From: Candidatus Omnitrophota bacterium | GTDB lineage: Bacteria > Omnitrophota > Gorgyraeia > B26-G9 | Length of the DNA: 38,791 nucleotides | NCBI GenBank assembly: GCA_018895275.1 | Contig: JAHIOQ010000115.1 | Span: forward strand, 1-38,791 | Direction: 5' to 3' | In this document: positions 1 to 38,791 of the stretch, piece after piece | Layout of the letters: every line of letters begins with the position of its first letter | Numbering within the stretch: position 1 is the stretch's first letter | The notes under the pieces: generated by a model | Database searches by the model: none | What the model saw: the letters and a program-made list of their open reading frames with translations, nothing else | What the model was told of the DNA's origin: nothing | Translations under genes and position numbers: made by a program

Positions 1-78
1 ATAAAACTTCTTGCCTTAGCTAATAATTTGATATAAAATGCAAAATATGCAAATACTTAACACGCTTATTAAAATATT

Positions 79-270
79 ATGGATATAGTAAAGCAATTAG
101 AAAATTACCGTTTAGAAAACCGAATTTCTCTGCAAAAACTTGCCGAGGATTTAGGTGTTTCTTTTTCTACTGTCAGCAGGTGGTTTAGTGAAAAGACTAA
201 ACCAAGTAAAATACAACAATATCATATTGGAAAATTTTTAAACGGAAAAGCTAAGAAGGTAAAGAGATAA
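79..270 (+). CDS. Small HTH (XRE-like) DNA-binding protein
   Basis: A 63-residue protein that is almost entirely one helix-turn-helix. Residues 15-45 read as a classic XRE/Cro fold (SLQKLAEDLGVSFSTVSRWF), followed by a basic tail (KAKKVKR). Its stop codon overlaps the methyltransferase start (TAATG at 268-272), so the two genes are translationally coupled. The position is that expected for a controller-type regulator of the restriction-modification genes behind it; this role is inferred. There is no clear Shine-Dalgarno sequence before the ATG. The window begins only 78 bases upstream, so an earlier start or further upstream genes cannot be excluded. Confidence 0.75.
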   Translation: MDIVKQLENYRLENRISLQKLAEDLGVSFSTVSRWFSEKTKPSKIQQYHIGKFLNGKAKKVKR

Positions 271-2390
271 TGCGACTAACTGATAACGAAAGACGAGATG
301 CGATAAAGTATATTCAGGACGGGAAACCTTTGCCTGAAAAATATCGGTTTCTTTTATTTGCTGATGAGCGGGAAGTTGAGCTTGTCTGGAACGGTAAGAC
401 ACAAGAGGCTTGTAATCTTGTTTTACCGTTTCAAACAATAGAACATATTGATGAGCCGAGAAGTGAAAGGATAGCCGGTAAAGAAAAGCAGTACGAACTT
501 TTTGATACATCGGGCAGACAGATAAGAGGATGGACAAATAAACTTATCTGGGGAGATAATAAGCTAATTCTTTCTTCTCTTAAAAATGGCCCTATGCGTC
601 AGGAAATTGAGAGGCAAGGGGGATTAAAATTAATTTATATTGATCCTCCGTTCGATGTCGGCGCGGATTTTTCTATGAACGTTGAAATTGGCGATGAATC
701 ATTTACAAAGAAACCCTCAGTTATTGAAGAAGTTGCTTATCGGGATACATGGGGTAAGGGCGCAGACAGTTTTATTGCCATGATTTATGAGCGATTAAAA
801 CTTATGCATGGATTGTTGTCGGATGATGGCACTATTTATATTCACTGCGATTGGCGAGTTAGTGGATATTTAAGACTTGTTTTAGATGAAATTTTCGGGA
901 AGGAAAATTTCCTAAATGAAATTATATGGGCGTATTTTGCTTTTAAAAGAAAAACCAGTAAAAAATTTCCACAAAAACACGACTCTATTATATCTTATAG
1001 AAAGACATCAGATAAGTTTATTTGGAATACTCAGTATAAACCGCATAATGAGGAATATCTTAAAAGATGGAAAAAAGATGAGAATGGGCGATTGTACCGT
1101 GATGATGTTAATCCTACAAAGGGCGGAACTAGAATTATTTATTTGGATGAATTAGAAGGTGATATAGTTGACTCTGTTTGGAATGATATCCCCCCAGTTA
1201 ATCCAGTAGCCAAAGAAAGAGTTGATTATCCAACGCAAAAGCCTGAAGCACTAATGGAAAGGATTATTAAAGCATCTACAAACGAAGGGGAAGTGGTCGC
1301 TGATTTCTTTTGTGGCTCGGGGTCTACCTTAGCCGTTGCTGAGAAATTAGGACGTAAATGGATTGGCTCAGACCTTGGGCGGTTTGCTATTCATACATCA
1401 CGAAAACGTCTTATTCAGGTTCAACGTGAAATGAAACAAGAAGGTAAAAACTTTCGTGCGTTTGTAATTCTTAATCTCGGTAAATATGAACGGGAACATT
1501 ATGTAGATGTTGATGTGGATTTTCGTGAGCAAGAACGGCAGAAAATCTTAAAACAAAAAGAAAGCCAATTTATTGAATTGATCCTTTCCGCTTATAAAGC
1601 TCAAGCTGTGGACTCTTATAATAATTTTGTAGGTAAAAAGCGTGATCGTCTTGTTGCTGTTGGTCCTATTAGTACGCCTGTTTCTTCTAAGTTTGTTGAT
1701 GAGGCAATTAAAGAGGCTAAGTCTAAGGGGATTACAAAATTTGATGTTTTGGGGTTTGATTATGAAATGGGGATTGATTTTTCCGAACTTAGCCGTCACG
1801 GTGTTGATGTGCAGTTTAAAGTTATTCCCCGAGAAGTTTTTGATCGTAGAGCTGTAGAAAAGGGACACGTTAAGTTTTATGATGTCGCATATATTGAAGT
1901 AAAACCAATTGTTAAAGGCCGTGGTAAAGATAAAATTATTACTATCGAATTATGCGACTTTAGTGTTTTTTATAATCAAGATAGCGTTGAAGAAACAGAA
2001 AGTTCTCTTAAAGAAGGTTCAAGTAAAATTGTGATTGAGAATGGTCAGGTTATAAAGGTTGCTAAAGATAAGAAGACTTCACTTGTGACAAAAGAAGTTT
2101 TAACCAAGAAATGGACGGATTGGGTAGATTATTGGTCGGTTGACTTTGATATGGAAAGCAAAAAGGAAATAGTTCGTGTGGTTGATCCAAAAACAGGGGA
2201 AGAAACAGAGGAATGGACCGGCGGATATATTTTTGAAAACGAATGGCAGTCTTTTAGGACAAAGAAAGACAGAAAGCTTGAACTCATTTCGGCGGAAAAA
2301 GAAGTTTCCAAAGGACGGCGAAAGATCGCTGTCAAAGTGGTTGATATTTTTGGCAACGATACGACAAAAGTAATAGAGGTTAATATTTAA
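270..2390 (+). CDS. Type III-like DNA (adenine-N6) methyltransferase, Mod subunit
   Basis: A 706-residue site-specific DNA methyltransferase. The catalytic motif DPPF is near residue 125 and the AdoMet-binding motif FCGSGST near 347, preceded by TQKPEALMERII. This order (catalytic motif, target-recognition region, then AdoMet motif) is that of beta-class N6-adenine or N4-cytosine enzymes, which include type III Mod subunits. The segment of about 215 residues between the motifs would hold target recognition. A C-terminal extension of roughly 290 residues (about 420-706) has no motif I recognise and could contact the Res subunit. The gene starts on the stop codon of the HTH gene and ends 2 bases before res, so modification and restriction should be made together. 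The recognition sequence cannot be read from the protein. Confidence 0.9.
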   Translation: MRLTDNERRDAIKYIQDGKPLPEKYRFLLFADEREVELVWNGKTQEACNLVLPFQTIEHIDEPRSERIAGKEKQYELFDTSGRQIRGWTNKLIWGDNKLILSSLKNGPMRQEIERQGGLKLIYIDPPFDVGADFSMNVEIGDESFTKKPSVIEEVAYRDTWGKGADSFIAMIYERLKLMHGLLSDDGTIYIHCDWRVSGYLRLVLDEIFGKENFLNEIIWAYFAFKRKTSKKFPQKHDSIISYRKTSDKFIWNTQYKPHNEEYLKRWKKDENGRLYRDDVNPTKGGTRIIYLDELEGDIVDSVWNDIPPVNPVAKERVDYPTQKPEALMERIIKASTNEGEVVADFFCGSGSTLAVAEKLGRKWIGSDLGRFAIHTSRKRLIQVQREMKQEGKNFRAFVILNLGKYEREHYVDVDVDFREQERQKILKQKESQFIELILSAYKAQAVDSYNNFVGKKRDRLVAVGPISTPVSSKFVDEAIKEAKSKGITKFDVLGFDYEMGIDFSELSRHGVDVQFKVIPREVFDRRAVEKGHVKFYDVAYIEVKPIVKGRGKDKIITIELCDFSVFYNQDSVEETESSLKEGSSKIVIENGQVIKVAKDKKTSLVTKEVLTKKWTDWVDYWSVDFDMESKKEIVRVVDPKTGEETEEWTGGYIFENEWQSFRTKKDRKLELISAEKEVSKGRRKIAVKVVDIFGNDTTKVIEVNI

Positions 2391-2392
2391 TA

Positions 2393-5098
2393 ATGGCGTT
2401 GCATAAAAAATTTCCCAAAGATAAGTTTGCGATATTAGAGCCTGAGATTCGTTGGTTCCCGGCTGATGAAGCGTTGCGTGAGCAGGGTTACGAAAAACTG
2501 CTCCCGCCATTTGTGTCGGAATTAAGAAACCGAGTTAAGGTGTGGCGGGATAATGCCTATGATGGGGCAAGTGCTACTTCCAAAGCTCTTTTGAATTGGT
2601 GGTTTAAGCAAGAACACTTAGTTTATGGGGTTGATGGTAATACCTCTTTATTCCAATATTACTTTGCTCAGCGAGAAGCGGTTGAGACGATTATCTGGCT
2701 TTATGACGTTGCGGGCGTAAGAAATAAATATGATCTTTTGCCTTTTGATTCTTTAGGGCGTGTAAGTCCTAATATGTTTGATGAGGACTGGCTTCGATTG
2801 GTCATTAAGATGGCTACCGGTAGCGGTAAAACAAAAGTCATGAGCCTGCTTCTTGCCTGGTCATATTTCCATAAACTATATGAGCCGGACTCAGAACTGT
2901 CTCGCAATTTTCTTTTAATTACTCCTAATATTATCGTTCTTGAGCGTATCAAGACAGATTTTGACGGCCTTAAGATATTCTATCAGGACCCGGTTTTGCC
3001 GGATAACGGATATGAAGGCAGGAATTGGGGAGATGATTTTCAGATAACTTTACATTTGCAGGATGATTTAACCGCGATTTCTTCCACAGGTAATATTTTC
3101 CTTACTAATATTCACAGAGTCTACGAAGGCGATGTCAGAGATCCTTCTTTTCAAGATGAAGATTTAGCGGATTATTTCTTGGGGGATAAACCTGTTACGA
3201 AAACTAATCAATCAATGGTTGATTTAGGCAATATTATTCGTGATGTTGATGAGCTTGTGGTTATCAATGATGAGGCACATCATATACATGACCCAAAAAT
3301 GGCGTGGTTTAAATCCATACAGGATATAAACAATAAATTAGTTTTAAAAGAAAAGCGGATTTCTTTGCAGATAGATTGTACCGCTACCCCTAAGCATAAT
3401 AATGGCGGAATTTTTGTGCAGACAATTTCTGATTATCCCCTTGTTGAAGCAATTCATCAAAGTATTGTTAAAACTCCGGTATTACCGGATCAGGCGAGCC
3501 GGGCAAAGTTGCAGGAAAAACAAAGCGCGATATTTACAGAGAAATACGAGGATTATATTAATCTTGGTATTGAAGAATGGCGAAAGACTTATAAGGAGTT
3601 GGAGCCAACAGGTAAAAAGGCCATTTTGTTTATTATGACTGATGATACAAAAAATTGCGATGAGGTTCAGCAATATTTAGAAAAGAACTATTCTGACTTA
3701 AATGGTAAAGTCTTGACAATTCACACTAACAAAAGCGGTGATATCTCCGAAAAAGTAACCGGTAAAGCTAAGGAAGAATTAGATAGATTACGAAAGCAGG
3801 CAAATGAAATTGATTCAATGGAAAGCCCTTACAAAGTGATTGTTTCAGTGCTCATGTTAAAAGAAGGGTGGGATGTTAAGAACGTGACGACTATTGTCGG
3901 GCTTAGGGCGTATTCAGCGACATCAAATATATTGCCTGAGCAAACTCTTGGCCGTGGTTTGAGAAGAATGTTTTTTGGTCGGGAAGATGTTGAGGAATAT
4001 GTTAGCGTTGTCGGTACCCCGGCATTTATGGATTTTGTTGAATCAATTAGAGCTGAAGGTGTTGAGTTAGAAAAGCGAAAGATGGACAGCACAACGAAAG
4101 CAGTTACTCCAACGGTTATTGAAATTGATCACGGTAATCCAAAGAAAGATATACAAAAATTAGACATAGAACTTCCGATTTTAACTCCAAGAATTCAAAG
4201 GGAATATAAGAATTTATCCGATTTAAATGTTTCTGCGTTTCAGCATGCTAGATTAAAAGTAAAACAATTTAATGAGCAGGAACAGCGTGAGATTGTTTTT
4301 AAACATGTGATTGAAGAAAAGATCCATCACACGACTATCTTGGAAAGTAATATCGAGCCTAATTATCAGAGTGTTGTCGGATTCTTTGCTCAAAGCATAA
4401 TGCGTGAACTCAGGCTTTTTGGTTGTTATGATGTTTTATTTGGCAAGGTCAAAGAATTTATTCAATTATACTTATTTGAGTCAGAGATTTTACTCGATGA
4501 TAAAAACATTTTAAGAAATATGTCAGAGATTGAGGTTACAAAGACTATTATTCAGACGTTCAAAAAAGAAATTAATGCGTTAACCGTAAAAGATGTTGGT
4601 GATGCTCAAATAAAAAATTATGTCAAGATTAGCAACAGTCGTCCTTTTGTTGTAAATGACAGAGCGTATTTAGTGCCTAAGAAAAGCGTATTTAACCGAA
4701 TTGTTGGTGATAGTCAATTTGAGCTTGAATTCGCCGATTTTTTAGAAAGGGTAGGCGATGATGAAGTTATCTCTTTTGCGAAGAATTATTACGAGGTGCA
4801 TTTCAAAATAGATTATAAAAATGCGGATGGAACAATTGCCAATTATTACCCGGATTTTTTTGTAAAAACTGACGGGAAAACGGTTTATATTGTTGAAACT
4901 AAAGGACGAGAAGATTTAGATGATCCTCTAAAAATTGCCAGATTAGCACAGTGGTGCGATGATGCAAGCAATCGCCAGAAAAAAATCATATACAAAATGC
5001 TTTACGTTAAGCAGGAAGAATGGGATAAATATAAACCGAAGAATTGGAATGATGCAATTAAGGTATTTAGTTTGGCAGAATCCAATAATAAGATATAA
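2393..5098 (+). CDS. Type III-like restriction enzyme, Res subunit (helicase plus nuclease)
   Basis: A 901-residue superfamily 2 helicase/translocase joined to a nuclease. Walker A is ATGSGKT near residue 141, the DEAH box reads NDEAHH near 292-297, and motif III is CTATPKH near 329. The second RecA-like domain contains MLKEGWDVKN and the arginine-rich QTLGRGLRRM. The C-terminus carries a PD-(D/E)xK nuclease signature: YPDFFV near 819 and VETKG near 835. Size and layout match type III Res proteins, which translocate or diffuse along DNA using ATP and cut unmodified sites with their Mod partner. All motifs look intact, so I expect an active enzyme. It lies 2 bases after mod and 32 bases before the PHP-ATPase start chosen here. 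Confidence 0.9.
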   Translation: MALHKKFPKDKFAILEPEIRWFPADEALREQGYEKLLPPFVSELRNRVKVWRDNAYDGASATSKALLNWWFKQEHLVYGVDGNTSLFQYYFAQREAVETIIWLYDVAGVRNKYDLLPFDSLGRVSPNMFDEDWLRLVIKMATGSGKTKVMSLLLAWSYFHKLYEPDSELSRNFLLITPNIIVLERIKTDFDGLKIFYQDPVLPDNGYEGRNWGDDFQITLHLQDDLTAISSTGNIFLTNIHRVYEGDVRDPSFQDEDLADYFLGDKPVTKTNQSMVDLGNIIRDVDELVVINDEAHHIHDPKMAWFKSIQDINNKLVLKEKRISLQIDCTATPKHNNGGIFVQTISDYPLVEAIHQSIVKTPVLPDQASRAKLQEKQSAIFTEKYEDYINLGIEEWRKTYKELEPTGKKAILFIMTDDTKNCDEVQQYLEKNYSDLNGKVLTIHTNKSGDISEKVTGKAKEELDRLRKQANEIDSMESPYKVIVSVLMLKEGWDVKNVTTIVGLRAYSATSNILPEQTLGRGLRRMFFGREDVEEYVSVVGTPAFMDFVESIRAEGVELEKRKMDSTTKAVTPTVIEIDHGNPKKDIQKLDIELPILTPRIQREYKNLSDLNVSAFQHARLKVKQFNEQEQREIVFKHVIEEKIHHTTILESNIEPNYQSVVGFFAQSIMRELRLFGCYDVLFGKVKEFIQLYLFESEILLDDKNILRNMSEIEVTKTIIQTFKKEINALTVKDVGDAQIKNYVKISNSRPFVVNDRAYLVPKKSVFNRIVGDSQFELEFADFLERVGDDEVISFAKNYYEVHFKIDYKNADGTIANYYPDFFVKTDGKTVYIVETKGREDLDDPLKIARLAQWCDDASNRQKKIIYKMLYVKQEEWDKYKPKNWNDAIKVFSLAESNNKI

Positions 5099-5130
5099 TG
5101 ATAAAGTGAAAAGTCTTAATGGAGGATAAA

Positions 5131-7770
5131 ATGAGTGATTTGAATATTTTTAATAATGGTTCTGCTTGGATGCGGGCAGATTTTCATCTCCATACTAAGG
5201 TTGATAAAGAATTTTCTTATAAAGGCAAAGATAGTGAATTTATTTCTGCCTATATCGAAGCTTTGAAAAAAACAGATATACGGATAGGCGTTATTACTAA
5301 CCACAACAAGTTTGATTTAGAGGAATTTAAAGTATTAAGGAAAAGCGCATTAAAAGAAGAAATTTGTTTATTGCCGGGAATTGAACTTTCTGTGAAAGAT
5401 GGTAAGGGCGGGGTTCATGCCTTAGTCGTTTTTAACGATGATTGGATTAGAAATTCTGAAAATAAAGATTATATTAATGATTTTATTGGTGTTACTTTTT
5501 CAGGACAATCGAATTATGATAATCAAAATGCACGTTCAAATCACGATTTGTTCGAGACAATTAGGAAGTTAGACGAATTTGGCAAGGATTATTTTTTGCT
5601 TTTTGCTCATGTTGAGGCAGATAACGGTTTGTGGGGTGGGCTTTCAGGCGGGCGTATTGAAGAGTTAGCAAAAGATGAACAGTTTAGGAATAAGACGCTT
5701 GGTTTTCAAAAAGTTATGACTCACGATGTTACGGATCGAGTTTGTAGAGTTAAAGTTCAAAATTGGTTAGGTAATTGGTATCCCGCGGAGATAGAGGGGT
5801 CTGATTGTAAATCTATCGATGAAATTGGACATGGCAAACAAATCTATATCAAGCTAGGGGATTTTATTTTTTCTGCTGTTAAGTACGCTTTGGTAGATTT
5901 TAAAAATAGAATATCCACTACCCCAGTAAAATATACACATTCGTTTATTAAGAGTGTATCATTTGAAGGGGGTATTCTTGGCGGACAGGAAATCAATTTT
6001 TCACCAGAGTTAAATTCTCTAATAGGTATTAGAGGAAGCGGAAAGTCGTCAATTTTAGAAGCGGTAAGATATGCCTTAGATATTCCTTTTGGAGATAAAG
6101 TAGTAGATGATGCCTATAAGACTAAATTAGTTCAACATACATTAGGTAGCGGTGGAAAAATCACACTGAAAGCTATGGATAGGCGCGGACAGGAATATGA
6201 AATTCGCCGCATTCTTAATGAACAGCCGGATATTTATGTAGGTGGAGTCTTACAGCCAGGAATATCGATTCGAGAAACAATCGTTTCAAAGCCCATATAT
6301 TTTGGACAAAAAGATTTATCCAGTTCAGGAGAAGGGTTTGAAAAAGATCTTGTAGAAAAACTTGTAGACGACAATTTGAGTGCTGTTAGAAATTGCATCG
6401 AGGCTCAAAGGCAAAAGGTTACCGATGTGATTACGCAATTAAAAAAGCTTGAGAACGTAGAAGAGAAAAAGAAGGAGTATGACGCAAAAAAGAATGATGC
6501 AGTGTTTAAACTGAATTTTTACAAAGAACATGCGGTCGAAGCAAAACTTCAAAAACAAATTGATTTCGAAGCGGATAATCGTAAAACGCAACAAGTTATT
6601 AAGTTGACTAAAGATTACCTGAATGAATTAGCAAGCTTCATCAGTCGCTTTGAAGATGAGTTATTAAGCCAAGAGCGTTATGAGTCAGAACAAAATAAGG
6701 ATTTTTTTGTTAAATTTCTTGAAATATACAACAAAGTCTCAAAGTCTTTTGCGTCTATCAAAAAAGCATTGGAAGAAGGGCGGTTAGCCTTAAGTGAATT
6801 AACGGGTCGGGCGCAGGAATTTGATGAGCTTAGAGCTGGATTAAAAGAAAAATTTGCTGAAATAGAAAGAAAGCTTTCCGAGGAATTAAAAGAACAAGGA
6901 GCTCAAGCTATAAGGCCTGATGAATTTTTGAAACTTAAGAAAGTAGTTGATCAAACATCTCAAATGTTGAGCGCCCTTGAAAAGCAAGAAACACAGCAAT
7001 TAAAATTAAAAACAGAGCTTATCGTAGAGTTGACAAAGTTAAATGATTTGTGGTTGGAAGAATATGTTGCTGTTCAACAAGAACTTCAGAAGGTTAATAA
7101 GAATCATTCTTCATTGCAAATTTCCATTGAATTTAAAGAGGACAAAAATGCGTTTGTTGAGTATATGAAGAATATATTCAGAGGGAGCAAGATACGAGAA
7201 AACACTTTTAGGAGTCTTGTGGATAGCTTTTCAGACTTTGGCGCGATAATAAAAGATTTTGATAAGGCCAAAGAAATTGTTGGATCCTCTGCGCATATTT
7301 TTGAGGGGTATTTTAATGATAATATGGTAGCGTTATTAACGTGGCAGGTTCCGAATCGATTTACCATAAAATACCGAGATAAAGAGTTGAAACATCATTC
7401 ACTAGGACAACGGGCATCCGCTTTAATTCTTTTTGTGCTTAGCCAACGCGAAAACGATTTGATTTTGATTGATCAGCCGGAAGATGATCTTGATAACCAG
7501 ACTATTTATGAAGATGTTATTAAGCTGATACGAGAGCTTAAACAAAATACACAATTTATTTTTGCGACACATAACGCCAATATCCCTGTTTTAGGCGATT
7601 CTGAACGCATTTTTGCGTGTAACTATGTAGATGAACAAATAGTAATTATAGATGGGAATATTGATTGCCCCGAAACTCAGCATAAAATAGTAGATATTAT
7701 GGAAGGCGGTAAAGAGGCATTTAACCGTCGAAAGGAGATTTATCAGATATGGAAATTACAGAGCTTTTAG
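5131..7770 (+). CDS. TrlF-like PHP-AAA (SMC/ABC-type) ATPase
   Basis: An 879-residue two-domain protein. The N-terminal PHP domain has the metal-binding motifs ADFHLHTK (residues 17-24), ITNHNKFD, LLPGIELSV and LFAHVEADN. This is followed by an ABC/SMC-type ATPase: Walker A GIRGSGKSS near 299, a long charged coiled-coil region (about 415-700), an ABC-like signature HHSLGQRASA near 755, Walker B LILIDQPEDDLDN near 778, and the H-loop FATHN. PHP domains are usually phosphoesterases or nucleases, so a nucleic-acid-processing role in defence is likely but inferred. I chose the ATG at 5131 over an in-frame ATG at 5119 because GGAGGA at 5121-5126 serves the later one. The 3' end overlaps the next gene by 22 bases. 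Confidence 0.85.
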   Translation: MSDLNIFNNGSAWMRADFHLHTKVDKEFSYKGKDSEFISAYIEALKKTDIRIGVITNHNKFDLEEFKVLRKSALKEEICLLPGIELSVKDGKGGVHALVVFNDDWIRNSENKDYINDFIGVTFSGQSNYDNQNARSNHDLFETIRKLDEFGKDYFLLFAHVEADNGLWGGLSGGRIEELAKDEQFRNKTLGFQKVMTHDVTDRVCRVKVQNWLGNWYPAEIEGSDCKSIDEIGHGKQIYIKLGDFIFSAVKYALVDFKNRISTTPVKYTHSFIKSVSFEGGILGGQEINFSPELNSLIGIRGSGKSSILEAVRYALDIPFGDKVVDDAYKTKLVQHTLGSGGKITLKAMDRRGQEYEIRRILNEQPDIYVGGVLQPGISIRETIVSKPIYFGQKDLSSSGEGFEKDLVEKLVDDNLSAVRNCIEAQRQKVTDVITQLKKLENVEEKKKEYDAKKNDAVFKLNFYKEHAVEAKLQKQIDFEADNRKTQQVIKLTKDYLNELASFISRFEDELLSQERYESEQNKDFFVKFLEIYNKVSKSFASIKKALEEGRLALSELTGRAQEFDELRAGLKEKFAEIERKLSEELKEQGAQAIRPDEFLKLKKVVDQTSQMLSALEKQETQQLKLKTELIVELTKLNDLWLEEYVAVQQELQKVNKNHSSLQISIEFKEDKNAFVEYMKNIFRGSKIRENTFRSLVDSFSDFGAIIKDFDKAKEIVGSSAHIFEGYFNDNMVALLTWQVPNRFTIKYRDKELKHHSLGQRASALILFVLSQRENDLILIDQPEDDLDNQTIYEDVIKLIRELKQNTQFIFATHNANIPVLGDSERIFACNYVDEQIVIIDGNIDCPETQHKIVDIMEGGKEAFNRRKEIYQIWKLQSF

Positions 7771-8900
7771 AAATAATTTCACGCGGAGAAGATAGTAAGC
7801 ATCAATTTAAAGGGGATGTTAATAATATAATTTCACTTGCGCAGGAAATGACCGCATTTAGTAATTCCGGCGGAGGAAAAATATTTATTGGGATAAGTGA
7901 TGCTGGCGAGATTGCAGGCCTCTCTTTTGCTGACATGAATAGGTTGAATGGCCTTGTGTCTAATGCCGCATCACAGCATGTTCGGCCGCCTATTAATCCG
8001 CAGACAGAAAATATTGCTTTACCTAACGGATTGGTTATGGTTGTTACGGTTTTGGACGGAATAAGTAAGCCGTATATGGATAATCAAGGTGCAATATTAG
8101 TTAAGAGTGGTGCAGATAAACGAAAAGTTACGGCACGCGAAGAAATGCAACGCATGTTTCAGAGTGCCGGATTAATACATGGAGACGAGATCCCTGCCAA
8201 TGGGATAACTGTTGCCGATGTAGACCTTTCTTATTTTAAAGACTTTTTTGAGCGTGAATATGGGGAGAAGTTGGATGATCAAGATATCCCTTTGCCAAGT
8301 ATTCTTGAAAACATGAATTTATTAAAAGATGGCATTTTGAATATAAGCGGCGCTTTGCTTTTTGCCAAAAATCCTCAAGTAAGGCTTCCAATCTTTATCG
8401 TTAAAGCTGTCTGTTATCCTGATAATATAATAAATGAATTAGAATATTTAGATAGCCAGGACATTGCAGGGAAATTGGCGGATATTTTTCAAAAAAGTTT
8501 AGGTTTTTTGATGAATAATTTAAAGCGTGTGCAAGGAGATAGAAATGTTAATGCTCCGGGGGAGCCGGAAATTCCTAAAGAAACACTGGAAGAGTTATTA
8601 GCTAATGCTTTAATTCATCGTGATTACTTTATTTCTGCTCCAATTCGAGTTTTTGTTTTCAGAAATCGCGTGGAGATAATTAGCCCTGGTCATTTACCTA
8701 ATAATTTAACGATTGAGAATATAAAGAGCGGGAACTCGAATATCCGCAATCCAATATTGGCATCATACGCAACTAAAATGCTTCCTTATAGAGGGTTGGG
8801 GACTGGAATAAGAAGAGCCTTGCAAAAATATCCTGAAATTGATTTTGAAAATGATTTTGATGGAAATCAATTCAAAGTGATAATAAAACGTAAGGCGTAA
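7749..8900 (+). CDS. AlbA_2 (Schlafen-type) ATP-binding protein
   Basis: A 383-residue protein with an N-terminal AlbA_2/Schlafen-like domain. Residues 9-50 contain HQFKGDV, MTAFSNSGGGKIFIGISD and the following GEIAGL. The C-terminal half has the ELLANALIHRDY box and a PGHLPNN loop typical of the HATPase_c_4 domain found in this family. Related proteins occur as putative transcriptional regulators and in phage-defence islands; some Schlafen AlbA domains act on RNA, but nothing here shows that directly. It starts inside the PHP-ATPase gene with a 22-base overlap and an AAAGGAG sequence about 11 bases upstream, so the two are translationally coupled. It is the last gene of the defence-type operon. 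Confidence 0.85.
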   Translation: MEITELLEIISRGEDSKHQFKGDVNNIISLAQEMTAFSNSGGGKIFIGISDAGEIAGLSFADMNRLNGLVSNAASQHVRPPINPQTENIALPNGLVMVVTVLDGISKPYMDNQGAILVKSGADKRKVTAREEMQRMFQSAGLIHGDEIPANGITVADVDLSYFKDFFEREYGEKLDDQDIPLPSILENMNLLKDGILNISGALLFAKNPQVRLPIFIVKAVCYPDNIINELEYLDSQDIAGKLADIFQKSLGFLMNNLKRVQGDRNVNAPGEPEIPKETLEELLANALIHRDYFISAPIRVFVFRNRVEIISPGHLPNNLTIENIKSGNSNIRNPILASYATKMLPYRGLGTGIRRALQKYPEIDFENDFDGNQFKVIIKRKA

Positions 8901-8966
8901 AAATAAGCTTTTAAAATAACCCCTCTCTTGGTAATCGCCCTTCCTGTTTTTATATTTTGGAGTTGT

Positions 8967-9134
8967 TAAACCCGGATTTTGCAGTAGACGTGGATGAAGA
9001 GTGCTAAGATTTTTGAGATAAAACAGTTACAAAAAACGCAGGCATACTCGTGCAGTATGTCGAGTATTTTTGTGATTGTTTTAGCCGAAAAGATTAGTGC
9101 TATTCGCCACGAGCTATTGCAAATTCCGGGTTTA
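8967..9134. mobile_element. 168-bp palindromic MITE-like element
   Basis: The two halves are imperfect reverse complements along their whole length. The left end begins TAAACCCGGATTTTGCAGTA and the reverse complement of the right end begins TAAACCCGGAATTTGCAATA. Similarity continues inward through a shared TAAAACA..CACAAAAA block to a central GCATACT/AGTATG stem near 9050. No coding potential is evident. This is the structure of a non-autonomous miniature inverted-repeat element. I see no convincing target-site duplication and cannot assign the transposase family. Confidence 0.75.
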
Positions 9135-9205
9135 GTGTATCCGTACCCCGTAATGATTCACGAGCGGCGGCGGGTCTCGCCATTGTTCGGAGAGTTTTAT
9201 TTCCT

Positions 9206-9739
9206 TTAACACCGGTTTATCCTTTGTGTTTGAATAACGGAAAATTCATCATGCGTCAAGGGTGTTGTTTTCTCCAATATCCCGGCCGGCAGGCGGGATT
9301 TTCCCAGGTCATGAACAATGCCGATGCTTGCTGTGGTAAAAGGATCGTAGCCTTCATCCTTTAATTGCAGGCTTATTTTTATCGATAATGCCGAGACGAT
9401 TAATATGTGGCGGTATGTAAGCGGGATTATTGCTTTTAAGGCCTGTAATTCCTTAATAATCGGTTCGGATATTTTTGTCTGAGCGATGATTGAGTACAAT
9501 TGATCGAGGATATCTTTATCGAAAAAAACTTCTTTGTAAGCATCCGTATTGATTGAAGTTAACATGTCATTTGCTATACATGTTTCCGAAAGGTAGATCT
9601 CAGAGCATTGGGCATGGTTTGTTTTTACCAGGTCGTGTACTATTTTACGGCTAATCCTCCGGGATGCCGCGAAGAGAAGGTTTCCATCAATATCATAAAG
9701 ACTTGCCGCAAGGGCTGGGTATGTTTTTTTGTTTCCCAT
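9206..9739 (-). pseudogene. HD-domain (HD-GYP-like) protein truncated after the HD motif
   Basis: A 177-residue reading frame. Its C-terminal third reads YRHILIVSALSIK, then IGIVHDLGKSRLPAGIL and LTHDEFSVIQTQ, which is the first half of an HD or HD-GYP phosphohydrolase domain. It stops right after VIQTQRINRC, where intact HD-GYP proteins continue with further metal-binding histidines and, in HD-GYP enzymes, the GYP motif. The N-terminal part (about 110 residues) is not recognised. The frame probably encoded a signalling protein, possibly a c-di-GMP phosphodiesterase, that lost its C-terminus; the MITE-like element lies 71 bases beyond the stop. It could still make a short protein, but catalysis is unlikely. 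A weak promoter (TTGCAT-17-TATGCT) lies upstream on the minus strand. Confidence 0.65.
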
Positions 9740-9805
9740 AATCTTTTTAAAAGAATTAAGTATGAAGCCAAAAAAAATAATATTTTTTTTATTGGTACTA
9801 GTTTA

Positions 9806-9834
9806 AGCATAGCATAGATTTTGATAACATGCAA
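9806..9834 (-). promoter_or_regulatory. Possible promoter of the truncated HD gene
   Basis: Read on the minus strand, TTGCAT (9829-9834) and TATGCT (9806-9811) are separated by 17 bases. This lies about 65 bases before the start codon of the truncated HD gene. Each box matches the sigma-70 consensus only in part. Confidence 0.35.
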
Positions 9835-9850
9835 TATTTCATGAAATATT
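9833..9850. repeat. Perfect 18-bp palindrome
   Basis: AATATTTCATGAAATATT is a perfect palindrome next to the -35-like box of the truncated HD gene. The position suits a dimeric repressor site, but no regulator can be named and it may be incidental in AT-rich DNA. Confidence 0.4.
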
Positions 9851-9910
9851 AGGTTACAACATCCTATAAATAAATATGATAGGTCAACCAGCTTTTTCTT
9901 GACTCCTCGA

Positions 9911-9965
9911 CTTCCCTTAAGCCCCGTACTTCAGGGCGGGGTAAGGAAGAATCGCTCTGAGTCAA
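9911..9965 (+). mobile_element. IS200/IS605-type end remnant (subterminal hairpin)
   Basis: The stem CCCCG...CGGGG (9922-9926 with 9937-9941) surrounds TACTTCAGGG. It sits inside a larger imperfect palindrome, CTTCCCTTA...TAAGGAAG, and TCAA follows at 9962-9965. Hairpins of the form CCCCGxCTTCAGxxGGGG followed by TCAA are characteristic of right ends of IS200/IS605 elements, whose transcripts can serve as guide RNAs for TnpB. No tnpA or tnpB gene lies nearby, so this is a remnant or a PATE-like non-autonomous piece. A similar GGTCAACC occurs about 80 bases upstream near 9883. Confidence 0.6.
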
Positions 9966-9990
9966 CCCTGAGCAAGGAACGTCGAATGGG

Positions 9991-10019
9991 TTGACACGCA
10001 CATCGTTTAGTTATATAAT
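9991..10019 (+). promoter_or_regulatory. Sigma-70-type promoter for lysS
   Basis: TTGACA (9991-9996) and TATAAT (10014-10019) are both perfect consensus boxes with an optimal 17-base spacer, 66 bases before the lysS ATG. This is probably the main promoter for lysS and the lol genes behind it. Confidence 0.85.
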
Positions 10020-10022
10020 CAA

Positions 10023-10055
10023 CTAATACAAAAGCATTAAATGCGTTTGTATTAG
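10023..10055 (+). promoter_or_regulatory. Hairpin at the 5' end of the lysS transcript
   Basis: CTAATACAAAAGCAT pairs with ATGCGTTTGTATTAG across a 3-base gap, with one mismatch. It lies immediately downstream of the -10 box, so it would form at the 5' end of the mRNA or act as an operator over the start site. The right arm (10037-10055) recurs exactly on the opposite strand at 14810-14828. Confidence 0.6.
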
Positions 10056-10084
10056 AGTGTTAACAAAAATAGAGAGGTTGTGTT

Positions 10085-11536
10085 ATGCTTGATGAATTGA
10101 TGAAGCAACGCATAGAAAAGATTGAAGAATTAAAAAAATCCGGTATTTGCGTTTACCCGAGCCGTTTTTTGAAACAGCATTCAGTGGCCTGGATTAAAGA
10201 GAATTTCAAGGAGAATGAACCGGTTGCCTGCGCGGGGAGAATAATGGGGCTGCGCTCGCACGGTAAAAGTATATTTGGCGATTTGAAAGATAACAGCGGC
10301 AGGGTTCAGTTTTATATAAAAAAAGATATTGTGGGTGAAGACGGTTTTTTATTCGCGAAAAAATTAGATATCGGAGATATCGCCGGTATCCACGGTGAGT
10401 TGTTTATGACGCATACGCAGGAGCCTACGATATTGGTAAAAGAAATAAAACTACTGGCTAAGGCTATTCGCTCTCTGCCGGAAAAATGGCATGGGTTGAA
10501 GGATGTGGAAATAAGGTATCGCAAACGCTATCTGGATTTAATCGCTAACGATGCGGTAAAAGATGTTTTCATACTCAGGAGCAAGCTGATAAAAAATATC
10601 CGCAAATATCTGGATGAGCATGGGTATCTTGAGGTAGAAACTCCGATGATGCATTCGCTTGCCGGCGGCGCTGCCGGGAAACCGTTTAAAACCCATCTTG
10701 ATGCTTTGAGTATTGATTTGTTCCTGCGTATAGCTCCGGAGTTATATCTCAAAAAACTTTTAGTGGGTGATCTGGAACGCGTTTACGAGATAAACCGCAG
10801 TTTTCGCAATGAGGGAATCTCTACGCGGCATAATCCCGAATTTACGATGCTTGAGGTTTATACGGCTTATGCGGATTACCGCGATATGATGGAGCTTACC
10901 AAAGGAATAATCCTTTCTGTTGCCGATGAGGTGCTGGGCAAGCGTGAAATTACGTTTCATGAGCAGGCCGTTGATTTAAATACCTGGGAAAATATTTCCT
11001 TTGCGGAGCTTATGCGTGAACGTTTTGATATAAACCCGGATGATTCGGAAGCGGATTGGCTGGCGAAGTTAAAGCAAAAGAATATCAAAGTAGAGCTTAA
11101 AGAAGGCAAAATAAGCCGTACCTTTATTCTCAATCTTATCAGTGATCTTATTGAGGTGAAATCCGCGCATCCGGTATTTATTACCGATATATATACGGAA
11201 TTATGTCCTTTAGCCAAAAAGAAGGCGGATAATCCTCTGCTGAGCGAGCGTTTTGAGCTTTTTATCGGGGGGATGGAAGTGGCTAATGCGTATTCCGAAC
11301 TCAATGATCCGAGAGAGCAGCGGGAACGTTTTTTGCAGCAGGCTAAGGATGAAGGTGAATGTAAGATCGATGAGGATTTTATCGAAGCGCTTGAATACGG
11401 GATGCCGCCGGCCGGCGGCTTGGGTATCGGTATAGATCGGCTTGTAATGCTTTTTTCCAGTCAACCTTGCATCAAGGATGTGATACTTTTTCCTCAGCTT
11501 AAGCCGGAGTTAGAAAAGGACAACGCTTGCAGATAA
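10085..11536 (+). CDS. lysS: Lysyl-tRNA synthetase, class II
   Basis: A 483-residue class II LysRS that charges tRNA-Lys in the cytoplasm. The N-terminal OB-fold anticodon-binding domain covers about residues 50-150. The catalytic core has RYRKRYLDLI, motif 2 around FRNEGISTRHNPEFTMLEVY (near 239-258), and motif 3 GIGIDRLVML near 446. Length and motifs are typical of a full-length enzyme. A GAGAGG sequence lies about 9 bases before the ATG. The 3' end overlaps the lolC-type gene by 10 bases, so the tRNA synthetase is coupled to lipoprotein export genes. Confidence 0.96.
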   Translation: MLDELMKQRIEKIEELKKSGICVYPSRFLKQHSVAWIKENFKENEPVACAGRIMGLRSHGKSIFGDLKDNSGRVQFYIKKDIVGEDGFLFAKKLDIGDIAGIHGELFMTHTQEPTILVKEIKLLAKAIRSLPEKWHGLKDVEIRYRKRYLDLIANDAVKDVFILRSKLIKNIRKYLDEHGYLEVETPMMHSLAGGAAGKPFKTHLDALSIDLFLRIAPELYLKKLLVGDLERVYEINRSFRNEGISTRHNPEFTMLEVYTAYADYRDMMELTKGIILSVADEVLGKREITFHEQAVDLNTWENISFAELMRERFDINPDDSEADWLAKLKQKNIKVELKEGKISRTFILNLISDLIEVKSAHPVFITDIYTELCPLAKKKADNPLLSERFELFIGGMEVANAYSELNDPREQRERFLQQAKDEGECKIDEDFIEALEYGMPPAGGLGIGIDRLVMLFSSQPCIKDVILFPQLKPELEKDNACR

Positions 11537-12723
11537 ATACAGGTTATGAATTTCAAGTGGGAATGCGGTACCTATTCGGCCGCCGCAAAGAAAAATTCAT
11601 CTCGCTGGTGAGCCTAATCTCCATTATCGGGATTGCCACCGGGGTTATGACCTTGATTATTGTTATCGGGGTAATGAGTGGTTTTGACAGCGAACTGAGC
11701 GATAGGATAATCGGTACCAGCAGCCATATTATTGTCGATAAGATTGGCGGACTGGACGATACGCAAACAGCGATGAGTGAGATCGAAAAGGTTGACGGTG
11801 TTGTTGCCACGGCGCCGTTTGTCAATACGCAGGCCTTGCTGATGGATAAGGATAGGATGGTTTCCGTGCTTGTACGCGGAATTGATCCGGTTCGGGAGGC
11901 GCAGGTAACGTCTATAAAAAAATTTATTAAACAAGGAGCGCTTGCCCTGGACGGCCCGGACGATATTATTATCGGCAAGATACTCGCGGAACGGATGTTT
12001 GTGGGAATCGGCGACGAAGTCGGCCTGGTAACCGCCGCGGATATAACCGTTAATACTTTTAAGGTCAGGGGAATTTTCAGCAGTGATATGTATGATTATG
12101 ATTCCGGGGTTGTTTTCGTTTCCTTGCCTAAAGCCCAGGCTTTGACCGGGGATTCGGCAATCGTAAACGGTATCAGCGTAAAAGTTAAGGACCCGTATAA
12201 CGCCGGACAATATAAGCAGAAGATTCAGGCGCAACTGGGATTTCCGTATTATACGCGGACGTGGATGGATTTAAACCGGAACCTGTTCGATGCATTGAAG
12301 CTGGAAAAGACGGCGATGTTCGTGATTTTGACCCTGATTGTTCTGGTTGCGGCGCTGAATATTGCCAGCACTTTGATAATGATGGTTATGGAAAAGACCA
12401 AAGATATCGGCATACTTAAGGCTATCGGCGCGACAAGTAAAAGTATTATGATAATATTTACCATAGTGGGCATGGCGATCGGAATAATGGGTACTGTTTT
12501 GGGGGTTTGCGCCGGTTTATTTATGGGATATCTGCTTAAGACTTATAAATTTATAAAACTGCCGGAAGATATTTATTATATCAATACGTTGCCGGTTAAA
12601 ATCGAAACCACGGATGTTGTCTGGGTTGTCTGCGCGGCTTTTTTTATTTGCCTTGGCGCGACATTTTATCCGGCATTTCAGGCGTCCAGGCTGAATCCGG
12701 TGGAGGCCTTACGGTACGAATAA
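11527..12723 (+). CDS. lolC: LolC/LolE-type lipoprotein-releasing permease
   Basis: A 398-residue inner-membrane permease of the MacB/FtsX class. With LolD it forms the ABC transporter that releases lipoproteins from the inner membrane for transfer to the outer membrane. One transmembrane helix lies near residues 25-50 (SLISIIGIATGVMTLIIVIG), followed by a periplasmic domain of about 200 residues and three helices near 258-285, 310-342 and 358-380. The C-terminus has the usual FYPAFQASRLNPVEALRYE box. The start is a TTG inside the end of lysS, chosen because AAAAGGA lies upstream and the N-terminus (GYEFQVGMRYLF) matches the family. Only one such permease is present, so it may act as a homodimer. 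This gene is strong evidence for an outer membrane. Confidence 0.93.
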   Translation: MQINTGYEFQVGMRYLFGRRKEKFISLVSLISIIGIATGVMTLIIVIGVMSGFDSELSDRIIGTSSHIIVDKIGGLDDTQTAMSEIEKVDGVVATAPFVNTQALLMDKDRMVSVLVRGIDPVREAQVTSIKKFIKQGALALDGPDDIIIGKILAERMFVGIGDEVGLVTAADITVNTFKVRGIFSSDMYDYDSGVVFVSLPKAQALTGDSAIVNGISVKVKDPYNAGQYKQKIQAQLGFPYYTRTWMDLNRNLFDALKLEKTAMFVILTLIVLVAALNIASTLIMMVMEKTKDIGILKAIGATSKSIMIIFTIVGMAIGIMGTVLGVCAGLFMGYLLKTYKFIKLPEDIYYINTLPVKIETTDVVWVVCAAFFICLGATFYPAFQASRLNPVEALRYE

Positions 12724-13394
12724 TGCTTGAAGCGCGACACGTGCATAAATATTACAATACGCAGCAGACAAAACTCCATGTACTTAAAGGCGTGAGTTTG
12801 AAAATAAGCAAGGGAGAGTTTGTTTGTATTTTAGGCGCTTCCGGAGCGGGAAAATCAACATTGCTGCACCTGCTGGGAGGCCTGGACAGGCCGACAAAAG
12901 GCGAGGTATTGCTTAATGGCCGAAATATTTATACAATAAAGGATAAAGAAAGAGCTCTGGTACGTAACCGGCTTATCGGTTTTGTGTTTCAGTTCTATCA
13001 CTTGCTTCCGGAATTCACGGCTCTGGAGAATATTATGCTGCCGGGATTGGTTTGCGGCTTGCCTGCAGCCGAAGCAAAAAAGAAGGCGCAGAATTTATTA
13101 TCGCAGGTAGGATTGGAAAAGAGAAGCACGCATCGCCCGTCGGAGCTTTCCGGCGGCGAACAGCAGCGGATTGCGATTGCGCGGGCATTGGTTAATGAAC
13201 CGGAAATACTTTTGTGCGATGAACCGACGGGAAATCTCGATTCTAAGACCGGAGAAAAAATCTGTGACTTGTTAAGCGGGGTCGGTAAGGAAAATAATTA
13301 CACGATACTGATTGCCACTCACTCGGAAAGAATCGCGGGGATTTCTTCTCGTGTTTTGAGTATCAAAGACGGGCAGATGGCATCGGGAGTATAA
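12723..13394 (+). CDS. lolD: LolD-type ABC ATPase of the lipoprotein-releasing system
   Basis: A 223-residue ABC ATPase with Walker [10 protein letters not shown] (about residues 40-48), the Q-loop [16 protein letters not shown], the signature LSGGEQQR, Walker [12 protein letters not shown] and the H-loop ATHSE. The [10 protein letters not shown] and EPTGNLD stretches are typical of LolD/MacB-type ATPases. The start is the ATG sharing its A with the lolC stop codon (TAATG at 12721-12725). A longer in-frame start at 12648 lies inside lolC and is not supported by a family-like N-terminus. It powers lipoprotein release by its permease partner. Confidence 0.94.
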
Positions 13395-13417
13395 ATAATA
13401 ACCTGTGGAGGCATTAT

Positions 13418-14335
13418 ATGTCATTAAAAGTATACATTGATGGAAAACTTATCAACAAAGAAGACGCCAAGGTTTCCGTGTTTGATCACGGGTTGCTTTA
13501 TGGCGACGGAGTGTTTGAAGGTATTCGTTCTTATGATTGCCTCGTGTTTAAGCTTAAAGAGCACATCGACCGCCTTTATGAGAGTGCGCATAGTATTCTG
13601 TTGGAAATTCCTTTAACGCGAAAAGAAATGAGCAATGCCGTAATTACCACTTTGAAGGCGAATAAATTAAAAGACGCATATATACGGCTGGTGGTGACCC
13701 GCGGCGAAGGAGACCTGGGGTTGGATCCCCGTAAATGCCCTCGTCCGACAATAATTATCATCACGGATAAAATCGTGCTTTATCCGGAGCAGCTTTATAA
13801 AGAAGGCCTGAAAATTATTACGGTTCCTACGGTGCGGAATCTGCCGGAAGCTTTAAATCCGCAGATTAAATCCCTGAATTATTTAAACAATATTTTGGCT
13901 AAGATAGAAGCGATAAATTCCGGCGTACAGGAAGCGATCATGCTTAATTCTTTAGGTTTTGTTGCCGAGTGTACCGGAGATAACGTGTTTGTCGTGAAAA
14001 ATAACGGGCTCTATACGCCGCCGCCTTCGATGGGTATATTGCGCGGTATTACACGTGATACGGTAATTGCCCTGGCGGAAAAATCTAAAATCCGGACATG
14101 TGAAAATATCATCACGCGCCATGAAGTCTTTAACGCTGATGAGGTGTTTCTGACCGGAACCGCGGCGGAACTCATTCCCGTGGTGTATGTTGACGGGCGC
14201 CGTATCGGGGATGGGAAACCGGGTAAAATTACGCTGGAACTTATGCGGGAATTTAAAAAAATAACGCGAAAAGAAGGGGTCAAATATACTGTCGGCGCGG
14301 ATCAAGGAGGAAAAAATGATATGTCAAATCTGTAA
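13418..14335 (+). CDS. ilvE: Branched-chain-amino-acid aminotransferase-like (class IV, PLP)
   Basis: A 305-residue fold-type IV PLP enzyme. The N-terminus VFDHGLLYGDGVFEGIRSY and RLVVTRGEGDLGLDP match the IlvE/D-amino-acid-transaminase family. The PLP-binding lysine is K151 in QIKSLNYLNN, and phosphate-binding residues are in GILRGITRD and LTGTAAEL. It most likely makes or degrades Leu, Ile and Val by transamination with 2-oxoglutarate; the D-amino-acid or ADC-lyase specificities of close relatives cannot be excluded. GTGGAGG lies 8 bases upstream of the ATG. Its end overlaps mcsA by 20 bases, so it is co-translated with the stress cassette. Confidence 0.88.
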   Translation: MSLKVYIDGKLINKEDAKVSVFDHGLLYGDGVFEGIRSYDCLVFKLKEHIDRLYESAHSILLEIPLTRKEMSNAVITTLKANKLKDAYIRLVVTRGEGDLGLDPRKCPRPTIIIITDKIVLYPEQLYKEGLKIITVPTVRNLPEALNPQIKSLNYLNNILAKIEAINSGVQEAIMLNSLGFVAECTGDNVFVVKNNGLYTPPPSMGILRGITRDTVIALAEKSKIRTCENIITRHEVFNADEVFLTGTAAELIPVVYVDGRRIGDGKPGKITLELMREFKKITRKEGVKYTVGADQGGKNDMSNL

Positions 14336-14813
14336 TAAAAAGCCGGCTAGCGTACATCTGACGGAAATTATTAATGACCAGATGACGGAACTGCATCTGT
14401 GCGAACAATGCGCAAAGGAAAAGGGAATTGCCGGATTAGGGCAGCCTTTTGGATTGCAGGATTTGTTGGCGGGGCTGGTTGATTTCGGGACACCGGTTCC
14501 CAGCGGAAAAAAAACCGCGCTGCAATGCCCTAACTGCAAGATGACGTATGATGATTTTCGCAAAATCGGCAGGCTCGGCTGCAGCCAGTGTTATGAGACG
14601 TTTAAGGAAACACTGGAACCTTTACTGAAAAAAGTTCACGGTGCCGTGCAGCACATTGGAAAAACCCCGTTGCGCGATGAAGCGGAGTTTAAAATAAAAA
14701 AGGAATTACAGGAACTTCATCTCAAGTTACAAAAGGTGATTCAGGCAGAGTCGTTTGAAGAAGCGGCAATAATCAGGGACAAAATAAAAAAGCTGCAACA
14801 GCAAGGCGACTAA
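14316..14813 (+). CDS. mcsA: McsA, zinc-binding activator of the McsB arginine kinase
   Basis: A 165-residue McsA-like protein with four CXXC zinc knuckles: C3/C6, C29/C32, C71/C74 and C89/C92. A UVR-like helical hairpin follows (FEEAAIIRDKIKKLQ, about residues 147-161). In Firmicutes McsA binds and stimulates the arginine kinase McsB and helps deliver clients to ClpC. The start follows AAGGAGG inside the end of the aminotransferase gene. The TAA stop falls inside a 19-nt sequence that also occurs, inverted, in the lysS leader. Confidence 0.93.
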   Translation: MICQICNKKPASVHLTEIINDQMTELHLCEQCAKEKGIAGLGQPFGLQDLLAGLVDFGTPVPSGKKTALQCPNCKMTYDDFRKIGRLGCSQCYETFKETLEPLLKKVHGAVQHIGKTPLRDEAEFKIKKELQELHLKLQKVIQAESFEEAAIIRDKIKKLQQQGD

Positions 14814-14828
14814 TACAAACGCATTTAA
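14810..14828 (-). repeat. 19-nt inverted copy of the lysS leader hairpin arm
   Basis: CTAATACAAACGCATTTAA here is the exact reverse complement of 10037-10055, the right arm of the hairpin just after the lysS -10 box. It includes the mcsA stop codon. An exact 19-base match is unlikely by chance in this window. It may be a dispersed repeat or operator half. Confidence 0.55.
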
Positions 14829-14857
14829 TAAAAAAACCGCACTTTTTGCCTGGATAG

Positions 14858-14884
14858 CAAACGTCAAATTATTTATGACGTTTG
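14858..14884 (+). promoter_or_regulatory. Hairpin between mcsA and mcsB
   Basis: CAAACGTCA (14858-14866) pairs perfectly with TGACGTTTG (14876-14884) around a 9-base AT loop. No T-run follows, so it is not a standard terminator. It may be an operator or a processing site in the 159-base gap between mcsA and mcsB. CtsR, the usual repressor of these genes in Firmicutes, is not encoded in the window. Confidence 0.45.
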
Positions 14885-14972
14885 TTATAAACAGCGTAAT
14901 TATATTGCGCTTCTGAAGGATTGATTATTTCCGGACAGCTTTGGTTTTCCGGCAGCTTATAAAGAGGAGTGC

Positions 14973-16025
14973 ATGATGAAAATAAACGACTTGGTTAAAC
15001 AGACAAGCGGGTGGCTTAAAGGCGTAGGCCCTAATTCGGAGATTGTTTTTTCCAGCCGGGTGCGTCTGGCTAGAAATCTGGAAAAAGTTCTGTTTTCCAA
15101 TTGGGCGGATAAGGAGAAGCAGGAAGAGGCGTTGGCAATACTGGAGCCTACGGTAAACGCGCTGGAGCAGATAAAAGACAATGGATTGTATTTGAAAATG
15201 AACGATGTTTTAAATGTTGATAAACAGTTCCTGGTCGAACGGCATCTTATCAGCCGGGAACATATTACTAAGTCCGGAGCAAAGGCAGTGGTGATCAGCG
15301 CTGATGAAACGCTTTCCATAATGCTTAATGAGGAAGATCACCTGCGTATACAAATCCTTTTACCCGGATTTGCGCTGGATGAGTGCTGGAATAAGATCGA
15401 GCAGTGCGATACTGCTTTGGAGAAGAAATTGAGCTTTGCTTTTTCAGCCAAATGGGGATATCTTACCGCTTGCCCGACAAATACCGGAACCGGGATGCGC
15501 GCGTCCGTGATGCTGCATTTGCCGGCGCTGGTGATGACAAAACAAATTAACCGGGTGATACAGGCGATTGTTAAGCTCGGTTTGACCGTGCGCGGATTGT
15601 TCGGCGAAGGAACGGAAGCGGCGGGAAATATCTTTCAGATATCCAACCAGGTTTCCTTGGGCCGCAGCGAAGAAGAGATTATAGATAATATAAAGCGGAT
15701 TATCAATCAAGTGATTGAGTATGAGCAGAATGCGCGGCAGGTACTCTGCACGAAAAACACCAGCAGTTTAGATGACCAGGTATGGCGTTCCTACGGCATC
15801 CTGAAAAATGCGCATATTATATCCAGTTCGGAGACAATTGAATTGCTCTCTAATGTGCGGCTGGGCTGTGACGTCGGATTGATTAAAGGCCTGACGCGGG
15901 AAGTTATTAATGAGCTTTTTATCCTTACGCAGCCTGCGCATCTGCAAAAACTGGAAGGAAAGACGCTTAATGCGCAGCAGCGTGATGTGAAACGCGCGGA
16001 ATTGATTCGGGACAAGATAAAATAG
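14973..16025 (+). CDS. mcsB: McsB protein-arginine kinase
   Basis: A 350-residue phosphagen-kinase-fold enzyme that phosphorylates arginines on damaged or aggregated proteins, marking them for ClpC. Nucleotide-binding arginines lie in SSRVRLARN (residues 27-35), the acidic NEEDHLRIQ box follows, and the kinase signature CPTNTGTGMRAS starts at C167. The C-terminal domain has the GLFGEGTEA and NQVSLGRSE loops. Key residues appear intact. A GAGGAG sequence lies upstream; the tandem ATG at 14973/14976 leaves the exact start uncertain by one codon. It sits 27 bases before clpC. Confidence 0.95.
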   Translation: MMKINDLVKQTSGWLKGVGPNSEIVFSSRVRLARNLEKVLFSNWADKEKQEEALAILEPTVNALEQIKDNGLYLKMNDVLNVDKQFLVERHLISREHITKSGAKAVVISADETLSIMLNEEDHLRIQILLPGFALDECWNKIEQCDTALEKKLSFAFSAKWGYLTACPTNTGTGMRASVMLHLPALVMTKQINRVIQAIVKLGLTVRGLFGEGTEAAGNIFQISNQVSLGRSEEEIIDNIKRIINQVIEYEQNARQVLCTKNTSSLDDQVWRSYGILKNAHIISSSETIELLSNVRLGCDVGLIKGLTREVINELFILTQPAHLQKLEGKTLNAQQRDVKRAELIRDKIK

Positions 16026-16052
16026 AAATAAAAATTCAAAGGAGGATTTGCA

Positions 16053-18494
16053 ATGTTTGATCGATTTACGGAGCGTGCGCGAAAAGTAATTCTTTTGGCT
16101 AAAGAAGAGGCAAAACGGTTTAATCACGATTATATCGGTACGGAGCATATCCTGCTCGGGCTTATTAAAGAAGGCGAAGGCGTGGCCGCTGCCGTATTGC
16201 AGAATCTGGATCTTAATCTCGATATTATTCGCCTTGAAGTGGAGAAACTGGTTCAGCCCGGCCCAAGCATAGTAACGTCGGGAGATATTCCGTTTACACC
16301 GAAAGCAAAAAAAGTTATTGAGTTGGCGATGGAGGAGGCAAGGAGCCTCGGCCATAACTATATCGGTACGGAACATCTTTTACTCGGTTTGATCCGGGAA
16401 AATGAAGGTGCAGCTTCGCAAGTGCTGTTAAATCTCGGGCTGGATTTAAATAAAGTGCGTAAAGAGATAATGGAACTGCTGGGAACTTCGGCGGCCAATT
16501 ATGACCCCGGGCAGGCGGCGCAGGCCAGCCAGGCGGGGAAGGCGAAGACGCCCGCTTTGGATGCCTTCGGCCGTGACCTTAATAAGCTGGCAAAAGAAGG
16601 AAAGCTTGACCCTGTTATCGGCAGAGCTATGGAGATAGAACGTGTAATCCGGATTTTAAGCCGGAGAACAAAAAATAATCCGGTATTATTGGGTGAAGCA
16701 GGCGTAGGCAAGACGGCGATAGTGGAAGGGCTGGCGCAACTGATTGTTTCCGGTAATGTCACTGAGGTGCTGCGAGACAAACGTGTTGTGGTGCTTGATT
16801 TGGCGCTTATGGTTGCCGGCACAAAATACCGCGGTCAGTTTGAAGAACGTATTAAAGCGGTTATGGATGAAATTAAGCGTTCTGAAAATGTGATGATTTT
16901 TATCGATGAATTGCATACGCTTGTGGGAGCCGGGGGAGCGGAAGGGGCGATTGATGCCTCGAATATTTTAAAACCGGCTTTGGCACGGGGGGAGATTCAG
17001 TGCATCGGCGCAACAACCATGGATGAGTATAGAAAATATATCGAAAAAGATGCGGCATTGGAGAGAAGATTTCAGACAATTCTTGTCGAGCCGCCTTCCT
17101 TAACGGAGACCGTGGAGATTTTAAAAGGCCTGCGTGATAGATACGAAGCGCATCACCGCGTGAAATATACGGATGAAGCGCTTCAGGCGGCGGCAAAATT
17201 ATCCGACCGCTATATCAGCGGCAGGTTTTTACCGGATAAAGCCGTGGATATTATCGATGAAGCCGGCTCCCGGGCGCGTTTACTGGTGATGACCGCGCCG
17301 CCGGACTTAAAAGACATGGAAAATAAAATCGAACAGCTTAGAAAAGAAAAAGAAGCGGCGGTAAAGGCGCAGGATTTTGAAAAAGCCGCTACCTACCGCG
17401 ACCAGGAAAAGGAAGCGCGCTCGCAGATGGAGAAGATCAGACGAAGCTGGAAGGAAAGCCGCATGGAAATGAGCGTTGAGGTTAAAGAGGAAGATATCGC
17501 GGAGATTGTTTCCCAGTGGACAGGCATCCCGATTGCCCGTTTGGAAGAAAAAGAAAGCGAGAAGCTTTTGAAAATGGAGGAAGAACTGCATAAGCACGTT
17601 ATCGGCCAGGAAGAGGCGATAACCGCGATAACTCATGCCGTACGCCGTTCACGTGCCGGGTTGAAAGACCATCGCCGGCCGATAGGTTCCTTTATTTTTC
17701 TCGGTCCTACCGGCGTGGGAAAGACATTATTGGGTAAGGCGCTGGCTGAATTTTTGTTCGGCGATATAGATGCGATTATCCAGATTGACATGTCCGAATA
17801 TATGGAGAAATTCAATGTATCCCGTTTAGTCGGCGCGCCTCCCGGATATGTCGGTTATGAGGAGGGCGGACAATTAACGGAAAAAGTGCGGAGAAAGCCG
17901 TATTCGGTTATTCTCCTGGATGAAATCGAAAAAGCGCATCCGGATGTGGTTAATCTTTTACTGCAGCTCCTGGAAGAAGGCCGGCTGACCGATAGTTTCG
18001 GCCGCAAGATTGATTTTCGCAATACGGTCTTGATTATGACCAGCAATATCGGGGCGGAACTTCTTCGCAAACAAGGGGCAATCGGATTTGCGTCCCAGGA
18101 AGACGAGGTAACCTATCAATCGATGAAAACTAAACTCATGGATGAGGTCAAAAAGGTTTTTAAGCCGGAATTCATTAACCGTGTGGACGATATTATTGTT
18201 TTCCGGCCGTTAACAAAAGAGGACCTCTATAAGATTATCGAGATAGAGATCTGCGAAGTTATGGAACGCTTAAGTGAACAGGAAATTAAAATTTCTCTGG
18301 ATAAAGAGGCGAAAGATTTTCTCATAACCAAAGGCTTTGACCTGGTGTTCGGCGCGCGGCCGTTAAAGCGTACGATTCAAAAATACCTGGAGAATCCCTT
18401 GGCGGAGGAAATACTGGGAGGAAAGGTTGACCGTAAAAAACCGATTAAGATTACCGCGGAGAAGGATAAAGAGGCCCTTGTTTTTTTAAGTTAA
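16053..18494 (+). CDS. clpC: ClpC, AAA+ unfoldase of the Clp protease
   Basis: An 813-residue Hsp100 protein. Two Clp N repeats (about residues 1-75 and 80-145) carry the paired [24 protein letters not shown] motifs, the region that binds arginine-phosphorylated clients in Firmicutes. The first AAA domain has GEAGVGKTA near 213 and [14 protein letters not shown]-containing middle domain with [14 protein letters not shown] marks ClpC rather than ClpB. The second AAA domain has GPTGVGKT near 551 and [13 protein letters not shown], then a C-terminal D2-small domain. It feeds unfolded proteins to ClpP, which is not in this window. AAAGGAGG precedes the start. Confidence 0.97.
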
Positions 18495-18567
18495 TATTGG
18501 ATTTATTTAGGGTTTAGAATTTAGAGTTTATAAAAATAAAAGATTCTTTTGACAGAACGCAGGAGTG

Positions 18568-19356
18568 ATGAGACAAATGCCGGGATATAGTTCCGTATTA
18601 AAAACGAAGGCAACCACGTTTGTTACGTATGTAGGCGGGATTACGCTTTTATTGTTGCGTACGGTCGCAGGGATGTTTTCGCCGCCTTTTAAACGCAAAC
18701 AGCTTGTAGAGCAGATGAGTAAAACCGGCGTAGACAGTTTTGCGATTGTTTTCCTCACGGCATTTTTTGCCGGTATTGTGCTTGCTTTTCAGACCGCATA
18801 TACGATGAGAAAAATGTCGGCGGAGATTTATATTGCAAGCCTGGTCGGCCTGTCGATGACCAGAGAACTGGGCCCGGTGTTTACGGCCTTAGTGGTTGCC
18901 GCCCGTGTAGGAGCATCGATAACTGCCGAGGTGGGAACAATGCAGGTTACCGAACAGATAGATGCGCTCGAAACCCTGGCGATAAATCCGATAAAATATC
19001 TCGTGGTGCCGCGCTTCCTGGCCTTATGCCTGATGCTGCCGATATTGACGATATACGCGGATTTTGTCGGTATATTAGGCGGGTTTATCGTCGGTGTTTC
19101 CAAACTGCATATTTCACCGCATCTTTATATCCGGAAAACCTTTGATGCTTTAGTTTATAAGGATATTTTTAGCGGTTTATTAAAAGCCGTGATATTCGCG
19201 GCGATTATTTCTATTGTCGCTTGTTATGAGGGCATGCGCACGCGCGGCGGCGCGGAGGGTGTCGGCAGGTCGACAACCCTCTCTGTCGTGATTTCCTGCA
19301 TCCTGGTTATTGCTTCGGATTGTTTGTTTACGGCTTTATTCTATTTTATGTTTTAA
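18568..19356 (+). CDS. mlaE: MlaE-type ABC permease (lipid transport)
   Basis: A membrane permease of about 262 residues with five or six hydrophobic segments. It carries the MlaE/YrbE hallmarks LVGLSMTRELGPVFTALVVA and GASITAEVGTMQVTEQIDAL, followed by NPIKYLVVPR. In diderms MlaE works with MlaF and the MCE protein MlaD to move phospholipids between inner and outer membranes. The start is uncertain: GGAG (18561-18564) is close to the ATG at 18568 and rather far from the ATG at 18577. mlaF begins 13 bases downstream. Confidence 0.92.
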   Translation: MRQMPGYSSVLKTKATTFVTYVGGITLLLLRTVAGMFSPPFKRKQLVEQMSKTGVDSFAIVFLTAFFAGIVLAFQTAYTMRKMSAEIYIASLVGLSMTRELGPVFTALVVAARVGASITAEVGTMQVTEQIDALETLAINPIKYLVVPRFLALCLMLPILTIYADFVGILGGFIVGVSKLHISPHLYIRKTFDALVYKDIFSGLLKAVIFAAIISIVACYEGMRTRGGAEGVGRSTTLSVVISCILVIASDCLFTALFYFMF

Positions 19357-19369
19357 AAGGACATATTAC

Positions 19370-20161
19370 ATGATTCGTATTAATAGTCTCCATAAAATGT
19401 TTGATGAGCAACCGGTACTGCACGGCGTTGACCTTGAAATTAATGAAGGCGAAACACTTGTGATTATCGGCCGCTCCGGCTGCGGCAAGAGCGTGCTGCT
19501 TAAACACATGATCGGGATTTTGCGGCCGGATAGCGGGGAAGTTTTTATTGACGGGCAGAATATCTCGCGGCTTAAAGGCAATGATTTTGTGCGGCTGCGC
19601 ATGAAATTTGGAATGCTTTTTCAGGGCGCGGCGCTTTTTGATTCACTAAATGTGTATGAAAATGTAGGTTTTGCATTGATAGAGCATACGAATTTAAAAG
19701 AAGCGGAAATCAGGGAACGTGTCCGCCGTGCCTTGGAGAGCGTTGACCTGGCGCATATAGAACAGAAAAAGCCCGCGGAACTGAGTGGCGGCATGAAGAA
19801 AAGGGTAGGGCTGGCGCGGGCAATATGTAATAATCCGCGGATTATTCTTTATGATGAGCCGACGACAGGACTTGACCCGATAATGGCGGACATGATTAAT
19901 GAGCTTATTATCCGGCTGCATCGTCAGCTGCGCGTTACCTCCGTTGTCGTGACGCATGACATGACATCGGCGTATAAGGTAGCTACGCGAATTGCGATGC
20001 TTTATGAAGGAAAGATTGTTGCTCAGGGTACGCCGGATGAAATAAAAAATACTAAGGACCCGGTTGTGCGGCAATTCATAACCGGCGCGGCGCATGGGCC
20101 GATAACCGATAGCGGCAACAACCGGCGTGAAGAATATAGAAACATAGGGGGAGAAAAATAA
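19370..20161 (+). CDS. mlaF: MlaF-type ABC ATPase (lipid transport)
   Basis: A 263-residue ABC ATPase with Walker A GRSGCGKSV (residues 35-43), the Q-loop MLFQGAALFDSLNVYENV, the signature LSGGMKKRV, Walker B IILYDEPTTGLDP and the switch histidine VVTHDM. The GAALFDSL and EPTTGLDPI stretches are characteristic of MlaF. I start it at the ATG at 19370 after AAAAGGA; an earlier in-frame start at 19310 lies inside mlaE. The last 25 residues are polar and probably flexible. mlaD begins one base after its stop. Confidence 0.93.
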   Translation: MIRINSLHKMFDEQPVLHGVDLEINEGETLVIIGRSGCGKSVLLKHMIGILRPDSGEVFIDGQNISRLKGNDFVRLRMKFGMLFQGAALFDSLNVYENVGFALIEHTNLKEAEIRERVRRALESVDLAHIEQKKPAELSGGMKKRVGLARAICNNPRIILYDEPTTGLDPIMADMINELIIRLHRQLRVTSVVVTHDMTSAYKVATRIAMLYEGKIVAQGTPDEIKNTKDPVVRQFITGAAHGPITDSGNNRREEYRNIGGEK

Positions 20162-20162
20162 A

Positions 20163-20984
20163 ATGAAGGGGATAAGCATAGAATTTAAGGTCGGGTTTTT
20201 TATAATTATTGCTATCGCTGTCTTATCAATGATGGTATTTCAAATCGGCGGGCTCAATATTTTTAATGCCAATATGTATAAACTCAGCGTTATTTTTGAT
20301 TTTGTGAACGGCATAGCCAAGGATGCTCCGGTACATGTTGCCGGAGTTAATGTCGGCAAAGTCGAAGGGGTGGAGATATTTTATAATTTACAGCAGCAGC
20401 AGACACAGGTAAGGCTGCGGATGATGCTGCAAAATACGGTAAAAATACCGAAAGATTCTGTGGCCTATATTAATTCTTTGGGGATTCTGGGAGAAAAATA
20501 TGTGGAAATCGTTCCCGGGAAAGAGCGTGATAATTTTTTGTCGGAGGGTGATTTTCTTATCGGAAACAACCCTGTGCAGCTGGAAAAGCTGACGGAATCG
20601 CTTGTGGATATAGTCGGTGATCAAACGGTTCGGGATTCTTTGCGGGAAAGTTTTTATAACGTAAGAATTGCCACGGAAAACCTGCGCGAGGCAAGTGAGG
20701 GGCTTAATGAAGCGGTGACGGAAGTTAAAAAGGGGAAGGGTACGATAGGAAAACTTATAAAGGATGATTCTCTTTATACGCAAACCGAGATGATGGTTGC
20801 GAATCTGAATCAGAAATTGGATAAGACGATTACGGATTTGAATGCTTCGCTCAATGATTTGATAAACGACCTGAAAACGCATCCGTGGAAGCTGTTCCAG
20901 AGGCCGGCGAAGAAAAAAACGCCGACAAAGACAAAAGACAGCGGCGATACTAAAAGTAATCGCGGTTACCTTATACATAAATAA
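20163..20984 (+). CDS. mlaD: MlaD-type MCE-domain protein
   Basis: A 273-residue periplasmic lipid-binding subunit. A single N-terminal transmembrane anchor (about residues 10-28) is followed by an MCE domain (about 37-115) with GIAKDAPVHVAGVNVGKVEG and LGILGEKYVEI. The long C-terminal helical region (about 150-240) includes KGKGTIGKLIKDDSLY, a recurring element of larger MCE proteins. The last 30 residues are lysine-rich. MCE rings shuttle phospholipids in the Mla system. MlaC, MlaB and MlaA are not in the window. radA starts 2 bases after the stop. Confidence 0.92.
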   Translation: MKGISIEFKVGFFIIIAIAVLSMMVFQIGGLNIFNANMYKLSVIFDFVNGIAKDAPVHVAGVNVGKVEGVEIFYNLQQQQTQVRLRMMLQNTVKIPKDSVAYINSLGILGEKYVEIVPGKERDNFLSEGDFLIGNNPVQLEKLTESLVDIVGDQTVRDSLRESFYNVRIATENLREASEGLNEAVTEVKKGKGTIGKLIKDDSLYTQTEMMVANLNQKLDKTITDLNASLNDLINDLKTHPWKLFQRPAKKKTPTKTKDSGDTKSNRGYLIHK

Positions 20985-20986
20985 TA

Positions 20987-22366
20987 ATGAAGATTAAAAC
21001 AATATTTATTTGTCAGGAATGCGGATATAATACGGCAAAGTGGATCGGCCGCTGTCCTGAGTGCGCCAGCTGGAACTCACTGGTGGAAGAGATTCGGCAG
21101 AAGCTTAAGACAAAACCCCGCGTTTTGCTTTTGGACGCTTTTTCCAAACCGCAGCGACTTAGCGAGGTAAAGATGTCCGCTGAGCTGCGCATGAAAACGG
21201 ATATAGCCGAGTTGGACCATGTCTTAGGCGGCGGGATTGTCCAAGGATCAGTGGTGCTTATCGGCGGTGCCCCGGGTATCGGTAAATCGACATTGTTGCT
21301 GCAGATGTGCGGGGCGTTGAACAAAAAAGGCAAAAAGATCTTATATATCAGTGCGGAAGAATCGGCGCAGCAGACCAAGATGCGGGCAGAACGTATCGCA
21401 AACGCGACGGATGAATTATATATCGTATGCGAAACAAATCTTGATGTAATATTGGAACACATTAAGAAGATTTCTCCCGATGTGATTATTGCCGATTCCA
21501 TTCAGGTGCTTTATAGCGAAGAGATTGCCAGTGCTGCCGGCAGTGTCGGACAAGTCAGGGAATGCGCGGCGAAATTGACGGTTTTGGCGAAAAATTCCGG
21601 GGTCGCGGTTTTTCTTGTCGGCCATGTGACGAAAGAAGGCTCAATTGCCGGCCCCCGTGTTCTTGAACATCTGGTTGATTCGGTATTATATTTTGAGGGA
21701 GACAGTCAGACAAGTTTCCGGATTTTACGTGCCGTAAAAAACCGTTTCGGCTCAACCAATGAAATCGGGATATTCGAAATGACCGCTGCCGGACTCAAAG
21801 AAGTGGATAATCCTTCGCAGATGTTTTTGACGGAACGAGCTTACAAAACGTCCGGTTCTGCGGTAGTGGCGACTATGGAAGGTTCGCGGCCGATCCTGGT
21901 CGAGATTCAATCCCTGGTCAGCCCGACGAATTTTGGATTGCCGCGCCGGCAGACTACCGGCATTGATTTTAGCAGGGCATCGCTTTTGATTGCCGTTTTG
22001 GAAAAAAGGGCGCATTGCGCATTACAGACACAGGATATTTACCTTAATGTTGCCGGAGGGGTGAGAATCGTTGAGCCGGCGGCAGATTTAGCGATAATCG
22101 CGGCGATTGCTTCGAGTTTTAAGGAAAAACCGCTTTCCGGCGGCGATGTAATCCTGGGCGAGGTCGGCTTAGGCGGAGAGGTGCGGGCGGTGACTCACGT
22201 GGATATGCGGATTAAAGAGGCAATGAAACTTGGCTTTAAACGGGTGTTTTTGCCGCAAAAAAATTTTAAGATGGAAATGGAAAAAACGAAAAAGACAAAT
22301 ATTTCGCTGATCGGCGTGGAAAGCGTAAAAGAAGCTCTGGAACTTATTTTTGCCGACAATGGTTAA
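20987..22366 (+). CDS. radA: RadA/Sms DNA repair ATPase
   Basis: A 459-residue RadA. A four-cysteine zinc finger (C9/C12 and C23/C26) is followed by a RecA-like domain with Walker A GGAPGIGKST near 92, the RadA-specific KNRFG motif near 251, and a C-terminal Lon-protease-like domain containing LNVAGGVRIVEPAADLAIIAA. RadA is a DnaB-type branch-migration helicase that helps homologous recombination. Its position after clpC and before a yacL-like gene matches Firmicutes, except that Mla genes separate it from clpC and disA is missing. Confidence 0.96.
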   Translation: MKIKTIFICQECGYNTAKWIGRCPECASWNSLVEEIRQKLKTKPRVLLLDAFSKPQRLSEVKMSAELRMKTDIAELDHVLGGGIVQGSVVLIGGAPGIGKSTLLLQMCGALNKKGKKILYISAEESAQQTKMRAERIANATDELYIVCETNLDVILEHIKKISPDVIIADSIQVLYSEEIASAAGSVGQVRECAAKLTVLAKNSGVAVFLVGHVTKEGSIAGPRVLEHLVDSVLYFEGDSQTSFRILRAVKNRFGSTNEIGIFEMTAAGLKEVDNPSQMFLTERAYKTSGSAVVATMEGSRPILVEIQSLVSPTNFGLPRRQTTGIDFSRASLLIAVLEKRAHCALQTQDIYLNVAGGVRIVEPAADLAIIAAIASSFKEKPLSGGDVILGEVGLGGEVRAVTHVDMRIKEAMKLGFKRVFLPQKNFKMEMEKTKKTNISLIGVESVKEALELIFADNG

Positions 22367-22394
22367 CTAAATTTTCGAAAGGAAGGGGAAATAT

Positions 22395-23429
22395 ATGACA
22401 TTATTTTTTGTCCGGGGTTTTTTTACGCTTATTAGTATGCTTGTCGGTTATCAAATCGGGGCGTTATTAGGCTCTCCGCAGTCTGACAGCGCATTGATTG
22501 GCCTGGGAATCGGCGCGGTCGTAAGTATCGGTATAATTCTTGTCGAACGTGGATTGCGGCGTATTTCCGTACGCGGGTTGTCCAGTGCGGTGTTTGGGCT
22601 GATTTTCGGCCTTTTGGCGGCAAAACTGCTTACGGAAGCGGTGATGCTGCTGCCGGTTGATGAGGCGACGGCAAGAACGATGCGGGTTATTTTTACGCTG
22701 GTGTTATGTTATTTAGGCATGATCGTTGCTATTCGCGGACGCGACGAATTCAACCTGATAATTCCTTACGTAAAGTTTACGCGGCATGACCAGGTTCAGC
22801 AGAATATCGTGCTTGATACGAGTGTGATTATTGACGGCAGAATAATCGATATTTGTCAAACTAAATTTATCGAGGGGCGCTTGATTATCCCGCGTTTTGT
22901 ATTGAAGGAATTGCAGCAGATTGCGGATTCTTCGGATACGTTAAAGAGAAATCGAGGCCGCCGTGGATTGGATATTTTAAATAAAATACAAAAATTGGAT
23001 CGTGTTGTGGTAAAAATTCATGACGAGGATTTTCCGGAAATCAGCGAAGTTGACGCTAAGCTGGTAAAGATGGCAAAGGTGCTCGACGGCAAGATATTTA
23101 CCAATGATTATAACCTGAACAAAGTTGCCGAGCTGGAAGGGGTAGCCGTACTGAATATTAACGAATTAGCGAATGCCTTAAAACCGGTCGTGCTGCCGGG
23201 TGAAATGATGGAGGTAAAAATAGTCAAAGAGGGCAAGGAATATAATCAGGGAGTTGCCTATCTTGATGACGGCACGATGGTTGTGGTTGAGGAAGGGCGT
23301 AAGCTTATCGGTCAGACGTTGGAGGTATTAGTTACAAGCGTATTGCAAACCTCCGCGGGAAGGATGATTTTCGGCCGGGTGGACGAAACCTATAAGCAAT
23401 CTGGAAAGCCGCGCAACGGCAAAAGCTGA
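22395..23429 (+). CDS. yacL: YacL-like membrane PIN-TRAM protein
   Basis: A 344-residue protein with three or four N-terminal transmembrane helices (residues about 3-115), a PIN nuclease-like domain starting at VLDTSVIIDGRIIDI (first aspartate near 141) with later acidic residues in EVDAKLVKMA and FTNDYNLNKVA, and a C-terminal TRAM domain (about 275-335). The family is found next to ispD in many bacteria and is presumed to be a membrane-anchored ribonuclease; its substrate is unknown. GGAAGGGG lies before the ATG. ispD follows within 35 bases. Confidence 0.9.
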   Translation: MTLFFVRGFFTLISMLVGYQIGALLGSPQSDSALIGLGIGAVVSIGIILVERGLRRISVRGLSSAVFGLIFGLLAAKLLTEAVMLLPVDEATARTMRVIFTLVLCYLGMIVAIRGRDEFNLIIPYVKFTRHDQVQQNIVLDTSVIIDGRIIDICQTKFIEGRLIIPRFVLKELQQIADSSDTLKRNRGRRGLDILNKIQKLDRVVVKIHDEDFPEISEVDAKLVKMAKVLDGKIFTNDYNLNKVAELEGVAVLNINELANALKPVVLPGEMMEVKIVKEGKEYNQGVAYLDDGTMVVVEEGRKLIGQTLEVLVTSVLQTSAGRMIFGRVDETYKQSGKPRNGKS

Positions 23430-23463
23430 AAACCGTTTTTTCGGACTTATTTTGGAGTTTGAG

Positions 23464-24153
23464 ATGAAAAACATAGTAGCTATTGTCCCGGCAGCCGGTT
23501 CGGGGAAACGTTTGAAATTAAAACAGGCAAAACCGTATGTATGCTTGGACGGGAAGCCGTTATTGGCGCACACCCTGCAGGTTCTCGAAAAATCGCGGAA
23601 AATAAAGGCAATAATCGTAGTCGTCGAGAAGATGCAGTTAGCCCGGGCGCGGGCCCTTGTTAAAAAATTTGGGATTAACAAAGTCACGGCAATTGTTGCC
23701 GGCGGCGCTACCCGCAGCGAATCCGTATTGCGTGCGCTTGCGGCAGTGGCGCCGGATACGGAATTTGTGCTTATTCACGACGGAGCGCGGCCTTTTGCGA
23801 GTGTGGCGCTTATCGACCGCTGCATTCGGGCGGCGCTGCGCCATAAGGCGGTTATTTGTGCCGTGCCCTGCGCGCAGACGATAAAGGCGGTTGATAAAAA
23901 TTTGGATGTTATTTCTACGCTTGAGCGCAGCGTGTTGTGGCAGGTGCAGACCCCGCAGGTTTTTGCCTATAGTCTTTTAACACGCGCATATGAAAAATAT
24001 AAAAAGGGAAAAGTAAGCTTTTTTGATGACGCATCTCTGGTGGAGCAACTGCCGTATAAGGTAAGGGTCGTACCGGGTACGGACACTAATATAAAAATAA
24101 CTACGCTTGACGATTTGAAGATCGCCAGGGCTTTGTTAAAAAGGGAGAGATAA
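23464..24153 (+). CDS. ispD: IspD, 2-C-methyl-D-erythritol 4-phosphate cytidylyltransferase
   Basis: A 229-residue MEP-pathway enzyme that transfers CMP to methylerythritol phosphate in isoprenoid synthesis. The nucleotide-binding loop is PAAGSGKRL at the N-terminus, with HDGARPF and the C-terminal signatures WQVQTPQVF and DDASLVE. I take the ATG at 23464, with GGAG 7 bases upstream, over an in-frame TTG at 23452. It is followed after 45 bases by ispF, which acts two steps later in the same pathway; ispE is not in the window. Confidence 0.95.
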   Translation: MKNIVAIVPAAGSGKRLKLKQAKPYVCLDGKPLLAHTLQVLEKSRKIKAIIVVVEKMQLARARALVKKFGINKVTAIVAGGATRSESVLRALAAVAPDTEFVLIHDGARPFASVALIDRCIRAALRHKAVICAVPCAQTIKAVDKNLDVISTLERSVLWQVQTPQVFAYSLLTRAYEKYKKGKVSFFDDASLVEQLPYKVRVVPGTDTNIKITTLDDLKIARALLKRER

Positions 24154-24198
24154 GCCGAAACTCTAAATAAGTGGTAAAAACGTTCGACGGAGCGTGAT

Positions 24199-24675
24199 AT
24201 GCGGATAGGATACGGTTATGACATTCATCAGCTGGCAGAAGGCAGGAAGCTGTATATCGGCGGGATAGAAATCCCCTGCGCGAAGGGGTTGCTGGGGCAT
24301 TCGGATGCGGATGTTCTTTTGCATGCGATTTGCGACAGCCTGCTGGGCGCGGCCGGCTTAGGAGATATTGGAGAGCATTTCCCGGATACGGACCCTAGCT
24401 TTAAGGATATTGCCGGCTTGGAATTATTGAAAACAACGGTAGCGATGGTCGGCGGTAAGGGGTATGAGATTGAAAATGTGGATTGCATTGTTTTTGCCGA
24501 AACAGTCAAAATAACCCCGTATAAAGCAAAAATAAAAGATTGCCTCAAGGCAGTTTTAAATATTAGTCCCGCGCGAATAAACATAAAGGCGAAAACAATG
24601 GAAGGCCTGGATAGCGTTGGGCAGAATAAGGCAATAGCCGCGGCAAGTATGGTGTTGCTAAAGGAGAAGTTTTAG
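24199..24675 (+). CDS. ispF: IspF, 2-C-methyl-D-erythritol 2,4-cyclodiphosphate synthase
   Basis: A 158-residue trimeric enzyme that cyclises CDP-methylerythritol phosphate. Metal ligands lie in GYDIHQL (D8, H10) and HSDADVLLHAICDSLLGA (including H42). Also visible are GDIGEHFPDTDP and the C-terminal KTMEGLDSVGQNKAIAA box. Full length for the family. A 234-base AT-rich gap follows before cysE. Confidence 0.96.
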   Translation: MRIGYGYDIHQLAEGRKLYIGGIEIPCAKGLLGHSDADVLLHAICDSLLGAAGLGDIGEHFPDTDPSFKDIAGLELLKTTVAMVGGKGYEIENVDCIVFAETVKITPYKAKIKDCLKAVLNISPARINIKAKTMEGLDSVGQNKAIAAASMVLLKEKF

Positions 24676-24722
24676 TCTGTGCGACAGCTATGGTACTATC
24701 TCTACTAAATAACGGTATCGTT

Positions 24723-24857
24723 AAAAAATCAAATATCAAAAATTAAATATTAAAATGACATATCAAAATGTAAAATTTAAAAAAACCGTATTTAAAGGCA
24801 ACTTGAAATTTTTGAATTTTACATTGTAATTTTGACTTTTACATTTTGATTTTTTAT
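24723..24857. repeat. AT-rich long imperfect inverted repeat
   Basis: The left part (about 24723-24785) and the right part (about 24802-24857) are imperfect reverse complements. They share AAAAAATCAAA at the outer ends and AATGTAAAATT near the inner ends. It occupies most of the gap between ispF and cysE and has no coding potential. It may fold as a long hairpin in RNA, act as a transcription end, or be a decayed repeat. Confidence 0.5.
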
Positions 24858-24909
24858 TTAATAAGATACTATGATATATAAGTTATGACTTTTTAGAAGG
24901 CGGTGTGCG

Positions 24910-25587
24910 ATGTTGGAAATAATTATGACTCTATTCATCGGTTTTGTTCTGGCGGTGAGCGTTGTTGCGGTTGTTTTTAAGGATGAAGTACGTTCTACGC
25001 GGGAGCGTGATCCGGCGGCAACGAATATTCTTGAAATATTGCTGACTTATGCCGGATTGCACGCGCTTATCCTGCATCGTATCGCCCATGTGTTGTGGAA
25101 TATGAAAGTTCCATTTTTTCCACGCTGGTTGTCCCAGTTTAACCGCTGGCTTACGGGGATTGAGATTCATCCGGCGGCAAAAATAGGGAAAGGATTGTTT
25201 ATCGACCACGGTATGGGCGTGGTGATCGGAGAAACAACGGTTATCGGTGATAATGTTACCTTATATCAAGGGGTGACACTTGGCGGAACGGGCAAGGAAA
25301 AAGGCAAGCGGCATCCCAATATCGGCGATAATGTCGTGATTGGCGCCGGAGCAAAAATCCTGGGAAATATAACCATGGGCGACAATTCCTATGTGGGAGC
25401 AAATGCCGTAGTGATTAAGGATGTCCCGCCAAATTCTACGGTGGTGGGCGTTCCCGGGCGCGTGACAAAACAGGACGGTAAAAAGATGGAAACAATGCTG
25501 GACCATGTTCATGTTTTTGACCCGATTATGCAGAAAATAGAAGAATTGCAAAATAGGATTGATAATCTGGAAAAGGATAATAAATAA
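24910..25587 (+). CDS. cysE: Serine O-acetyltransferase
   Basis: A 225-residue CysE that makes O-acetylserine, the precursor of cysteine. The C-terminal left-handed beta-helix is clear: [51 protein letters not shown] and [13 protein letters not shown]. It is preceded by a short helical domain. The N-terminal 25 residues are strongly hydrophobic ([18 protein letters not shown]), so the enzyme may be membrane-associated, which is unusual for CysE. It lies 40 bases before cysS, so cysteine supply is next to cysteine-tRNA charging. Confidence 0.93.
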
Positions 25588-25594
25588 ACTGTAG

Positions 25595-25615
25595 GGGCAG
25601 GGCTTGTCCCTGCCC
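25595..25615 (+). repeat. GC-rich intergenic hairpin between cysE and cysS
   Basis: GGGCAGGG pairs with CCCTGCCC around a 5-base loop (CTTGT). No T-run follows, so it is unlikely to be a strong terminator. Its high GC content against AT-rich flanks suggests a small inserted palindromic repeat. Confidence 0.5.
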
Positions 25616-25627
25616 GAGTAGAATAAT

Positions 25628-27130
25628 ATGATTAAAATTTATAATTCTTTAACAGGTAAAAAAGAAGAATTCAAGCCGATAAGAGACGGCGAAGTCAAGA
25701 TGTATGTGTGCGGGCCGACGGTATATGATGTCAGCCATATCGGGCATCTGCGGGCGGCATTTGTTTTTGACGTTATCCGCAGGTACATGGAATACAAGGG
25801 CTTTAAGGTTACCTTTGCGCGCAATATCACGGATATCGACGATAAGATTATAAACCGCGCGCGGCAGGAACTTGGCGGCGGTACCGGGGAGCTTAGTCAA
25901 AAGGTAAAAGAGGTGGCGCATAAATACACACTTCTTTATGAAGAAGACATGGAGGCTTTTGGTATAAAGAAGCCGGATATCCAGCCGAAAGCCACGGAAC
26001 ATATATCAGATATGATTTCCATGATCCGGACGCTGATTGATAAGGGGGTTGCTTACGAGTCCGCGGGCGATGTCTATTTTTCCGTGCGTAAATTCCCAGA
26101 ATACGGCAGGCTTTCGCATCAAAGTATCGACCAGATGATGGAAGGGGTGCGCAAAGCGGCGGAGGGAGAGAAAAAAGACCCGTTGGATTTTGCCCTTTGG
26201 AAAAAGGCGAAGGAAGGGGAGCCGTTCTGGCCCAGCCCCTGGGGAAATGGCCGGCCGGGCTGGCATATCGAGTGTTCGGTGATGAGTACCAATTACCTTG
26301 GCGCTACGTTTGACATCCACGGTGGCGGCAGGGACCTGATTTTTCCGCATCATGAAAATGAGATCGCGCAGGCTGAGGCAGCTACGGGAAAACCCTTTGC
26401 CCGATGCTGGATTCATAACGGACTTTTAACCGTGGAAAAAGAAAAGATGGCTAAGTCACTCGGTAATTTTGTTACGGTTAAAGATATACTGGATAAATAT
26501 CATCCGGATGTGCTTAAAATATTTTTCCTGCAGGCGCATTATTCAAGTTCCGTGGACTTCTCCTGGGAAAAGATGGAAGAGGCAAAAAAGGCCTATGAAC
26601 GTTTTTCTATATTTTTTTATCGTGCTAACGAGCTTATTGAACGATATGGTGACAAAGAAGAAGGAGAAGAAGCAAGCGCGTGGCGGGCAGTTATCGAATT
26701 GACTCATGCGCAGGGTTTTATTGGCGCTATGGATGATGATTTTAATACGGCAGGCGCTTTGGCAAGGCTTTTTGAAATAGTAAGCGCCGGTAATTGTATT
26801 ATTGATGATCAGAAGCTGAATGAGGCAGAAAAAAGAGCATTGTTGGAGCTTGCTTGTGAAAGAATTAGAAAATTTGGTAACGTGTTAGCTTTGTTTGAGA
26901 ATGAGGAGCCTAAGCCCGGAAAAGAAATGGTTAAAGCGCTAATGGAAAGTTTAGGTTACGATGGGCAACAGGATTTTACGGGGTTCATTGAAGCTTTAAT
27001 TGAAAAAAGAATTCTTTTACGAAAGGCAAAAGAATTTAAAAAAGCCGATAATATCAGGAATAAGCTTCTAGAGGCCGGTGTTATTCTTGAAGACAAAAAA
27101 GACGGGACCACAGGCTGGAGATTGAAGTGA
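25628..27130 (+). CDS. cysS: Cysteinyl-tRNA synthetase
   Basis: A 500-residue class I CysRS. The HIGH motif is at residues 37-40, the zinc cysteine at C28 (YVCGPTVYD), with further zinc-site residues in WHIECSVMS and HHENEIAQAEA. The signature lysine loop is KMAKSLGN near 273 (KMAKS instead of KMSKS, a common variant). A helical anticodon-binding C-terminus follows. It is the last gene of the long housekeeping run; a promoter for the next unit lies 33 bases downstream. Confidence 0.96.
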   Translation: MIKIYNSLTGKKEEFKPIRDGEVKMYVCGPTVYDVSHIGHLRAAFVFDVIRRYMEYKGFKVTFARNITDIDDKIINRARQELGGGTGELSQKVKEVAHKYTLLYEEDMEAFGIKKPDIQPKATEHISDMISMIRTLIDKGVAYESAGDVYFSVRKFPEYGRLSHQSIDQMMEGVRKAAEGEKKDPLDFALWKKAKEGEPFWPSPWGNGRPGWHIECSVMSTNYLGATFDIHGGGRDLIFPHHENEIAQAEAATGKPFARCWIHNGLLTVEKEKMAKSLGNFVTVKDILDKYHPDVLKIFFLQAHYSSSVDFSWEKMEEAKKAYERFSIFFYRANELIERYGDKEEGEEASAWRAVIELTHAQGFIGAMDDDFNTAGALARLFEIVSAGNCIIDDQKLNEAEKRALLELACERIRKFGNVLALFENEEPKPGKEMVKALMESLGYDGQQDFTGFIEALIEKRILLRKAKEFKKADNIRNKLLEAGVILEDKKDGTTGWRLK

Positions 27131-27163
27131 TATATATACATAAAGATAAAAAAGTAATATTGC

Positions 27164-27192
27164 TTGACACTAAAAAATGACGGTGATATACT
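27164..27192 (+). promoter_or_regulatory. Sigma-70-type promoter for the ROK regulator
   Basis: TTGACA (27164-27169) and TATACT (27187-27192) are separated by exactly 17 bases. The predicted leader to the ATG at 27328 is about 130 bases and AT-rich. It contains an imperfect stem near 27268-27297 but no riboswitch that I recognise. Confidence 0.8.
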
Positions 27193-27327
27193 TTTTTTGT
27201 GATTTAGAAATGTGTTAACTATATTTCTTTAAAAAGATTCCTAAATTTAAAAAGTGTTTTTAAAAGAGTTACGCTTACTAAAGAAGCATAAGTGACTCTA
27301 TTTTAGATTGAAAAGCGAGGAGGTAAA

Positions 27328-28539
27328 ATGAAAGGCGCATTATTTAAAGACCAGATTTTGTCGGATAGGGAGCGTAAAAATCTTGATATTCTTGAAGTAA
27401 TAAGGCGGTACGGCCCGGTAACCAGAACGGAAATCTCTCGTATTACCAAATACAATATTGTTACGGTTTCAAATTACGTAAACAATTATATCAAGAAAGA
27501 CCTTGTTGTCGAAAAAGGGCTGGATATATCAAGCGGCGGACGTAAGCCCACGCTGGTTGAGCTTAATTCGCGTAATTGTTTTGTCATCGGTATTGATATC
27601 GGGCCGGAAAGTATTATTGCCGTGCTTACGGATCTTTCTCTTAATATGATTACAAAGGTTCGAAAGCCCCGTCCTAAAGAGGCAATGGAAGAAGTGGTGA
27701 GTAAGTCTATAGAATTGATTTATGATGTGATTGAAAAATCTCAGATTGAAGCGAAAAAGATCAGAGGCCTGGGGATTGGGATTTCCGGTATTATAGACGC
27801 TAAGGCAGGGACAGTGCGGGACACCGACCCGCTTCGCGGGAAAACCGCGGCCAGCTATATCTCCATAAAAAACCTGATTGAACGTGAGTTTGGAATCCCT
27901 ACGTTTGTCGGCAATGACGCGACGGTGGCGGCCTTCGGTGAAAAGAGGATCGGGCTTGACGCGGAGATAGAAAACGTTTTGTATATGTTTTCTGATGTGG
28001 GCTGCGGTATTATCATTAAAGGCGAGATATATGCCGGAGCCGGCGGCAGCGCGGGAGAGGTGCAGCTTAATCTTAATAATGAGGCTGATGAGTTTACTAA
28101 AGAACTCGGGTTTTTCCGTCCGGGAAGTGTAAATCTTGGAATCGTCGACGCGGCTGCTACAGCGATTAAAGAAGGCAAAGATACGAAGATTAAGGAACTG
28201 GCCGACGGGAAACCGGAAAACATCAATGCGGATATGGTGATTGAAGCTGCCAGGCAAAATGATCCGTTGGCAATGCAGATTTTGGAAAAGGCCGGGCTTA
28301 ATCTGGGGATTCGCATAGCCTATTTAATTAATCTCTTTAACCCGGAAATCGTAATCCTGGGCGGGGGCATGGAAAAGGCCGGTGACCTCATCATTGAACC
28401 AATAAAGCGCATGGTACGCAGGCTGGCGTTTGAGGAGCCTGCCAGCATGGTTAGAATAATTCCCTCGCGCCTAGGAGAAAATTCGGTTTCTTTGGGGGCG
28501 GCAAGTTTGGTTATTCGTGAAATATTTATTCATGCGTAA
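27328..28539 (+). CDS. ROK-family protein with N-terminal HTH
   Basis: A 403-residue protein. The N-terminal winged helix (about residues 18-75, TRTEISRITKYNIVTVSNYV) resembles NagC/XylR-type ROK repressors. The ASKHA domain follows, with VIGIDIGPESI, GLGIGISGIID, a GNDATVAAFGE phosphate/sugar loop and NPEIVILGGGMEKAGD. The cysteine-rich zinc motif usual after the catalytic region (CxCGxxGCxE) is absent: the aligned segment reads AGAGGSAGEVQLN. It is probably a transcriptional regulator sensing a sugar or sugar phosphate rather than a kinase; the ligand is unknown. It has its own consensus promoter, and GAGGAGG lies upstream. Confidence 0.88.
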   Translation: MKGALFKDQILSDRERKNLDILEVIRRYGPVTRTEISRITKYNIVTVSNYVNNYIKKDLVVEKGLDISSGGRKPTLVELNSRNCFVIGIDIGPESIIAVLTDLSLNMITKVRKPRPKEAMEEVVSKSIELIYDVIEKSQIEAKKIRGLGIGISGIIDAKAGTVRDTDPLRGKTAASYISIKNLIEREFGIPTFVGNDATVAAFGEKRIGLDAEIENVLYMFSDVGCGIIIKGEIYAGAGGSAGEVQLNLNNEADEFTKELGFFRPGSVNLGIVDAAATAIKEGKDTKIKELADGKPENINADMVIEAARQNDPLAMQILEKAGLNLGIRIAYLINLFNPEIVILGGGMEKAGDLIIEPIKRMVRRLAFEEPASMVRIIPSRLGENSVSLGAASLVIREIFIHA

Positions 28540-28557
28540 ATAGGGAAGGGGTATTTT

Positions 28558-28842
28558 ATGGGCGAGGAATACAAGTTTTTAAAAATTTCCGGTATTATAT
28601 TTAAAGTTTTGGCATGTATTGCCGCGGTTTTTTTTACGGTTGTTGCCATAATTGTACTTGTCGGAGCCGGCGGCGATATCCCGCGTGCTGTAAGCATTAT
28701 ATTTTTACTCGGGGGAGGAATCTATTTTCTGGTGCTTTTCAGCGTAGCCGAGGTCATTAAGGTTCTTATTTCTATCGCAACTAATTATGAATCAATGAGT
28801 AATAAGATTGACAAAATTAATGACTTGCTTGAAGGCAAATAA
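28558..28842 (+). CDS. Small two-helix membrane protein, unknown function
   Basis: A 94-residue protein with two hydrophobic helices (about residues 12-38 and 44-70) and a polar helical tail (SMSNKIDKINDLLEGK). It begins 18 bases after the ROK gene and is probably co-transcribed with it. GGGAAGGGG lies upstream. I do not recognise the family; the layout resembles small membrane proteins that interact with larger partners. Confidence 0.75.
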   Translation: MGEEYKFLKISGIIFKVLACIAAVFFTVVAIIVLVGAGGDIPRAVSIIFLLGGGIYFLVLFSVAEVIKVLISIATNYESMSNKIDKINDLLEGK

Positions 28843-28901
28843 TTAAAAGATTTAATCTTCGTGGCTTAGTGGCAAAACGCAGGTAAAAACACAAAGTGCT
28901 C

Positions 28902-28930
28902 TTGACAATAATAAATGTGTATGCTATACT
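28902..28930 (+). promoter_or_regulatory. Sigma-70-type promoter for the structured leader
   Basis: TTGACA (28902-28907) and TATACT (28925-28930) with a 17-base spacer. Transcription would begin near 28937 and run through about 430 nt of structured, untranslated RNA before the terminator at 29332-29369. Confidence 0.85.
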
Positions 28931-28988
28931 TCTATTGTAAAATAGTAAAACATTTTAAAAAGATTTAATATATTTAACGAAACCGAAA

Positions 28989-29265
28989 ATCCGCTAATTG
29001 GCGGATCCGCCGTATAAAACGGCGGAGGCAAACTCTCCCGAATGTAGTTTCAGTATTAAGAAACGCATCGGGATCCCGAAGGATGAGCCGGAAAAAGGGA
29101 CATCATTCGGGGTGAGAAATCAGAGGACGTCCCGGATGTAGAACTGGTAAAAAGTTTTACATCGGGACCCCGAAGAAAGAGCCGGAAAAGGCAGCTTCAT
29201 TCGGGGCAAAGCTACGGGTCTAAAGCAAATAGCAATGATCGCCGGGCCTGTCATTCGAAGTTTGC
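28989..29265 (+). ncRNA. Structured leader RNA with a c-di-GMP-I (GEMM) riboswitch-like 3' half
   Basis: The 3' part (29203-29251) has GGGGCAAAGC, CTACGGGTCTAA and ATGATCGCCGGGCC in the order and spacing of the c-di-GMP-I aptamer. A GGAGGCAAACTCTCC element resembling its 5' half lies far upstream at 29023-29037. Between them are four hairpins: 29038-29072, 29075-29111, 29129-29168 and 29168-29206. The third and fourth repeat the first and second with a period of about 94 nt (shared AGCCGGAAAA and CATTCGGGG). Two further hairpins lie at 28989-29006 and 29007-29025. I infer a variant c-di-GMP sensor with an enlarged peripheral domain. The family assignment rests on recalled consensus and is not certain. 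Confidence 0.55.
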
Positions 29266-29331
29266 AGCAATGAGAAACTTGGTATGAGTGTAGAATGACG
29301 AATCGATAACGAGCTATTAATGCTAAGATTG

Positions 29332-29369
29332 CCGAGTTGCCGAATATAAAAAGCAGCTCGGTTTTTTTT
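29332..29369 (+). terminator. Intrinsic terminator after the structured leader
   Basis: CCGAGTTGC (29332-29340) pairs with GCAGCTCGG (29353-29361) over 9 bp, including one G-U pair, followed directly by eight T residues. It lies between the riboswitch-like RNA and the first secreted-protein gene, where an expression platform would be. Confidence 0.85.
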
Positions 29370-29374
29370 GTTCC

Positions 29375-29547
29375 AGGATGGAACAATCCCGCGTTACGAG
29401 TGCAGGATGCACGAGTGGCGGGATAAATGAAGGATGGAACAATCCCGCGTTACGAGTGGCAGGATGCACGAGTGGCGGGATGCACGAGTGGCGGGATAAG
29501 AGAAAGATGAAATATCCGCAGGATGTGCGATTAGAGCCGGATAAAGA
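29375..29547 (+). repeat. REP-like palindromic repeats, cluster 1
   Basis: Unit 1 (29375-29430) starts AGGATGGAACAATCCCGCG and ends GTGGCGGGATAAATGA; its ATCCCGC and GCGGGAT ends pair, with an inner GTGC..GCAC stem. Unit 2 (29431-29500) is the same unit with one extra copy of its distal end. Unit 3 (29505-29547) is degenerate. The spacing is irregular and there are no unique spacers, so this is not a CRISPR array. It lies between the terminator and the next gene. Confidence 0.8.
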
Positions 29548-29568
29548 TATAGCAGGGAGAGAAAAGAG

Positions 29569-30060
29569 ATGCGGAAGAATAACTGGTGGTTAAAATTACT
29601 AATTGTGATTGTTATACAGGCGTTGCTCTTAACGCAGGTTGATTTTTCCCTTGCCGCCGTGAGCCGGCATAAGGAACTCTCTCAAGAAATCTCCTTAAAA
29701 TTCCAGAATACCGCGGACAAGCGGACAAGTTTAATAAGTGGCATTGCTTGCGTTCAGTTTGTAATCGGCGGTGTCTTAATCCCACAGCTTAGTTTGAACA
29801 ACTGGTTTACCTTACTTAATATCTGCGTATCCGATACTTTTGGTAGATATAGCTTGCGTAATCTTAGTAATGATATTTATAAAGTTTTTAATATTAGCGG
29901 GATTGGTGTATTGGCTCCAGGTATCGTTATTGGTTGTTTATATGGAGAGGACAAAAAACCGGTTATATTGCTTGCAAGCAGAAATGTTGATGCCAGAGGG
30001 CCTCCGGTTACCGCAAATAATTTAAAGGGTAAAGCTTTAACCCGAACTATTGAAATTTAA
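29569..30060 (+). CDS. Small secreted hydrophobic protein, unknown function
   Basis: A 163-residue protein with a clear signal peptide: positively charged start, hydrophobic core and a likely cut after SLAA (about residue 28). The signal region, with VIQALLLTQVDFSLAA, is strikingly like that of the giant protein at 33336 (VMQAFILTLADVSWAA). The mature part has two hydrophobic stretches (about 48-65 and 105-122) and no motif I recognise. GGGAGAG lies upstream of the ATG. It is the first gene after the riboswitch-like leader and its own terminator overlaps its stop codon, so it may be a single-gene unit. Confidence 0.75.
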   Translation: MRKNNWWLKLLIVIVIQALLLTQVDFSLAAVSRHKELSQEISLKFQNTADKRTSLISGIACVQFVIGGVLIPQLSLNNWFTLLNICVSDTFGRYSLRNLSNDIYKVFNISGIGVLAPGIVIGCLYGEDKKPVILLASRNVDARGPPVTANNLKGKALTRTIEI

Positions 30061-30076
30061 TAGTTCGGGTTTTTTA
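30043..30076 (+). terminator. Intrinsic terminator at the end of the small secreted gene
   Basis: CCCGAACTATT pairs with AATAGTTCGGG over 11 bp around a 7-base loop, followed by a run of six T residues. It overlaps the last codons and stop of the preceding gene and should separate that unit from the PilZ gene. Confidence 0.88.
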
Positions 30077-30080
30077 TTTC

Positions 30081-30227
30081 AGGATGAAATAATCCCGCGT
30101 TACGAGCACAGGAAGTGCGAGTGGCGGGATAAATGAAGGATGAAATAATCCCGCGTTACGAGCACCCCGTAAATCTGCCTCTGGCAGAAACGGGGCAGGC
30201 AGGACGCACGAGTGGCGGGATGAGTGA
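30081..30227 (+). repeat. REP-like palindromic repeats, cluster 2 with nested hairpin
   Basis: Unit 4 (30081-30136) starts AGGATGAAATAATCCCGCG and ends GTGGCGGGATAAATGA, matching unit 1 of cluster 1. Unit 5 (30137-30227) has the same ends, but its loop holds an extra hairpin (30164-30194) in which CCCCGT pairs with ACGGGG around a TCTGCC/GGCAGA stem. Together with cluster 1 these repeats bracket the small secreted gene. Confidence 0.8.
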
Positions 30228-30243
30228 AAAGGAGGTGAATGCC

Positions 30244-30594
30244 ATGATGGAGAGAAGAAGAGCCGTAAGGAAAAACTTTACATGTCCTTTACAGGTACAG
30301 GCAATAAGCGGTGACGCAGGGAATTTTATGAGAAATTCTTTTTGCCGGAATATCAGTTTGTCGGGATTATCTATGACATCATTTGATTTCTATCCTGTTA
30401 ACGGCAATGTCCACCTTCAGATTTTTTCTGATGCCTGGATTAAATTGATTGAGGTTATCGGCCATGTGGTATGGGTAGAACAGCTGCCGTTCCAGAGTAA
30501 GTATAAAATTGGGGTTGAATTTATGGACAGGAGCAGTGAGATGGATCGGAGTATCAGCCGGCTATTGGATAGTGAAGATGTTCAAGGTGATTAG
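30244..30594 (+). CDS. PilZ-domain c-di-GMP receptor protein
   Basis: A 116-residue single-domain PilZ protein. The two c-di-GMP-binding motifs are intact: RxxxR as R5-R9 in ERRRAVRKN, and (D/N)xSxxG as NISLSG at residues 36-41. The C-terminal half has the usual beta-barrel features (IEVIGHVVWVE, YKIGVEFMD). I start it at ATG 30244, 8 bases after AAGGAGG (30229-30235). A longer in-frame start at 30133 lies in the palindromic repeat and would add 37 unlikely residues. It is 20 bases before the first paralogous secreted-protein gene, so it probably reports c-di-GMP to the secretion/surface system encoded behind it. Confidence 0.88.
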   Translation: MMERRRAVRKNFTCPLQVQAISGDAGNFMRNSFCRNISLSGLSMTSFDFYPVNGNVHLQIFSDAWIKLIEVIGHVVWVEQLPFQSKYKIGVEFMDRSSEMDRSISRLLDSEDVQGD

Positions 30595-30614
30595 TATTTT
30601 AAAAAGGAAGAGCC

Positions 30615-31313
30615 ATGAGTAAGGGTAGATTATATATTCCAATATCGTGTTTATTGTTACTGGTTGGGGTGCTGGTATACACCTTTTTATTTATTAGAAC
30701 AGGGAATTGTCAGCCTGTTGATGAATCGGCTCTTTCTCATCAGGACAAAATGAAGAATCCTTTAGCTAAGGAAACAGATAACAACAAAATAAATCAGGTT
30801 CCTTTCACTGGTTCTTCCGAAGAAGTACCGTTTGTCAGCGATGCGCGTGTTTCTAACGTTAAAGAAACGGTTGCGGGTTTAAAAGAGGCCGGGTATTCCC
30901 TGGAAGATGTTGTTTCAATCTTGAAAAATGATAATAAGGGCGCGCCGGAAATAAGTATTGCCTGTTTAAGCGCCGGATATAGCGGAACCAATATTTTTAA
31001 CGCGTTAAAGGAAGCCGGATTTTCGGGAAAGGCCGCGGAAGCTGCCGTACCTCCGGCGTTGAGAACGGAAGGACAGATTTTTTCCGTATACTTCGATAAA
31101 ACCGGCAAAGGTAATATTGACCGGACAGCGATGATCTCACCCAATCCGTTTAGTGACGGGAAGGTATTAACGACAACCGGTAATGTTTCAGCCGGAAATA
31201 GTACGGGGCAGGAAATAATCAATCCCGTACAGGTCAAGGTATCCGTAGGAGTTACGTTTAACGGATTAGGTGATTGGAATAAATTTCAAAACGAACGGTT
31301 CCAAAATCGATAA
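30615..31313 (+). CDS. Secreted/anchored protein with AGYS helical repeats (paralogue A)
   Basis: A 232-residue protein with an N-terminal hydrophobic segment (about residues 8-28) that is either a signal peptide or an anchor; no convincing lipobox is present. The middle (about 78-145) holds helical repeats: KETVAGLKEAGYSLEDVVSI, LSAGYSGTNIFNALKEAGFS and AAEAAVP. It continues with LRTEGQIFS and the short motif SPNPFS. The same order of blocks appears in the next protein, so the two genes are tandem paralogues. Family not recognised. GGAAGAG precedes the ATG. Confidence 0.78.
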   Translation: MSKGRLYIPISCLLLLVGVLVYTFLFIRTGNCQPVDESALSHQDKMKNPLAKETDNNKINQVPFTGSSEEVPFVSDARVSNVKETVAGLKEAGYSLEDVVSILKNDNKGAPEISIACLSAGYSGTNIFNALKEAGFSGKAAEAAVPPALRTEGQIFSVYFDKTGKGNIDRTAMISPNPFSDGKVLTTTGNVSAGNSTGQEIINPVQVKVSVGVTFNGLGDWNKFQNERFQNR

Positions 31314-31342
31314 AATAATAAAGAGAAAGGAGGATGAGTACA

Positions 31343-31909
31343 ATGATTAAGCGAAACTTACGCCTTGAGTGTATCGTTGCGCTTTGTATTCTCATCACTC
31401 CTTTTTGTTGTAAAGAGGCGGTGCACGGGCAAGAGCTAGTCCCCGGAGATGAACGGATGGAACATCAAACAATGGCAGATAGTGATTCTTCATCGGCGCA
31501 GACAGTTTCGGCAGGTCTTTTATCGGCAAAGGACAGCTTGCCATATGTTTCGGACGCTTCATCGATTGCTTGTACAAAGGAGACGGTAGAAGGATTGCGG
31601 ATGGCCGGCTATTCCTTAAACGAAATTGTCGACAATTTAGCGAAGAACGGAAATAATGCGCATACAATCAGTATGGCGCTTTTGAGCACTGGTGATTACA
31701 GCGGACAAGAGATTTATACGGCATTGTTGAGCAATGAAAAGTTTTCTAAGAGAGAAGCGGATGCCGCTGTTCCTTTAGGGATACGTAATGCGGGGCAGTT
31801 GTTTTCACCGTTTGGCAATAAAAATAATAGCAAATATGAAACTATGGCAGAAGACATCAGAATTCAACCGAATCCATTTTCCTCGGAGGAAAATATCACT
31901 GATTTATAA
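31343..31909 (+). CDS. Secreted protein with AGYS helical repeats (paralogue B)
   Basis: A 188-residue secreted protein with a signal peptide likely cut after AVHG. It repeats the layout of the preceding protein: LPYVSDASSIACTKETVEGL, LRMAGYSLNEIVDNL, YSGQEIYTALL, ADAAVP, RNAGQLFSPF and QPNPFS. I take the ATG at 31343, 9 bases after AAAGGAGG, because the in-frame ATG at 31334 directly abuts that ribosome-binding site. It is 29 bases after paralogue A and 14 before the next gene, so the cluster is clearly an operon. Function unknown; helical repeats suggest protein-protein contacts. Confidence 0.78.
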   Translation: MIKRNLRLECIVALCILITPFCCKEAVHGQELVPGDERMEHQTMADSDSSSAQTVSAGLLSAKDSLPYVSDASSIACTKETVEGLRMAGYSLNEIVDNLAKNGNNAHTISMALLSTGDYSGQEIYTALLSNEKFSKREADAAVPLGIRNAGQLFSPFGNKNNSKYETMAEDIRIQPNPFSSEENITDL

Positions 31910-31923
31910 AGGAGGGTAATGAA

Positions 31924-33300
31924 ATGAAAAAAAGAGAGTATATAATAATTTGTATGGTAGTTATGATTGTTTTATCAGTGGCCTCAGATAGCAGCGGCGA
32001 GTGGCCCTTTAGCAGCAAAGGGACATTCGTATCACTCGAAAATACCGAGAAGAAAACAGAATCTAATGTTAATAACCCGATAGCGACAATCCCGGTCAGC
32101 CAGGACATATCGGTTGTTAATGGGACACAAGCGTCCTCTGATAATAGCCTGAGTCCGGGGACAACCGCGCAGGCGGTCGCTTCCGGGTATATTGAGAGCG
32201 GAAAGACAAAAGGTGAAATCATATCAAGCTTAATACAGATTGGGTATTCCCAGACAGAAGCGGAAATAGCTTATTCCAAGGCTTCCGTAAATTATGTAGT
32301 GCAGCCGCAGGCAGTGGTTGTAAGCGGCAGCATTGCATCAGCAGCATCAAGCGCATTAGAGGCTCAGACGGAGGAAACAATAAATACCGCAAATACCGTA
32401 GAACCGGTACAGCAGAAAACAGAAGAACTTAAACCTGCAGAGCAGAGGATTACCGAAGGGCTAGGGCAAAACATTCGTCCTCGCGGCAAGTTTGGGGCGA
32501 GAGTGAAAAACAACTATACCCAGGAAGGCAACATTGCCAAAGACATGCTCAACGAGGGATATACGGTTGAACAAATTGTCGACGGTTACGCGAAAAAAGG
32601 GTATGCCGGCGCTAAAATCGCGAAAATTCTCAATATAGCCGGAGTCAGCGCCTCTGACGCTTATCAGGCGTTAAGTACCGCGAGCATATCCAAGGCAGAA
32701 GCAGCAGTGTACACAATAAAACCAACGGGAAAATTTAAGAGTATTTTTAAGAGCATTATAAAAACACTAATCATTAAATTGGGACAGACACAGGAACAAA
32801 AGCTGGAAACCAGGGAAAATGCAGCCAGGCAGGAAGCGATAAAATCTACGGTCAATGAAATGCAGGCCGCCGGTTATGATATTAAGCCCGCTTTAGACAG
32901 CATTGTTCAAAATCTTAAGGATACGGGGATGTCCGCGCAACAGGCGAAGGATTTTCTTATCAGCAAGGTTGCCGACGGCAAGCCGCGGGCGAAATTCCAT
33001 GGCGGTTGGTTCATATCCCGTACTCAGCCGCGCATGACCTCAGCCGGAGAGGGGGAAATCAACCTGGCCGCGGCAATGCTGCAGGCAGGCTATTCAAAGG
33101 AAGAGGTACAAAGTACATTTGAAAGCAAAAGAGGCCGTTTTTACGTGGCTTATTCATATACGCCCGGAGCGATTACCGGGATAATGTCCGCGGCGGAAAA
33201 CAGAATAAACGGCACAAATCAGCCGCGGCAGACAACTAACACAAATACCCAATTAGAGAGTGATATTCTGAAACGCGCAACAAATGCGTTACCGATTTAA
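31924..33300 (+). CDS. Secreted multi-repeat helical protein, unknown function
   Basis: A 458-residue secreted protein with a short signal peptide (about residues 1-22). It contains at least four helical repeat blocks related to those of its neighbours: ASGYIESGKTKGEIISSL with GYSQTEAEIAY; LNEGYTVEQIVDGYAKKGYA with IAGVSASDAYQAL; MQAAGYDIKPALDSIVQNLK with GMSAQQAKDFL; and LQAGYSKEEVQSTF. The segments between are polar or basic, including RPRGKFGARV, KPTGKFKSIF and KPRAKFHGGW, which share a (P)xGKF-like pattern. AAGGAGGG precedes the ATG. It lies 36 bases before the giant gene and may bind or present it; this is inferred from repeats and position. Confidence 0.75.
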   Translation: MKKREYIIICMVVMIVLSVASDSSGEWPFSSKGTFVSLENTEKKTESNVNNPIATIPVSQDISVVNGTQASSDNSLSPGTTAQAVASGYIESGKTKGEIISSLIQIGYSQTEAEIAYSKASVNYVVQPQAVVVSGSIASAASSALEAQTEETINTANTVEPVQQKTEELKPAEQRITEGLGQNIRPRGKFGARVKNNYTQEGNIAKDMLNEGYTVEQIVDGYAKKGYAGAKIAKILNIAGVSASDAYQALSTASISKAEAAVYTIKPTGKFKSIFKSIIKTLIIKLGQTQEQKLETRENAARQEAIKSTVNEMQAAGYDIKPALDSIVQNLKDTGMSAQQAKDFLISKVADGKPRAKFHGGWFISRTQPRMTSAGEGEINLAAAMLQAGYSKEEVQSTFESKRGRFYVAYSYTPGAITGIMSAAENRINGTNQPRQTTNTNTQLESDILKRATNALPI

Positions 33301-33335
33301 CTTTTAAATGATTCAAATGTGCCGGAGGCCTAAAT

Positions 33336-36300
33336 ATGTATGACCAAACGAACAAATTATGGTTTAAGGCGATTGCCTTTATTGTTATGCAGGCCTTTAT
33401 CCTGACCTTGGCTGATGTATCCTGGGCGGCGAATTACCGTGAGAATAAAGGCTCTCAACAGATGGCGCTGGATTCCCAGAAGATAAAGGATGAACGCGAC
33501 AAGCTGTCGAAGGACGCGCTTAGTAACCAGTTTGTTCTTACACAGCCGGCAATGCCATATATGGGATTTGAGCAGGTGACAAGAAAAGGCGGGGCGGAAC
33601 CTTTGTCTTTAATCGATACGACAATAAGCGGGTTGTCGATTGCCGGCAATGACCTGGCGGACATATTTAAGGCCTTGAAAAGCTCGGGGTGTTCGGTCAG
33701 TGAGGCGGGATTCGGCGCTTTGCGCCAGGGATTTAATAAAAAAGAAATTTATCATGCCTTGATGAAAGGCGGTTATGATAAGGAAGAAGTAAAAAATCTG
33801 CTCGGCAGCCTATTGAAAGCGGAAGAGGAAGAAAAAGAAGAAAGCAAGAACAATGCGCTGCAAAAGACCGGCCCTCCGCAGGAAAAGCCGGAAGAAAAAG
33901 AAGCATCTAAAGAAGCGATATTCGAGCTCCCAAAAATTACCGACTCGCCGGTTGAGGAAAAGGCATCTAAGATTATAGAAAAAAGCCTAAACCAAGACGC
34001 GTTGTTCCGCCAGACTGTAGAATTTGTGCGGATCATGATTAATGAAGGCAAACGCGGAAAAGAATTGATCGATGTGCTCAAAAAGGCCGGGCTCTCCAAC
34101 GAGAGAATCATAACGGCATTGGCGCAACTGGGTTTTAATCTCAAAGATATCATAAATATATTTAAGGAAGCAAATATAAGCTGCGGGGATATCGTGCAGG
34201 CATTGCACAAGGCGCAGATCCGGTACTCCGATAAGGAGATATACGGCGCGCTTATAAAATGCGGTTATACGGAAGAAGATATTATTACCGCTTTTCGCAA
34301 TTCCGGCTTAAACGGTGAAGCGATACTTAAGATTGCCACGGAATTAAAGCGGGATATGGTGGAAGTCGCCAAGGCCATGGCCGCTTCCGGTTTCAGCAAG
34401 GCGGATATTGCCCGCGCCTATATCTTAAAGGCAATGCAGTGGACCTGGGACCGGACGGTAAACATCATCAACTGCGCGGTTAAGGCGTTTGACGCGTTTC
34501 TTACGAATATCGGCCGCAAATTTTCCTCACAGCAGGACCTTGCCTATTCTTTAATCGTTGACGACATCCTGGCAACCGGAGAAGTGGTTATTCAGGGCAA
34601 AGACGTAATGACCTCAATGCTGGCGATTAAAAATGTCGCGCGGCAGCACGGCATTGACCTGCAAGGTTATAATCTCACCCTGGAAAGCCTGCTTGAACTC
34701 AACGGTATGGCGGTTGTTCATCTCGACGGCGACCACTGGGTAAGCCTGGTAAGTATCGATGGGGACAATGTCACGATTATCGATAACGGCCAAAAACAGG
34801 TCATTTCGCTCACGGAATTCAAATTCCGCTGGGACGGAAATACCCTGGCAATCGCCAGGCAGAAAATACAGGAAGACCGGCTGCTGGATATGCAGATGCG
34901 CGAGATTCGCGGCGGACGCGGTATCGGGAGTGTCTTTAAATCGGTTGCTAAGGTATTTAAATCGGTCGTTAATGCAGTTGTTGAAGGGGTAAAGACCTTT
35001 GTTAACGGTATGATAAATGTTATCAAAGGTTCTCTTATGATGCTCACCGGAAACTTTAAGGAAGGTTTCTGGACAATGACCATGGGCACGATGCAGATGC
35101 TCTGCGCTCCGACGGTGGCATTATATCATCTCCTGCCGGAAAACGTGGCGCGGATTATCGGGCAGGTAATGAAGGTTATTTGTATTGCCGTGGGCACGAT
35201 TGTCGGCGGGATTATCGGAACATTCTGCGGCGGACAAACACAGTTGGGTATGGCGATTGGCGCTTTTGTCGGCACGATTGTCGGTTATTGCTTTGATTAT
35301 GATATGGTCATGGCCTGTAAAACGAGCAATATAGAAGATTTTAAGGTTCTCTTCAAAAGGATGATAATTGAGGCCACTGTCAATGCCGCGGTTGCCTTTT
35401 GCGTGGGCCATTTCGCAAAGGGGGCGCAGAATATTCAAGGCACATTAGGGTATACGGCTGGGCAAGGTTTTGCCGCGAATAGTGTTGGTGCGGCTATAGC
35501 GGGGGGGGCTTCCGGAGGTGTTTGGGGCGTTATCAGTGCGGCGGCAACGTCTACAGCAGTACAGACAATGGTAGTCAACACGGCGATTAATGCGGTTAAA
35601 CAAACGCTGGTTTCCTATGCCTTAACCGCGGTTACGAAAAATATTGAGAACCCATATCTGCGCGCGGCCATTATCGGCGCAGGCGGCGCTTGGGCCGGCA
35701 GTTCAGCGTGCAATGTCAGCTTTCAGAGCGGCGCTATGGAGTTTGGAAAGCTGATGACTGCGGAGATAGCCAAGAGTATGGTTGTCGGCGCGGTGACGAA
35801 TCTGGCCATGGAATCTATCCGGCAGGTAGGTTACAACAATAACTGGGATCCGTTGTTAATGGAGTGTGTTGCCTTGGCGGCCGGCACCGCGGCGCAATCA
35901 ATAGGCGGAGCGGCGCTTGGTTTTGATTATAAAAATAATAGCTATGGTCAATCTGATTTCAGCACGAGGTTGTCCAATAATTTGATGTCTTCACTCGGCA
36001 GCCTGGCCGGAGCTATTACCGCCAAATGCATGGAAAGAATATGCCGGGAAAGCGGCATGAGCCCGATATTCACCGGAGCGCTTGGGGCATTTTCTCAAAG
36101 CTTAATTACCGGCTTGACCAATGCGGCGATTGATCCTACGAAAAGTTTTTCCTGGACAGATGTAAGTGACGCCTTGTTCAGCGGCTTAGGAACCATGACC
36201 GCTATGGGCTACAAAGATTTGCTGATCCGTGAATTTGATTATACCGACATCAAGGCGTCTGAGGCAGCGTATAATCTGAGCGTTGTCTGGGATATTGCTT

Positions 36301-38791
36301 CTACAGGTTTTGGGAAAGATGTTAAAAAAGATCAGACTTATGACGAATTCGTTGCTACTTTGAGCAACACATTTGGATCTATAATCCAAACTCAGGTGCA
36401 ACGACAACTTGGTTTTACCACGGGTTATAGCTCGGGAAACGCGTATGAGCGCATGCAATATATTGATAGTTACAATAGTGAAATCGATAGCATGGATTAT
36501 ATGATGCACGGACAGGGCGAGATTAAGCTTGGCGCGGACGGCAGGTATTACAACGCCGACGGCAGTATCAACACCTATTGGACGCGGAACGCGGATAAGA
36601 CGGAATATTGGAATTACTGGAAGCAGGAAAAGCCGGAAATATTCGGGCAGCAGGCAGGAGAGGGCAGCGCCTCAACATCTACGAATATGAGCTTTGGCGA
36701 CGCGTGGTTGAGCACTATTTCTGCCCGGCAGTTAAGCTTTCAAAATACCGAAGCCCGGAAGAACTTTACTACAGGCTACATAGCTGCGGGCGCGGCTGTT
36801 TACAATACGTATTTAATGTATAAAGTTGATAATAAAATCAATGAATTTAATGCCTTCAGGGCTAATACAGGCCTTTGCGCGCTATTAGTTGATGGGAAAG
36901 TTGTAATTGAATTGGATGAAGCGGCGATTGCCGCGAATCCGGCGCTGCGCGAAGGCGCTCAACAAGAATTAATGAAGTATGGCGCTGGAGAAAACAGCGA
37001 TGCTGTTATTTTTGCCGATGCCGATGCTTTTTTGCGAGACAAAGCAGATTCATATTATACGAATACCGGAAATAATTCGCAATGGAAAACAACGCAAAAG
37101 CAGGATGTAATTATTAATGGCAAAGTAGTGGCTGCTCAGTTAAGCTCTTCAAGTTATCAGCGTCTTCTTGACCCGACAAATGCCGCGTTAAGTAATATAG
37201 CCGTAACCATGGACGTATTTAATATCTCTATTTTTGGCAATATTAGCGCGGCAGAGGGAGTAAAGTTTAATGCCTCGGCAATAGTAAATTATAACGCTGC
37301 ATTAGGAACATGGGAGGCAAGCAATCCTACTTTTCAAACCATTGACGGCAGTGGTTCTCTTGATTTGAGCATGACGCTGGATAATAAGGATAAGGTTTAT
37401 TTTACTGTTGCCAGCGGCTCAGGTATTCCGGATGACCCGGTTTTAATGGACGCAAGAACAGGAAAAGAGTACGGAAAAACCGCTTTAAGCGGCGTGGCAG
37501 CGCAATTGGGATTGAGCCAGTTAACTGAAAACTTGGGGGATACACAAGTTGGCGTGACACTAGACAGGAATGGCAGTCTTATTTTAACTAAAGAGTCGCG
37601 TGAAGCGGTAATTACTTCTTTAGCGAATTTACCGCTGGAGACAAAGAAATCTTTAGTTGAATCAATCGGTATAGATCTGCCAAACACCTGCGATCTGACA
37701 AAAGCGGATGTAACAATTATAGACACGGATTTTGGACAACAACTTGCAGTTGAAGAAAAAGGCCCGGACAGCCGGGCAATATCTAATGTTTTTGGCAGAG
37801 ACGGCTCTAAAATATCCACTGAAGGTAATGACGTATCCATAATATATCGTCGTGATGGCATGGCAATATTAGAAGGCACAAAGAAATTTGAGGTTATTGA
37901 TCCAGAAACCAAGGTTTTAAAAGTTGTTCAAGGAATAGAAATAAAAACCCCGGAAGGCAAGTCTTTTGTGCTTGAAAATGGCCAAAATTCCATATCCTTT
38001 CAGAGTACATTCTTTTCATCCCTTGGCCTTGCCGATGATAAACTGATAATTAACAAAGGTAGTATTGGTTATGTCTTAGCGGATTTTGATACGGGAAGAC
38101 CGTGGGATGAGCAAGGAAAGGTTGATTTTTCTGCTCTAAAACAACAGGGCGGCGCCGGTTCATCGGATAAGAATAGGGGGCAGGAGAGTCTAACTTTTAT
38201 TAAAGGAGATAATGGCAATGTCTGGGTAGCAGCGGGCAGTAAGTTTGCTTTTGGGGATAACGGCCAGTTTGCCATTGCCGATAATACAGCGGTTTATAAT
38301 AAGACGGGATTGGGGATAAGTATAAATGGGAAGGATATTGGGAAAGGCGGGGTGGTTGTAGAGGGAAATATTTTGCTAGAAAATAAATCTATTTCACGGC
38401 AATTAAAAGGATACGGTGATGTTGAACTTACTGCAACGACAAAATGTATAAAAAACCAAGAAGGACTTTACACGTTAGAAACGATATATGTAGACAGTGA
38501 GGGATATACTGCGATACCGGTAGCGCCGGGGCTGGATGGGAAGACGGTATTTGCGAGGATACAGGATGGCAAGACTTATTATTACGGCAACGTAAATGGA
38601 TTGAAGTTTGAGACCGAAGGATATGGCGGGTTCAAATTTACCGGGACATTACACAATGAAGCTACGAAGAGCGCGAACGGATTATATGAAATAAAGACAA
38701 CGACATATGTAGACAGTGAGGGATATACTGCGATACCGGTAGCGCCGGGGCTGGATGGGAAGACGGTATTTGCGAGGATACAGGATGGCAA
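33336..38791 (+). CDS. Giant secreted protein (partial, 3' end beyond window) with C39-like domain
   Basis: The frame is open from an ATG (GGAGG 7 bases upstream) to the window end, at least 1,818 residues without a stop. The signal peptide has a likely cut after SWAA (residue 33). Helical repeats of the cluster type follow (about 90-150 and 230-360, for example KKAGLSNERIITALAQLGF). A C39 peptidase-like domain spans about 378-505: NCAVKAFDAFL with C380, GDHWVSLV with H467 and TIIDNG with D483. The His-Asp spacing of 16 fits the family; the usual oxyanion Gln six residues before Cys is Thr. Next come amphipathic FKSVAKVFKSVV helices, a glycine-zipper hydrophobic region (about 615-655) and a long Ala/Gly-rich part. 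The distal part is beta-rich and has a 73-residue tandem repeat. Confidence 0.85.
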   Translation, partial: MYDQTNKLWFKAIAFIVMQAFILTLADVSWAANYRENKGSQQMALDSQKIKDERDKLSKDALSNQFVLTQPAMPYMGFEQVTRKGGAEPLSLIDTTISGLSIAGNDLADIFKALKSSGCSVSEAGFGALRQGFNKKEIYHALMKGGYDKEEVKNLLGSLLKAEEEEKEESKNNALQKTGPPQEKPEEKEASKEAIFELPKITDSPVEEKASKIIEKSLNQDALFRQTVEFVRIMINEGKRGKELIDVLKKAGLSNERIITALAQLGFNLKDIINIFKEANISCGDIVQALHKAQIRYSDKEIYGALIKCGYTEEDIITAFRNSGLNGEAILKIATELKRDMVEVAKAMAASGFSKADIARAYILKAMQWTWDRTVNIINCAVKAFDAFLTNIGRKFSSQQDLAYSLIVDDILATGEVVIQGKDVMTSMLAIKNVARQHGIDLQGYNLTLESLLELNGMAVVHLDGDHWVSLVSIDGDNVTIIDNGQKQVISLTEFKFRWDGNTLAIARQKIQEDRLLDMQMREIRGGRGIGSVFKSVAKVFKSVVNAVVEGVKTFVNGMINVIKGSLMMLTGNFKEGFWTMTMGTMQMLCAPTVALYHLLPENVARIIGQVMKVICIAVGTIVGGIIGTFCGGQTQLGMAIGAFVGTIVGYCFDYDMVMACKTSNIEDFKVLFKRMIIEATVNAAVAFCVGHFAKGAQNIQGTLGYTAGQGFAANSVGAAIAGGASGGVWGVISAAATSTAVQTMVVNTAINAVKQTLVSYALTAVTKNIENPYLRAAIIGAGGAWAGSSACNVSFQSGAMEFGKLMTAEIAKSMVVGAVTNLAMESIRQVGYNNNWDPLLMECVALAAGTAAQSIGGAALGFDYKNNSYGQSDFSTRLSNNLMSSLGSLAGAITAKCMERICRESGMSPIFTGALGAFSQSLITGLTNAAIDPTKSFSWTDVSDALFSGLGTMTAMGYKDLLIREFDYTDIKASEAAYNLSVVWDIASTGFGKDVKKDQTYDEFVATLSNTFGSIIQTQVQRQLGFTTGYSSGNAYERMQYIDSYNSEIDSMDYMMHGQGEIKLGADGRYYNADGSINTYWTRNADKTEYWNYWKQEKPEIFGQQAGEGSASTSTNMSFGDAWLSTISARQLSFQNTEARKNFTTGYIAAGAAVYNTYLMYKVDNKINEFNAFRANTGLCALLVDGKVVIELDEAAIAANPALREGAQQELMKYGAGENSDAVIFADADAFLRDKADSYYTNTGNNSQWKTTQKQDVIINGKVVAAQLSSSSYQRLLDPTNAALSNIAVTMDVFNISIFGNISAAEGVKFNASAIVNYNAALGTWEASNPTFQTIDGSGSLDLSMTLDNKDKVYFTVASGSGIPDDPVLMDARTGKEYGKTALSGVAAQLGLSQLTENLGDTQVGVTLDRNGSLILTKESREAVITSLANLPLETKKSLVESIGIDLPNTCDLTKADVTIIDTDFGQQLAVEEKGPDSRAISNVFGRDGSKISTEGNDVSIIYRRDGMAILEGTKKFEVIDPETKVLKVVQGIEIKTPEGKSFVLENGQNSISFQSTFFSSLGLADDKLIINKGSIGYVLADFDTGRPWDEQGKVDFSALKQQGGAGSSDKNRGQESLTFIKGDNGNVWVAAGSKFAFGDNGQFAIADNTAVYNKTGLGISINGKDIGKGGVVVEGNILLENKSISRQLKGYGDVELTATTKCIKNQEGLYTLETIYVDSEGYTAIPVAPGLDGKTVFARIQDGKTYYYGNVNGLKFETEGYGGFKFTGTLHNEATKSANGLYEIKTTTYVDSEGYTAIPVAPGLDGKTVFARIQDG
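38486..38791 (+). repeat. In-frame tandem repeat of 219 bp (73 codons) in the giant gene
   Basis: The 87 bases from 38486 to 38572 recur identically at 38705-38791, the last base of the window. Both copies encode YVDSEGYTAIPVAPGLDGKT followed by VFARIQDGK. The 219-base period keeps the frame. The intervening segment (TYYYGNVNGLKF...) is seen once. The perfect identity points to a recent duplication or ongoing homogenisation, and the array may continue beyond the window. Confidence 0.9.

Follow-up and report, generated by a model that had tools for sequence, protein, structure and literature searches.

The window, a 38,791-nt contig (C92) from an Omnitrophota MAG that totals 2.56 Mb over 163 contigs, carries an operon through which c-di-GMP probably induces a giant secreted protein. 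On the + strand from position 28902, a promoter and a leader of about 600 nt precede a small secreted gene, a PilZ gene, three helical-repeat genes and a giant ORF; 5' of the operon lie cysS, a ROK-family gene and a gene for a 94-aa membrane protein. An initial annotation had read the region as a surface or predation apparatus under c-di-GMP control, a reading that, taken as a whole, is partly supported. The promoter it called is confirmed as a consensus TTGACA-N17-TATACT, and the leaders of relatives contain similar TTGACA/TATACT pairs at the equivalent place. Its description of genes mostly under 40 bases apart holds from PilZ to the giant, with gaps of 20, 20, 14 and 35 nt, and fails between the small gene and PilZ, where 183 nt and a terminator intervene. 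The start of the PilZ gene was set at 30244, after AGGAGG, and an alternative start at 30133 was rejected in its favor. The features of the locus are as follows.

28902-28930, +, sigma-70 promoter, read directly (TTGACA 28902-28907, 17-nt spacer, TATACT 28925-28930)
29020-29345, +, c-di-GMP-I (GEMM) riboswitch aptamer with inserts, from covariance models, laid out by comparison with relatives
29237-29311, +, "decoy" in the P3 loop that duplicates the aptamer 3' half: GATCGCCGGGC at 29237-29247 and, after an inserted hairpin, AATCGATAACG to 29311
29327-29344, +, true aptamer 3' half, GATTGCCGAGTTGCCGAA, shared with terminator T1 as its 5' arm, with 10/10 P3 pairs
29331-29369, +, intrinsic terminator T1, hairpin (29331-29361) and T run, -15.6 kcal/mol
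29569-30060, +, small secreted protein, 163 aa, N-terminus matching that of the giant (E 2.3e-5)
about 30039-30075, +, second intrinsic terminator T2, hairpin and T run, conserved in 8/8 operons
30244-30594, +, single-domain PilZ protein (PF07238), 33.7 bits against a cut-off of 22.5, RxxxR and NxSxxG intact
30615-31313, +, helical-repeat protein R232, whose N-terminal helix is hydrophobic, with four 10-residue helices recurring every 14 aa and a GLGNWxxFQxxRF-type motif at the C-terminus
31334-31909, +, helical-repeat protein R191, homologous to R232 (31% identity)
31924-33300, +, helical-repeat protein R458, with repeats related to those of the other two
33336-38791, +, giant secreted protein, N-terminal part, ORF open at the contig end
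33609-34433, +, two arrays in the giant (aa 92-175 and 208-366) in which 10-residue helices recur every 14 aa, from an AlphaFold2 model
34434-34856, +, C39-like peptidase domain of the giant (Cys380, His467, Asp483), Pfam 39.2 bits against a cut-off of 22, and fold match
34881-34916, +, double-glycine-type motif LLDMQMREIRGG directly 3' of the C39 domain, from a motif search

The leader, earlier described as riboswitch-like and ending in a terminator, resolved into a c-di-GMP-I aptamer, found by covariance models, and the terminator T1, found by hairpin analysis. A default Rfam scan of the window returned no match, because hairpins inserted into P2, the P2-P3 junction and the P3 loop split the aptamer. 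RF01051 matched 29180-29255 at 31.8 bits in a genome-wide search (E 2.3e-4; below the gathering score, 35), and RF03167 (c-di-GMP-I-GGC) matched 29181-29345 at 28 bits in a permissive Rfam scan (E 4e-4); weak matches in the leader to sraL, CsrB, anti-hemB and others from the permissive scan were treated as chance. A family covariance model, built from eight relatives without the window and with members that mostly pass the Rfam cut-off themselves, scored 49.4 bits (E 3.7e-12) at 29183-29344. The aptamer starts with GGCAAAC (29027-29033), in which position 20 is G. P2 contains a GAAA loop (29116-29119, within 29113-29122) and two inserted hairpins, the P2-P3 junction holds two hairpins, and the P3 5' strand (29210-29220) leads into a loop with another hairpin inside. 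The ligand-contact assignments (G20, the first A of GCAAAGC, the C of the 3' GCC and the P2 GNRA loop) we take from the Vc2 structure; the corresponding positions are present as G20 in the GGCAAAC at 29027, GCAAAGC at 29206, TTGCCGAA at 29337-29344 and the GAAA loop of P2. The probable ligand is c-di-GMP.

In 39/39 leaders (nine from the window's family and 30 others), the aptamer 3' half doubles as the terminator 5' arm, forming 8 or more pairs with sequence that immediately precedes a T run, as against 35% of controls in which the downstream sequence was shuffled; a first cut-off was weak, being satisfied by 54% of shuffles, and the figure for at least 8 pairs is therefore the one reported. 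A ligand-bound aptamer would hold its 3' half and so block the terminator; by the logic usual for aptamer/terminator overlaps, the predicted outcome is an ON switch for c-di-GMP. At low c-di-GMP, the RNA that completes the aptamer would instead pair downstream, T1 would form and transcription would stop. At high c-di-GMP, the aptamer would retain its 3' half, T1 would be blocked and the small secreted gene would be transcribed, with read-through of T2 then giving PilZ, the three helical-repeat genes and the giant.

Within the P3 loop, an element conserved in the window's family (GATCGCCGRGCG...YCGAYAAC) provides the second copy of the 3' half. This decoy pairs with the P3 5' strand at 9/10 positions in the window, and among 15 leaders analysed at 9/10 in 14 and 8/10 in one; the true 3' half reaches 10/10 in all 15. 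We propose that the two copies may compete. That the decoy serves as a second ligand-binding half was judged less likely, since several decoys (AUCGA) have U where a C should contact the ligand, and none can form the last P3 pair. Two near-perfect 3'-half copies likewise occur in leaders of pseudopilin genes, L001 of the window genome among them, with the distal copy lying inside the terminator. The second copy was not among the features reported in the initial annotation, and neither were the double-glycine motif after the C39 domain and the spread of that domain among giants.

The initial annotation had made its reading depend on a conserved neighborhood, and the gene order is shared by eight further family genomes. 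In G001, G002, G003, G004, G006, G007, G010 and G011, complete or in contig pieces, the series runs from ROK and the membrane protein through riboswitch, small secreted gene, PilZ, one or two R232-like genes and R458-like gene to the giant. A ninth genome, G008, lacks PilZ and the repeat genes and retains the small secreted protein, the giant and, of the riboswitch, a remnant; the P3 5' strand of its leader is degenerate, yet the giant is retained. Giant homologues in the other family genomes reach up to 66% identity. The giants of these operons run off their contigs, so the repeats probably break assemblies. A single-protein search of named public genomes returned four relatives, all Omnitrophota MAGs.

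Riboswitches also precede giants beyond the family. We took the first 80 C39 matches outside it by score, blind to riboswitches and with one domain per ORF, left out one site adjoining a contig start, and ran Rfam with its built-in cut-offs over as much as 7 kb of upstream sequence. Of the 80 giants, a sample that includes the roughly eight loci in which the link was first noticed, 30 have a riboswitch of the c-di-GMP-I or c-di-GMP-I-GGC type upstream, and all 30 are on the sense strand; 71 above-cut-off matches in 19 genomes (about 33 Mb) give an expectation of about 1.1 in 0.49 Mb, counting both strands. The distance from riboswitch to giant ORF is mostly 35-190 nt. By family, the counts are 23/23 in f3, 6/9 in f18, 1/1 in f10 and 0/47 in all others. 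Because f3 dominates the total, the conservative number is four families, the window's included, and not 30 independent events. Loci within one family are not independent, and of the many families with giants only 4 show the pairing. Expression under c-di-GMP riboswitch control, as initially proposed, draws support from the conserved neighborhood, from GEMMs before giants in three further families and from the uniform expression platform (39/39). The recurrence in related families suggests that c-di-GMP probably switches on giants of possibly predatory bacteria.

Other accounts of the regulation were weighed. The ligand might be another cyclic dinucleotide, such as 3',3'-cGAMP: leaders of f18 and several others have an A before GCAAA (position 20), the GEMM-Ib feature, which we take to be known for cGAMP sensors. 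The window and the family's other giant operons have the c-di-GMP-type G at this position, and the window genome encodes 17 GGDEF and 22 PilZ matches, leaving a different ligand highly improbable. A further possibility concerns T2, whose stems differ in sequence among genomes and keep their pairing in 8/8 operons. With T2 so conserved, expression may differ between the small gene and the genes from PilZ to the giant; T2 could free the giant from riboswitch control, and read-through would, judging from this arrangement, yield much more small protein than giant. The strong terminator closing the small gene in every operon might mean that the riboswitch mainly controls that gene, with T2 insulating PilZ and a giant expressed at a low, mostly constant level. 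Outside the window's family, however, the riboswitch stands directly before the giant ORF at the short spacings given above, the gap from T2 to PilZ is short in most relatives and leaves little space for a further promoter, and in G008 the small gene and giant alone remain after the leader. We regard such insulation as improbable and favor read-through from a c-di-GMP-responsive leader into the giant.

PilZ could provide a second entry for the same messenger. The intact binding motifs ascribed to it at the outset are borne out: RxxxR and [DN]xSxxG (with N at the first position) are kept in 8/8 operon PilZ copies. Family genomes have 6-37 PilZ matches each, and GGDEF matches number 7-18 per genome in the ten genomes searched; c-di-GMP signaling is therefore rich in these genomes. 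The operon PilZ may give c-di-GMP a second input at the protein level. With so many PilZ matches per genome, and with the giant ORF outside the window's family mostly following its riboswitch so closely that no PilZ gene fits between, this protein might instead be a passenger of the operon with its role elsewhere in the cell. Its unchanged position and intact motifs in eight operons across several genera speak against that idea, which we hold to be rather unlikely, and we retain the operon PilZ as a possible additional c-di-GMP input.

The three proteins downstream of PilZ, previously called as helical-repeat proteins, do have mutually related repeats over 30615-33300. For R232, structure prediction gave 14-residue helical repeats, as in the giant; a fold search with this model found no significant match. 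The small protein, earlier designated as secreted, has an N-terminus that resembles the giant's.

The giant itself was expected to have a C39-like domain, and this part stands; the ORF is incomplete, extending 5.4 kb to the contig end, and those of family relatives are likewise cut (longest 4,984 aa), the giant class being defined by ORFs of more than 20 kb. AlphaFold2, run on 560 residues with 11 sequences (mean pLDDT 68, pTM 0.49), modeled a hydrophobic helix at the N-terminus, arrays in which 10-residue helices recur at 14-residue intervals, and a C39 fold. By Foldseek, the closest natural protein is the PCAT double-glycine protease 6mpz (target-normalized TM 0.71, rmsd 2.4), which matches in sequence too. 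Downstream of the C39 domain, a strict double-glycine motif occurs within 60 aa in 33/63 giants, against 0.06 expected, and a loose one in 48/63, against 4.8 expected; the median distance is 21 aa. These counts include relatives within a family, which are not independent, and the pattern was revised after inspection of the sequences and is partly fitted to them, the first spacing having given 8/63. The revised pattern agrees with L...E...I.GG, the known leader consensus. Both GG and GA are known at double-glycine-type cleavage sites (PMC9746304). A Pfam scan of longer giants gave nothing besides C39 apart from sub-threshold matches.

The domain and its adjacent motif suggest self-processing. 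With a signal-like N-terminus, helical repeats and a C39-like domain followed by a C39-type cleavage motif, the giant may cut itself, and it might release its own N-terminal module during or after export. Secretion, a surface location and a part in predation or attachment would follow from the signal-like N-termini and from published proposals for other Omnitrophota giants (PMC10066038). The domain might also function without cutting, binding the double-glycine helix for docking or folding as in HlyB, or it might act on other proteins. HlyB's C39-like domain is among the fold matches, and in several families Ser replaces the Cys with the motif kept. A Gln at -6 from the Cys, which forms the oxyanion hole, is canonical in C39 and needed for an active member; it is absent here, where the window reads DRTVNIINC, and we therefore term the domain C39-like and do not claim peptidase activity as shown. 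Against this stands the invariance of Cys380, His467 and Asp483 in all family sequences covering the domain. We give a non-cutting role, or one on other substrates, somewhat less than an even chance, and keep self-cleavage of the giant as the working interpretation.

All the parts belong to known classes, and each known system shares only some of them. The Omnitrophota giant ORFs described by Seymour et al. (PMC10066038), among them LiM of Velamenicoccus archaeovorus and its relatives, are likewise very long secreted or surface-type ORFs of the same phylum; they were reported as poorly conserved, with few annotated domains and a proposed role in contacting other cells, in a text with no mention of PilZ or C39. 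Added here are a C39 domain that giants have in common, its cleavage motif and, in four families, a c-di-GMP riboswitch. Bacillus thuringiensis cbpA (PMC7423583) has a c-di-GMP riboswitch before a secreted or adhesive protein, whereas the target here is a giant with its own C39 domain and the family leader has a second 3'-half copy in the P3 loop. PCATs and double-glycine leaders share the C39 fold and an L...E...I.G[GAS]-type motif; in the giants, peptidase and motif are in cis on one polypeptide that has a signal-like N-terminus and in which no ABC transporter domain was detected. In Lap-type adhesin control (LapD/LapG), c-di-GMP also governs a large surface protein with the involvement of a cysteine protease; here, control by the riboswitch would come before translation, the protease domain lies inside the giant, and a Pfam scan of the proteins encoded in the operon found no LapD/LapG-like domains. 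Releasing peptidases of polymorphic toxins (PMC3482391) similarly sit within large secreted proteins and possibly release part of them, whereas here the C39 domain is N-terminal with an adjacent double-glycine motif, and no toxin domain or immunity gene was identified. The papers searched yielded no work joining Omnitrophota and riboswitches and none on a C39/double-glycine giant acting in cis, and the combination and its distribution are provisionally new relative to that set, which leaves preprints and many journals outside its scope.

Omnitrophota giants are among the largest predicted proteins, and their regulation, export and maturation would gain an entry point. As RNA and c-di-GMP suffice, the riboswitch makes regulation of the giant testable outside the uncultured host. 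The shared C39-like domain and adjacent motif give proteins described as poorly conserved a feature by which they can be studied together. Riboswitch control would link proteins with a proposed role in attacks on other cells to the second messenger by which many bacteria regulate attachment.

Across the phylum, the C39-like profile A1 matches 195/384 Omnitrophota genomes sampled, usually once and often in very long ORFs, the longest with the domain having 57,756 aa. On a tentative reading, which we put at roughly one chance in three, many of these giants form one self-processing class with a C39-like domain and a double-glycine site, under a c-di-GMP-ON riboswitch in several families and with two competing 3'-half copies in the window's family. 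Genome G064, whose giant has no riboswitch within 7 kb, is probably that of Velamenicoccus archaeovorus and its 39,687-aa ORF the LiM protein; this ORF contains the same C39-like domain.

Several further features were observed in the window and in the Omnitrophota loci compared with it (L numbers):

Window 29376-29500 and 30077-30230: GC-rich repeats of the ACGAGTGGCGGGATGC type
Window 31230-31310, plus the alignment A3 homologues: VSVGVxFxGLGNWxxFQxxRF motif
L016-L018, L022, L220-L222, L226-L229, L231-L234: C39-like domains with Ser for Cys
Window 270-8900: consecutive genes for a DNA methylase, a ResIII helicase/nuclease subunit, an AAA_21 ATPase and a Schlafen AlbA_2/RecG-C-like protein
Window 14973-18494: ATP:guanido phosphotransferase (McsB-like), adjoining a ClpC-like ATPase

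The repeats, both dispersed and tandem, flank the small secreted gene, and through them the gap 5' of the PilZ gene is longer in the window than in most relatives. The VSVGVxFxGLGNWxxFQxxRF motif forms the conserved C-terminal end of most helical-repeat proteins of the R232 type. In the C39-like domains of many giants, Ser replaces the catalytic Cys (HFGxSAF motif); the downstream glycine motif is often retained in these proteins.

The window's genome carries a second c-di-GMP-I riboswitch (G000:C4, about 66545-66770; L001 1430-1650), located 5' of pseudopilin-like genes, in which the aptamer 3' half is present twice. A similar doubling, also 5' of pseudopilin-like genes, was observed in relatives L080, L107, L112 and L113. 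Among the GEMM aptamers, those of the L125, L126, L128, L129, L132 and L142 leaders have A at position 20, before GCAAA, as do those of L084, L086 and L093, with giants of family f18 and other genes downstream across both sets. An A at this position is a feature of cGAMP-sensing GEMM-Ib.

Elsewhere in the window, the genes from the methylase to the Schlafen-like protein resemble a cluster for restriction or defence. The McsB-like and ClpC-like proteins represent an arginine-phosphorylation/Clp pair, a combination most familiar from Firmicutes.
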